A DNA stretch of 64,000 nucleotides from Vigna angularis (taxonomy: Eukaryota > Streptophyta > Magnoliopsida > Fabales > Fabaceae), in assembly GCF_016808095.1 (NCBI RefSeq), contig NC_068971.1:16476001-16540000 (forward strand), written 5' to 3'. Below the pieces are notes generated by a model, which did no database searches, was not told the DNA's origin, and saw only the letters and a list, made by a program, of their open reading frames with translations. Shown one piece after another: positions 1-64,000 of this stretch. Every line of letters starts with the position of its first letter. Position 1 is the first letter of the stretch. The position numbers were made by a program, and so were the translations under genes.

Positions 1-1330
1 GTAGTCGTTGTCAGGGAGGACCCAGTTCGAAAGATTATTATATGGTCTTCCATCATCAAAAAATGGATCGTACGGTGAATCTTCGTCAAACTCATTTTTC
101 ATCGATTTCCAATACAGACTAGGCTTCCAATCTGCCTCTTTCAGAACCTTCAATACCTCTTTGAACACAACCTTGTTTCCCACAGGTGACAGATGAATTC
201 CATCGCTGAAAACCAAAACAATTCTTCTTCATCATCATCATCATCATCATCATCAACACCACAAAATCCATTTTTTCAATGAGACTATACTTACATAAAA
301 CAAGCCTCTTGCCATTTTTCCACTTTCTGAAGAGCAGTCCATAGATCAACGGCCTTGATATTCATATCCTGACACAGTTCCAAACATGCCTCTGAATACA
401 CTCGACAAGTTTCGTTCGTCCTCGATGGTTTCCCATTGCTGTTTCACTCCAACAATTAGTCCAATTCTAACTACCACCATTGCAACTTATAATCATAAAG
501 TAAAATTTGAATCACCTTCTTGCGAATTGTATGTTAAGCGCTACATCGTCGATGGGAGGAGCACTCAGTACAATAATGCGAGTAGTGTCTGAGAGGCTCT
601 GCAATCGTTCATAAATAATGGGTCAAGCTTTTGCAGGGACACGAGAATAACAAGAAAAGGGTAGAAATAAAAAACCTGGAGATGGTTAATGATCTTTTTC
701 ATATTCTCGACATATTCTTCGAGAGGCACAGAAGTACCGAATCCTGTTGGGTCAGGAAACGAAGAATCATTGCCTCCAAAGTAGACGATGACCAATGAAG
801 GTTGTACACGGGCATCCTGAATTCAACGAGTTCACACAGTCTTAGCAAGGATCAGAGTAATCAATACCAAAGCAATTTTCTAAGTACAGTGAACAAAAGG
901 GAGATTCTGTATTGAACAGAAGCAGTGGAAAGATGAATACCTTGGGAAAAACTTTGTCCAGAACCTGCAGAGCACGCCTTGTATTCCAACCGGCGTATCC
1001 TCGGTTGATTATATCAGCCTGTGTCAAAAGGGGTTGTTAAAACGAGGAAGGTTACGTAAAAGTGATTTTCATTACATAAGAAAAGGTGACAACCATACAA
1101 GTAAGAAACTTTCTGAGAAGGTTTGAACTGAACTCAAAATCCTTTCTCCAACATGCATCAGATACTCTTGCATATGTTGTTTTGAGAAGAAGAAGAAGAA
1201 CAAGAAGAAGAAAACGTACCTTGCGAGCGTACAAGTGAGCAAGAGTAGCAGCCCAACCTTCACCGAAGAAACCAAATTGAACAATGGAAGAACCGAAGAG
1301 AACAAACTGAGGCCTCGAGGTTCCTGACAT
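1..1330 (-). CDS. GDSL esterase/lipase, CPRD49-like, six exons, 3' end outside window
   Basis: Minus-strand exons read 1220-1330, 941-1018, 676-816, 516-598, 295-438 and 1-205. Every junction is GT-AG and the phases join without a break, giving 254 codons with no stop before the window edge. SGNH/GDSL-family marks are in order: FGSSIVQ near the N-terminus (block I; the second Ser stands where the family has its nucleophile), GYAGWN in exon 2, YFGGND in exon 3 (block III), and DGIHLS in exon 6 (Asp/His of block V). The family hydrolyses ester bonds of lipid or cell-wall acyl groups; the substrate here is unknown. Known relatives are about 240-260 residues, so little is probably missing. Intron 5 carries a (CAT)n microsatellite at about 229-255. 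Start chosen because ATG at 1330 is followed directly by the conserved N-terminus. Confidence 0.9.
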
Positions 1331-4300
1331 TATTCGAGTTCCTCTCTGTTTGTTTCTCTGTTTTTTTCCTTGAACGCTGAATATACACTGAGATACGTTG
1401 GACTAGAATATATGTATTGACTTCATCACCTACCTACTACCTACCTCCCGATCCTCCAGTCTTTTTTATTTAATCTTTTCCCCTTTTTTTAGGAGAAAAT
1501 TCAGCTCAATTATTGGTTCCTTCACTGTCTCCACTTATTATTTTAATCTCAATTAATTTCTATACTATGTCTACGCAAGTTTTTATTTATCTAAACAATT
1601 AATCATATATCATGTGGTAAAATTTTACCCAATAATTTTCCACAAATTGAAGTATACAAATTCAATTTGAAATGTTTATTGTCTATTTCGTATCTGTCTT
1701 TGTCTTATTCTGTCCACGCTGGTACCAAAATATCACATCAAAAATTGAAAAAAAAAATGCATAAACAACAACTATTACTTCTTCATCAAAGGCCCTTTTT
1801 AGTTGTTCTTTGTGTAGCCTTAAAGTGAAATAGTTATGTAAAGAGACCTTTTGTGTGCATGTGGAGAGGGGTTTCCGTAAGAGACAAAAAACCATTGACA
1901 AGGTAACTTAACTTGTTCAAGGTAACTAAGATTCAGGTTCTTTTTTTATGGCCATGAATTGGATTTGGTTCGGACGTGCTTTTCAATTATTGAATCAAGA
2001 GACTTGCTTTTTAGTAGATTCAATATTACATGTCATACAACGGAATGCATTATTATAAACTCACACATCTTTTCAACGTAATTCACAATCTCTGTATCAC
2101 AATATAATTTTGTCTCTTTATTTTATTCAATTCATTCACACTCTAAAATAGAAATCTTTAGTCTTTTATTTTATAAAACTATGTGCTTTTAATATTTTGA
2201 TTGTGTACACATTTTATCTATTGTATTTCAGTTTAAAACTAAACTATAAATTTGACGTCTTTTTTGTTTTTTTATGTTTTATTCATTATTTATGCAGTAT
2301 AATTTTTGAAAGCAATGTTTTAAAAATGTGACGTCTTTTCAGCCCATACACGTTTTTTACGAGGGTAGCAGGTACCTAACCTTCATACAATAATAGTAGT
2401 ACCCATGTTAGGTTTGATAATAACTACTGGTATATTCTCGACCCATTTACAACTATTTGATAACTACTCATATTATATACATATAAATATATTGTTTTAC
2501 TCAAATATTTATATTTATATAAACAAAGCTATATAGTTGTATATTTAGTAAGAATTATCGAACTAACATCTTTTTTTAAACCATTCTTATACCTAATCCG
2601 ATTCAATCTAAAAATTAGATCCAATCCCACTAATCATGTTTAGTTTAAGAGAATCTTTTACTAGTTAGGGTTTAAGAAATTAAAATTTCCGAATAATACC
2701 TTGCAAGGTTTAATCCATTTTAGTAATGCATTTTTATAAATATTATTTAATAAATAATATTTTGTATAATATACTATTATATTTAAGATTATATGGCTTT
2801 TTTGGACTCAATTCTTTTTTTTTTCTTGAAAAATGTTTTAGTAGGTTAAGAGATGAGAATTTTAAATTATGCATCTTTTGTCTTGAAATATTTAGATGAT
2901 GTATAATTTATGGATGTAGAGAAACAAGCCCTTGTATGGGATGTTAATATTCTGATATGAATTCTCAGTAAAATTAAAGTTAATTACTACTTGTTCACTT
3001 TAGACTTGTTGAGTATTCGTTAAGTAACAAGTTTTAATGAGTTGTAGGTGATAATTGGGTGGAATAGGTAGGCATTTAATAATTTCAAGATTAAAGTAAA
3101 AATTCATTTATCTTCAAAATAAAAGTTTCTCCTAATCTTCATCTTTGTATTTAATAGATTTAATTTTTTTTTCTTGTTTCTTTCACATCTAACTCATACC
3201 TATACTCTATTAATTATTTTATTTTTTAAAATATTAATTAAATATGTTATTTACAAATAATAATCGAAAAATCTTATACTATTAAATATAAAAAAATTGT
3301 ATATTTTATTTTTTTAGTATGTAATATCAAGATAAAATTATAATTATAAAAATAGCAAATAAGAATATCAGATAAAAATTGAATAAAAATTAAATAATTA
3401 TAAAAAAATTAAGCAAATAAAATATGTCTTATAGATAAATTATGAAACTAAGTATTAAAAAAAAGTTAATATAAGTATTGATTACATAATAAATTAAATA
3501 TGTTTTATTAATTTAAAACATATAGTGACAAATAGTAAGATGAATTTCGTAATAAAAACATAATATGTCTCAATTTTCATACTTAATTTAAAAAAATCAA
3601 ATATTATTTACACTCATATCTATACTTAGTTAATATACAGATTTTTTATTAAAATTAAAATATATTGAACAATATTTATGAAAATGGATTCATTTATCAT
3701 TTTTATCCAAAAGAATATATATATTTTTTTCCTACAAAGGATCAATGTAATAGAAATAACTATTTTTTTCCTACAAAGGATCAATGTTATAACCTTAAAT
3801 CCTACGTGGTTAAAGTGAACAACAGACTCTTTTAACTTACCCAAAAAAGGTTAAATATATTTAAAAGGCTTAAAATAGAATTTCTCACAATAAAAAGCAC
3901 AACAACATTTTAATGACTAAATATAGTATTTATAGAAATAAATATAAGAGTAGAATATTCTAGAGTTATCAATACGTGTCATATAAAAAAATGATAAAAT
4001 GTAAATAACATTTATAAAGATGAAAAGTTGTTCTTTCTTTCCCTCTTTAAATTATACTCCAAATGTACCATTTGAAAATAGGCAAACAAGTGGGCCTCCT
4101 GCAATATGGAAATTTGCAGTTCAAGAAATGTTAGACTTATTGCGAGTAGTTGCGGCAGCAATAACCCATGTTACCAGCCGGTGTAACAGATCTGATTTCA
4201 GTTCATCCTTTTACGACTATATAATCTATTTTATATACTTCATTAACCAAATCAAGTCACATGACCCACACATGCTTCCATCATATCATTTTTATTCAAC

Positions 4301-5941
4301 TCCAAATCTCTACCATTCCCACCATTCAACCATGTGGATATTAAAATATTAATACATTCAGATTAAATATATCTTTTAATGTTAAATTTTATATCAAATT
4401 ATTTTTTTTTCCAAATTTTAATGTTGATGAATTTTAAAAATAAATAAATATAAATCTTTTAATTAATTAAATTAAATTTTTTATATGTCAAAGTCAAATA
4501 ACGTTTGAATTAATATAAGTTGTATAGACCGTTTCATATGTTTTAACTAATGTCAGTTTGGAAAATCATTTAATATATATAAAAAAATTTATTTAATATA
4601 TATAAAAAAAACTTGTGTTCATTGAATTAAAATAATTATATTTATTAACTTTTTAATTTAAAAAATTAAATTTAACAAAATTTAAAATATAAGTAAATTT
4701 TAATTTTACGTCAAACTTAAAACTTAAATGTATTAACATTTAAAAAATCCTTCAAGATTTTTAGTTAATTTTAAATAATAAAAAAGGGGATGCCCAATCC
4801 CAATGCAAATTCTATTTAACACTTGATTGTACGATAAAAGTTTAATTTTACCTCGTTTATTTAAATTAAAGACCGACAAGATGATTGTTACTATCATATG
4901 TGTACATGATGTTTGCCAATCTTTTGTATGTTATATTTTCCCATTCTAATTTTGTGGGTAGTCAAATATATGATATATAATTTTATAAAATAGTTGATAA
5001 GACCATGTGAATGGTAACGTTTATCACGGAAGATTATTATTTGGGATTGTAACTTTATCAATGGCCATATATAAAAACCGTAGCGTTTATCATCCAACAT
5101 TTTGTAATAATAAGCAGCAACGTTAAAACCAAATGAATCTTAGAAAAAGATTTCATTAATCATCAACAAAATCTAGCTAGTCAAACGAGGTGTGTGTGAG
5201 TTGTCAAATAAGGTGCCTGAGTTGGCAAACGAGTTCCATGAGTTGTAATAAATTTGATAACATGTGTTCTTTTCTTTAAATAAATACAATTCTCAAGAAA
5301 ATAGATTTGACCTTAGCGTGATCAACATCGTCGTAACAAATTCGTTGTATTCTGCACTTTCTTTTTTTTGGGTTTACATTGTTATTGAATGCTTTATTTT
5401 ATACAACCATATTTAAAAAAATTTATTTGTAAAATTATATTGTAGTGAACTTTATTTGTTATTTTATGTATTAGTAGTTTATTGTGATAAGTATTTTAAA
5501 TTTAAATTATACTAAAAGTATATATTTTTTTTAAATGTAAATGAAGTGAGAAATAATAGCCTGACAAATTGATTTAATGCCTGTGTGACCTGTCTTCAAC
5601 CAATAGTCTGAGAAATTGATGAGATGGGGTATCACGTGGACAACAGAAGCAGCTAGTACGATAGGGGACTTGACATTTGATGTGGAATTACATAATAGAT
5701 AGATTTAAAAAAAAATTATTTTGTCCTATATATTTATTGTTTTTATTCGTTTTGATTTCTTATTTTTTTTAGTTAAATATTTTTTATTTTAAATCGATTT
5801 AATTTAGTTATTTTTTGTTAGATTTTTATAAATGTTGTTAATTTAAATAATTTTTAATTATTTTTCATCTTTTAAGTTTTTTTAACATAGATATATGTTA
5901 ATATCATGTTTAATTACTAATTCCATCTCATTTTAAAGAAT
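1331..5941. other. AT-rich intergenic stretch upstream of the GDSL gene
   Basis: No convincing coding region was seen. The first few hundred bases should hold the GDSL 5' UTR and promoter on the minus strand, but I could not place a TATA box with confidence. The rest is low-complexity AT-rich DNA. The longest open frame (4020-4352) matches no family I know and has plain AT-rich composition, so it is not called. Confidence 0.6.
3722..3787. repeat. Short direct duplication, 27-bp word twice, 39 bp apart
   Basis: The same word (starts TATTTTTTTCC, ends GGATCAATGT) occurs at 3722-3748 and 3761-3787. It looks like a small local duplication with no other context. Confidence 0.7.
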
Positions 5942-5946
5942 AATAA

Positions 5947-8019
5947 TGTTAGATCTTCAAAAATCAAGTATTAGATACTATGGAGTGTTTTAAATAATGA
6001 TATTCTATTATTTTATTTTAAAATTATCAATAGGAGTTTCTAAGAAATTTTATCTCTTTAAAACGTAATTTTTTAAAACTTTTACCTTTTTTCTAGAAAT
6101 TCCAATTCCTCACTCATTTATCGAAAGATCAGATATCGCCTAAGGGTTCCTTGAGGCGAAATTTTCGTTTCTAGCCAGGGTAAGTTGATTTCTACCCTTC
6201 TTCCTTAAATTTTGGGTGTCTTTGCATGTAGGATTTTTCTTCACTCTTTTAGCGTTTGAGTCTTGATTAATATTCTCTATTAATTAGTGGTACTGAGGGT
6301 ATACTCTGATCAAATTGTCATGAATTTTAGGAGTAAAAAGAGATCTTGAAGCCGTAGGAAGAATTTTAGAGTTCATAGAGTTGTTTGAGCATCAACCAGG
6401 TAAGGGAAGCTAGTTTGCTTGGTTTTGATTTAGTATGCATGTGATATTTGATGTTTGGATGATGATGTGATGATTAATTTATGAACTTTAATTAAATCGT
6501 GAAACTTGATATGTTTGGTGCTTGAAAATGGTGGTATGTTGAATTAAAAACTTATGCATGTTGGTGTGTTTGGTTTGTTGCTGTTAAAGTTTGTTTATTG
6601 ATGAATTTGTGAATGTAGATTTAGTGAGTTTGAGTTGATGTGTCGTTACAGAATTTGGGTATGGGATAAATTAGAAGAAGATTGAGTTTTTTGCATAAAA
6701 GCGGGGGTTTTAACAGGTAAGATTTAAGATCATGGTTGTGGGGAAAGTTTGCAGTTTTAGGAACTATCTTAGGGCCAGTTAGGGCTTAGTTAGCCTCTTA
6801 TTGTACAAAAATTTGGTAGATCGTATGAGTAAGAGATCGCCTGGTAAGGGGTTGTCTGGTAAGAGATCGTTTGGGTGAAGAATCGTCTAGTAAGGAGTCG
6901 TCTGGTAAGAGATTGTCTGGTATGGGGTCGTTTGGTAAGATCGTCTGGGTAAGAGTAGTCTAGTGAGGAGTTGTCTAGCAGAAACTAAGTTGTGGGGAAT
7001 CACAAATTTGGGGTTCCAAACATCCGTTTTTTACATTCTTTAGGTCGTTTTAGGGGGGGTGGTTGGACCCTTCCAAAACTGTTGGTGTGGGTTTCAAGGC
7101 TGTTTTCCATGTCTAGTATGAGTATCAAGCTATTATGAAGCAAACTGTGTAATTTTGGTGATTATTATTTCCAGATTTTTATAAGTGAGTTTTTATAGTT
7201 GAGACACTTTGAATATGTGATGTTTATATGATGAGTGATGATGAGTATGTTGTGGATCAAGTAAATGGTATTGAGGGACGTAATTCCATGATCCTCACGG
7301 AGAGGTTATATGACGGTGCCCAATAGTGTTGTTGGTATGAATGGCCGAAGTTAAGTTTGAGGTTCGTCTTGACATTCTAATGATCATTCATGCTCAATTA
7401 GAGAGTGATGATTCATGTGGCGAGAATAGTAGGAGATTCTTGTCTAGGGGCCTTGTTTTGGTCAAAGACAATTGAAATAGACTAACCTTGTATGGTAGCT
7501 TAGATTGAGCCAACAAAATTACCACTACAAGTGCAGGAACCACTATAACTAGACATTCGTACTATATCCGGATAAGTCAAGTTTGTGCTTATTATATGTT
7601 TTTAGAATGTTTGTATACTTGGTTTGGTTTGATGATTTATGTAGAAATTTTTGTAATTTTATGATATTTTCTGTTTACACTAGCTTACTCTTGTTTTTGT
7701 ATTGTTTGTTTTCCTATGTGTGCTTGTTTTTTTCTTTTGCAATGATCACCTTAATGGTGTGAGCTTAGGAATAATTTCCAGTGAGCAAGAGCTATTGAGT
7801 AGAAGAGCTGAAGCTTAGAGTATGATGTTTCGTCTTCCTTTCTATTTTGTAAAGTCTATATTACGCTTTTTGCTCAGTGTAATATATCTCACTATTATAT
7901 ATTATTTTCTGAATAATTGAAATGACAGTTTATTTGTTTTACTCGAGTCAACTGTTTTGTAATATTAAAAATGTGACATATCCTATATTAGTAAACACTA
8001 TAAAAATTGGGATGTTATA
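5947..8019. mobile_element. Solo LTR of a long-LTR retrotransposon family (copy 1)
   Basis: A 2073-bp unit starts TGTTAGATCTTC and ends GGGATGTTATA (the expected terminal CA has become TA). It is flanked by the perfect 5-bp duplication AATAA (5942-5946 and 8020-8024), with no internal coding domain. It is related along its length to 42238-44743: shared blocks include ACGTAATTCCATG (about 7278 versus 43940) and the stretch around AATGATCACC/AATGATCATCC (about 7740 versus 44470). One copy with two ends and a target duplication is what LTR-LTR recombination leaves. 6826-6985 is full of degenerate short repeats of the type GTCTGGTAAGAGATCG. Confidence 0.75.
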
Positions 8020-8024
8020 AATAA

Positions 8025-9044
8025 TATTATTCAATTTTTTAAAATATCCCAATTTTTAAAAAATACTAGGATTCAATTGAATGGAAAAAAAATATAAAGA
8101 TTAAATGGAATATAAAATAGTCAAGTGACATTAACACCTAACTTGAACATCAACACATAACACTGATATTATCATATAACATTGACATTATCACATAATA
8201 CTTAACATAAATAATTAAATTAAATTTATTTAACACATAATAAGACTTAATTAAAAAATGTAAATAAAAATAATAAATTACTAAATTAGTATTTAAACCT
8301 TAAAAAATTATTAATAACAAATGATACTTAAAAATACAACTTTCTTGAAAAGAAAGAAGTGGTATTCAAACCATAATTTAGGTTTATAAATATATCTTTC
8401 TTCCGTTTGCGTTAAAATCCTGTCTCAGAACATGTTTATAAATTGTATGCTTTTTTATTTTTATAAATCGTGTTTAATACTTATTTTCATGGGTTTTTTT
8501 ATTTCAAGACTAGTGTTTGGAAACACATTTATAATTTTTTTAAACATTGTGAATTCGTTTTTGGTGCACGTTTTCAGTGGCTCAGTTCTATTTTTATTCA
8601 ATTTTTCCAACTTTTTAAATTTTGAGTTTTTAAAATACTTTATTATCTATTTTTGAATTCGTGCCTTCGTTAGGTGTGTTTTTCCTCTAAATATTTTATA
8701 AAAAAAATATTTCAATATATTGTTGTAATTTTTATTTTTATAACTAATTTTAAATCCTGTCTACGCACGAATGGGTGATGTTTATTTATATGTATATTAA
8801 AAGAGAATTAAATATCGAGAAAAAATAATAAATATTTTTAAATTTATAATTAAAATTTAAATAAAATCAATCTTAAGAATCATTTGTAGGTTTAGAAAGT
8901 TAATATGTCTATAAAAGTATAAATAATAGACTTTTGTAAAAAGTACAAAGGATAAAACATGTGTAAAAATACAGTAGACTCTCTAAAAGTATAAATGATA
9001 TGCAAAAATATGTATAGTTAAATCATTACAAATATAAATTAGTG
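8025..9044. other. AT-rich intergenic stretch
   Basis: No gene seen. The open frame at 8432-8656 is Phe/Leu-rich as any T-rich strand would be, and has no family resemblance. Confidence 0.55.
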
Positions 9045-9282
9045 TATGAATAGATTAATGTAATGTGAATTATTAGACTTGTCTAATCAATGCATTGACA
9101 AATTCATTCAATATGTGTTGTTAGACTCGCCTAATTAGTATATGGACACACTTGTTTAATGTATATTGTTAGATGTCTATTGTTAAACTCGTCTAATTAG
9201 TATATGAACAAACTTGTGTAATGTATATTGCAAGACTCGCCTAATCATAGAATGGAGAGAGTTGTTTAATGCGTATTAATAG
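9045..9282. repeat. Left remnant of TTAGAC-TC-GTCTAA satellite-like array
   Basis: Degenerate units of about 48 bp alternate CTCGTCTAAT with words such as AGTATATGAACAAACT and TGTATATTGTTAGA. The core TTAGACTCGTCTAA is itself a palindrome. The same units resume at 22781, so the 13.5-kb retrotransposon sits inside the array. Confidence 0.8.
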
Positions 9283-9990
9283 TGTTTCGGTATAAATATT
9301 CGGGACCGAGACACGGACCTTGCTGATGTATCTTTGTTGCTTTTAAATATCTTGGAAATTCACTTCTCCTTAATTGATGTTACCTGTTCACCTTTTTGGG
9401 AGTCGTTCACTCTCCTTCAAGTTGTACAGCTCCTCCACTCCAACAGAGGGGGTACCTGCAAAGATACTCCGATGCTCAAGTCAAGCGTGGGTTATGGAAC
9501 CTCAATTCTCAAGAAAATGATTTTTTTTTTTCACCGTAAGGTATTTTTTAGTATTCAATAGAACGTACCTGGTCTCCTCTTCCCTTCCTGTATTTAACCT
9601 TAATAAAATTTAAAACAAACTTACCTTAAACAGATTTACCTTAAAATCTGGTCAGTTTCCCGTAATCAGCGTTATTAATATCTTTAATAAGATATTTTTG
9701 ACTATTTCGTCTTCTGCTGGACTATTGGTTCAATTACTTAAATGTTGGGTCGATTGGCCCAACGTCGTTTAACCTGGCTGTGCGCAAAGCCTGGTTTGAC
9801 CTGGTTGAGTGAGTATGGCTTGACTTTTAACGTGCGTTGGACCTATTTGATATGGTTGACAAGCGCTTCTAGCTTAGTGGATAGAGCGATCATTATTAGA
9901 TGCGGATACTAGCGCTTTATAACTCAGTGGATAGAGCGATCGTTATTGTATGCGGATGCTCACTGTTTGGCTTAGGTATCTTACTATACA
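9283..9990 (-). repeat. 3' LTR of the Tat element
   Basis: Copy of 22070-22775. On the minus strand it reads TGTATAG...GAAACA. It contains a 49-bp tandem duplication with tRNA D-arm-like words (9862-9959). Confidence 0.9.
9862..9959 (+). repeat. 49-bp tandem duplication with tRNA box A-like word in LTR
   Basis: Two units start AGCGCTT at 9862 and 9911. Each holds a TAGCTTAGTGGATAGAGCG-like word (second unit TAACTCAGTGGATAGAGCG), which resembles the D-arm/box A of a tRNA. No anticodon arm or T arm follows, so this is not a tRNA gene. The other LTR has the same pair at 22647-22744. Confidence 0.6.
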
Positions 9991-10010
9991 TAATGCCCCC
10001 CAAGTCCGAG
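9991..10010 (-). other. Polypurine tract of the Tat element
   Basis: On minus the sequence just inside the 3' LTR reads GACTTGGGGGGCATTA, a G-rich tract where plus-strand synthesis would be primed. It is slightly offset from the LTR edge. Confidence 0.6.
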
Positions 10011-10346
10011 TTAACCGTTCAGTTTGTATGGGCAGGTTGACTATAGGACTTCAGAGTGATGGTCGTCGTGGGGAGTCTCTACTGCACACCGTTTCATTTT
10101 GACGCTTCGTTTGCCAAACAACCCTTTAGGTTTTCCCGCTTTTGAGGCAGTTGCAAAGTCTAAAAAACAGAGCCGTTAGATCATCTTGATCCTACGGTGC
10201 ACATCGCTTTATGTCAGTTTCCCCTCATTAATGTGAAAGGATATTTGAAAAAGCCTGATTGACTCAGCCGTCGCTTATCATTTCTGCATCAACTTCTTTC
10301 TTCTCCAAATTCTCTAGCTTTCTCTCTCGCGGTTTGTCAGGTAACC

Positions 10347-12388
10347 ATGGATCCTTGCCCTGTTTTACATTGCTCTCCAGAATCTATGGAAGAAAGGGGG
10401 CGAAGTAGCAACGTCGAGGCACCGGGAGATTCCTCCGTCAGAGTTCATCATGAAATCACCACCATACTTCGTGGTGAAAGTGCTTTTTTATATGGTAATG
10501 TCGCCATCGAGAATCTGGAAAACCCCTCTCCATCGTCTCCCAATGTTAGTGGCTACGACTGGGCTTCCCGTGATTTAAGTGACTTCCATAGTCTGTTTAA
10601 TAGCAAACTTGTATTACAAGATTGGGTAGAGAGTAGTTGTATCCTGAGGACCTTAGGTTATAAATCTTGCATAAAACTGAATGCTTGCCAGGAGAATGAA
10701 AGGGTTTTTCATGGTAAAGAGAACTCTGCTGACGATTTTTTTTACGTCTACTCTTGCCTTACAATATGTATGTGAGATTACCCTTTAGCGTTTTTCAAAT
10801 AGATGTGCTGAAAACCCTAAACGTTGCCCCCACTCAGTTACACCCAAATAGCTAGGGGTACATCCAAGCCTTTGCCGCTATGTGCCAAACTTTGGCCATT
10901 AAACTGACTTCATCTCTGTTTTTGCACTTCTTTAGAGCTCGCCCAGTCGCAAGGAGAGGTTGGGTTTCTTTGATTTTTGAACCTGGGAATGCCATTTTTG
11001 AATTGTATTCCCAATCTTTTAGAGGATTTAAGGATAAGTTTTTTAGAGTGACGATCACTGAGTTAGGTCGCCCCTTCTTTTTTAATGAGGATAACAACCC
11101 TAGGTTCCCCCTTTACTGGACTCAAGATCCTCTTAAATTCACTTTTTGGTCGGAAGATAAAATGACCATTGACGAATTGGACGCTTTGAATGTTTTGACT
11201 GCGCTACCACACCCCTTTTCTTTCCGGAAGATTATAAACTGCCTTGAGCATGATGTTTTGACTCAAGGGTATTTGGTATGTTCTTCTTACTGATGTCCTT
11301 AGTTGTCATCGAATCGTGATTGATCTGTGGATAATGTCTCTTATTTGCAGATATCATGGGAAGAAAAGGCCCTGTTCGCGACTAGTTTAGGATTATGACT
11401 GAATCCAAGCCGGGTAGCGGTCGCGATGTTCAGAGGGCCGCTAAGGGTGTTTCAAGGGAAAGGCCACCGATTCTCCGCAGATCGATCGGCCATCCTCTTC
11501 GGACGTGACGGTCGTCGAAGAGCGTCCGTTTGTCAGGAAGCGGAAGGGAGAACGGGTAGTCGAGATGCCAACTAGTTCAAAGAAAATGAAAGACTCCCAA
11601 GAGCCGAGCGATCGCCCTATTCCAGGTGGTATGTGGAGTTCAACTTTTAATTTTGGTCACAAAATTGCCTTCAATCTGGACGAATCTGAGAAAAAGGTAG
11701 TCGAAGGCATGACCGAACAACAGATGGCTGATACTGCCATGGAATTTGTGTGTCGAATGACTATGGCGACCTGGCATCTGGCGTACGCTTCGGATAGAGG
11801 CGTTCGGAGGACTGAGTTGCAAAAAGTCCAAACACAGTTGAAGGAAGTTGTAGCTTCTCATTCTAGTGCGAGCAGAGACAAAAACAGTCCGAGGAACTGC
11901 TGACTGAAGCACGTGTGCTGATGAGGAATATGCAGAGGACCGACACTGAACTGAAGAAAGAGCGCGATCAACTTGCGGCTGAGTTGGAAATGCTAAGGAA
12001 GGAAGCCTTTGATCTGAAGAGTTTTATTATTTCGTTGAGGGAAGAGATGAACGTCCTGCTCGTGACGACCGTTGAAGATAAGGAGATAATGGAGGAGATG
12101 GGTAAGGCTATTGTTTTAGGGCATACCCGTGGTTTCAAGAAAGCTTTGAGACAAGCGTCTCATCTCCTCAATATATCCACTGAAGGTGTCGATTTCGACC
12201 CAAGAAAAGATGTCTATTAGGGGCATCTGGTACCCCTGAGTGAGATTCTTGAAGGTGCTCTTCTGGAATCTGAACCTGTTAAAACTGAAGAAAAGGTTGT
12301 CGCGGAAACACCTATTACTGGGGAAATTAGGGAGGAGGATCCTGTTGTTCCTTCTACCAACGTTGTTGATGTTGTACATGTTGAATAG
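10347..12388 (+). pseudogene. Antisense extra ORF of the Tat element, broken
   Basis: Runs opposite to gag-pol between the pol end and the 3' LTR, the position where extra antisense ORFs are known in Tat-lineage elements. Readable blocks: 10347-10775 (N-terminal part); 10780-11293 in another frame, including a W-to-stop TAG near 10853 and the motif FPLYWTQDPLKF, which I recall from plant proteins of this extra-ORF type; then 11505-11903 and 11915-12220 with a Lys/Glu-rich coiled coil, continuing past a stop at about 12218 to 12388. A plausible intron (GTATGT at about 11276 to TTTGCAG near 11350) separates the two halves. At least one frameshift lies at the T-run near 10737. Function unknown; the copy is not translatable as one protein. 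Confidence 0.7.
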
Positions 12389-13149
12389 AGTAGGCTTTTG
12401 AACCGTTTACTTTTGCCATCTACTTTTGTATTTACTTAAGGTACTTGGTACCTGTTGCCTCAATGACTTTTGGGTTATTGATGTTTAAAGCATCTATTTG
12501 ATAATTACTTGTTGCTTCAATGACTTTTGTGTTGTCGATTTTGTATGTTTAAAGCATCTATTTCATAATTACCGGCTATAGAATGCTATTATTGTTCCGG
12601 TATGATCGTGACCACCTGATAGAGTTTGTACCCTCCACTTGGTTCCATAGTAGGTAGGATGCCTTTATGTTGGCGTGGGCTAGGTGTTCTTGGGCGAACG
12701 TAACCTAGACTAGGGGAGGGTCCCCTAGGTTTGATGTTCTGGGTGTTCTAGGGTGACCATCTACTAGAGGAAGTGTATCCCTATATTCAATGCGTCTGGG
12801 TGTTCTAGGGCGACCATCTACCAGAGGGAGTGTGTCCCTATACGCGATAAGCTGGGTGTCCGAGGGCGAACATCTACTAGTGGGAGTGTTTCCTTGGTTG
12901 GGTGCCTCAGCATGAACGGTTCTCTAGGCTTCGTTCTTGTAGTTTGTATACACGGCGTGATTATCCGCAGTGTTAGTAATTAAATCATGTTTCAACAGTT
13001 TTAGGAGTCTTTTAGACTGAAAGCCACCTACTTGTGCTTATCTTGAAGATAGTATATATGACAGAAGGCAAATGGATAAAAATTTATTACTGTAAACAGA
13101 GAAACAATGTTTAATAGGATTAAACATGCGAAAACAAATTTCAACTAAA
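12389..13149. other. Spacer between antisense ORF and pol end
   Basis: Holds the converging 3' ends of the antisense ORF and of pol, and a short tandem repeat (12674-12908). No further coding seen. Confidence 0.6.
12674..12908. repeat. 56-57-bp tandem repeat, about four units
   Basis: Units beginning TGGGTGTTCTAGGG start at 12740, 12797 and 12853, with a more diverged unit before them from about 12674. Each carries CATCTACYAGAGGGAGTGT-like text. Confidence 0.8.
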
Positions 13150-13818
13150 ATAAAATTTAATTTAAGATGTGTCGCATTCCAGGTATTTAGGATGGCTTGT
13201 CCATTAAGGAGTTCGAGGCGATAGGCTCCATTTGTTAAATCCTCTATAATGCTTGCCACCTTTCCATGAGCTCGATTCTTTCTTGCTTCCCCTCTTTTTC
13301 GTCACACGAGGTCGCCTTCGTTGAAGGCTCTAGGTCTTATCTTGGTATTGTAGCGTCGAGAAAGCACTCTTTTCTGGGTCGTCGTGCAAATTATGGCAAC
13401 CTCTCGACGTTCGGTTAGCATGTCGAGGTTCATCTGCAACTGTTCGGCGTTGAGGTTCATATTTTGGATGCCTCGCCTTAACGACGACTCTCCAACTTCT
13501 ACTGGAAGCATGGTGTCCGTTTCGTATGTGAGGTTGAATGGAGTTTCTCTAGTGGATCCGTGAGGGGTGCACCTGTACGCCCATAGTACTTCCGGCAGCT
13601 CCTCTACCCATAAGCTTTTAGCTTCACCGAGCCGCTTTTTTAATTTTATGAGTACAACTTTGTTGACAGCTTCAACCTGCCCATTTGTTTGAGGGTGTTT
13701 TACCGAGCTGGTGACATGTTTGATTCCCAAGCTCTTAACGAAATCTTCCAGTTTTTTTTCGATGAATTGTCGGCCGTTATCAGTGATGATTTTCTGAGGC
13801 AGACCGAATGATGGAAGA
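13150..13818 (-). pseudogene. Integrase C-terminal part of Tat pol
   Basis: Reads the second half of a gypsy integrase: the second catalytic Asp in ITDNGRQF (about 13760), the catalytic Glu in TNGQVEAVNK (about 13680), WVEELPEVLWAYR, then a C-terminal tail with NGAYRLELLNG ending near 13150. It was continuous with 14606-15799 before an insertion split the core. A stop replaces the residue after EGDLV at about 13301. Confidence 0.85.
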
Positions 13819-13825
13819 CCATCAA

Positions 13826-14598
13826 GGAATCACATTGGACCTCTTACTAGAGCCATGGCAAGGAAGATTCAAGAAGAAGAAGGATCACTTTACACTTTAC
13901 TTCTATGGAAGGTTACTTATGAAAATCCTTCTTCTCTTGTCTAAACTAATATTTGTTTTGTAGGATACAATAAAAGCAAGAGCCATGGTCAACTAATCAA
14001 ATTTGGGAAAAGCACTTCAAGGGATCAGCACCAAGGCCGCTCCAGCGCCCTCAGCCAGGGGGGGCTCCAGCTCAGATGCACCAAATGGACTTCCTGGCTC
14101 ACGTGCGCTCCAGCCCCCTCAGACAGGGGGACTCCAACCCCAGCGGAGCAACATGAAGCACGTTTTGGCAGCACTGTCCATGTGACCCAGCATGCTTTCC
14201 GTGACCCAGCTGACTTGGCCTTCAAGCTCATTTTGTATTTTGAATTTTGGAGGGAATTTAGCTCAAAATTAAGGCCCTTCTTCACCTATAAATAAGATGG
14301 TCTCCCTTTTGTATTTTTCTCACTTTTGAGCTTAGTGAAATGCTGCAGAAATTTTTTTCCAGCCCTATTGCTCTTGAGTCACTCTTTCTCTTCACTTTCT
14401 CTACCCTTTCCTCTAGCTTCCTTCCATAGTAGGAAGACTTTCTGAGCTGAGAGGTCTCTACTCACACTCCTTACATTCAAAAACACACCAAAACACCATT
14501 CATAGTCACTCATTCCGCTACACCATCAAGGGTTGCTGTTTGGAGATTGCAACCTGCGAGTTCAAGGCCTGGCAAGTTTCCATCACCGAATCAAAATA
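13826..14598 (+). mobile_element. ~0.77-kb insertion in the integrase, LTR-like fragment
   Basis: Separates two halves of the integrase core. Both edges carry ATCAAGG (13819-13825 and about 14599-14605), a possible 7-bp duplication. Inside, plus strand: GPLTRAMARKIQEE at about 13847-13888, resembling the tail of a gag-pol protein, then a promoter-like CCTATAAATAAG at about 14284 and a CT-rich stretch. It may be a terminal fragment or non-autonomous derivative of another LTR element. The ends are not TG...CA, so the exact boundaries and class are uncertain. Confidence 0.5.
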
Positions 14599-14605
14599 TC
14601 AAGGG

Positions 14606-15799
14606 CTAGATAAACTTCTGTACACGTTGAGCGCTTATGACCGCTAATGCCTCAGCATCGATCCACTTTGTGAAGTAATCGATTGCCACCAAGAGGAACT
14701 TACTTTGAGCTTTTCCGATCGGTAATGGCCTGACTATATCCATTCCCCATTGGGCGAACGACCATGGCGAGATAATGCCATGCAACTCTTCGGGAGGGAC
14801 TCGGAAATTGTTGTCGTGCGCCTGGCAGGATATACACTTCTTAACGAACGTTTCACAATGATGGTCTATCGTTAGCCAGTAATACGGTGCTCGCAGTATT
14901 CGTGCCCTGAGTGTACGCTTTCTTGAATGCAAACCACATATTCCGTTATGAAGCTCTAGTAGGACGTAATCTGCTTCTTCTGCTGACAAGCATTTTAACA
15001 GCGGCGTGGTGTACCCTCGCTTGTACAAATCGTCACCTATACACAGAAAATGAGCGATGCGTTTAGAGTCGGTTGTACTAACATTTTCTCCCTGTTCCTG
15101 CTTCATCATCAGTTCTCGTATGCTTCGTCGCCAATCGGCTTTGGGTGTCACTACATCAGTGGCAAAAGTTTCAACTGCAGGCTTGTCAAGTGTCATCTTG
15201 ATGATTGAAGACAATTGCGCTTTTTCTTTTGAGTGAGTCAACTTAGACAGGAGATCTGCTCTGGAATTTTGTTCCCTAGGCACGTGGACAATGTTGACGT
15301 TGACAAAATCTTTAAGGAGGCTAATAGCCTTATGGAAATAGCGCAGCAGTTGATTATCTTTAACCTGGAAAGTCCCCTTCATATGACCGACAACCAGTTG
15401 AGAGTCCATTCGACATTCTAATCGAGTAATTGCTAACTCTTTAGCTAGAGTTAAACCGGCAATCAAAGCTTCGTATTCTGCTTGATTGTTGTTGGTTTGA
15501 AAGCGAAAAAGTATGGCTTGTTCAATAATAATATCGTTCGGTCCTTCCAGAACAATACCAGCTCCTCCATCCTTTCTGTCCGACGAGCCATCCACATTAA
15601 GATACCATAGTGGCACTAAGTCGTCAGGTATGGGTGTTAGCTCAGCTGCAAAGTCTGCCAGATGTTGGCCTTTGACAGATCCTCGAGGTTCAAAGCGTAA
15701 GCCGAATTCGGAAAGTTCAACAGACCAGGAGACCATCCTACCTACCAGGTCAGGCTTCCTAAGAATCATAGTGACTGGATGATTTGTGCGCACCACCAC
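14606..15799 (-). pseudogene. Second RNase H plus integrase N-terminal half of Tat pol
   Basis: A 397-codon open stretch. Near residues 65-190 is an extra RNase H: LNVDGSS (first Asp), QAEYEAL (Glu), CRMDSQL (Asp) and SRADLLS (last Asp). After a linker comes the integrase zinc module, with two His in the HNGICGLHS region and CISCQAH for the Cys pair, then the core start WGMDIV with the first catalytic Asp and LLVAIDYFTKW. The frame ends where the insertion at 13826-14598 begins. The tandem RNase H arrangement supports the Tat assignment. Confidence 0.9.
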
Positions 15800-16231
15800 T
15801 TGATGACTCTAAAAATACGGTCGGAGACGGAGCAACGCTGTTAGTAGAGCTAGAGCCACCTTTCCTATTTGGGAGTACCTTTCTTCCGCCCCCTGTAAAG
15901 TTCTGCTGACAAAATAGACCAACTTAAAAACAAGAGTCTCTTGGATAAGAGCGGCACTTACAGCGTTGTTGGATGCAGCTATGTATAACTGCAAGTCATA
16001 TCCGGTTATCGGTCGGGCCATGATCGGAGGACTGGTGAGGATGTCCTTGACTGTAACGAAAGCTTTTTTGCATTGATCGTCCCAGTGTTGAGTGATACCT
16101 TTCTTCATATTCTTAAGAATAAGTCTGATATGCTCTTCCAATTTCAGGATGAAACATGACAAAGAAGTTAGTTCGCCAACTAGGCGCTGCACCTCCTTCA
16201 AATTAGTTGGGCTCTTCATTTCCAGGATCGC
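15800..16231 (-). pseudogene. RT-linked RNase H of Tat pol
   Basis: Starts at the right edge of the 16236-19186 insertion with AILEMKSPTNLKEVQ, the RT connection. It continues through WDDQCKKAF, LQLYIAASNNAVSAAL and FVSRTLQGAEERYSQI. Several changes from the family norm and a stop before the next open stretch mark it as dead. Confidence 0.85.
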
Positions 16232-16235
16232 TCGA

Positions 16236-19186
16236 TGATTAAGGCTGTCGCGGCCCATCAAAAGTTGATTGCAGATATTAATGCAGTACAATATAACTAG
16301 GATTTGACTCCTAGGTCGTCTCTCAAGGATCAATTTATGTGTGGTTCAGTTTTAGATCTTAACACGAAGTGGGGGGTTTGATTATTTTTTATTTGCAGAA
16401 AATTTAAATTTAAATTAAAATCAAAATTTAAAAACAGTTTTCAGAAATTAAAAGCTGAAATAAAATCAACATACTGTAAAAACGAAATTTAAAATGGTGC
16501 AGAAAACATAAATATAGTAAATCCTCAAAAATACAAAATACAGTAAAAACTAAAAGCAATAAATTCCGAAAATGGTAAAAACGAAATTTGACTTTTGTAA
16601 ACATTACAGGAAAACGAAAATCACTGGGCAGTAAAAAATAAACAGAGAAACTTAAATTGCAGTTGAAAATGTAAATTGGAAATGAAAACTGTAAATTGGA
16701 AATGAAAACTGACAGGATCAAACTTCAAAATAGGAAACATCTTGATGAAATGAGTTGAGCAGAAATGTGAAATACAACAATTTGAAGTGAATTGGAAAAT
16801 GGCAGTGATGAGAATAAAGATTTAAACTTCAAAAACAGAATTATAATTGACGGAGATGAAAATGAAAATTAAACATCAACTGAAAAACGCAGACTGGAAA
16901 TTAAGATTCAGTACATCATCAAACTGGAAAATGAAAATAAACCCAAAACCTCCCCAAGGGGGGTGGGGGAAAAATGAACTTCAAACTACACTACTCCTAC
17001 GCTACTGGAATCTGCCTCCTACCCCTACTCCTACTACCGTTTCTTCTGCCAAAGCTCTCCTTTTATATTGTGGTAAGAGCCGTATCTGTGTGCTCTTTGA
17101 TGATCCAAAACAAAATGTAAGGCCCCTCCGTTTCTGGTTCCACCACTTCACTTTCAAAAGATGATTGAAATTTTGTCATCACGTACTCCATGTGTGATTA
17201 CTTCTGGACGGTGTAGAGCTCGTGAAGAATGGATGTCCGTGAGCTACTTCAAAGAATCCGTGAGTTCCATGTGTGTGGTTCCCACTTCCCATCAAGGAGT
17301 GGTTGTCTGAGAGCTCAACATGATGGACCATCATATTCCTATTACAAACGTGAATCTTCACTAAATCCTGTTTAACCACTTCTTCATTGTCGTGGACTCT
17401 TCACCTCTTATGTGGACCGTGAGGTCTTCGTGTTGTTGTTATGCTTCCATCCAAGATACTAGTTCAGACTTGTGCATCTACTTTCTTCTATATTGAATCT
17501 GCACTAAAGGTGGAACATAAGATTTGCTTTCCTTCCATGTGCTTCTCTTTTTCTGCTGCCCTTACTAGACCAAGATGCTGATGTGCTTGTCTTATTTTCT
17601 AAGTGGAGCGTGAATGTCTTTCAATTAAGTTTGTTAAATGTGCACATACAGCCGTGAACTCCACATCCACTTCCCAAATTTAATACTTTATTTTCTCCCT
17701 TCCTGACCGTGTGCATTTTTTAAGTGTTGCTTTTGTGAATCAGCTCCCCTTTTTGTTTTCCAGCCGCACACCACCAAACTCTCTGCTGACCCTCTTTTCC
17801 ATCCAATGCTTTACATGTCAGCACTCACTAAAGTTAGAAAATCATGGAGCTGCATTCTCTCACTCCCAATTTCTGGCCGTGTAATATTCCAATATTTTGG
17901 CACCCACTTTCTTTTCTTTACAATTTAAGAATGTATTTCTCCCATGCCTTTACTGTTGCTCAGAAATATGGTCAGCAACACTTAGTGAATTCATGGGCTG
18001 GACATCACCATTTTGTCTTCCACATGTGCTTCCACACAACACTCAACTTCCCTTTATTATTCATGTGCGTGACATGACCTCCAAAACCGTGCTCCATCTA
18101 CTAATTTTGCTGAAACATGAGTGCGTGGGACATGATGTCTTCCACATCTTAAAAAAAATATTCGGGCTCTACTTTCACGTGAACTTCCTTCATCGAATGC
18201 ATGCACATCAATTTTGAATTGATAGAATGAAAGTACACTTCCTTTCACCTTGTCCGTGGACTCCCTTAGCAATGATACTTGGAGCTTATTGTAACCAACT
18301 ACATCATGTGCACCTTACTGTTGAACGTTGCAGCTGTTGCCCATGTGAAAGCTTGCTTCTTTTTCCATGCTGGATGTTCTCCATGTTTACTGGTTGGAAA
18401 TTGCTAGACAGTGAATCCAAGTTGGATGCTATTTCCTTACACTGCTGCATTTTGTTCCAGCTGTGACAGCACCTTCTTCCCTTCCTTTTCCAGCCAACTT
18501 TCCATATTTTGTCCACCATTAATCACTACTGGATATGCCAAAAGTAAGCAAGGAGCTCTCCATTCCTCCTAGGCCGTGAACTCCTTTCAGCTGCAGCCTT
18601 CTTCCTTCTCAACATGTTGGCTTTGGACCTGGAACGTGGACTGCCGGCGCTGGAGCTGGATTGTTGGAGCGCGGCAGCTGCTGGTTGGTTGCGGATGAAG
18701 ATGGAGCTTGGATGGTGGAACGCGGATGAGCTGCTGGTTGGTTGCTCCTGGCCGTGAAGATGTTGAAGCTTTCAGCCCCCACCATGACATGTTTCCCAAA
18801 CCATGTGCTGACCGTATGTGTCATACGTCTTGTCCTTAGCAAATTTGCTTCAATCACTAAAAGTAAAAAAAATTCCAAACCATAAAAAAAAAATGAATCA
18901 TCACTTGACGTATTAGAGGTGTAGGCCGTGGCATTTTTTTGACCCAATGAATCAAGACATCTCCAATGCATACTAAATGAATTTCCAAAATATCCCAATT
19001 TGTAATTCCAATAATTTCCTAATACAAATAATTAACTTAAAATAATTCAAAATAATTAAAATAAAAATTACTGGTTAAATTAAACACAATTATGAAAAAC
19101 AGGAAAATATTGGACAATTAAGAACAATTTCCTGATTAAATCCGGTACAATAGACTAAATGTAGTGAACCAAATATTGACTCATCA
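16236..19186. mobile_element. 2.95-kb solo LTR-like insertion in the RT gene
   Basis: Splits the RT at a codon in the DKCR|AILEM region. Flanks are the perfect 5-bp duplication CTCGA (16231-16235 and 19187-19191); ends are TGATTA...CTCATCA, i.e. TG...CA. No gag or pol domain was seen inside, and no repeated ends within the unit, so a long solo LTR (Ogre-like length) fits best. 17170-18910 carries the word CCGTG again and again (for example near 17189, 17240, 17419, 17653, 17706, 17877, 18087, 18253, 18571, 18751, 18810, 18924). ORFs inside look accidental. Confidence 0.75.
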
Positions 19187-19191
19187 CTCGA

Positions 19192-20093
19192 CATTTATCC
19201 GGATTGGCTTCTATTCCCCTGCAGGTTAGCATGAACCTCAAGAACTTTTCGGCTGGTACGCCAAAGGTGCACTTTGACGGGTTTAACCGCATATTGTACC
19301 GTCGTACCTAAAGGAAAACTTCCGCCAGATCTTTTAAGTTTTGTTCTACCGACTGACTCCTAACGACCATGTCATCCACGTATACTTCCACACATTTTCC
19401 AATTTGGTGATGGAAAATTTTATCCATAAGACGTCGATAGGTGGCACCTACATTTTTTAGACCGAACGACATTACCTCATAACAGTAATTGGCGCGTTCG
19501 GTTATGAAAGTTGTTCGCTCCTGATCTGGTACATACATCGGGATCTGGTTGTATCCCGAATATGCGTCAAGGAAACTTAGCACTGCATGTCCGGAAGCCT
19601 CATCCATCAACCGGTCGATGCTTGGAAGAGGGTAAGAATCTTTGGGGCAAGCCTTGTTGAGATCCGTGAAATCAACACACATTCTTCACTGACCGTTCGA
19701 CTTTTTAACTATGACAACGTTCGCCAGCCATGTAGTGTACGTTACCTCTCTGATGAACTGAGCTTTCAGCAGCTTGGTGACTTCCGCTTGTATGGCATCC
19801 CTCTTTTCTTCACCGAATCTCCGCTTCTTCTGAGCGACAGGGCGTGCTTCTTTGAAAATGGACAACTTATGCGTCATGACACCGGGGTGGATTCCCGGCA
19901 TATCGGAAGCTACCCATGCGAACAAATCGGCATTGGTTTTCAACATCTCTGTCAAATTGTGTTCATCGCTCGGCTCCAAGTTTCCCCCAATGGACATGGC
20001 TTGTGACTCGTCCTTTCCCAGTACCAATGGCTTGACGTCGCCCTGAGGTTGAATGTGATGGTAGGCGTTTGTTTTGGGGTCAAGGTCGATCAC
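19192..20093 (-). pseudogene. Reverse transcriptase of Tat pol
   Basis: N-terminal part 19686-20093 ends VVIVKKSNGQ, then a TGA stop (about 19688) where the family has Trp. 19308-19682 carries MCVDFTDLNKACPKD, the MSFGLKNVGATY block and the catalytic YVDDMVV (about 19385). A further TAG follows near 19310, then RLNPSKCTFGVPAEKF up to the insertion point at 19187. The active-site residues are intact although the frame is broken. Confidence 0.9.
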
Positions 20094-20161
20094 TATTGTT
20101 TCCGCCCCCCTAGTTTTTCTTGGCGGTACGAAGGGTGTGACTTTTAGGCCAGCAACATAAG

Positions 20162-20819
20162 ATTGTCAAGCCGTTCGTTGATATGCCCGTACTGTACAAA
20201 CATTACCTTTTTCTATCGGGAATTTCATAGCTAAGTAAGGAGTGGACACGATGGCTCCGAAAGCATTCAAGCAAGGTCGTCCCAGTAGTGCATTGTATGA
20301 AGTGTTTGCCTCTACTAGTAAGAACCTTATTCTGAGCTCTCTTGCCTCCTTCCCTATCCCGAGTCAATTTCTTAAGTCGAGATATCCTCGAGTATCTACT
20401 CTTTCTCCTGCGAAACCTACAATCTGCTCATTGAATTGAGCTATCAAGTCTTCGGATAGATCCATTTTAAGGAATGTGGCCTAGTATAGGATGTTGACCG
20501 AACTGCCCTGATCAACCAACACTTTACTGACATCATATCGTGTTATCTCGGCAGTGATGACCATGGGGTCATCCTGATCCAGATCGGGGGCGTGGAAATC
20601 TGCATTGGTGAAAGTAATGTTTGGTATGGATCGAGGTTGTCGATCTACCATGTGCACAGTTTTTAAGTTCCTCAAATGTCTCTTGCGAGCAAAGGATGAT
20701 GCCCCTCCTCCAACGAAGCCTCCAGATATGGTGTCAATTCGTCCTCGGACCGACCTTCCTCGCTCAGGGTCTCGAGTGCGGCTTCGGGAGCGTCGTTTAT
20801 GCTGATCGTCTCTCCGCAA
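20162..20819 (-). pseudogene. Protease region of Tat gag-pro
   Basis: Arg/Ser-rich linker, then KVLVDQGSSVNILY (Asp-Gln-Gly-Ser-Ser, the aspartic protease active site, about 20487-20520), a stop after Tyr, and continuation ...LLGRPCLNAFGAI. The rest runs to the RT part with further stops. Confidence 0.8.
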
Positions 20820-20877
20820 TGAAGGCTCGGGACTTCTACGCGAAGTTCCTCTTCTAGGGGGCTTATTGCCCTTGCCG

Positions 20878-21488
20878 CTTTCCTTTTCACATATTTTTAG
20901 AGGTAGCCCACGCGGAAAAGTCTCTCTATCTCATCTCTTACTATGGTGCAGTCCTCTGTGTCATGACCATGATTTTGGTGAAGACGACAGGCTTTACTTC
21001 CATCGACATTCTTTGGTGAGGATTTCCTTCGAACTGTGAGGAGTTCGGTGTGTAGGGCCTCTTTAAGTACTTTTGCCCTGGGTGCGTTAAGAGCAGTGTA
21101 GTGATCATACTTGGGTGTCCAGGCTAACTCCTTTCAAGTAGGTATGTCACCTTTGTTGTCGTTAGATGATCGCTTCGCCTCCTTCTTATTCCCGTTGGTG
21201 GGGACTTCTTGTTGTTGCTTTCTCCTTGAGTTCCTTAGGTCCTCGATACGTATAAATTTAGCGATCGTTTCCTGCATTTCTTCCATAGATTTTGGTGGCT
21301 CGGCATACAGTTGTTCAGCAAAATATCCTGGTTTTAAACATGAGGGCAAATTGCTAATGACGAAAGTGTGATTCGCGTCTTTCACTCGTCTTGCAGCCTC
21401 GTTGTACCTTTGCATGAACGCTCTTAGGGTTTCATCCTTCTCCTGTTTAGTGTTTACCAGCTCTGCCGGCGTCATCTCCTGCCTTCGG
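20878..21488 (-). pseudogene. gag C-terminal two thirds, Tat element
   Basis: Reads RRQEMTPAELVNTKQ, RAFMQRYNEAARRVKD and EEMQETIAKFIRIEDL, then after a stop (about 21136) a knuckle-like block with CRLHQNHGHDTEDC (about 20940-20985). The N-terminal third is missing in this orientation; it lies inverted at 21489-22069. Confidence 0.85.
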
Positions 21489-22069
21489 TTGGCGCCTACC
21501 GTGGGGCCGAGATTTGGAGATCCCCAATGGTGACCACAAGAACTATGGAAGAAAACAACACCAGAGATTTGATCAGGCAACTACAAGCCCAGATAGAGGC
21601 GCAGGCAAGAACCATACAGGAGCAGCAGGAGACTCAACGCAAACAAGCGGAGGAAATTTCAACGTTAAGAGCGCAACGACCTCCACCTGAAGTGTCCGCC
21701 TCAAACAGGCAGGGAGATAATGAAGGTAGCCGTCATGGGGGGGGGGGGGGCGATCTATTCATACCGAACCTGGCGGTGAGGGGAGAAGGGGACCCACACC
21801 CCTTCAGCTCACCAATCTACTTCCATTTACAGAAACCATCATGAAAACTGCTATGCTAGAGAAACCTCCTCCAACATTAGAAAGATATGACGGCTCAGCA
21901 AACCTAGATAACCACCTCAGAAACTTCATTGATGCGATGGCATTCTACACGGATAGTGACCCAGTCATATGTCGAGCTTTCTCCTTGTTTTTAAAAGACG
22001 AAGCATTGGAGTGGTACCATACCCTCCCTCCAAATATGGTAGATTGTTTTGCCATGGTGGGCACCAAAA
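21489..22069 (+). pseudogene. Inverted block: PBS, leader and gag N-terminal third
   Basis: In plus orientation, opposite to the rest of the element, this starts with a PBS-like TTGGCGCCTACCGTGG (21489-21504). The leader and a gag start at 21527 (MVTTRTMEENNTRDLI) follow, then a Gln/Glu-rich helix, a frameshift at a G-run near 21740-21750, and 21841-22066 with LERYDGSANLDNHLRNF and ALEWYHTLPPNM. It ends at CCATGGTGGGCACCAAA (22052-22068), directly against the 5' LTR. That end word is the near reverse complement of the PBS word, so both breakpoints are matching inverted sites. Confidence 0.85.
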
Positions 22070-22775
22070 TGTTTCAGTATAAATATTCGGGACCGAGACA
22101 CGGACCTTGCTGATGTGTCTTTGCTGCTTTTAAATATCTTGGAAATTCACATCTCCTTAATTGATGTCACCTGTTCACCTTTCTAGGACATTCACTCTCC
22201 TTCAAGTTGTACAGCTCGTCCACTCCAACAAAGGGGGGTACATGCGAAGATACTCCGACGCTCAAGTTAGGTGTGGGTTATGGAACCTCAGTTCTCAAGG
22301 AAATGATTTTTTTTCTCACAGTAAGGTATTTTTTAGTATTCAATAGAACGTATCTGACCTCCTCTTCCCTTCCTGTATTTAACCTTAATAAAATCTAAAA
22401 CAGACTTACCTTAAACAGATTTACCTTAAAATCCGGTCAGTTGCCCGTAATCAGCGTTATTAATATCTTTAATCAGATATTTTTTACTATTTCGTCTTCT
22501 GCTGGACTATTGGTCCAATTACTTAAATGTTGGGCCGATTGGCCCAACGTCTTTTAACTTGGCTGAGCGCTAAGCCTGGTTTGACCTGGTTGAGTGAGTA
22601 TGGCTTGACTTTTAACGTGCGTTGGACTTGTTTGATATGGTTGACAAGCGCTTCTAACTTCGTGGATAGAGCGATCATTATTAGAAGCGGATACTAGCGC
22701 TTTATAACCTAGTGGATAGAGCGATCGTTATTGTATGCGGACGCTCACTGTTCGGCTCAGGTATCTTACTATACA
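22070..22775 (-). repeat. 5' LTR of the Tat element
   Basis: Same 49-bp duplication and ends as the 3' LTR. It no longer has the PBS next to it because of the inversion of 21489-22069. Confidence 0.9.
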
Positions 22776-22780
22776 AATAA

Positions 22781-24092
<1,312 letters not shown>

Positions 24093-24344
24093 TAGACTTA
24101 TCTAATGACAATATAAATACATTAGTAGTATATTTAAAGATAATTAGTTTGTTAGTTTCTACTTCTTGTTTTGGTTTTATTAAAGTCACCAGCTTTAACA
24201 AATTGAAATTAGAGTAAAAAATTAATTTAGTTAATATAAACAAAACTTATAATACTAAGAAGTGTAATTTTTTTATTACTAAACCTTTAAATGAGCTATT
24301 AAGTATAATATCTTAATTTAGTTTGTGACAAATATAATTATTTA

Positions 24345-24730
24345 AAGAGTTAAATATGTTTTTAGTTCCTAAATTTTAACACAAAATCAAAATTCATTAT
24401 TGTCTGAAACTTTGATACAATTTGATTTTCAAACTTTTAAAATGAATTGATATAGTTTTTATAACCCAACTGTATTGAAATGTTTTTATGCGTAAAGTGA
24501 TGTTCAGGTTGGTATTTAAGTTTTTTACATTGCTTGACACACATTCTAGCTCAAATGTAAGTCTCAGAGACTATTTAACACGTAAAAAAGATTAACACCG
24601 TTAAATTAAAAAGACTATATCCATTCATATTTAAAAATTGAAAGATCAAAATGTATCAAAGTTTTGGACCTAATTAATTCTAATTTCACGTTTAACTTTA
24701 AAAACTAAAACGATACTTAACTTTATTTAA
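24345..24730. mobile_element. Possible small MULE-type MITE
   Basis: The left edge AGAGTTAAATATGTTTTTAG resembles the inverse of the right edge (reads AAAGTTAAGTATCGTTTTAG on minus). The inside is non-coding. The resemblance is imperfect and no target duplication could be fixed. Confidence 0.4.
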
Positions 24731-24860
24731 AACTTTTTACGAAGTTATACATATATATTATTCATGTTGATTTTAATTAAAAATATTTATATAATCATTA
24801 AATATAATAATGATAAATATAATTTTTATTAATAATATTTTTTAAAATAAAATTATTTCA

Positions 24861-24863
<3 letters not shown>

Positions 24864-24914
<51 letters not shown>
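24864..24914. repeat. (TA)n microsatellite
   Basis: About 50 bp of AT alternation. Confidence 0.95.
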
Positions 24915-24916
<2 letters not shown>

Positions 24917-25721
24917 TGTAAAAACTTTGTATCATTAATAAATCTATATTATTTTTTTAAAATAATATTATTTTAAGACATAAAACTAAAATATTTTTTT
25001 CTAAATTTAATTTTATTATATGACAAAATAACTAAAAATTATTAAATGATAAAATTAAAAATTAAAAAATAGTATAAAAAAATCAATACTTTAAATATAA
25101 GTTAATCATTAATAAATTATTAAATGATCAAATAAATAGAAAATTTTAAAGGGTAAAATTAAGAATGAAAGAAATAGAATAGACAAAATAATTAATACTT
25201 TAAATATAAGTTATTCTTTAACAATAATTATATTAAAAATACATTACATAAAATTTTTAATTATGACTAAAATATATAATAGCATAGAAAAGATTAACAC
25301 TTTAAATATAAGTTATTCTTTAATAATAAGAATATTAAAAATACATTAAATAAAAATTATAATTATGACTAAAATGTATGTAAAGACAGATATTTAAAAA
25401 GAAGTATTATTTATTTATTTAAAAAATTAACTAATGTTTAAAATAATTTTTTGGAATTCCTATCATGGTTTAAGTTTATTAAGAAAAAAAAATTGTATGG
25501 GAGAGAATATTTTACGTGACACTGTAAACAGTTTTATTGTTAATAAATATATATTATTTTTTAAATAATATTATTTTAAAAAATAAAAATAAAATATAAT
25601 TTTTTAAATTTAAGTTTATTAAATTATCAATCAAGCAATAAGAAATCATAAAATAAAAAATAGTATAATAAAAATTTATTCTTTAATAATTTATTAAATC
25701 ACCAAGTAATTAAATATTTTA

Positions 25722-27142
25722 GGTATAATAATCTTGGACATGTCTATTTCTGTAGGATTTTCTCAAATAGGTCCTCGTATTGTAAATGTTCTCGATTAGG
25801 TCGCTTATTGTGAAAAATTGAATCAATTTAGACCTCGCCGTTAGTTCCGTACTAACACCGTTAAAGGAGGTGACACGTGTCAGTTCGTGGTTTTTTTGAA
25901 TTTTTTAATTATTTTTTATTTATTTTTAATTTTTAAAAAAAATAAAAAAAAATGTCACGTGTCAAACTGATATTGTGCTACGTAGCAATGATAGTGTGAC
26001 ATGGCACTGATAGTGCCACGTATCATTGTCAGGCCACGTGTCATTATATTAGTCTCAATTTGGTCCCTGTATTTTTATTGTGTCTCAATTTGATTCATGT
26101 ATTTTTATTTTGTCTCAATTTAGTCTTAATTTTAAAAATTAAACAATTTTGTCCCTCCTCAAATTCAAACAAAATTTAAATTGTATATAAATCTTAACAA
26201 ATATTTTTATTAAAATTGATATTTTTGTTAAATATTTTTAACAAGATTAAGTTTAATTATATTTATATTTACTTAATTATATAAATGTTAATTATGTTAT
26301 TTAAATATACCTATAAGGGTTTAAAAAAAGAGTGACATAATATGTTGGTGTGAATTTTCGTAGTGAAAATTTTCATAGAAAATCATGAAAGAAGAAACCA
26401 CCTTTAATTACTGTTTTCACCAAAACTTTCTTCAATTTTTTATTTTAAAAAAAAGTGAAATTTCACATTAATAATTTGTTCAATGAGCTAATTGATTTGG
26501 AAAATTCACATTACCATGTTATGTCATTGTTTTTTTAAACCTTATAGGTATATTTAAATAACATAATTAACATTTATATGATTAAGTAAATATAAATATA
26601 ATTAAACTTAATCTTATTAAAAATATTTAATAAAAATATCAATTTTAATAAAAATATTAGTTAAAATTTATATACAATTTAAATTTTGTTTGTATTTGAG
26701 GAGGGACAAAATTGTTTAATTTTTAAAATTAAGACTAAATTGAGACAAAATAAAAATACAAGGATCAAATTGAGACACAGTACAAATACAGGAACCAAAT
26801 TGAGACTAATGTAATGACACGTGGCCTGACAATGACACGTGGCACTGTTAATGCCATGTCATAGTGTCATTGCCACATGGCACAATATCAGTTTGACACG
26901 TGACATTTTGTTTTTAATTTTATTTTTAAAAAAAAATTAAAAATAAATAAAAATAATTCAAAAATTCAAAAAAACCACGAACTGACACGTGCCACCTCAT
27001 TTAACGGTGTTAGTACGGAACTAATAGCGAGGTCTAAATTGATTCAATTTTTCACAATAAGGACCAAATCGAGAGCATTTACAATACGAGTACCTATTTG
27101 AGAAAATCCTATAGAAATAGGAATGTCCGAGATGATTAAACC
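25722..27142. mobile_element. Foldback Mutator-like element, 1.42 kb
   Basis: Long inverted repeats of about 630 bp (25722-26355 and 26508-27142) face each other across a loop of roughly 150 bp. Ends: GGTATAATAATC on the left; the right end read on minus is GGTTTAATCATC. Flanks AATATTTTA (25713-25721) and AAAATTTTA (27143-27151) match at 8 of 9 positions, fitting the 9-bp duplication of Mutator elements. The arms contain CACGTGTCA-type words repeatedly (about 25870-26045 and 26815-26990). No transposase inside, so non-autonomous. Confidence 0.85.
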
Positions 27143-27616
27143 AAAATTTTAAAAGAATAAAATTAAGAATAAAAAAATAAAATAAAACGAGAAATTAATA
27201 TATTAAATATAACTTATTCTTTAATAATAAATAGATTGAAAATATAGTAGAAATGTTTTTTAATGATGATTAAAATGTGTTTAAGGATACATGAAGTAAT
27301 TTTTTTTTAAAAAAAAAATCAATAAAATTTTAAATAATTTCTAGGAATGCATATATGATTTAAATTGATAAACAATATAATTTGAACTTTATAGATAATT
27401 AACATTTTAAAGATTGATATGAAAATTTTAAATACGAAGAAGTAATAGTTCTATTTAAGAACTAAAATAATAATTTATTAGATATTAAAATCTAGAGTTG
27501 AAATATATATATTGCTATTTTTTACGTAAATCAGTTTAAGAATAAATCAAATTGATAAAATAGTAAAATAAATTTTTAGAGAAATTTTTTTTACATGAGA
27601 GTATAAAAAATTTATG

Positions 27617-27621
<5 letters not shown>

Positions 27622-27688
<67 letters not shown>
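27622..27688. repeat. (TA)n microsatellite
   Basis: About 67 bp of TA. Confidence 0.95.
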
Positions 27689-27692
<4 letters not shown>

Positions 27693-28376
27693 CTATTTTT
27701 AAAATAATACTATTTTAAAAAATAAAAATAAAATATATGTTTTTAAATTTAATTTTATTAATGATCAAATAATTATAAATCATAAAAAGATAATATTAAA
27801 AATGAAAAAATAGAATAAAAAATTTATAATTTAAATATAAGTTATTTTTTAATAATTTATTAAAAGAGCAATTAATTAAAAGTTATAAAAAAATAAAATT
27901 AAGAATAAAAAATAGTATAGACAAATTAGTTTAAAAATAAAATAAATGGATAAAAGGATAAAATAAATGTTATGCACATGTGGTAGAAAAAATGTAAATA
28001 AAAACTTAATTAAAAAGTAAAAGAAAAGTAAGATAAATTGCTCGTACATTTGGTAACAAAATCAATATAAATAAAAAAGGAATTAAAAATATCAAATAAC
28101 TAAAAATTGTTACGAAATAAAATAAAATTAATAATAAGGTAAATTTACTAGTATTTTCTTGTCTTATATTATAATAGATTATATATGATTTAATTAATAA
28201 ATGAAATTGATTATGCTAATTGAATATAATTTTGAAAATTTTAAAGCAATAAAAGTAAAATATATGAATATGCTCTAGTAGAATTAAATTAATAAACTAA
28301 GGAAATAAGTATTACAAAAAGTTATATTTTATTATTACTATACATATTTTTTCATATAATTCTCGTGTTGATCATA

Positions 28377-28823
28377 TATTTAAGTTTTTTATTTGTTTTG
28401 GTCTTTATGTTTGTTTTTCTTGAGTTGAATTTTTATTTTTGTAAAAAGATTTAATATCATTTATTTTATTAAACTACGTTAATACTATTTCAAAGTGTCA
28501 CATATTATATGTCTATGTTAAAATTTAGGTTGTCTTTTATATCGTAACTCTTCTCATTTTAACATATTATACATTTCAAGTAGAAGATGATCCAAGTTTA
28601 ACATGTTATAGATCCATATCTTGACACGTAATAAATCAAATTTTTGACACATGGAACTTTCAAACGATGTTAATTTCAATTTAACGAAGGAGCCACATTA
28701 AGTATTCTCACAATAGAAACTTAATTGAGTGCTTTTAAAAAAAATAGGAATTCAATTAAGTAAAAAGAATATAAATACCAAAACGAATTAAAGACATAAA
28801 TATAGGGACTAAATTACTAATTA
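28377..28823. repeat. Possible decayed MITE
   Basis: Left text GTTTTGGTCTTTATG and the right end read on minus (GTTTTGGTATTTATA) are similar, and the unit contains GACACGTAATA/GACACATGG words as in other legume MITEs. Ends and target duplication not resolved. Confidence 0.3.
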
Positions 28824-31104
28824 AAGCTTATTTTTATTTTCATAATAATAATACTTTTTTTCCTTTTTTGAATTAATTAATTCATTTTTTATGGATATAA
28901 CTATTATTTAGTTTTTTAACTATTTACAATGCATTTGAGGGTCGAGAATGGAGTTTGTATCCACACAAATAGATCAATAATCTTGATTTTAGACGAGGCA
29001 AAATTGAACTTGACAAGTCTTGTAAATAATATGTAACTTGTACATTGAGTCAATAAATCTTAATCGTTGTATTTGGTAAAAAAATCAAACAACAATGATA
29101 TGAGATAAAGTAGTTCAAGAACTTGAAATTCTCCACAATTACACATTATTAATCATTTAGTGTAACTATGTATGTCATTGATCGTCGACCAAGATGGGGA
29201 GTTCTCTCCAAAAATCAAACACAATTTTTTTTCAATTATAACATGAAGATGACAATGGTCAATCTCTGTTCATCTTTTCTAAGTATGTTATTAATATCTT
29301 TTGGGTGTTGATATCCTACTCACAACATGCATTTTATCTTGATCCTTCTTCTCTCAAACCAAATTCTTTCAAATGTTGTCTTAACAAGAGCATAAGTAGG
29401 TAAGGAACATGTTATCTTCTAATCAAAGTTCATACACTTAGCTACATTACTTCTTATGTGTCTATTTTATTCCTTCTAAGCAGAGCTCAAATGTTTGAGT
29501 CCACTTCTCTATTAGTACTTGACTTAGCCTATAATTCGTTTGTCACAAATTTGATCTCATAACTAATAACTTAAGTTGAAAAGTAATTTTTCATTTCATA
29601 ACATGTAACAATATAGCCAATAAAATACCTAATTGTTTTGTGATAGACTAATAATATGTAATGTAAGTAAAAAAAGTTAACACTCATGTTAAACAATTTT
29701 CTCTTCAACTCTAAATTAAATTTTTTTTTATTGAAATTGAATGTAATATGACGTATGCAATACATTGAGTGTAGGCGTTTACCTCCCATCCAACTTCTTC
29801 ATATTACAATGTTGATGAGTTCCTATACCCATTATCATGCATAAGTTTAGTTATTGGGTGACATATTGAGAAAACAACTAGAAGAACAAAATTAAAGTTT
29901 CATGTGTCAATGACTAATGTCATACACAATTAAATTAAATGACTGGTGTGGAAATAACCTCTTTAACTACCTTGTCCTCACCTTAGTGTCATTTGTTATT
30001 TTACTACTTACAATTACTAACATTTTATTGACCAATGTACAATGTACAGAACACTTAGAATTATAAAGTTTATCTTCACCTTATTCAAAATGAGAATTAT
30101 TGGTTTACTTATACGAACTTAAACATCATTCTTAACCCTCAAAAGACACTATAAACCATAAAAAAGTCTGAATATTAGTCATATTTATACTGAAATGAAT
30201 AAATTAATACAATAAGAAAAAAAAATCTTATGATCTAAACGGAATCATGATTAAAGAAATTATCCACATAGTCAATAAAAGTTGTTTTTTAATATTTATT
30301 TTCTCAATTTTTAAATTTACTTATTACAAGACGTAAATTTATGTTATTGTTTTAATATTTCCCAGATTATATTCAATTAACATACCTAATGTCATTAATT
30401 AACTAAATAATCTAAAATTAAAAAAAATCATTACAACAATACATTCACGTAAAAAAAAAACATAAGGTACTCAAAACGTCCAACAAACAGCATTAAAAAG
30501 CCCTAAAAACACGCTATTAACATAATTTAAAAATGAAAAAATGTGTTACAAAAAACAATTTCTAAAAGAAATTAAAACAAATTAAAAAAACGTGCTAAAA
30601 TTACAAATCAAATTTATGTTTTGAATAATTACTTCTTTATTTGAAAATTATACTGTTAGAAAGATTTACTCACACCAATAATTGTTTAAAAAAGAACTAT
30701 TGTAAATTTAAAGTAGAATTATGGCAGTATATTCCAAGAAGGTACCTTTATGATTCTTCAACCTATCTTCAAACCTCCTCCACCGTATTACTCCAAGTGG
30801 GATAAAATATTATCCATTTTCATGTAAAGTTGTCATTATAACCAAATGAGATTGCAATTCTGGAAGATGATGATGATGAATCTTCCTTTAACATTGTCTT
30901 TCCTCCTTCCATTAGAACTTTTATATTGTAAGTATTGTAAAGTTTCCTTTAATCTCACCAAACTACTTGATATTGTAGATGCATGTGAATTAGATATCTC
31001 CATTTACACCTTGTACCTTCCTCCTATCTAATACTTATATTTGATGTTGGGTTCAATTATCACACTATGTATAATTAAAAGTATACAAGATTTTAGTATA
31101 ATTT

Positions 31105-31310
31105 AAAAATATGGTTAATGACTTTAACGCCACCAGACACCTCATCACGTTTCTTCTTCGTTTCGACTATGTGTTTGAAGTGTGGTTCAGATTTATTTAG
31201 CTCAGCAATATTCTGTGTTGGATTTTAAAGATTATGCTAGCCACCTGTTTTCTCATGGTATACACTCATAATCTTCTTTGCAACAATGTTTCCAAGGAGT
31301 TTACAGGGAA
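31105..31310 (+). repeat. Diverged dispersed repeat, copy 1
   Basis: Text around GTGTTTGAAGTGTGGTTC and TTTCTCATGGTATACACTC is recognisably the same as 36790-36965. No coding reading is shared, so nature unknown. Confidence 0.5.
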
Positions 31311-33378
31311 ATATAGTTTTAATAATTGGAATTTTATTTATAAGTATTAATAATTTAAATTATAATATTAATACATATTTATATCTTTAAAGTAATGTAA
31401 TGTAAGAAAATTATTTTTTTAAATTAATTTTTATTTAGAAAAGGTGACTCATTGGGATAGTTTGTCTCGTATTGTCTTTAGCTATAGGAAGGACAGATTA
31501 AAACGAGTAACACATTGAAAACTCCAACCTAAGCCATTGTGACTCACTTTGTCATCTTTATATGACAATGAAATAAGACAAGTTCAAATTTGACTATCTT
31601 ATCCTTATTCCAAATTAAAAATTTATCCACATATCTAGTATTAATATTTTTGGCTTTATTTTCATCTCCATTCTCGTTGGGAATCGTATACATGTATGGT
31701 CCATTTATTATTTTAAATATTAATTAAATAATTTTTTGTGAAAAAAATAAAAACTACAATAAAAACATGATTTTTTCTCCAATATCAAATATTAAAAAAA
31801 ATTACAATTATATAAAGGATAAAATAAGAATATCAAATAACAATTAGTTAAAAGATCAAATAATTATAGAAAATAAAAAAAAAATTATAAAAAATAATAA
31901 AAATGATCATATGTAATATAATTAAGTTAAAAAAAATTAATGTGAAAAAAGTGTTTTAAATTAACTAATAAATTAAATGTTTTAATAATTTAAAACAAAG
32001 ATAAATATGAGAATAAAACAAATATATACATATATTCACTCTAGTTCGCATATCTAATTCAAAAAATAAAATGTTACTTATACTCGTATCACTAAATAAT
32101 TAATATAGTTAATCAATATAAAAATTTGCTATTAAAATCGAAATAAATTTAAATAATACCCACATATATGAATTGATTTACCATCCCTATCTATAAGTCT
32201 ATTAGGTTTATTGTGTTGTTATCCATTTTTCTAGTTCATTATAGCATAAATTAATTGTACTTGGAATACGGTAAATATTATTGGTGTGATGAGTTCCGTA
32301 CACAACAAGAATGGAATGACTTTCCTATCATATCAAACATCTTCCTAATGTACTAGAAGGTGTTTAACCACTAATGTCAGCCTAATTATACCGTAAGATT
32401 ATATAATCATTAACCATTTTAATTTGTGTAAAACAATATTTAAATCAATCCATTGTTAACATATAGTAAATTGGTAAAACTTTAACTAATTATCGACCCT
32501 TACATTTACACAAGAAAGTGTGAAAAAAACGAAAAAGCAAATCAAGGGAATGATTCTCCAGTCTCTTTTTCTTCGATGGTAAAACAAAAAGTGAAGCAAC
32601 AAAAACGTAATGATAAGCTTTATAACACTTTTTCAATTGAAAAAATATAATCGGTCGTCGATCCAACCTTCTTATAAATTACTAACACTTTTTTTCGTTG
32701 TCCATATTTCTTTTCAGAAAAAATCATATTAACAATTATAAATCTATAATAAAAATTAAATTAAAAGAAATATTATAATTTTATACTCGTTTTAATATGG
32801 AATATTGTTTCATGTAATCGTAATTATAAAATGCATTATTAACATATACTAGATAAAGATATTATTGTTGAAAAGTCATCATTACTATAAATAAATTAAC
32901 AAAAGTTGTCTTCACCACGAGAGAAAAATAAGACGGGTCAAATGCAATGATGACAAAAGAAAAGTCAAAAGAGAATAGTGGAAGAAGTCATGAATAAACA
33001 GGAGAGAAAAATCCTAAAAATCCAATGATCTCTAGTCAAGACATCTAAAAGAGAAAAAAGAGGCGACATCGACGCACTCTGAATCCCTGCGTAAGAGGAG
33101 ACAAGACGTGATAGTACCCATGATGAAAAAAGAAACAGATCTGCAACTTGAAAGGCGCTAAGAGGGCGTAGGAGTTCCGATGAATGCATAGTTGATGATC
33201 ATGACATGGTGGTTGCCTGACCGAGACAATCAAAATCGTGTGGTTGTCTGTCGAAACTGGAACTCCGACGATGACGACGGTAGACAACGTCATCACGAGC
33301 AACGGTTCTAACAACGACGATTTTAGTGAACAGGAGAAACAAAAAAAAAATTTTAATAATCTTAGACTCTAGATACCA

Positions 33379-33553
33379 TATTGAATATAGTAAAAATTAT
33401 GTATAAGATTAATCTTCTTTGTGTTGAATATACACATAAAGTATTGTATTTATAATATGAAAAAATGAATTAAACTCAAAATACAAATAAGAAACAATAA
33501 TACAAATTAAAAGTAAAATATTAAATTAAGATAAAAATAATACATCTAGCACA
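33379..33553 (-). mobile_element. Possible copia 5' LTR relic
   Basis: On minus the unit starts TGTGCTAGATG and is followed at its inner edge by TGGTATCTAGAG (33378-33367), close to the initiator-tRNA PBS of copia elements. 32965-33366 would then be leader or gag, but no gag motif is readable. No second LTR found. Confidence 0.4.
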
Positions 33554-33699
33554 ACAATTTAAATTTAAATTGATAATTTCATTTATAATACTTTGTAACA
33601 TAAACTTCTAAATCACAGCGTTAAATGTTTTGTCCTAACATGAGTAATAAAGAATTATAAGGTGAAAACTTTTTTATTTTGTGAACATGTTAGAAAAAT

Positions 33700-34375
33700 A
33701 ACACACAATGGGGTTGCATAAGAGGATCATGTTAGACTATTTTTGTGCTTATTGGTGGACCATCAAAAGTTTCATCGTTGGGGGTACCAATTATTTTTTA
33801 TTGATGATTAGTTGAGATTTAATTCGGTATTCATGAAGAAACAAAAATCAGAAGTGTTCAAGAAGTTCAAGTATTGTATTGGATACTCTTAACGTACCAG
33901 ATTGAAAAAATGGTCAAGCTTTTAAGGAACAACAATATGCTATCCGCTTTAGGCCCTGTTCTTTTGAGTGGATTTGAGAGGATGGATTTGGGGGGATTTG
34001 AGAGGATTTGAAGATAATTTTTTTTGTCGTTTATTTGAGTGAATTTGGAGGTAAATGAGAGTGAATTTGGAAATAATTTTTTTTTAATTTGTCATGTCCA
34101 TACAATTCTATACTAATTCTCACAAATTTTATTTCCAAATTCACTCTCATTTACCTCCAAATTCACTCAAATAAACGACAAAAAAAATTATCTTCAAATC
34201 CTCTCAAATCCCCCCAAATCCATCCTCTCAAATCCACTCAAAAGAACAGGGCCTAAAGCGGATAGCATATTGTTGTTCCTTAAAAGCTTGACCATTTTTT
34301 CATAGAGAGACTTTCTAAGACACTTGAGTGTTCTTCATGCTCCACAAAACAATGGAGTTATTGAAAGGATGTATA
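33700..34375 (+). pseudogene. Relic of a copia integrase, interrupted by a palindrome
   Basis: Left of the palindrome, frames around 33770-33880 give fragments like GGTNYF and FMKKQKSEVFKKFKY, as in the copia integrase core. Right of it, 34318-34362 gives LHAPQNNGVIER, the conserved block with the catalytic Glu. Frameshifts and stops throughout. Confidence 0.65.
33904..34301. repeat. 398-bp palindrome: MITE plus inverted copy of its flank
   Basis: The central 33951-34254 is a foldback element whose ends are AGGCCCTGTTCTTTTGAG and its reverse complement. The palindrome continues outward: 33904-33950 (GCTATCCGCTTT next to the element) is repeated in inverse orientation at 34255-34301. A normal insertion would give a direct duplication, so an inverted duplication is implied. 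Arms are about 170 bp and the loop about 50 bp. Confidence 0.85.
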
Positions 34376-36789
34376 ATATAATATCTTTTATTTTTATTTG
34401 TATTGATTAATTATTTTTAACACAATAACCCTAAATATTTCTAAATAAAAAAAACCTCAAAACAAATATTGAAGTCTAAATAAAATATTATGAAATATGA
34501 AATATATTCCAAAAATATGTTATTTTTTTCAATTAAAACATGTATTAGATGAAATTCTTATGAGTTTATCTCAATTATAACATTTAACACAATGCTTTAT
34601 GATATAAAATTCTCCAATCACAGAAAAAAATACATTCTCCTCACTATAAACTTTTTCTCTCTCTATTGCAATGTCATATGATTTTCACTTAATTTCTTTA
34701 CGTAATAATCACCAATAATAAAAATAAGGGCAAGTCCAAAATCAATCAAAATAAAAATAAATATTTTATAAACAAATCACAATTCACATACAATTTCCAA
34801 TTTTCTTATATATTTAATAAATTAAATTAATTTGTTTATTTCTAACAAAACCAAAATTTGAAGTACAGATCGTGATATATATAGTATTGTGTATAATTTT
34901 TTTAATTATTTTTTAGCTTAATTTGAGTCTAACTAGACCTTTAACTCCAATCTATACCAAACAATTTAAAAAAATTGGATATAATGTATTAGATGTAATT
35001 ATAGTATTGTAATTTGATAATCTAAAGTACCTTGAAATGACTTTTTTTAGCATTTTCCATATTTACATGCAGTGCCTCAGTCTCCCTCGTAACTCCATCC
35101 ATTCTTCCCAGCTACCAATTTTGTTGTCATTCGAATTTTCCTATTCAAAAACAATATACAAGTTATTATAGCTTAATAATAACAATAATAAAACAATTTC
35201 AAATTAATTGATCTTAACATTAAATTATATTTAGTAAATACCTCTATAATATCATTGATTTCAAAAATAGTGTTAAGTTTAGCCTTGTACATGAATCAAC
35301 CTTTGAGAGATGGATGCATGCAATTGAGTTAGAGCTTAGCTTTGATGCTATGTTGATAGGTCATTCATTTTATAACTTGCATCATACCTATATAAAGGAT
35401 AATGAAAGTAGACATTTTGATTGTACATTGAATTAATTAATGATAAAAAATTTAACAATGTAGAAAATTCAACTTAATAATTAAATAAATACTAGTGTTT
35501 GTTGAAGTCACATAAGTTTAAAACTAATTTATATTTATATTAAAATTTTATTTTTAAATATATATTCAGTTTTTAATCTAGTAAAAATTAAATTATTTTA
35601 TTCGGATACAGAACTTAAAATAACAAAAATTAAATTAGTTTATCAGTTATTATTTATTAATAATGAAACGATAGTGATTAATATTATTGATTTTATAACC
35701 ATTGTTTATCTTTTAAAATGTTATTTTAGACATTTTTATTACTCAGACCTATCTATATATTCTTTTCAATTATAAAATTGTTTTGTCATTAAGAGTGTTT
35801 ATTGGTTCAAATTATTAGATAATACAATTTAATTTAATCAAAATTAATTTAATTTTCTCAATAATAGATTAAGTTAGATTGTATTTAACATTAAAAAAAT
35901 ACAAAAACTCAACACAACCTAACCCAATATTTCTTTAATAGAATTTTTCAAATTCTACATAAACCAAACACTCAACTCGCGAACACCCTTAATATTTACA
36001 TAATACTCAAGCTTAATAAAATACATTTAAAATTATTAATTAGGAGAGATTTAAAAAAAAATCTTCTATTACGTTTTATACAATGAAATTCTTCTTTTAT
36101 GTTTCTATTTTAAATTTATTTTTTGAAATAATAAAAAATACAATTGACCTGCACATGTATAGAAAAAACTTATTTCAATATATGTAAAAAAATATTGTTA
36201 AAATAAATTAAAAACTGTGGAGTTTTTCCGCACGTAGTGGTGACGCTTTATACTTTAAACAAAATTAATGCAAAATAAGTTTAATCTAGTCTAAAAGAAA
36301 TAGAAAGTTGGAGAAAAAACAATGGAAAATGGCATGAAACAAGTATTTGCTCTAGTCATATAAATAGACATTCCATACCTTTGGAAGGGTTATGATAGAA
36401 AGGAATCATCAACATAACAAAATTTCATATATAATTTAAGATATGGTTTATTTATACTAAAATTTTACACATAGGAGAGATTAACCATTCCAAAATGACG
36501 CAAAAACTCATATTTCCAAAGGAAAAGAATTTCTTACTATTAGTTTTTATACACCCACATGATAATTGTCTTTTAATAATAAAATGTTAAACCTACATAC
36601 TAATGGTCATAAGTAATAACTCAACATCTTACAAAGAAAGAAATACATACACTTCCATAATCTATTCACCTTATCTTTCTCTTTATCTTTCACCCACCAT
36701 GTGTTTGAAGTATGGTCACATACCATGTTGCCAACAGTTTTCAATTTCTCTTCTTTCACTAAGGCCAAATATGCATATACTTCCATACT

Positions 36790-36965
36790 GGGCTTAAAAG
36801 CTGCTCACCTTATCTCACGTCTTCTTCATTTTGACCCACCACGTGTTTGCAGTGTGTTCGACATTTATTTAGTTCTATCATATTTTGTATTGTATTTCAA
36901 AGCCTATATATGGCTACTTCTTTTCTCATTCTATGCACTCATATCTTTGCAATAATGATTTTGGA
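36790..36965 (+). repeat. Diverged dispersed repeat, copy 2
   Basis: Partner of 31105-31310 (GTGTTTGCAGTGTGTTCG, TTTCTCATTCTATGCACTC). Confidence 0.5.
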
Positions 36966-37129
36966 CCAAGGATAGCAGAAGGAGGAAAATGTGTTTTTCC
37001 TTTCTTTATTTTCACAACTATGATTAAGGATCTATTAGTTAGTAAAAGCGGAAATTATTATAAGGAAAATATATAAGTACGTTGAAGATAAGCTACAAAT
37101 GAATGTTTTAAATACTTTAAGTTATAAGA

Positions 37130-37132
<3 letters not shown>

Positions 37133-37196
<64 letters not shown>
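37133..37196. repeat. (TA)n microsatellite
   Basis: About 64 bp of TA. Confidence 0.95.
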
Positions 37197-37201
<5 letters not shown>

Positions 37202-37705
37202 AAATAAATTTTTTATTTCATTAGAATATCTTCTTTCCAAACTCAGGGACTCTAACTTCTCCCTAGATTTTTGAGACAATTTTTCTTTTGTTCTTCATTT
37301 AGAATTAATTTGAGTTTATTACAATTTTGACATTAGGATATTTTTCTTCTTCCTCTAATCTTAATTCCTCTAATTTAGTGTTGTCTGGAAGGGGTTTTCT
37401 ATTGCATGTATAATTTGATATTAAAAAAAAAAGGATTTATATGTTAGTCTAGTTTTTCAATGATATGTTTTTTTAATCAATTTTTTGGAAGCAAATAGGT
37501 ATCTCTAGGTCTTTTGGATGTTTTTCTTGAGAAAAAGATTTTAAGGCAAGTGAATACATTCTAATTTAGTTAACTTGAATTGATTTAAGTAACCCTTAAA
37601 TTAAATGGTTGATGTTATTGTTTTTGTTTTGAGATGATAAAGCATTTTATAATAGAGATTTTTCACGTAAAATCATTCTCCAAAGTAAGGATGCTATATA
37701 TTTTA

Positions 37706-37997
37706 GGATAATGATATTTCAACACCATTTTTTAACAAATTTTTGACTTTGTTCATGAGTCGGCTTATAATTGGTTCAGGTGGAAAAAATTTTAACAAAC
37801 TGGAAATGACATGGAAATGAAAGTGAGAGGATGTTGTAAGGGTTTTCATTTGGCGGGCTTTATTTTGGGGTTCCAAAAATTGGAAACTCATTTGCGCACA
37901 GAGAAGCCTCGAGAGAACGTCCTTCCACCCATAGACCTCCCATTCTCAGAAATCGTTATTCACCCATTTTGCATCGTTCATCGGAGCCTTGTCCGCC
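37706..37997 (+). repeat. Left terminal inverted repeat of the 10.95-kb MULE
   Basis: Matches 48366-48656 in inverse orientation, from the very end to about GAACGTCCTTCCACCC and a little beyond. Similarity falls toward the inside. Confidence 0.85.
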
Positions 37998-38432
37998 ACC
38001 GGAATGATGCTCCCTACACCTCACCTATTCACCCTATACCCCCAATTTTACATATTTGCCCTTCATTTATTAAAGTCAAAAGAAAGTTAATGATGACTTA
38101 ATGATTTCCTAAGCACCAACCATTCTCCTAACGACCAACAACCCTAAATGTTTTCTGATTATATAAACCCTACCCTATTACATGCACCCCCTTCCTCTTT
38201 CTCATTTTTTCACTTTCATCACAATAGCATTTTGTTCACTTCACTTTCACTTTTATTGTTTGATTGTTTTTTGAGTTGAAAGGTTATAGAGTGGTGGTTG
38301 TCATCCGTGGTTGTGGTGTTGTGCATATTGGAGGAGAGGAAGAAGGTGGTGAGAGAGAGCTCATCTAGGTTAGTTAAATATTTCAATTAAACACCCTTAA
38401 CTGGCGCGTTTGGAGCTCATATGTATTATGTT

Positions 38433-38435
<3 letters not shown>

Positions 38436-38468
<33 letters not shown>
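38436..38468. repeat. Short (TA)n run
   Basis: About 33 bp of TA in the leader region before the transposase relic. Confidence 0.9.
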
Positions 38469-38470
<2 letters not shown>

Positions 38471-38744
38471 CATTTATTTATTTAAATTGAAATATTTATG
38501 ATGTGTTTCATGTTTTATGTAATTATTTTGTTTTTGAAAGTTTTGTTAGTTAATATTTTATGTTATATTGTATTTATTATATACATTTGTGTACGTGTTA
38601 ATTTTTAAACTTTTGATTTAATTTATAAGTTGTTTATATTTGGTAATTTTTATTTTAATTTTAAAAGTTTTCTTTAATTTTTATTTGTTATTTGTTAAAT
38701 TTTAATATTGTAATGTTTATTTAGGTCGTATTTAATTATATAAG

Positions 38745-39550
38745 ATGGATAACTATCCATTTCTCGATTCTCAAATAAATTCTGATTTTTTGTCGGAATT
38801 TTCTTCTTTTCTAAATGAAGTGGGCGAGGGTGATTACACAAATAAGTATTCCACTGATCAAATCGTTCCATCACGTGCCGATTTAATTGAAGGGGTTCGA
38901 AAGATTGCACTTGACCTTGGAAATGTTGTCGTCATTATAATATCTGACACAACAACTAGTGAAGCTGGAAGAAAGACATTTATTTTGTTAGGCCGTGAAA
39001 GAAGTGGGAAGTATAGGAAGTATAAGCCAAATGTTCAGTCTAGTGTATCTGGCACAAGAAAATGTGAGTGCCCGTTTAGGTTGAGGGGTGAACCTAAAGG
39101 ACATGGTTGGGTGTTAAAGGTTATGTGCAACTATCACAACCATGAATTAGCAGAGACTTTGGTTGGTCATCCTTCCGCGGAGAGGTTAAATGCTGTTGAA
39201 CAGTCAATTCTTTTGGACATGACTAACAGTCAAGTAAAGCCGTCAAATATTCTTTTGACTCTCAAAGAACATAATGAAGATAACATGACCACGATAAAGC
39301 AAATATATAATGCGAGGTACACTTACAAACGATCTTTGAGAGGGTCGAGGACTTCAATGTAGTAGTTGATGATGTTGTTAGATAGAGACATATACATCCA
39401 GAGAAGAAGATGTTTGGACGATTATGACGTGGTAAGTGACCTGTTTTGGACACATCCCGATTTAGTGTACTTGTTGAATTCATTTAATATATATGTGTGT
39501 GATACACTACTATTTGAAAATAATACATCAGAATTATTCTTTAAATCTTT
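38745..39550 (+). pseudogene. MULE transposase N-terminal part, broken
   Basis: The open stretch 38745-39362 begins MDNYPFLDSQ. Residues about 100-130 carry a FAR1/WRKY-GCM1-type zinc motif: KCECPFRLRG followed by CNYHNHEL (Cys, Cys, His, His). Two stops (TAG TAG, 39361-39366) follow RTSM. The text after them, LDRDIYIQRRRCLDDYDVV and FWTHPDLVYLLNSFN, is the segment before the first catalytic Asp of MULE transposases. The catalytic DDE part is not recognisable after about 39550, where HMG-CoA synthase sequence starts. The family binds terminal inverted repeats and cuts DNA; this copy cannot. Confidence 0.8.
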
Positions 39551-39554
39551 TAAT

Positions 39555-40210
39555 AAGTAAAAGGGTGATACTCTTCTCATATGGAAGTGGCTTAACTTCC
39601 ACAATGTTCTCCTTGCAACTACGTGAAAGTCAATCTCCATTTAGCTTGTCTAACATTGTCAAAGTGAGGGACGTTGATGGAAAACTAAATTCAAGGCATG
39701 AGGTATTTTAGCTTTTGAGAGTCTAAAGAAAATAGAAGTATTGCACGGTGCCTACCATATTTAAGATTTACTTTGAATATATTACTGTATGCTTCTGCAA
39801 TACATTAATGCGTCAATTTTTTCACATAAAAAAAGAAACATTTGATTTTATATAAAATAATTGAGTAACCAGTTACTAAGTTGATAAAAATACACCGTTT
39901 TCTTGTGAAAATTTTTGGTTTTTTAATTCATCTTTTAGTTGTGTCTCCAGAAATTTTACTGAGTTGGAAAGGTCTAGAATTTCTTTTTCACCATCTTGTT
40001 TCAATGCTCACGAACACATAACCTTTGTGGGTTTTTATGCAGTTTTCGCTAGAGAAATTTGTTGAAACCATGAAGCTAATGGAACGTATGTATGGTGCGA
40101 AGGAGTTTGTAACAAGGAAGGACACAAGCCTTTTATCTCCAGACACATTCTATCTCACTGAAGTTGACTCCATGTATTGGAGATTCTATGAAAAACAAAC
40201 TAATAGATAG
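39555..40210 (+). pseudogene. Captured 3' end of an HMG-CoA synthase gene, two exons
   Basis: Exon 39555-39702 reads ILFSYGSGLTSTMFSLQL and SLSNIVKVRDVDGKL, ending RHE at a GT donor. The acceptor TATGCAG lies before 40043. Exon 40043-40210 reads [40 protein letters not shown] and ends TAG. This is the C-terminal part of plant cytosolic hydroxymethylglutaryl-CoA synthase of the mevalonate pathway. The reading phase joins across the 340-bp intron, so genomic DNA rather than cDNA was carried. The catalytic N-terminal part is absent. It abuts the transposase fragment within the same MULE. Confidence 0.85.
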
Positions 40211-40603
40211 GAGAAAAGATTATGATAGATTTAAAAAAGTAATTATTTACATATCAACGTATAAGCATAGATTTTATATTACTTTAGAAGTTACTTGATG
40301 TCTACTTTATATAGATTATTAGTATAACGTATAAGTTTTTAAATGTATTAAAAGGTTAACAATTTTATCATTTTATTATTAGGTTTAATAGGTTCGGAGG
40401 TCCCTATATTTGCGGGTTCGTTTCAATTGGGTCCTTCAATTTTGGAAGTGATCAATTGGGTCCGTAATTTAATAAAATTAAGTCAATAATACCCTTTCTG
40501 TTAAATGCAATGGACGGCGTTAACTTCTTAAACAGGTGGCATGCTGAAGCATCGTTCTATTTGCACCTGGCCCAGTTTGAGCTGAATACGTGTATTTGCA
40601 CCT

Positions 40604-40935
40604 GGCGCAGGAGAAGAAGACCGACCCTCTTCTGTGGTCAATTCAGGTCAGTGCCGCCTCAACTCCACCGGTGTCTCCCTCCCTTCCGTCGACCTCGCAC
40701 ACCGTCTCGTCTCCTACATCTGCTTCGACAACCACGTCCCCTCGCCTGGAAGCTTCTCGAGAAAGCCATGGCCGTCAGAATCCTCCCTCCCTTGCTCGCC
40801 CTCTCCCTCATTTCCACTCGCGTCCTCCCCCACCGCCACCTTCACCCTGCCGCCTACGCCCTCTACATCGACCTCCTCAACCGCCACGCCTTCTCCCTCT
40901 CGTCCAGGAATGGATCTATGAAGGATGTACTGAAA
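40604..40935 (+). pseudogene. Captured N-terminal fragment of Mediator subunit 33 (REF4/RFR1 type)
   Basis: Three frames give consecutive pieces of one protein: AQEKKTDPLLWSIQV (about 40604-40648), LNSTGVSLPSVDLAHRLVSY with ICFDNHVP (about 40650-40740), and WKLLEKAMAVRILPPLLALS, STRVLPHRHLHPAAYALYI, LLNRHAFSL (about 40740-40910). This is the start of plant MED33A/B, a Mediator tail subunit acting in transcription and phenylpropanoid control. Two frameshifts prevent translation as one protein. The last codons near 40911-40935 may be a short piece of the next exon. Confidence 0.8.
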
Positions 40936-41330
40936 GAACAAACCTTGTCCCAGGAAGGTTCAGGATCAAACAATTTGGCAAATTTTGAAGGCGAGAGGTG
41001 ACCGTCTTGGTGCGGCTGTTGATGGTTAACGGATTTACCCTCTTTCATGGTGGAAGAAGAAGCAACGAATAAGAATAAAAAACAAAGAGTAATCGGGAGT
41101 GAAACACTTCACACAGAATTTGGGATTTCGACAACGCTGGAGGGTGAAAAAAGAAAATTAGGGTTTTGGATTAGAAAGGGAAAGGGAATCTGAATGCAAA
41201 TTAAAAATTGCAGAAATTGGTTGTTAATGTTGCATCTGGCATTTCATCTACATTAACATCAGGGATCTCAAAGGGTAATTGTTGCATTGACCTTTTTAAT
41301 TAATGGATAGAATATAGAACTGTAATCTCT
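40936..41330 (-). pseudogene. Captured 5' UTR and first exon, RAB5-interacting family-like
   Basis: On minus, ATG at 41048 opens MKEGKSVNHQQPHQDGHLSP (continues SKFAKLFDPEPSWDK). It ends at a GT donor (exon end 40944, GTTTGT). This resembles the N-terminus of plant RAB5-interacting (RAB5IF-like) small membrane proteins, whose family continues with a DQLGDVLHWIRQ-like part that is missing here. 41049 to about 41330 would be its leader region. Identity rests on recall of one short exon, so less sure than the two other fragments. Confidence 0.55.
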
Positions 41331-41344
41331 GTTCAAGGAATGAA

Positions 41345-41655
41345 ATATGGAAGCAATTACGTAGAGGAAAGTGCAAGAATCTCAGATACCGGTTGAGGAG
41401 AAGGAGGAAAGGATGAGGAACTTGGAGCGCCGAGAAATTGAGTTCATGAGGATTCAGAGACGTAAAATTGGAATTGACGATTTCGAGCAATTGACGATGA
41501 TTGGGAAAGGTGCTTTTGGTGAGGTATGCAAAATATAATCTGCATAAACATTTGGTTCCTTCTGAAGGTGTGGTCACTGATACCTTTGAGAAAATATAGG
41601 TGAGGTTATGTCGTGCTAAAAGTACGGGAGAGAGTTTTGCCATGTGCCACGTATT
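41345..41655 (+). pseudogene. Captured NDR/AGC kinase fragment with an intron
   Basis: Exon up to 41523 reads VEEKEERMRNLERREIEFM, then IGIDDFEQLTMIGKGAFGE: the N-terminal regulatory helix and the Gly-rich loop of NDR-type Ser/Thr kinases. The GT donor is at 41524 and AG ends at 41599. The next exon, 41600-41643, reads VRLCRAKSTGESFAM, continuing the kinase in phase. It stops just before the catalytic Lys region, where the right inverted repeat begins. Splice sites are intact. Confidence 0.85.
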
Positions 41656-42237
41656 AGTTCAAACTTTGCCACATGGATGCCACGTATTAGTTCAAACTGT
41701 GCCACATGGAAATAAAAAAGATGTTCAGCATGCCACCTGTTTAAGAAGTTAACGACGTTCATTGCATTTAACGGAAAGGGTATTATTAACTCAATTTTGT
41801 TAAATTAGGGACCCAATTGATCACTTTCAAAATTAAAGGATCCAATTGAAACAAACCCGCAAATATAGGGACCTCCGAACCTATTAAACCTTATTATTAT
41901 AATTAATTTTAACTAAGTTTAATACAAACTTGTAATTAGTAATTAAATGGACAAATTATAAAGTGAATTTACATATTAAGTAAATACCGAGAAAAGTAAT
42001 TGGTATTTATAATTTTCTTTGTACAAGAAATTAAAATCATTTTAATGACATGAAATATTTACGTTAACCTACTGTAATGCTCAAGAAATACGTAATATTT
42101 TTATTTATGAAATTCTATATTTTCTTAAAATATTACCAATTATAACTTATAATCGGTAAATAATAATATACTAGTTTTCTTTAAAAAAATAATATAAGAG
42201 TTAAAAACTAATAATTTTATTCATTCGTCTTGTTTTA

Positions 42238-44743
42238 TGCGAGGACCTCAAAAATAGATTTAAAAATGAAGCAAAAGGGTGTCTTAAGTTAATAGGACCA
42301 GACTTTAAAATGTCATTTCAAACATCTTGGCCCATTAGCTTATTATGTCTCTCTCTAAAACTCAATTTCAGATTTCCTCTGCCTTCTCTCTATCACAACT
42401 TTGTCTTCTCTCTTCCATTCATCCTCTTTGAACCAGTAGATTTCCAATCAGGTGGTGCCAAAACGTCCGCAGCGTAGCGAGCTTCGCAACAGACTGATTC
42501 GTTTTGGGTCCTAGGTTGGTAAGTCCCTACATGCAGCTTCTTCACTGTTCTTGAACGGAGACGTACATTCTTGTTGGTTGCATGTGCCTTTTTGCTTTTC
42601 CTTCTTCCATTTCTACTCCATTCTAGCTCTAAGAGTTGTTTATGTCACCAATGTGGTGTTCTGTAGGGTTTGTTGAGTTCTCACAACTCAAGGTTCGGTT
42701 GAAGGGTTCTTGTGAGCTGTTCAGTCAAGTTACTCTAAGGTAAGGGGAGCAAGGATACATTTTTATATTGATTGCATGTGATGTATGCTGAGTTTTGTAC
42801 TGTTGTACTGTTGGTTTTGTGTTATGACTTGGAAAGATCTAGTTGCATGTGTTGAACTTTGGGACAGTGGAACTGGAGTGTGATGTTTTTATACTGTTTG
42901 GATGTATTTAATTGTTGTAATGACTATGTTGAAGTGCTTCTGGTGAGAGACCCGTTGTATCAGTGAATAAAATAGGAAACTTAGAGTTCTGGTAGTGTTT
43001 TGGGTCACTTGAGAGGAAGTGAGGTAGTGATTTTGGGAAGTAGGGGTTTTGGGCACAATTGGGTTGTTGGGACATCTTAGGCAAGTCATTTGTGACTTGT
43101 TAGGATCATGAAACTGGTTTAGAACATGCTAAAAATGGTAGAATTAGATTTGAGCCCCTAAGTTGAGGAAATTAGTGTTTTAAGAAGGAATTTGGGTCTT
43201 ACTCACTTAATAATCACTATATGAATGAGTAAAATCAATTAGATAAGTTTAATTAGGTTTATATCACCCATTAGAGGTCTTAGAAGTTGGGGAAGATTAT
43301 TGGAAATGGTAAGAGGGTGTGGGTGGGTATAATTTTGCAGAACTTGCATTCTACAGATTATGCAGTCCCGCTATGCGAATGGTCTCGTACAGCGAGACCC
43401 TATAGAGGGTGCTCACTGTCTGAGTCATTCGCTGTGCGAGCTGGTGCATTGTGCGAATGACTAGAGGGTGTTGCTCTTTGTTTGTGGATTCGCCTAGCGA
43501 ATCCTGTCGCTATGCGACTGATGATGGTATGGAACAACTCCTATTTTAATTCGAACGACGAGTTTGGGCGCATAGCGAGTCTTTGGGAGGGGTGGTCTCT
43601 GTCTAGGCTCTCGCATAACGACCTGGGTGCGCTATGCGAGAGGTTGGAAGTCTGATGCATGCAGTGAGTTAATTCGCATAGCGAATTAAGTGAGTGTGTT
43701 ATGCGAGGGACATGAGGTACAACACCTCAGCGAGTTAATTCGCCTTACGAGTGACGGTGCGCTGCTCGAATCCTTTGAGTCTAGTCTTCTCTTTTGCTCT
43801 CTTTTTGGTTGAATCAAGTGTGTGGAATGTTGGGAATGCATAGTATGATGTGGTAATGTGATTATATTGAAAGTATGCGAGTGTATGAAACATTGTTTGG
43901 TGATTGAAAGTATATGGTTTTAAAAGTATGGTTGATAGACGTAATTCCATGGATCTCAAAGGAAGGTTACATGGTGGTGCCTTGTATTATTGGACGTAAT
44001 TTCATGATCTTCAAGGAGAAGATTCATGGTGGTGTCTTAGTGTTTAGAATGATTTGCATGGTAGCTCAGTCTTGGGGTTTATCCTGAAACTACAATGGTC
44101 AATCATTCTCAAGTAGAGAGGATTGAATCCTGTCGTGAGTAGTAGCAGGAGGTCCTAGTCTTGGGTGCTTCCAGTATGGCCCAAGGTGAGTGATAATGCA
44201 CTAACCTCGTGAGTGTGGTAGGGTGAAACCCATTGGCAATGTCTTTGTAAAGTAGTAGAGGCCACCACGAGTGCATGACCCGCCATAGCTCGACAATCAT
44301 TCTAAGTCCGGACGAGTCAAGTGTAAAGTGTAACAAGTGGTGTTGTATGGTTCATTAACTTTGAATTAAACTTGCATGTTGTATGCGATTGTTATAACAT
44401 GATTTTTGTATATCTAGCTCACCCTTGCTTCTGTGTTTGTGTTTTGCTTGGGTATGCTTTTCTTTTACAATGATCATCCACTTGGATGTGAGCAGATGTG
44501 GATGAGGTGCCTCTGGAGCAGGCTTTGGAGGAAGATAATGCTACTGCTTAACTTGTTTATGAATTTCTTAATTAAGTTCTATCCTTTTGAAATACTCTAA
44601 TGCGTTTAAAGTTTTAAATTATGGCACATTTTGGGATGACTATAACTTTAATACTTTACTTACAGTCTACTTCTAACTGTTCTCTTATATTAAAATGTGG
44701 ACTTACTATATTATATGCTTCTATATAATCTGGGATGTTACAT
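42238..44743. mobile_element. Solo LTR (copy 2), nested in the MULE
   Basis: 2506 bp, starting TGCGAGGACCTC and ending GGGATGTTACA. Flanks are TTTTA (42233-42237) and TTTTC (44744-44748), a 5-bp duplication with one mismatch. Same family as 5947-8019. 43935-44040 contains a local duplication of the ACGTAATTYCATG block. Minus-strand ORFs inside are accidental. Confidence 0.7.
43366..43770. repeat. Interspersed CGCTATGCGA / TCGCATAGCGA words in solo LTR 2
   Basis: Variants of CGCTATGCGAA and its complement (ATTCGCATAGCGAATT) recur at about 43371, 43424, 43490, 43508, 43571, 43612, 43632, 43673, 43699 and 43738, in both orientations. The matching part of copy 1 has quite different short repeats. 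Confidence 0.75.
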
Positions 44744-44949
44744 TTTCAAAATATGAAATGAAATAATATCTTTCATTTTATAATAATAAAATTTAAAAGC
44801 ATTGAAATGTTGTTTTTATATGTTTCATTTCCATCTATCTCATTTGATTAGAGATTATATTTCAATTCACTTTATTTCAGTTTCTCTCTCCAATCTAAAG
44901 TTCAAACATATATTTTTAAAAGAACGGGTAAAAGTCTATGATCATTTTC

Positions 44950-47110
44950 GTATCATTTCGTGAAGGATGGGTACCAAAGACCAAATAACTGGGGACTTAA
45001 GACAAATGTTTTGCATTGTGAGGTCAACACAGGTCATGACATTAATTTATGAGTGGAAATTGTTTTTAACAATTAATGGACATATATCATCTTGAGGTAA
45101 TGATGACCACATTTATATCCAATTTCATCACCATGGAACAAACTTTTCTATAACTCTTCATCAAAAAATGGATGGGCACAAAACGCCAAATAATTGGGAA
45201 CCTAAGCAAATGTTTTGCATAGTGATGTCAACACAATATTGACATTAATTTATGAGTGGAAAAATTTTTCTTTAACAATTAATGGACATACAACTCATCT
45301 TCAGGCAATGATGATCACATTTATATCCAATTTCATCACCATGGAACAAACTTTTCTATAACTCTTCATAAAAAAAGAGGTGCCAAATAAGTGGGAACGT
45401 AACGCCAATGTTTTGCACAACGAGATTAACACAGGTCATGACATTAATTTATGAGTGTAAATTTTTTTTAACAATTAATGGACATACAACTCATCTTCAG
45501 CCAATGATGTCCACATTTATATCCAACTCCATTACCATAGAACAAATTTTCTGTACCTCTTCATCAAAAAATGGGCGAGCAGCAAAGGTCAAATAACTAG
45601 GAACCTAAGGCTAATGTTTTGCATAACGAGGTCAACACAGGTCATGACATTAATTTATGAGGGGAAATTTTTTTTTTAACAATTAATGGACATACAACTC
45701 ATCTTCAAGCAATAATGACCACATTTATTTTCAACTTCATCATCATTGGACCAACTTTAACTATAACTCTTCATAAAAAAAAATGGTGGGCACCAAAGGC
45801 CAAATAACTAGGGACCTAAGGCTAATGTTTTACACAACGAGGTTAACAAAGGTCATGACATTAATTTGAGTGGAAAATTTTTTTCTTAACAATTAATGGA
45901 CATACAACTCATCTTCAGGAAATGATGACCAAATTTATACCCAACTTCATCACCATGGAACCAACTTTTCTATAACTCTTGATTAAAAAAGTGGGTGGGA
46001 ACCAAAGGCCAAATAATTGGAACCTAAGGCAAAAGTTTTGCACAGCAAGGTCAACACAAGTCATGACATTAATTTATGAGTGAAATTTGTTTTTTTAACA
46101 ATTAATGGACAAACAAGTCATGTTCGCCAATGATGACCACATTTATATCCAACTCCATCACCATGGAATAAACTTTTCTATAACTCTTCAGAAAAAGTGG
46201 GTGGGCACCAAAGGCCAAATAACTAGGAACCTATGGCTAATGTTTTGCACAACAAGGTCAAAAAAGGTCACGTCATTAATTTTTGAGTGGAAATTTTTTT
46301 TCTTAACAATTAATGGACATACAACTCATCTTCAGGTAATGATAACCACATTTATGTCTAACTCAATCACCATGGAACAAACTTTTCTATAACTCTTCAT
46401 AAAACAATGGTGGGCTCCAAAGGCCAAATAACTGGGAATCTGTGGTCAATGTTTTGCACAACGAGGTCAACACTGGTCATGACATTAATTTATGAGTGAA
46501 ATTTTTTTTTTATCAATTAATGGACATACAAGTTATGTTCAACCAATGATGACCACATTTATATCCAATTCCATCACCATGGAACAAAATTTTCTATAAC
46601 TCTTCATAAAAAAATGGGTAGGCACCAAAGGCCAAGTAACTGGAAACTTATGGCTAATGTTTTGCATAGTGAAGTCAACAGAGGTCATGACATTAATTTA
46701 TGAGTGAAATTTTTTTTTTAACAAATAATGGACATAAAAGTCATCTTCAACCAATGATCACCACATTTTATATCCAATCCATCACCATGGAACCAACGTT
46801 TCTATATTCATTCATAAAAAAAATGGGTGGGCACCAAATACCAAATAATTGGGAACCTGATGTTAATGTTTTGTACATCGAGATCAACACAGATCATGAC
46901 ATTAATTTATAAGTGGAATTTTTTTTAACAATTAATGGACATACAACTCATCTTCAGCCAATGATGACCACATTTATATCCAACTCCATCACCATTGAAC
47001 CAACTTTTCTATAACTCTTCAACAAAAAATAGGTGGACACCAAAGGCCAAATAACTGGGAACCTAAGTCTAATGTTTTGCACAATGACATCAACACACAT
47101 AATGACATCC
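44950..47110. repeat. Tandem array of ~208-bp units, about ten copies
   Basis: Landmark GACATTAATTTATGAGTG recurs near 45038, 45241, 45439, 45647, 45857, 46066, 46274, 46479, 46688 and 46897. Other landmarks in each unit: AACAATTAATGGACATACAA, CATTTATATCCAACTCCATC and GGCCAAATAACTGGGAACCT. Units differ by a few percent and by A-run length. Non-coding. Confidence 0.92.
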
Positions 47111-48365
47111 ATAGTTGGTGGGGATTGCACTAAAATTGTCTAACACATAAAATGTTCATTCTTGTATTGAACCCTGTTATAATCAACATCCATATTTGGT
47201 GGAGACTACACCAAAAATAATACATCACCCACAACGACAACCCTGTTACAAATACAACACTATTATACACCAATGTGTAATACATTAAATGATAATTCTT
47301 ATCTTCAAAACATAGGAACACATTCAAAGTAACACTAAAATCTAGGAAAGTACAACTTTATTATCAACAAATACAATGAATACATTTCTTTCAAGATTTC
47401 CAACAAAAATTATGTTCTTCAAAGGTAATCAATAGGTTATCAAAGAGTTCTAACAAAACCATAAATGACATTGCAACAACCATTATTCTACAACAACCCT
47501 AATTGTTGCAACACTTCATCCTTGCAGATATTGTCAATATTCAAAATCCAATCAAAACAAACTTCTCCGTAAACTATTGCAGCTTCTCCTGAAAACAATA
47601 AAATGCACACAAAATGAATAAAATGCTCAATCTTTTATTAAAGGTCCATAAGAATTTTTTCTTACTTACGCTTGCGTAATTAGGCGTTGTTTTCTCTTCG
47701 TATTTATCAACACCATCACACAACTCCATAAATTTCATAACAATAACTCCACAATCATACCTACATCAAACAAAGTTCAAAATATAAATAATGTCATACT
47801 ACTTCAATCAAACAAATAAATATTATAATAAAAAAAACAGAGACTAAACTTATGTGTTGGGTTTGATTGGAGTGTGCACGTGTTGTACTTGGAAGGATGG
47901 TTTGTTTTCTTCATAACGATTTAACAACATTATTGAAAGATAAACAACCATAAACCAACATTATTGAAAGAAACTAATAAATTTTCAATACAACACATTT
48001 ACTTACATTGTTTACACCTTATTGTTTAATGGAATTCATGACTGTCAAAGCAAACATTGTACAAAAGATATGTCAAAATAACCTAACAACAACCACACAC
48101 CCAAAAAATTGTAACTTTGCACCCAAGACGCACAAAAACCAAGGAATAATCAACCAAAAGTTCAAATATTTTAAACAATTCAATATCACCGAACAAAAAA
48201 AAACAAAGGATAATGATAACGAACCACACAAACTTACAAATGGTGCTACTTCCTCTTCAATGGTGGTTTTTGGAGCACGTTGGTTCTTTGAAACGGCGGA
48301 ACGAAGACAAATAAGATTCTGATGAACAGCTTCGAAACAATGATAGGAAAGACTCTAGTGAATGA
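47111..48365. other. Inner right part of the MULE without a recognised gene
   Basis: AT-rich with a small internal duplication (CCATAGTTGGTGG near 47109 and CCATATTTGGTGG near 47190). The ORF 48008-48322 runs into the inverted repeat and has no known relative. Confidence 0.5.
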
Positions 48366-48656
48366 CAACGGTCCGGTGAATGGTGCAAAGTGAGTGAATG
48401 ACAACTTCTGCAAATGGGAGACCTGTGGGTGGGAGGACGTTCTCTCGAGGCTTCTATCGCGCAATTGAGCTTCCAATTTTTGAAATTTCCAAAATGAAGC
48501 CCACCAAATGGAAACCCTTGTAATCCCCTCTCATTCCATTTCCACATGATTTTCAGTTTTTTAAAATCCTCTCCACTTAGACCAATTACAATACGACATC
48601 GACAAGTAGACAAAGTCAAAAGTTTGTTAAAAAATGGTGTTGAAATATCATTATCC
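48366..48656 (-). repeat. Right terminal inverted repeat of the 10.95-kb MULE
   Basis: Inverse of 37706-37997, ending GGTGTTGAAATATCATTATCC. Confidence 0.85.
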
Positions 48657-48665
48657 TATATTTTA

Positions 48666-49828
48666 TATCCAAAATGTAAATATTGTAATCATTATAAAGA
48701 CCAAGTGTCCGTAACTTTGAGAGGCTTATATATTTAGTCTAGAGAAATATTGTCCTTATTATTAAACTTGGATAAGAGTTTAGTAGATAACATGTAAAAG
48801 CTTAGTGTAATTAGCTTGAAGGGACGTTATGCACTCAAAAATATAACTTACAACTTTATTCATTGTAAGTTAAAAATAACATTTGTTAAAATGAACAAAT
48901 TATGCATTATTACAGAACATTCCTTATTTATATATAAAAAAAGGTTTATAGGAATTTATAAAATTATTAATTGAACTTAATGGATCCCTTACGAAAAGAT
49001 TTTTAGAAGTATTTTTAATAGTTTTATTAGAAGTATCTAAGCCTTCACGATAACTGTAAGAGGATGGGGAACAATATCCATTACGGTTAAAGGGAATTTT
49101 GAGTGATTTACAACATTGTAAGCAAAACAGTGGAACATTTCCTTATTTATTTTCTTCTAATTATTTGAATAGTTTCATTATTAATAGAATTGAGCCGTGT
49201 TTCTTACAGTACTGTACACACTATTTATTAAATGCAATTAATATTGTTTTTGTTGAACAAACGTAGTTAAAATATAGCTTATAGCTATACTAGAGAGAAG
49301 AGAAAGTATACACAGCTACTTTCTAGCTTTCCACATAATCAACAACCAATTCAAAACGGAAATACACAATCTGAAAGCCGAACTAGAAAATCTATTATAC
49401 AAAGGATGAAGTACAAGAACATGTATGAACATTAAAAAAAAAAAAAAACCCTGCTCGTACAATTTCTCTTTGGCAAGGGTTGTGTTACCTCAGTATTTTG
49501 TAGGAATCCGGTACTCTTCACACACGTAATAATACGCTTAATTACACAATGAGAGTGGAATGTGACAATCAAACAAAGGAATAATACATACAATGGCGAC
49601 AGAAGCAGCAATGGCCAAAATTGAAGCTGTAGCACCCAACTAACGATTCCACCGCATCAAATTGTTCTACTCAGATGAAGATTAGTTTGCTCTATAGATT
49701 TTTCAACATCAAACAAAACTAGGCAAAAACACATCCAAATATAAAAACCACTTGAAGGGTTTGAAGCAAGGAACCTCCGATGGCTCACTCCAGAAAGTGC
49801 TTCACCAGAGGCTGTGCCATGCCCTCCC
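48666..49828. other. Intergenic DNA and 3' UTR side of the LMBR1-like gene
   Basis: No coding seen. The part nearest 49828 should be the minus-strand 3' UTR of the membrane protein gene; its exact end is not visible. Confidence 0.5.
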
Positions 49829-52800
49829 TTATGTAGATAATTGGAACCTCCCACTAGGTTTTTTTCTTCTCCATCCCTGGTATTTTCGTGTTAAAAAAAA
49901 CTTTTAGTATCAGTAAAATATTAACAAACGTTTAAACAGTTGGAACTAACTTTGCAAAGGTAAACTTACAAACGCAGCGTAATACACAAAGGTCAATCCA
50001 GCTAAAGCAACAAACGCAATTTGGAACACATTGTACCTGTAATGGAATAACCAGTCAGTCAAACTCAATTAAATTGTATTATTACTACCACATTATAGCC
50101 ATATTCAATGTTCACAAACTCTTATCTAAATTCAAAATATATAGTAGGTCAAAATTGGAACAATAAGCGCATAGTGTACTCTAGATTGACAAGTTAGCAG
50201 AAAGAAGTAACCATTTTTTGCCCCACGCGAAGGCAGGCAAGTAGAGGCAGAAGAAATTCAGATTGACTCACTTGTATAAATATTTAATTCCTCGAAGAGA
50301 CTCCAAAGTGTGGCCAAAGATTTCCTGGGCTGCAGTTGCTTGAGCATAGTAGGCAAAGGCTGTGGAGCAGAACTGGATCACACTACAAGGTAAAATAATA
50401 CAACTTTCAGCGAGGGTGTACAGCATGCCATGATCATGACAGCATATAACAAGTGCCTTAAACTTTACATGCAACACTACTTGTGCAACTCTTCTTACAT
50501 TATGTAAGAGAAAAACAAAAAAAATATCATAAACTTTATGACACTCAGGTAGAGAAGCTAGAAGCTTTAACTTCAATACACATACCACCCCATTAGGAAT
50601 GTACAGCAGAGACTATACTTACCTAATGGAAGAAAGAAGAATAAGGCCCACATTAAACAGAAAAGAGTTCATAAGAGTTGCTCCCCACCTGCCAGATATA
50701 AGATCATATTGTCAGATACAAATAGGGATGCCAAACTACCAAAATGGAGAATGAAATATAAATCTATAGCACTTAAATTACTTCATGGGATGTATAGTAA
50801 TAAAAACTAGTCTCAGTCCAAGCACCATGGCACCAGTAATCACAGCAAGGAGAAGGTAGAAGCAGAAAAATGCAAATGCAGCAGTGCCGAGAAGACCTGA
50901 TGAAATAACAAATTACATATATCATCTAGATTAACTGAATAAATATTATAATGTATTTATTCTAGTATACATAATAACTAAAAGAAAGAAAATAATCAGA
51001 CGTTTCCAACGTACCCCATACATCGTCTAGCTTGATGAAAACTTGATTCAGGAAAGGAGAAAGTGGTGGATCAATTAATAGATAGATAATAATATGAATG
51101 ATCCACACAACGGAAACAATCAACCTGTTAACAGTTTTCAAATAGATAAGAAACATAACACTTGTTAAAATTGTTCAACAGTTCAGAAGGATCATACTGC
51201 AACCACACAGTTTATAGCTTACCCTAAAATTCCAAAAACAAGTTTTGCCAGATAACCAAGAATCGTTAGTGCCCATGTTGTCTCAGCCTATATTCATGCA
51301 GGCTTGGTCAGAGGGAAAAAATTACACATTGATTATACCTGAAAATTAAAAAAAAAAAATAGAAATTTGATCATGGACCTTTTCCCCTTGAGGATACATC
51401 TCTTCAAGAAGCTTTACGTCTTCTTCTAATTGAAAAACCTCCTGCAGAATTATGTGAGATTTATACGTAAATCACTTTAATTTCACAAAATGCTTCAACA
51501 ACTGTAAAGTATATGGTGCCAGCATCAAATTTCATATGGAAAGCCCAAGCTAACAATTGTCTCCACAAAAATACTTAAAGAATAAAGTAAATAAAACTGA
51601 TAAATGATCAATATTTGTTTACCTTCTCGACTGCCTTCACATTTTTACGAAACTTTCTACCCTTTGAACCACCCTTTTCTTCCTGACGGAGAGCCTCGGC
51701 TGCTTTCTTTAAATCTTTTGCTTTTTTACCTAGTTCAGTGGCTTCCTGCAGTAACCAAACCAACAACACCATGAATATAGTATAGCATATCAGGTAAACA
51801 AAAAAAAAAGCTAACGAATTACATTTTTTTCAGTAACAATATACAGCACCTTGATATACTGTGAGCGAGTGATAACAGCCTTTGGACGCCGAATAAATGA
51901 AAATATAAGTCCTAATGGAAGACATGCAATACCAACACCGCCAAATATCTGGATTGAATAGAGAACAGTGGTCAAATATCATGAATATACTTAAGATTGA
52001 AACTGTAAAATAATTCTAGAGGGCTTATTGATCCCTCTCACAATCTTCTATTTATAAGAATAAATTGATACACAAATACATGATAAATAGGGTAACCCTA
52101 GACACAATATAATCATGATAAATAGGGTAATCCTAGACATAATATAATCATGATAAATAGGGTAACCCTTGACACACTATAATGATGATAAAATAGGATA
52201 AATATCCTAACACTCCCCCTCAAGCTGGAGCATACAAATTGTATGTACCAAGCTTGGAACAAATAAACTCAATCCGAGGACCCCTTAATGACTTGGTCAA
52301 TACATCTGCGAGTTGATCGTTTGACCCAATAAACTCAGTACATATTTCTTTGGTCAACAACTTTTCACGAACAAAATGACAATCAATTTCTATATGTTTA
52401 GTCCTCTCGTGAAACACTGGATTTGATGCAATGTGGAGAGCAGCTTGATTGTCGCAATACATCTTCATAGTATGGATGTCACAAAATTTAACCTCTTGAA
52501 GGAATTGTTTCACCCATATAAGTTCACATGTTAGTGATGCCATTGCCCTATACTCGGCTTCCGCGGTTGATCGAGCTACTACATTTTGTTTCTTACTTTT
52601 CCATGAAATAATGTTTCCTCCCAGAAAAACACAATATCCTGTTGTAGACCGTCTATCAATAGGTGAACCTGCCCAATCTGCATCACAATACCCAGAGACA
52701 TGAATGCTTCCTTTATCTTCATATAACAATCCTTGCCCGGGAGCCTTCTTTACATATCTTAGAATGCGAATGAGAGCATTCCAATGGTCAATACATGGAG

Positions 52801-55800
52801 CCTGCATGAACTGACTAACCACTCCAACTGCAAAGGATAGATCTGGCCTTGTAATAGTGAGATAAATCAGTTTGCCAACCAGCCTCCTATACCTCTCTGG
52901 ATCAGAGAATAATTCACCTTCTTCTGTCCTTAATTTCTGGTTTGGGTCCATGGGACTGTCTACCGGTCTACAATCAATCATGCATGTTTCTTGTAATATA
53001 TCAAGAGCATACTTCCTTTGGGAGATTACAACTCCATCTTTTGATTGCGCTACTTCAATGCCTAAGAAATATTTGAGACTTCCAAGATCCTTGGTTTGAA
53101 AATGTCTACACAAGTACTCTTTTAGTTGAGATATTCCAACAGCATCATTTCCTGTAATGACAATATCATCAACATATACTATTAAGTAAACACATTTCCC
53201 GAGAGAAGAATGACAATAAAAAACTGAATGGTCTGCTTCACTGCGTTTTAGCCCAAATTTTTGAACAATGGAGCTAAACTTTCCAAACCAAGCACGTGGG
53301 GATTGCTTGAGGCCATATAGAGATCGATGCAATTTGCATACCATACCAGACTCCCCCTGAGCAACAAACCCTGGAGGTTGCTCCATATAAACTTCTTCCT
53401 CAAGATCACCATGTAGGAAGGCATTCTTGATATCCAATTGATGAAGTGGCCAGTGACGAATGGCTGCCATGGCAAAGAAGAGACGAATAGTAGTCATCTT
53501 GGCTACAGGAGAGAAAGTGTCACAATAATCAAGACCATAAACCTGAGTGTAACCTTTTGCAACAAGCCGAGCTTTGAGCCGATCAATTTCACCATCAGGG
53601 CCAACTTTAACTGCATACACCCATCGACAACCAACCGCCTTTTTTCCTGGGGGAAGGGGCACCAGCTCCCAAGTATTACTGTGGTCAAGAGCCTGCATTT
53701 CTGCAATCATAGCTTGTCGCCATCCAGGATGATCAAGTGCTTCTTTCACATTCTTGGGTATAACAACAGAGGACACTGAGGATAAAAGAGAAAAATAGGA
53801 GGGCGACAATCGATGATAGCTTAGAAAATTATAAATGGGATGAGGGTTCCGAGTGGAACGAGTACCTTTTCTGAGGGCAATAGGCCATGCTGAATCATTT
53901 GCACCAGGAGGCGTGGGAGGAGGTGACGAGGGAGAAGAATCTGAAGTAGGAGATTCACCATTGTCTTGGGGAGGTGGACTATCCATTGGGGCCCTGTGTG
54001 GGATGATCTCAGTATGTGGAGAAACAGGTGTAGAAGGATTGTGATCATGACTGGGAATGACAGAGACAGTGGAGCTATTTGACTCAACCATTGGAATAGG
54101 AAGGACCTGCTGGAGGATAGAAACATCCTGAACAGATGGAGAGAAGTAAGGAGTCTGTTCAAAGAATGTGACATTGGCAGACATGTAATACTTCTTAGTT
54201 TCAGGAGAGTAACACCGATATCCTTTTTGAAGTCGAGAATAGCCTAAGAAGACACATTTGAGAGCGCGAGCGGAGAGTTTGTCTAGACCTGGAGACATGT
54301 CATGAACAAAACATACACAGCCAAACACTCGGGGAGATGTATGAAAGAGAGGATCATTAGGAAACAAAATGGAGAAAGGGACTTTATTATCAAGAGAGGA
54401 GGAGGGCATCCTATTAATAAGATAACATGCAGTTAAGATGGCATCCCCCCAGTGATGGACAGGAATATGGGCACCAAGCAAAAGGGTACGAGCAGTTTCA
54501 ACCAAGTGTCTATTTTTTCGTTCTGCTATACCATTTTGCTGTGGTGTATGAGGACAAGTAGACTGATGTAAGATACCATGGGAACTCAAGATGGTAGAAA
54601 AGGAGGATGAAAAATACTCTTTGGCATTATCACTTCTTAATATTTTGATTACTTGACCAAATTGATTCTTGATTTCATTCAAAAAGGATGTAAAGATAGC
54701 TAACAATTCAGAACGATTTTTCATAAGATAAACCCAAGTACATCTTGAATATTCATCAATAAAGGTAACAAAATATCTATAACCAAAGGAGGAGATACGA
54801 CTAGGTCCCCATATATCAGAATGGATGATGGAAAAACTAGAATTACATATTGATTGAGACCTTTTAGGAAAGGAAGATCTAACATGTTTTCCTAATTGAC
54901 ATGACTCACATTCTAAGGTTTGGAGACCACTAAGTTCAGGACACATCTTTTTTAATTTGGACAAATGAGGATGGCCAAGTCGATCATGTAGCACTTTAGG
55001 ATTAAGAGCAGCAACACAAGACACCCTTGGACGAGATCCAAAATGGTATAATCCGCCAGCTTCATATCCTTCTCCAATCTGTCTCCCCGAACCACGCTCC
55101 TGTATAACAAAAGATTTATGATCAAAGGTTATTGAACAATTTAACATTTTAGTCAACTGGCTTAAGGAAATTAAATTAAAAGGACAATTAGGGACAAAAA
55201 GGACTGAGTTGAGATTGAGGGAGGGAGACAAAGAAACATGACCGACTCCTTTGGAAGAAGTTTTAGATCCATTTGCAAGGGTTATGAAATGAGGTTTTTC
55301 TCGAAAGGAAATAGATGAGAACAAAGAGGTATTACCAGAAATGTGATCAGAAGCACCTGAGTCAATTACCCATGAATTTTGACATTCCATAGATTGAGAA
55401 ACGCAGGCTGTTGATGTATTGGGAGATTGAGATGGTTGTGCCAAGCGGTTAGACTTTAACCTTAAATACTCTTGATATTCATCCTCAGAAAACATAGAAG
55501 TAGAGGTTTCAGTTTTCAAAGTGGAAGTTTCAGTCTTCGAAATATTGGCGGTTTTGGAAGGGAAACCATGTAAGGAGTAGCAATTCTCTTGAGTATGACC
55601 CATCCTTTTACAATATGTGCATTGAGTACGTCCCCGACCTCCTCGTCCTCCTCCTCTAGTGCCACGTCCTCCTCTTCCTCGTGTGGCAACCATGACAGAT
55701 GGTTCCACTAGTTCATGCGCTTCTTGAGTTTGAGATACCGGGACACGCAGAAGGCGAGTGGTCAATGTTTCCATAGAGGGGACCTCATGACTAGTTAGAA

Positions 55801-58800
55801 GTTGATCTCTGAGATGATCAAAATCGGGATGTAGGGCACGAAGGATCAACACCATGTAGAATTTGTCTAGTTTCTTTTTTATATCCTCTAATGGATCTAC
55901 TTCCAAAAACATCCTAAGTTCTTCGACAGCAGATTGGGCTTCAGTCATGAAGGACACCATATCATGGTCTGCCATTTTAAGAGATGCAAGTTTATTCGTA
56001 GTGTCATAGAGACGTTGAATATCGTTGGCATAAATGCTTTGGGCTTTCTTCCAAAAGGAGTGACAAGTTTTGAAAGCCCTCAAAGATACAAAAAGTTTGG
56101 GTTCCACTGATTGCCATAACAGGGCACACAACTGGAAATCTGCTTGTTTCCACTGATCAGCTTTTTCAGTAGGCACATGGCTTCCATCTCGCTCAAGGTG
56201 GTCATAATGCCCTTGGCCAAGGAACCACATTTCAACGGCAGCAGACCATGATAGATAATTTTTTCCATTTAGCTTCTCGGAGGTAATTGATGGACTTCTA
56301 GAGAAGGAAAGAGTACTGCCAGACGCCATTTCTGAAGAAGACGAATAGTACTAAGGAAGAACAAGAAAACCCTAAGGGTTTAGACGAAGGAAACTTTGAC
56401 AGTGATGGACGACGGTGGCCGGCAATGGCGGGCGGTGGCCGGACGGTGCCCGGAGACGGTGGCCGGAGACGGTGGCCGGACGATGGCCGGCGACGGCCGA
56501 CGGTGGCCGACGGTTGACGGTGGCCGGCGGTTGACGGTGGCCGGCGGCGGGCAGCGGCGGGCGACAAAGAACTGTGGCGCCGGACAAATATATATTACGA
56601 GACAGAAACCAGAGCGGGATCGACCCGCTCTGATACCAACTTAAGATTGAAACTGTAAAATAATTCTAGAGGGCTTGATTGATCCCTCTCACAATCTTCT
56701 ATTTATAAGAATAAATTGATACACAAATACATGATAAATAGGGTAACCCTAGACACAATATAATCATGATAAATAGGATAATCCTAGACATAATATAATC
56801 ATGATAAATAGGGTAACCCTTGACACACTATAATGATGATAAAATAGGATAAATATCCTAACAAATATGAAAACCACTATTTATAGAAGGCGTATTTAAA
56901 TAAATCCACTGTTAGGTTTCTGGGTATATCAAACCTATCTCACTCCCTCTCAAATGCTCAACAGTAAGACACCAAAGGAAAGAATAGAACTTTTGTATTA
57001 ACCCAAAAGAACAAATGTACATGTATGGTAAACTAATTGAGAGCCTAACCTCCCTCCACAGGCCAAAGTCCTGTCTTTACACAAAGAATACAAAAACTCC
57101 CTTTTAACAATGAATAGAACTCTATTTATACAAGACCTTCCTTCCCGCCTTTCCTAACTGCTAAAACAGTTAGGATATTGACTTTGTATTAACTCTTCCT
57201 TCTCTCTTAAACCCATGATATCCTATTACTTTATATCCTATCATTACACCCTGTTGCAGAACACCCTTGTCCTCAAGGTTGGAATCATGAAACTTGATTT
57301 CTTGGCTCCTCTTCATCATCGTGTTATTATATGAAGGAAACCCACTGACTACTGCCCTCCAATTCAGGTCTGGAGGCTTGGGTGGTGGCAAATCCTCCTC
57401 CAATGACTTCCATTCTTCCTGGATTCTATTAGCTTCCAACATTCTAGTCACATCTTTTCCAGAATCATAAGTCCTGAGAAACTGGTCTTCGATGTCTTTC
57501 AATGCTTCAAACAACTCTCTACCTTCTACAGGTGTATCAAGAATTGCAAGCCCCCCTTTTTGTTTTCTGGCCCACCTCTTCACAAAATCCATCCTTCTCT
57601 CCCAGGCATTGATTCTTCTATCCACCCTTCCCTCCAATGCCTTCATTTTTCATTCCATCACGCATCTCTCCCAATGATCCAGAACTCCTCTCCTAAGGAT
57701 ATCTGGTAGTCCTCTCCCGTTTGGATCTGGCAGTCCTCTCACGTTCAGATCTGGCGGTCCTCTCCCGTTTGGTTCCTTCCGTCGTCTCACGTTCGGTTCC
57801 GGCCGTCCTCTCACGTTCGAATCTGGCAGTCCTCTCCCTTTCGATTCCGGTAGTCCTCTCCTGTTAGGTTCCGGTAGTCCTCTCCCGTTCGGTTCTGGCG
57901 GTCCTCTCCCGTTCGGATCCGGTAGTCCTCTCTCATTCAAATCCGGCAGTCCTCTCATGTTCGGTTCCGACAGTCCTCTCACGTTCGAATCCGGCGGTCC
58001 TCTCCCGTTCAGATCCAGCAGTCCTCTCTCGTTCGGATCCAACTGTCCTTTTCTGTTCGGTTCCGGCAGTCCTCTCATGTTCGGATCCGGCAGTCCTCTC
58101 CCGTTCGGATCCGGCAGTCCTCTTTTGTTCGGATCTGGCAGTCCTTTCCCGTTCGGATCCGGCAATCCTCTTCTTTTCGGATTTGGCAGTCCTCTCCTGT
58201 TTGGATCTTGGATGTATTCTTCCGCAGTCACTGACTGCTTAATGGCCGCCAACCTTTCAAAGATTGTACCCCTATTCCTTCCTCCAAATCGCACCACCAT
58301 AGCTTCCTTCAATCCTTCCCAAGAAGGATTCTTGGCTTTAGCCTTCCAGGCCCAAACCCAATACCTAGCACTTCCCTCCATGCTAATGTATGCCAGGCGC
58401 ACTTTTTCTTCCTCTATCACCCCTTGGGTCTCAAAAACTTTCTTCGCCCTAGCAATCCACCCCATAGGATCAAACCCTTCGAAAGTGGGTAGGTCTACCC
58501 TTTTTACCCAATTAGGTTGGGCGTCTCCTCAGTCTTAATCCAGTTCCTCCTCTGTGCTCTCTCTTCTCCTTCTCTAATTCTCGTTAACAGAATGTTGATC
58601 TTCATCTACAAACCCTGGACTGCCTTCCAATCTTTTTTCCTGGTTCCACACCCTTCCTCCAATAACTCGCAAGAGTTCTCTGGTTTCCTGCCACATTTCT
58701 TGCATATTTCTTCTCCATTCTGCCATGCTCATTTTTGGTTTTGTCCTGCTCATTTTCTGTTCGCGGGTCCTTCTCTCCAAGGAATTGTCTCATTTTCTTG

Positions 58801-61531
58801 ATCACTTCTTGATCCGCAAGCTTTGATTCGGCCGTCATCTCCTAAGAAATCCGGCAGTGCTCCCTTGATGATCTGGCAGGTCGGACCAATTGTTAGGTTT
58901 CTGGCACTCCCTCTCAAACACTCAATAGTAAGACACCAAAGGAAAGAATAGAACTTCTGTATTAACCCAAAAGAACAAATGTACATGTATGGTAAACTAA
59001 TCAAGAGCCTGACCTCCCTCCACAGACCAAAGTCTTGTCTTTACACAAAGAATACAAAAACTCCCTTTTAACAATAAATAGAACTCTATTTATACAAGAC
59101 CTCCCTTCCCGCCTTTCCTAACTGCTAAAACAGTTAGGATATTGACTCTGTATTAACTCTTCCTTCTCTCCTAAACCCATTATATCCTATTACTTTATAT
59201 CCTATCATCCACAAATCCATTAAGAGAAAGTTTCTTTCTTCTGTTCAGTACTTTTTTTATATTTTTAGGGTGTTAAGAAAATCTCAATTTCGAAAGAGAA
59301 TAGAGTAATACCATATTATAATTCATTCACTCTCACACTGAAAAATCTATAACCACAAGAGTAGTCCTTTATCCAATACAATAATTTTGGCCAAACAAGC
59401 CTAAAAATCTAGCCAAATATTTAGCATGAATTTTAAAAGAAAAGTTAAATTTAATGAAGATTGAGCTTACAGCAAAAAGCACGGATCCAACAATAGTAGC
59501 GAGTGCAACAACATATTCTGGGAAGGTACTACGCATGGTCCATGTTTTCTCTGACGAAGGACTGGCAGAGTAAGCTGAGCACTGGTTTAAGGACAATGTC
59601 GAGGGAAATGCAGTATGAGCAACAGAAAAAATATTACCACTGAAAACATCAAAACCAGCTAAAAAACAGAAACTGGTACAGAAAAAGACCTGATGGACAC
59701 CATTTCCAATACATTGTTCATTACTATTGAATGTCCATGTGCTAGGAAATGCAGTTGTCGATGAAGAGAGGTGCCTAACAGTAAAGTCCACCTTACCAAC
59801 CAGCCCTAATAGATCAATCATCGAAGAGAAGCATAAGCAAACAGTTTAAATCTCAGATTAAACCACATCAAATTTAAAACATTAACTCAAGATTTAAGAT
59901 GGGTTTATGTAGTATATCTTTATTAAATTGAATTTGAAATGACAAATAAAGATGACTATCCTTCTTGAAACAGCAATGAGCAAATTCTTAATCATGAATT
60001 TAACTTTTTAAGGAAGATTATGAATTATGCAATACTTTTTACACCTATAAATATAATTTTAAACATTCCAATTGTTTATTTTGTGTAAAATGATTTCCGT
60101 TTCTTAGTCCTACACCAAATGGACAACATTGTCAAGGAAATGAAACCAGTTTAATGGGTTGAAATTTGCAGTAGCTTTCTTCTTTTGGCACCAAGTCCGT
60201 GACTCGTTCCTGCCTGTCCCATCTAATAATGTGAACCATAATGCCTTGACACAATTTCATTCGTATAAACTTTTATTACACTCTTCTTGCTTGCAGTGCA
60301 GCATGAATTATTCTTGCCGGAACGACCCACCCCAATCTCAGTTCTCCCTTTTGTTATCAGTAATCCACAACAAACCCCTCCCTTTTATTTAATCCATATC
60401 TCTTAAAAATTACTTATTACTTATTACGTATAGAGCCCAAAGCTTTGCCAAGCAGCACATCCTTAGTTCCAATAAAAACCCTGCAAATGATGCAGATTAA
60501 ATTTCACCTCTCTCTACTTCTATTCACCCACCAATATCTTTAACCACACAAAAATCTCTCCAAGGTAAGTTGTTATACAAGAAAACAGCCTTCAAAAAAA
60601 TCCCACCCACTATCGAACCTCGCAAACGCACTAAGATCCTTACTTCCCATAACATGGATAATCCAAGAGTCCTCCCCGCCTGTCATCCAACGCCAAGAAG
60701 GACAGCAACCACATGCACAATAACACGAAATTCTCCTTTCATTTTCATTTGAAGAAACCGCACAACCACATATCCATAAAAAAAAACACCCAACCCATAA
60801 CCCCTATACACGCAATTCCCCAATCCCATTTCTAATATTCTTAGTCCTTGACAAAACACATTCAACTAAAACGCAAAGCACTACTCAGTCCTACGATACA
60901 CGACTAAGTAATAAGAGGTATGAGTCACATAACATAACGCGACTCAAAGTGTTTACAGCATCATCACATTAATCATTCATACCGTATAAAATACCCAGAA
61001 CGAGGGCGCACACTATAGCCGTGGTGACCATCCACATTAACGCACTCTTAATCCTCTTCCCCATAGTCCTGCACACAAAGCAAAAAACACCCGACACAAC
61101 ATTTCATTCAAATCCACGAAACACTTAATTAACAACAATTCAAATTTAAAACCGAACAAAGAAAAAACTAAAAAGAAGTACTTGTCAAGGTCGCCCTCGT
61201 AGTAGAACATGGCGAATGGGATGACGAAGAAGACGAGGATAGCGTCGACGATGTAAACGGCGAGCCAGAGGTCCTTCATGGGGAGGGTGAGGTTGCACGC
61301 CCCGTTGTAGATCGCGTGGCGGCAGGCATGGCGGTTAGCCACGTCGGCGGGGAGCATGAGGATGGAGATGGCAGCGATAGAGAGGCCTAAAACGACGACG
61401 AATTTGGGGAAGTAGGCCTGGTTGGCATCGTCAGGATGCTGGTAGTTGACCAAGAGGTACACGTTGACGAGGAACACGATCACGCAGACCACCACCGCCA
61501 CGATCACCAGGGCGAGGTTGAAATCGCCCAT
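49829..61531 (-). CDS. LMBR1/LIMR-type multi-pass membrane protein, 14 exons, complete
   Basis: Exons on minus: 61182-61531, 60983-61068, 59690-59805, 59471-59581, 51850-51948, 51623-51745, 51379-51441, 51223-51287, 51015-51124, 50782-50896, 50623-50688, 50272-50382, 49970-50036 and 49829-49876. All junctions are GT-AG, every phase joins, and the sum is 1530 bp: 509 codons plus stop, the usual length for this plant family. It begins [15 protein letters not shown] and includes [35 protein letters not shown], the charged helix in exons 6-7 ([24 protein letters not shown]), [14 protein letters not shown], and a C-terminus [15 protein letters not shown]. Several hydrophobic segments indicate a polytopic membrane protein; the function in plants is little known. 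Intron 4 (51949-59470) is swollen by two LTR elements. Confidence 0.95.
51989..52212 (-). repeat. 3' LTR of the copia element
   Basis: 224 bp; on minus TGTTAGG...CTTAAGT, so the 3' end is not the usual CA. Three imperfect copies of a CATGATAAATAGGGTAA unit lie inside. Confidence 0.9.
52220..56329 (-). CDS. Copia gag-pol polyprotein, 1369 aa, intact
   Basis: All domains are in order in one frame. Gag occupies about residues 1-235 with a Gly/Arg-rich tail; the CCHC knuckle is at 237-250 ([14 protein letters not shown]). Protease has DSGAS at 323-327. Integrase has the HHCC zinc module at about 448-477 and catalytic Asp505, Asp567 and Glu603, with 35 residues between the last two. A Pro/Ser-rich linker spans about 760-815. 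Reverse transcriptase has YVDD at 1052-1055. RNase H covers about 1205-1345 (DADWAG, STAEAEY, DNQAAL). Copia order (integrase before RT) is clear. It provides reverse transcription and integration for the element. No stop or frameshift was seen, and no missing catalytic residue. Confidence 0.97.
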   Translation of the reverse strand: MASGSTLSFSRSPSITSEKLNGKNYLSWSAAVEMWFLGQGHYDHLERDGSHVPTEKADQWKQADFQLCALLWQSVEPKLFVSLRAFKTCHSFWKKAQSIYANDIQRLYDTTNKLASLKMADHDMVSFMTEAQSAVEELRMFLEVDPLEDIKKKLDKFYMVLILRALHPDFDHLRDQLLTSHEVPSMETLTTRLLRVPVSQTQEAHELVEPSVMVATRGRGGRGTRGGGRGGRGRTQCTYCKRMGHTQENCYSLHGFPSKTANISKTETSTLKTETSTSMFSEDEYQEYLRLKSNRLAQPSQSPNTSTACVSQSMECQNSWVIDSGASDHISGNTSLFSSISFREKPHFITLANGSKTSSKGVGHVSLSPSLNLNSVLFVPNCPFNLISLSQLTKMLNCSITFDHKSFVIQERGSGRQIGEGYEAGGLYHFGSRPRVSCVAALNPKVLHDRLGHPHLSKLKKMCPELSGLQTLECESCQLGKHVRSSFPKRSQSICNSSFSIIHSDIWGPSRISSFGYRYFVTFIDEYSRCTWVYLMKNRSELLAIFTSFLNEIKNQFGQVIKILRSDNAKEYFSSSFSTILSSHGILHQSTCPHTPQQNGIAERKNRHLVETARTLLLGAHIPVHHWGDAILTACYLINRMPSSSLDNKVPFSILFPNDPLFHTSPRVFGCVCFVHDMSPGLDKLSARALKCVFLGYSRLQKGYRCYSPETKKYYMSANVTFFEQTPYFSPSVQDVSILQQVLPIPMVESNSSTVSVIPSHDHNPSTPVSPHTEIIPHRAPMDSPPPQDNGESPTSDSSPSSPPPTPPGANDSAWPIALRKGTRSTRNPHPIYNFLSYHRLSPSYFSLLSSVSSVVIPKNVKEALDHPGWRQAMIAEMQALDHSNTWELVPLPPGKKAVGCRWVYAVKVGPDGEIDRLKARLVAKGYTQVYGLDYCDTFSPVAKMTTIRLFFAMAAIRHWPLHQLDIKNAFLHGDLEEEVYMEQPPGFVAQGESGMVCKLHRSLYGLKQSPRAWFGKFSSIVQKFGLKRSEADHSVFYCHSSLGKCVYLIVYVDDIVITGNDAVGISQLKEYLCRHFQTKDLGSLKYFLGIEVAQSKDGVVISQRKYALDILQETCMIDCRPVDSPMDPNQKLRTEEGELFSDPERYRRLVGKLIYLTITRPDLSFAVGVVSQFMQAPCIDHWNALIRILRYVKKAPGQGLLYEDKGSIHVSGYCDADWAGSPIDRRSTTGYCVFLGGNIISWKSKKQNVVARSTAEAEYRAMASLTCELIWVKQFLQEVKFCDIHTMKMYCDNQAALHIASNPVFHERTKHIEIDCHFVREKLLTKEICTEFIGSNDQLADVLTKSLRGPRIEFICSKLGTYNLYAPA
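56330..56638 (-). other. Copia leader with GC-rich repeats and PBS
   Basis: 56400-56575 is strikingly GC-rich for this window, built of GGTGGCCGG / ACGGTGGCC words (plus orientation). A short open frame through it is repeat-driven. The PBS complementary to the initiator tRNA lies at 56627-56638. Confidence 0.8.
56639..56863 (-). repeat. 5' LTR of the copia element
   Basis: 225 bp, nearly identical to the 3' LTR. Confidence 0.92.
56910..57243 (-). repeat. 3' LTR of the non-autonomous element
   Basis: Partner of 58891-59207, with GGTATATCAAACCTATCTC-type extra text near 56932. Confidence 0.88.
57170..57646 (-). CDS. ORF of the non-autonomous element, 158 aa, unknown
   Basis: Begins [20 protein letters not shown], a charged probable coiled coil. 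It continues [16 protein letters not shown] and [17 protein letters not shown]; near the end [12 protein letters not shown] resembles the last residues of gypsy pol proteins. The C-terminus runs into the 3' LTR. It may be the product of an internal deletion that fused a gag part to the pol end. Function unknown. Confidence 0.5.
   Translation of the reverse strand: MKALEGRVDRRINAWERRMDFVKRWARKQKGGLAILDTPVEGRELFEALKDIEDQFLRTYDSGKDVTRMLEANRIQEEWKSLEEDLPPPKPPDLNWRAVVSGFPSYNNTMMKRSQEIKFHDSNLEDKGVLQQGVMIGYKVIGYHGFKREGRVNTKSIS
57650..58465 (-). CDS. Gag-like ORF with (RGLPDPNG)n repeat, 271 aa
   Basis: Residues 1-90 look like a retrotransposon gag core: [48 protein letters not shown]. From about residue 90 to the end there are some twenty copies of the octapeptide RGLPDPNG and variants (P, E, S or L at the Asp/Pro positions). 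The frame is kept across all 24-bp units. In the family a zinc knuckle would follow gag; here the repeat replaces it. Upstream text ([13 protein letters not shown], 58470-58510) suggests the true start lies further 5' but is broken. Confidence 0.7.
   Translation of the reverse strand: MGWIARAKKVFETQGVIEEEKVRLAYISMEGSARYWVWAWKAKAKNPSWEGLKEAMVVRFGGRNRGTIFERLAAIKQSVTAEEYIQDPNRRGLPNPKRRGLPDPNGKGLPDPNKRGLPDPNGRGLPDPNMRGLPEPNRKGQLDPNERGLLDLNGRGPPDSNVRGLSEPNMRGLPDLNERGLPDPNGRGPPEPNGRGLPEPNRRGLPESKGRGLPDSNVRGRPEPNVRRRKEPNGRGPPDLNVRGLPDPNGRGLPDILRRGVLDHWERCVME
57700..58210. repeat. 24-bp minisatellite, about 20-21 units
   Basis: Plus-strand unit GGCAGTCCTCTCCCGTTC plus GGATCC, with many variants. The array is a multiple of three and encodes the octapeptide repeat on minus. 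An antisense open frame (57957-58538) also survives because the unit length is a multiple of three. Confidence 0.95.
58550..58838 (-). pseudogene. Broken gag N-terminal region of the non-autonomous element
   Basis: Two overlapping frames, [20 protein letters not shown] at 58838 and [20 protein letters not shown] at about 58729, look like parts of one charged coiled-coil gag N-terminus separated by frameshifts. Confidence 0.5.
58891..59207 (-). repeat. 5' LTR of the non-autonomous element
   Basis: Followed on minus by ATTGGTCCGACCTG, a candidate PBS whose tRNA I cannot name. Confidence 0.88.
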
Positions 61532-62675
61532 CGTCGCTACGGCGAAATCAGAGGAATCAGTAATTGGGAACCAGGGTTAGGGTTGATCGGATCTCGTTTA
61601 GAAACAGACAGAGAGAAAGCAGAGAGGAATTTGGTTTCGTTCCGGTGGTGGTTTGCTACGGTTAGCGGTGGTAATTTTTATGTGAGGGATGGAATTACTG
61701 TTATGTCCTAGTGCCGTTGTTGACAATGGGTTATGGGAGAACTGTTCGGGGTATATTTGTAATTTCAAGTGGGGGTATTTCGGTGTTGTAAGCGAAATTC
61801 AAACCAGGCTGTACTCCAAGTCATAACAGGAGGCGAAAGGTTGGAAATTGGGATAGTGAGGTGGAGTTTCGTAATGGGCTCAATGGGCCCAATTTGTTTA
61901 TCAGGGCTCAAGAAAACTTTTCAACTGATTCACCTTTCACCTCCAAACATTTCATTATGGATCTTCAATTTTCTAAAATGTCTCTAATTAATAACTAGTT
62001 TAAAAGTTAAAATTTTTTATTATTGAAAATTTCTGTGCACACCAGAGACTCTACCTCCATTTTCTTCCAATCACCTAACATGCATTCCTACACCTCTGTA
62101 TTCCTTCATCCATGAACCCCTGCATCCTTGCACCGCACCCCATTTTATTTTTATAAAGAAAACATACACCCATGCACCTTTGAACTGCAGCTCTTTGATA
62201 ATATTTTTGCTCTTGAACTTTTTACTTTAAAAATATTTGAGAGGGATTGTTCGATTGCAGTTTGGAATGGTGCATCTACGAAGCTTGACTTGTTTTGTGA
62301 TGACGAACTTAGGGTGTTTCGTGTTAGCTCATTCTTTTTTGTGTTCTTACTAAAGAGGAAGGTTAGTATTTTTTTTTAATCTGTCTGTATAGTTAGACTT
62401 GTTGGTTACATTAATATTAATGGAGAAACATTTTATTTTCGTTAATCTGTTTGCATGCATGAAATGAAAAACCGAAACTGAACTTATCAGCTGTGGAGAG
62501 CCCATGCAGGCAGACTCGGATGTATGTATTTGATTTACGAAACTTCAGATTTAGATATATGATAGAAGACTTACATTATATTCATATTTTGTATGTTTAC
62601 ATTATATACATCTTATATTAGTTTAAATTTCTTTTAATACTTCTTATATTATTTTAATTTTTTTTTAATTTTATT
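61532..62675. other. Upstream region of the LMBR1-like gene
   Basis: The first ~100 bp should be the minus-strand 5' UTR. No second gene seen; open frames 61436-61711 and 62128-62379 overlap the gene start or AT/T-rich text and resemble nothing known. Confidence 0.5.
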
Positions 62676-63320
62676 TATAGGTTTATAATATATTATATAA
62701 TTTCTAATTAATATAAATTAATTTTTATGAATGTATTAAAATTAATAAAACTAATTTTGAATAAAAAAAAACTTAAAATGATCGTAAGAATCCGAATGTA
62801 CCAAAATCGGATGTGGATATCCAATGATGACCATTTCAGATGTGGAAATCCAATAAATGTTTAATATTTTATATAAAAAATTTAATTATATTACTTACTT
62901 AATTATTTTATTAGTTTCTAATTATTTTTAGAATTACGTATGATTTTGTATGGTTTATAAGGTAATTATATAATTTTTAATTAATATAAATTAATTTCTA
63001 TGAATTTATTAAAATTAATAAAACTGATTTTGAAAAAAATAAACTTAATATCCTATCGGATATGAAAATTCGAATGTCTAAGAATCGAATGTGAGATTCG
63101 ATGATGACAATTTCGGATATCAATATCCAATGTTTAATATGTTATATTTAATTAATTTATAATTATTTTTAAAATTATGTATGATTTTGTATTAGTTTAT
63201 AATGAAATTATATATTTTTTAATTGATATAAATTATTTTCTATGAATTTATTAAAATTAGTAAAACTAATTTAGATTAAAAAAGAAATTTATATGTTACT
63301 ATCGCATATGAAAATGTGAT
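62676..63320. repeat. Three diverged tandem units of about 250 bp
   Basis: TAATTAATATAAATTAATTT followed by TATGAATTTATTAAAATTA recurs near 62706, 62978 and 63219. Each is followed by GAAAATTCGAATGT / ATCGGATGTGGATATCC-type text, less clear in the last. Confidence 0.75.
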
Positions 63321-63524
63321 TATATATATATATACATGACATCTTCTTGTTAATTTGTGAAAGCACTTTTTTCAGTTGGTACATTTTAGTAATGAGTATC
63401 GGATTTTAGACAAAAGATCCCTCATATATTATGGATTCTAAGTTTTAAGATCAAAGGTATTTGAATAAATTTCATTCTCAAAATTAAAAAAAAAAATCAA
63501 GAAACCCGCAAACCCTTACTCACC

Positions 63525-64000
63525 TTCCTCGTTCCTTTCAATCTTTTCTCTTTCATCTCTCTCACTCCAACATTTTCTCTATCATCCCTACTATAGTCCC
63601 AACTGGAAAAAAAATCAGAAACACTCGCTTAACCTTAATCCACCTTCCTCAATTATCCAATTTGTTTCTAAAATTTAAAAACGAAATTTAATAATAATTA
63701 AAAGGGAAAATATATAACACAGTCCTTCAATCAAAAATCAACATCATTCATTATTTTGTTATTAAAATGGAAAATAAATGAACGAATAGAGCAAGAGTAA
63801 CAAATTGGAGGATTGCGGGTTGTTGTGTGTGTGTGAGAGAGAGAACGAAGATGAGAGAGAAACAAATTGGATAAGTGAGGAAGGTGGATTAGGGTTAGGA
63901 CAAGTGTTTCTGATTTTTTCAATTGGGGCTACAGTAGCAATGACCGAAAAAAGGTTGCAGTGAGAGAGATGAAAGAGAAAGGGTTGAGAGGAATGACGAG
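63525..64000. repeat. Inverted repeat pair at the right edge, cut by the window
   Basis: 63530-63675 (CTCTTTCATCTCTCTCACT, AATCAGAAACACT, CCACCTTCCTC) is matched in inverse orientation by 63855-64000. The spacer is about 180 bp with a GTGTGT run near 63818. A foldback element is likely but its outer end is outside. Confidence 0.65.

What the first reader, a model, noticed from the sequence alone, without database searches (positions are those of the whole stretch)
40382..41890. Pack-MULE carrying pieces of three unrelated host genes
Seen: ~220-bp inverted repeats, perfect 9-bp duplication TTATTATTA, and between them fragments reading as Mediator 33 N-terminus (+), a RAB5-interacting-type first exon (-), and an NDR kinase N-lobe with an intact intron (+). 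Known: Pack-MULEs capture gene parts. Inferred: at least three capture events in one kilobase with mixed strands. If the locus is transcribed, antisense or small RNAs against MED33 or NDR kinase mRNAs could form.
Basis: partly seen in the sequence, partly recalled or inferred. Interest (0 to 1): 0.88.

Follow-up and report, generated by a model that had tools for sequence, protein, structure and literature searches.

The report
Jumping gene carrying four gene scraps
A small bean-family jumping gene has picked up pieces of four unrelated plant genes, and sister copies elsewhere in the same genome show the order in which pieces were added; the kind of element is known, but this family is an unusually readable record of how such capture happens.

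Summary
Confirmed and extended. Window 40382-41890 is a 1509-bp Mutator-like element with 211/210-bp TIRs and a perfect 9-bp duplication. The genome is almost certainly Vigna angularis. Three more copies of the composite, two split by later insertions, have their own perfect 9-bp duplications. Eleven further elements show the MED33|RAB5IF junction without NDR. In others an AP2/ERF fragment sits where MED33 was, leaving a 2-nt MED33 scar. Structure and divergence agree on order: MED33+RAB5IF first; later, on separate lineages, AP2/ERF replaced MED33 and ALF4+NDR entered RAB5IF. A sister TIR subfamily encodes MuDR-type transposase domains. It is a new member of a known kind (multi-gene Pack-MULE). 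Transcription and small RNAs could not be tested; MED33 is frameshifted here, and selection is not shown.

The parts
40373..40381 (.). left target-site duplication TTATTATTA
40382..40592 (+). left TIR, 211 bp, begins GGTTTAATAGGTTCGGAGG
   Evidence: 43 matches listed in the genome with 40 of 637 candidates scored
40593..40603 (+). start of a partial tandem repeat of the inner TIR end, running into MED33
   Evidence: family D2
40604..40906 (+). MED33 exon 1 fragment, donor L027 3052-3356, 97.0% identity, two 1-bp deletions (frame broken); start codon and upstream part missing
40905..41258 (-). RAB5IF fragment, donor L026 3210-3563, 95.2%: start of intron 1 (40905-40943), exon 1 CDS (40944-41048), 210 bp upstream of the ATG (41049-41258)
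41258..41360 (+). fourth donor piece: 103 bp, 100% identical to C7:11727837-11727939, probably an intron of an ALF4/glomulin-like gene
41361..41644 (+). NDR (tricorner-type) kinase fragment, donor L025 about 4606-4889, 98.6% over 41363-41644: exon part to 41523, intact intron 41524-41599, exon part 41600-41644
41645..41677 (-). extra 33-bp tandem unit of the inner TIR end
   Evidence: family D1
41681..41890 (-). right TIR, 210 bp
41891..41899 (.). right target-site duplication TTATTATTA

Best explanation
A non-autonomous Mutator-like element (Pack-MULE) whose cargo was built in steps. SHOWN by comparison of copies: an ancestral element held MED33 (sense) joined to RAB5IF (antisense). In one descendant line an ALF4-intron piece and an NDR piece came to lie inside the RAB5IF part, and that composite is found at four sites with four different target duplications, one of them this window. 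In another line an AP2/ERF fragment stands in the place of MED33. INFERRED: additions were made by gap repair with template switching at 0-3 bp of shared sequence (or in part by exchange of arms between elements), and movement was driven in trans by a MuDR-type transposase such as that of the sister TIR subfamily. At this locus it is most likely a passive, decaying passenger; any RNA would most plausibly start in the captured RAB5IF upstream region and run leftwards, antisense to MED33 (not tested).
For: TIRs plus perfect TSD. Donors for all four pieces in the same genome, MED33, NDR and RAB5IF as multi-piece genes by tblastn. Four copies of the composite with TSDs TTATTATTA (window), TTATTTTTA (C6), TTTCATGAA (C7), TTATATTTA (C10). 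The C6 and C10 copies keep RAB5IF 3585-3616 on the far side of NDR, so NDR went into RAB5IF. Donor divergence over the four copies: MED33 41/1062, RAB5IF 64/1397, ALF4 4/411, NDR 15/1029; MED33+RAB5IF versus ALF4+NDR p=1e-7. AP2-type elements carry the MED33-derived TC at the joint (7 of 7 rows; donor lacks it) and in L045 AP2 differs from its donor at 19/1395 against RAB5IF 9/139, p=0.0005. 24 of 38 stretches scanned gave a TIR pair with a perfect duplication of 9 or 10 bp. DBD_Tnp_Mut, MULE and SWIM domains lie between sister TIRs.
Against: The two TIRs differ by about 11%, so the age of this insertion is not sharp. Donors differ in constraint (coding versus intron), which affects divergence. 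Overlaps of 0-3 bp are weak evidence for template switching. L041 carries AP2 pieces without RAB5IF and L020/L022 mix TIR subfamilies, so arm exchange between elements is a real alternative for those steps. Transposase-bearing elements have TIRs only about 82% like these, and no intact transposase was established, so mobilisation in trans is inferred. Copies are related, so pooled counts are not independent. The C10 copy is put together from two halves about 35 kb apart (L039, L012) on the strength of order, strand and matching TSD.
Confidence: 0.9

Rival explanations
1. Exchange of arms between different Pack-MULEs, rather than new capture from genes, swapped much of the cargo (AP2/ERF, lectin kinase joined to a common RAB5IF right arm).
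For: L020 and L022 have a left TIR of the sister subfamily (about 82%) and a right TIR of the window subfamily. L041 carries AP2 373-946 with the same AP2 start at the TIR as L044, L045 and L050 but no RAB5IF. Many elements share TIRs.
Against: ALF4 and NDR lie inside RAB5IF, not at an arm; the ALF4 query matched only the four NDR-bearing copies and its donor (5 of 5 matches), and the element query showed no NDR outside the composite and the donor (but only 40 of 742 candidates were scored).
Confidence: 0.3
2. The locus or its sisters act as a regulatory or coding gene: antisense or siRNA source against MED33, RAB5IF and NDR, or a chimeric protein.
For: Sister elements keep open chimeric frames: 150 aa MED33+antisense RAB5IF in L016, L017 and L018 (3 of 3 of that structure with the MED33 start), 302 aa lectin-kinase+MED33 in L022. 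V. angularis protein models match such cargo (P0001; P0002). L013 and L014 carry both donors' upstream regions facing each other. Pooled over element pairs pN/pS is 0.48.
Against: This copy has two frameshifts in MED33 and no MED33 start; pN/pS versus donor is as low in the frameshifted copies (0.17, 0.24, 0.45) as in the others (0.12-1.9), so the low ratio cannot be read as selection. No RNA data. Gene models may be automatic predictions.
Confidence: 0.1
3. All pieces were captured in one event by several template switches.
For: ALF4 and NDR are adjacent with similar low divergence, so these two may be one event; MED33 and RAB5IF have equal divergence in L013 and L014 (p 0.62, 0.77).
Against: MED33|RAB5IF elements with RAB5IF continuous across the ALF4/NDR site exist (L013, L014); divergence differs about threefold.
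Confidence: 0.04
4. Ordinary gene or assembly artefact.
For: None found.
Against: TIR, TSD, independent copies with other TSDs, donors elsewhere.
Confidence: 0.01

Closest known systems
Pack-MULEs of rice and other plants (Jiang 2004 recalled; review PMC13317346, passages seen)
   Same: Non-autonomous MULE, long TIRs, 9-bp TSD, internal gene fragments
   Different: Here the step order can be read from sister elements and a junction scar; four donors in 1.5 kb
Multi-locus Pack-TYPE elements (PMC8903248) and multi-parent MULE-derived genes in Oryza (PMC4858842: 5-10% with at least two parents); passages seen
   Same: Cargo from several chromosomal loci; chimeric frames
   Different: A legume family; order and place of insertion resolved
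Animal Pack-TIRs (PMC8277862, passages seen)
   Same: Gap filling with short microhomology (median 2 bp there; 0-3 bp here)
   Different: Plant Mutator-like elements, repeated change of cargo on one lineage
MULEs with tandem TIRs (PMC3310237, passages seen)
   Same: L015 has an additional 25-bp TIR end outside its right TIR
   Different: The window element has only a 33-bp inner repeat, not a full tandem TIR

Membership tests
Mutator-like element (MULE) | long terminal inverted repeats | tested here: met
   211/210 bp, about 89%
Mutator-like element (MULE) | target-site duplication of about 9 bp (range recalled) | tested here: met
   9/9 here; 24 of 38 stretches scanned perfect, one 8/9
Mutator-like element (MULE) | related TIRs flank a MuDR/MULE transposase | tested here: met
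   sister TIR subfamily (about 82%): PF03108 in L067, L069, L070, PF10551 in L068, L069, PF04434 in L068, all above cut-off. No transposase with the window's own TIR subfamily was found, but only 40 of 637 TIR candidates were scored; intactness of the transposases not established
Pack-MULE | internal fragments of host genes with donors elsewhere, no transposase of its own | tested here: met
   no transposase recognised by eye in six frames, longest ORF 163 aa
Pack-MULE | mobility after capture (several copies, distinct TSDs) | tested here: met
   four copies, four TSDs
Pack-MULE | transcription / small RNAs | not testable with these tools
   no RNA data

The most novel reading that the evidence does not exclude
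One Pack-MULE lineage keeps a RAB5IF-plus-right-TIR arm as a fixed anchor and swaps or adds cargo next to it again and again (MED33, then AP2/ERF, lectin receptor kinase, ALF4+NDR), each time from a gene by gap repair; the junction scars record direction and order, and some by-products are intact in-frame fusions of up to three genes that could be new proteins or, where both donor upstream regions face each other, a source of double-stranded RNA against two housekeeping genes.
Probability: 0.25. Interest if true: 0.65.

Novelty: new member of a known kind. Interest (0 to 1): 0.42.

Why it matters
How Pack-MULEs take up gene pieces is still debated. This family gives donors, several intermediate stages, a scar that tells which piece came first, and amplified end products in one genome, so the gap-repair and arm-exchange models can be tested directly by comparing Vigna genomes. 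It also warns annotators: adzuki bean protein models P0001 and P0002 match transposon cargo.

Tried and rejected
Ordinary gene: rejected (TIR, TSD, donors elsewhere). Solved structures and Pfam for the MED33 and RAB5IF pieces gave nothing useful; NDR was found in solved structures, and in Pfam only below the cut-off. Exact TIR 23-mer in genome contigs and viral contigs: 0 hits each. Rfam on 37600-48800: 0. I first took 41196-41362 for NDR intron; the genome search showed it is RAB5IF upstream DNA plus the ALF4 piece. I first wondered whether the MED33 paralogue was lost in Vigna, because one search listed no Vigna or Phaseolus MED33; a multi-piece MED33 gene is present in the genome. Selection on the chimeric frame: pooled pN/pS is 0.48, but frameshifted copies have equally low values, so it is not read as selection. 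AP2-first order: possible if TC were filler and MED33 switched at TCGTCCA; thought less likely because AP2 is much less diverged than RAB5IF in the same element. A stretch of 20 kb at C6:26355500-26375300, fetched to look for an autonomous element, held only a TIR pair 1.5 kb apart and no transposase recognised by eye. On re-checking for this report I added L041 (AP2 without RAB5IF) as evidence for arm exchange, and for that reason lowered the best explanation from 0.93 to 0.90 and the novel case from 0.30 to 0.25 and raised the arm-exchange rival from 0.25 to 0.30; the count of MED33|RAB5IF elements without NDR was corrected from nine to eleven.

Full report
WHAT IS THERE. The element spans exactly 40382-41890 (1509 bp). 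It is flanked by TTATTATTA on both sides, and its first and last 30 bases are perfect inverted copies; the TIRs align over 211/210 bp at about 89%. The local match probability per base is 0.286, giving 1.3e-5 for a 9-mer. No other copy of the TIR was found in the window.

THE CARGO. Before the genome was reachable, protein searches gave: NDR kinase fragment, best solved match CBK1 4lqp E 2.7e-11 and V. mungo NDR 93%; MED33 fragment, Mucuna MED33A 84% and other legumes; RAB5IF exon, 94% to several Vigna and Phaseolus proteins. The genome search then placed the window at G000:C2:16476001-16540000 in a 448-Mb assembly of 33 contigs. Contig C5 has the length 41,033,850 given for a V. angularis protein's contig (P0127). 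The RAB5IF donor gene matches V. angularis P0124 at 100% over residues 1-35 and 71-127 and at 72% over the piece between. P0002 of V. angularis has its first 46 residues in the translation of L024 and its last 55 at 100% there (the first 113 residues as a gapped piece at 69%). I therefore take the species to be adzuki bean.

DONORS. MED33: C8 (L027; tblastn with P0003 covers residues 10-942 of 1312 in eight pieces, as far as the fetched stretch goes). RAB5IF: C5 (L026, three pieces). NDR: C7 near 15.46 Mb (L025, six pieces) (all). Fourth piece: C7 near 11.73 Mb, 103 of 103 bases identical; of four open frames around it given to Pfam, one has a weak match, below the cut-off, to the YAP/Alf4/glomulin family (E 0.0053) and three none, so the name ALF4 rests partly on my recall and the intron on its position between open frames. 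Window versus donor mismatches: MED33 9 of 303, RAB5IF 17 of 354, ALF4 0 of 103, NDR 4 of 282. MED33 has two 1-bp deletions here.

THE FAMILY. 38 stretches were scanned, window included; several belong to one locus (C7: L010, L011, L055, L056; C10: L012, L039, L057). 24 gave a TIR pair with a perfect duplication of 9 bp (one 10 bp), L018 an 8/9 match, and 13 were incomplete, split, not elements or without a clear duplication (shifts of up to 3 bp at each end were allowed, and for L015 the right end used is an extra 25-bp TIR end). Structures: (a) MED33 2639-3356 + RAB5IF 3210-3634, L013 and L014; L015 the same with a deletion across the joint; (b) as (a) with RAB5IF 3241-3421 deleted, L016-L018; (c) variants with lectin receptor kinase (L019, L020, L022) or other sequence (L021, L023, L053) to the left; (d) ALF4+NDR composite: window, C6 (L009), C7 (L010/L011), C10 (L039/L012); (e) AP2/ERF joined to RAB5IF: L045 and trimmed forms L044, L046, L048-L050, L052; (f) L024 with MED33 but no RAB5IF, L041 with AP2 but no RAB5IF; (g) L028, L040, L043, L047, L051 with neither. 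The MED33|RAB5IF joint lies at the same place in 14 of 14 MED33|RAB5IF rows (window, L009, L011, L013, L014, L016-L023, L053; single-base differences next to it in some), 11 of them without NDR. Other cargo by Pfam: legume lectin domain (L022), FHA (L041), AP2 (L045), BolA (L040), DUF1117 (L050); nothing for the L023 piece; the TPR-like start of L024 is by eye only (no Pfam match in P0002). Donors were also found for AP2/ERF (C4) and the lectin kinase (C2, 98%). The source of the rest of the cargo of L044-type elements was not found because that search did not complete.

FOUR COPIES OF THE COMPOSITE. TSDs: window TTATTATTA, C6 TTATTTTTA, C7 TTTCATGAA, C10 TTATATTTA. The C7 copy is split by an LTR retrotransposon with 1303-bp ends 99.2% alike and a 5-bp duplication GTCAC. 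The C10 copy is put together from two halves about 35 kb apart, lacks the MED33|RAB5IF joint, and is interrupted by a sequence that begins with the same 12 bases as the C7 insertion. Window and C7 share two 1-bp deletions in MED33, C6 has only one of them, so window and C7 look like sisters.

ORDER OF CAPTURE. C6 and C10 carry RAB5IF 3585-3616 after NDR, so ALF4+NDR entered the RAB5IF part; in L013 and L014 RAB5IF is continuous across that place. Pooled over the four copies, MED33+RAB5IF differ from donors at 105 of 2459 sites and ALF4+NDR at 19 of 1440 (p=1e-7; copies are related, so this p is optimistic; the window alone gives 26 of 657 versus 4 of 385, p=0.006). AP2 elements read TTCG-TC-CAGG or, in L045, TTCG-TC-TAGG (7 of 7 rows): the AP2 donor ends its match at TTCG, the RAB5IF donor has CAA before CAGG, and TC(CA) is the end of the MED33 match. 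With AP2 at 19 of about 1395 columns against RAB5IF 9 of 139 in L045 (p=0.0005), AP2 came later and took the place of MED33. MED33 and RAB5IF diverge equally in L013 and L014 (p 0.62 and 0.77).

HOW IT WORKS. Overlaps between donors at the junctions are 2 bp (MED33/RAB5IF), 1 bp (RAB5IF/ALF4) and 0 (ALF4/NDR) as read, and 3 bp for AP2/MED33: in line with template switching in gap repair as proposed for Pack-TIRs (PMC8277862, passages, median 2 bp), but not proof. Exchange of arms between elements is a live alternative for some steps: L020 and L022 mix TIR subfamilies and L041 has AP2 without RAB5IF. The transposase is probably supplied in trans: elements of 3.9-5.9 kb (L067-L070) with TIRs about 82% like the window's and 9-bp duplications hold MuDR DNA-binding, MULE or SWIM domains; I did not establish that any is intact. 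Two-gene elements contain 369 bp upstream of the MED33 ATG and 281 bp upstream of the RAB5IF ATG, pointing towards each other (coordinates); this copy lost the MED33 side.

FUNCTION. Selection is not shown: pN/pS against the donor is 0.17, 0.24 and 0.45 in the frameshifted copies and 0.12-1.9 in the others; summed over element pairs it is 0.48, which alone might suggest constraint, but the frameshifted copies are a control against that. Open chimeric frames in sisters (150 aa in L016-L018, 247 aa in L020, 302 aa in L022) are worth an expression test. The V. angularis protein P0001 reads through the MED33|RAB5IF joint, but no identical copy was found in this assembly (best full-length matches 95-96%).

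LITERATURE. Multi-locus cargo is known (PMC8903248 and PMC4858842, passages). A search listing for Pack-MULE with Vigna gave 6 papers, none about Vigna Pack-MULEs by title; Vigna angularis with Mutator, transposon and gene fragment gave 0. The library holds open-licence papers only. Hence: new member of a known kind, with an unusually clear record.

Noticed in passing
37706-48656: A larger MULE-like element encloses the Pack-MULE: about 290-bp TIRs (80% alike) beginning GGATAATGATATTTC, perfect 9-bp duplication TATATTTTA (37697-37705 / 48657-48665), with an ORF at 38745-39362 that looks like a FAR1/MULE transposase start (by eye; Pfam AFT below cut-off). So the Pack-MULE is nested in another MULE.
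   Followed up: partly
L022 750-2143; L020 713-2092: 302-aa and 247-aa open frames joining a legume lectin receptor-kinase segment with a probable transmembrane stretch (by eye) to MED33 and antisense RAB5IF.
   Followed up: partly
L024 714-1895: V. angularis protein P0002 (VIGAN_09206700) matches this Pack-MULE, which joins a TPR-like start (by eye) to MED33 continuing past the RAB5IF joint.
   Followed up: partly
L041 717-2185: Carries AP2/ERF pieces with the same start at the TIR as the AP2|RAB5IF elements, but an FHA-domain piece and no RAB5IF, and an inverted AP2 stretch next to its right TIR.
   Followed up: partly
one search hit list: No Vigna or Phaseolus full-length MED33 named among the 120 listed of 198 hits, although the gene is in this genome; unexplained, perhaps gene-model length.
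   Followed up: partly
44965-47108: Tandem array with a period of about 205 bp (self-comparison), inside the larger MULE.
   Followed up: no
51989-56863: LTR element, Copia-type by eye, with 99.1% identical ends and a 1369-aa open frame.
   Followed up: no
25710-27152 and 33903-34302: Large palindromes (87% and 93%) like fold-back elements.
   Followed up: no
57650-58465: Open frame (-) with many copies of a RGLPDPN-type repeat.
   Followed up: no
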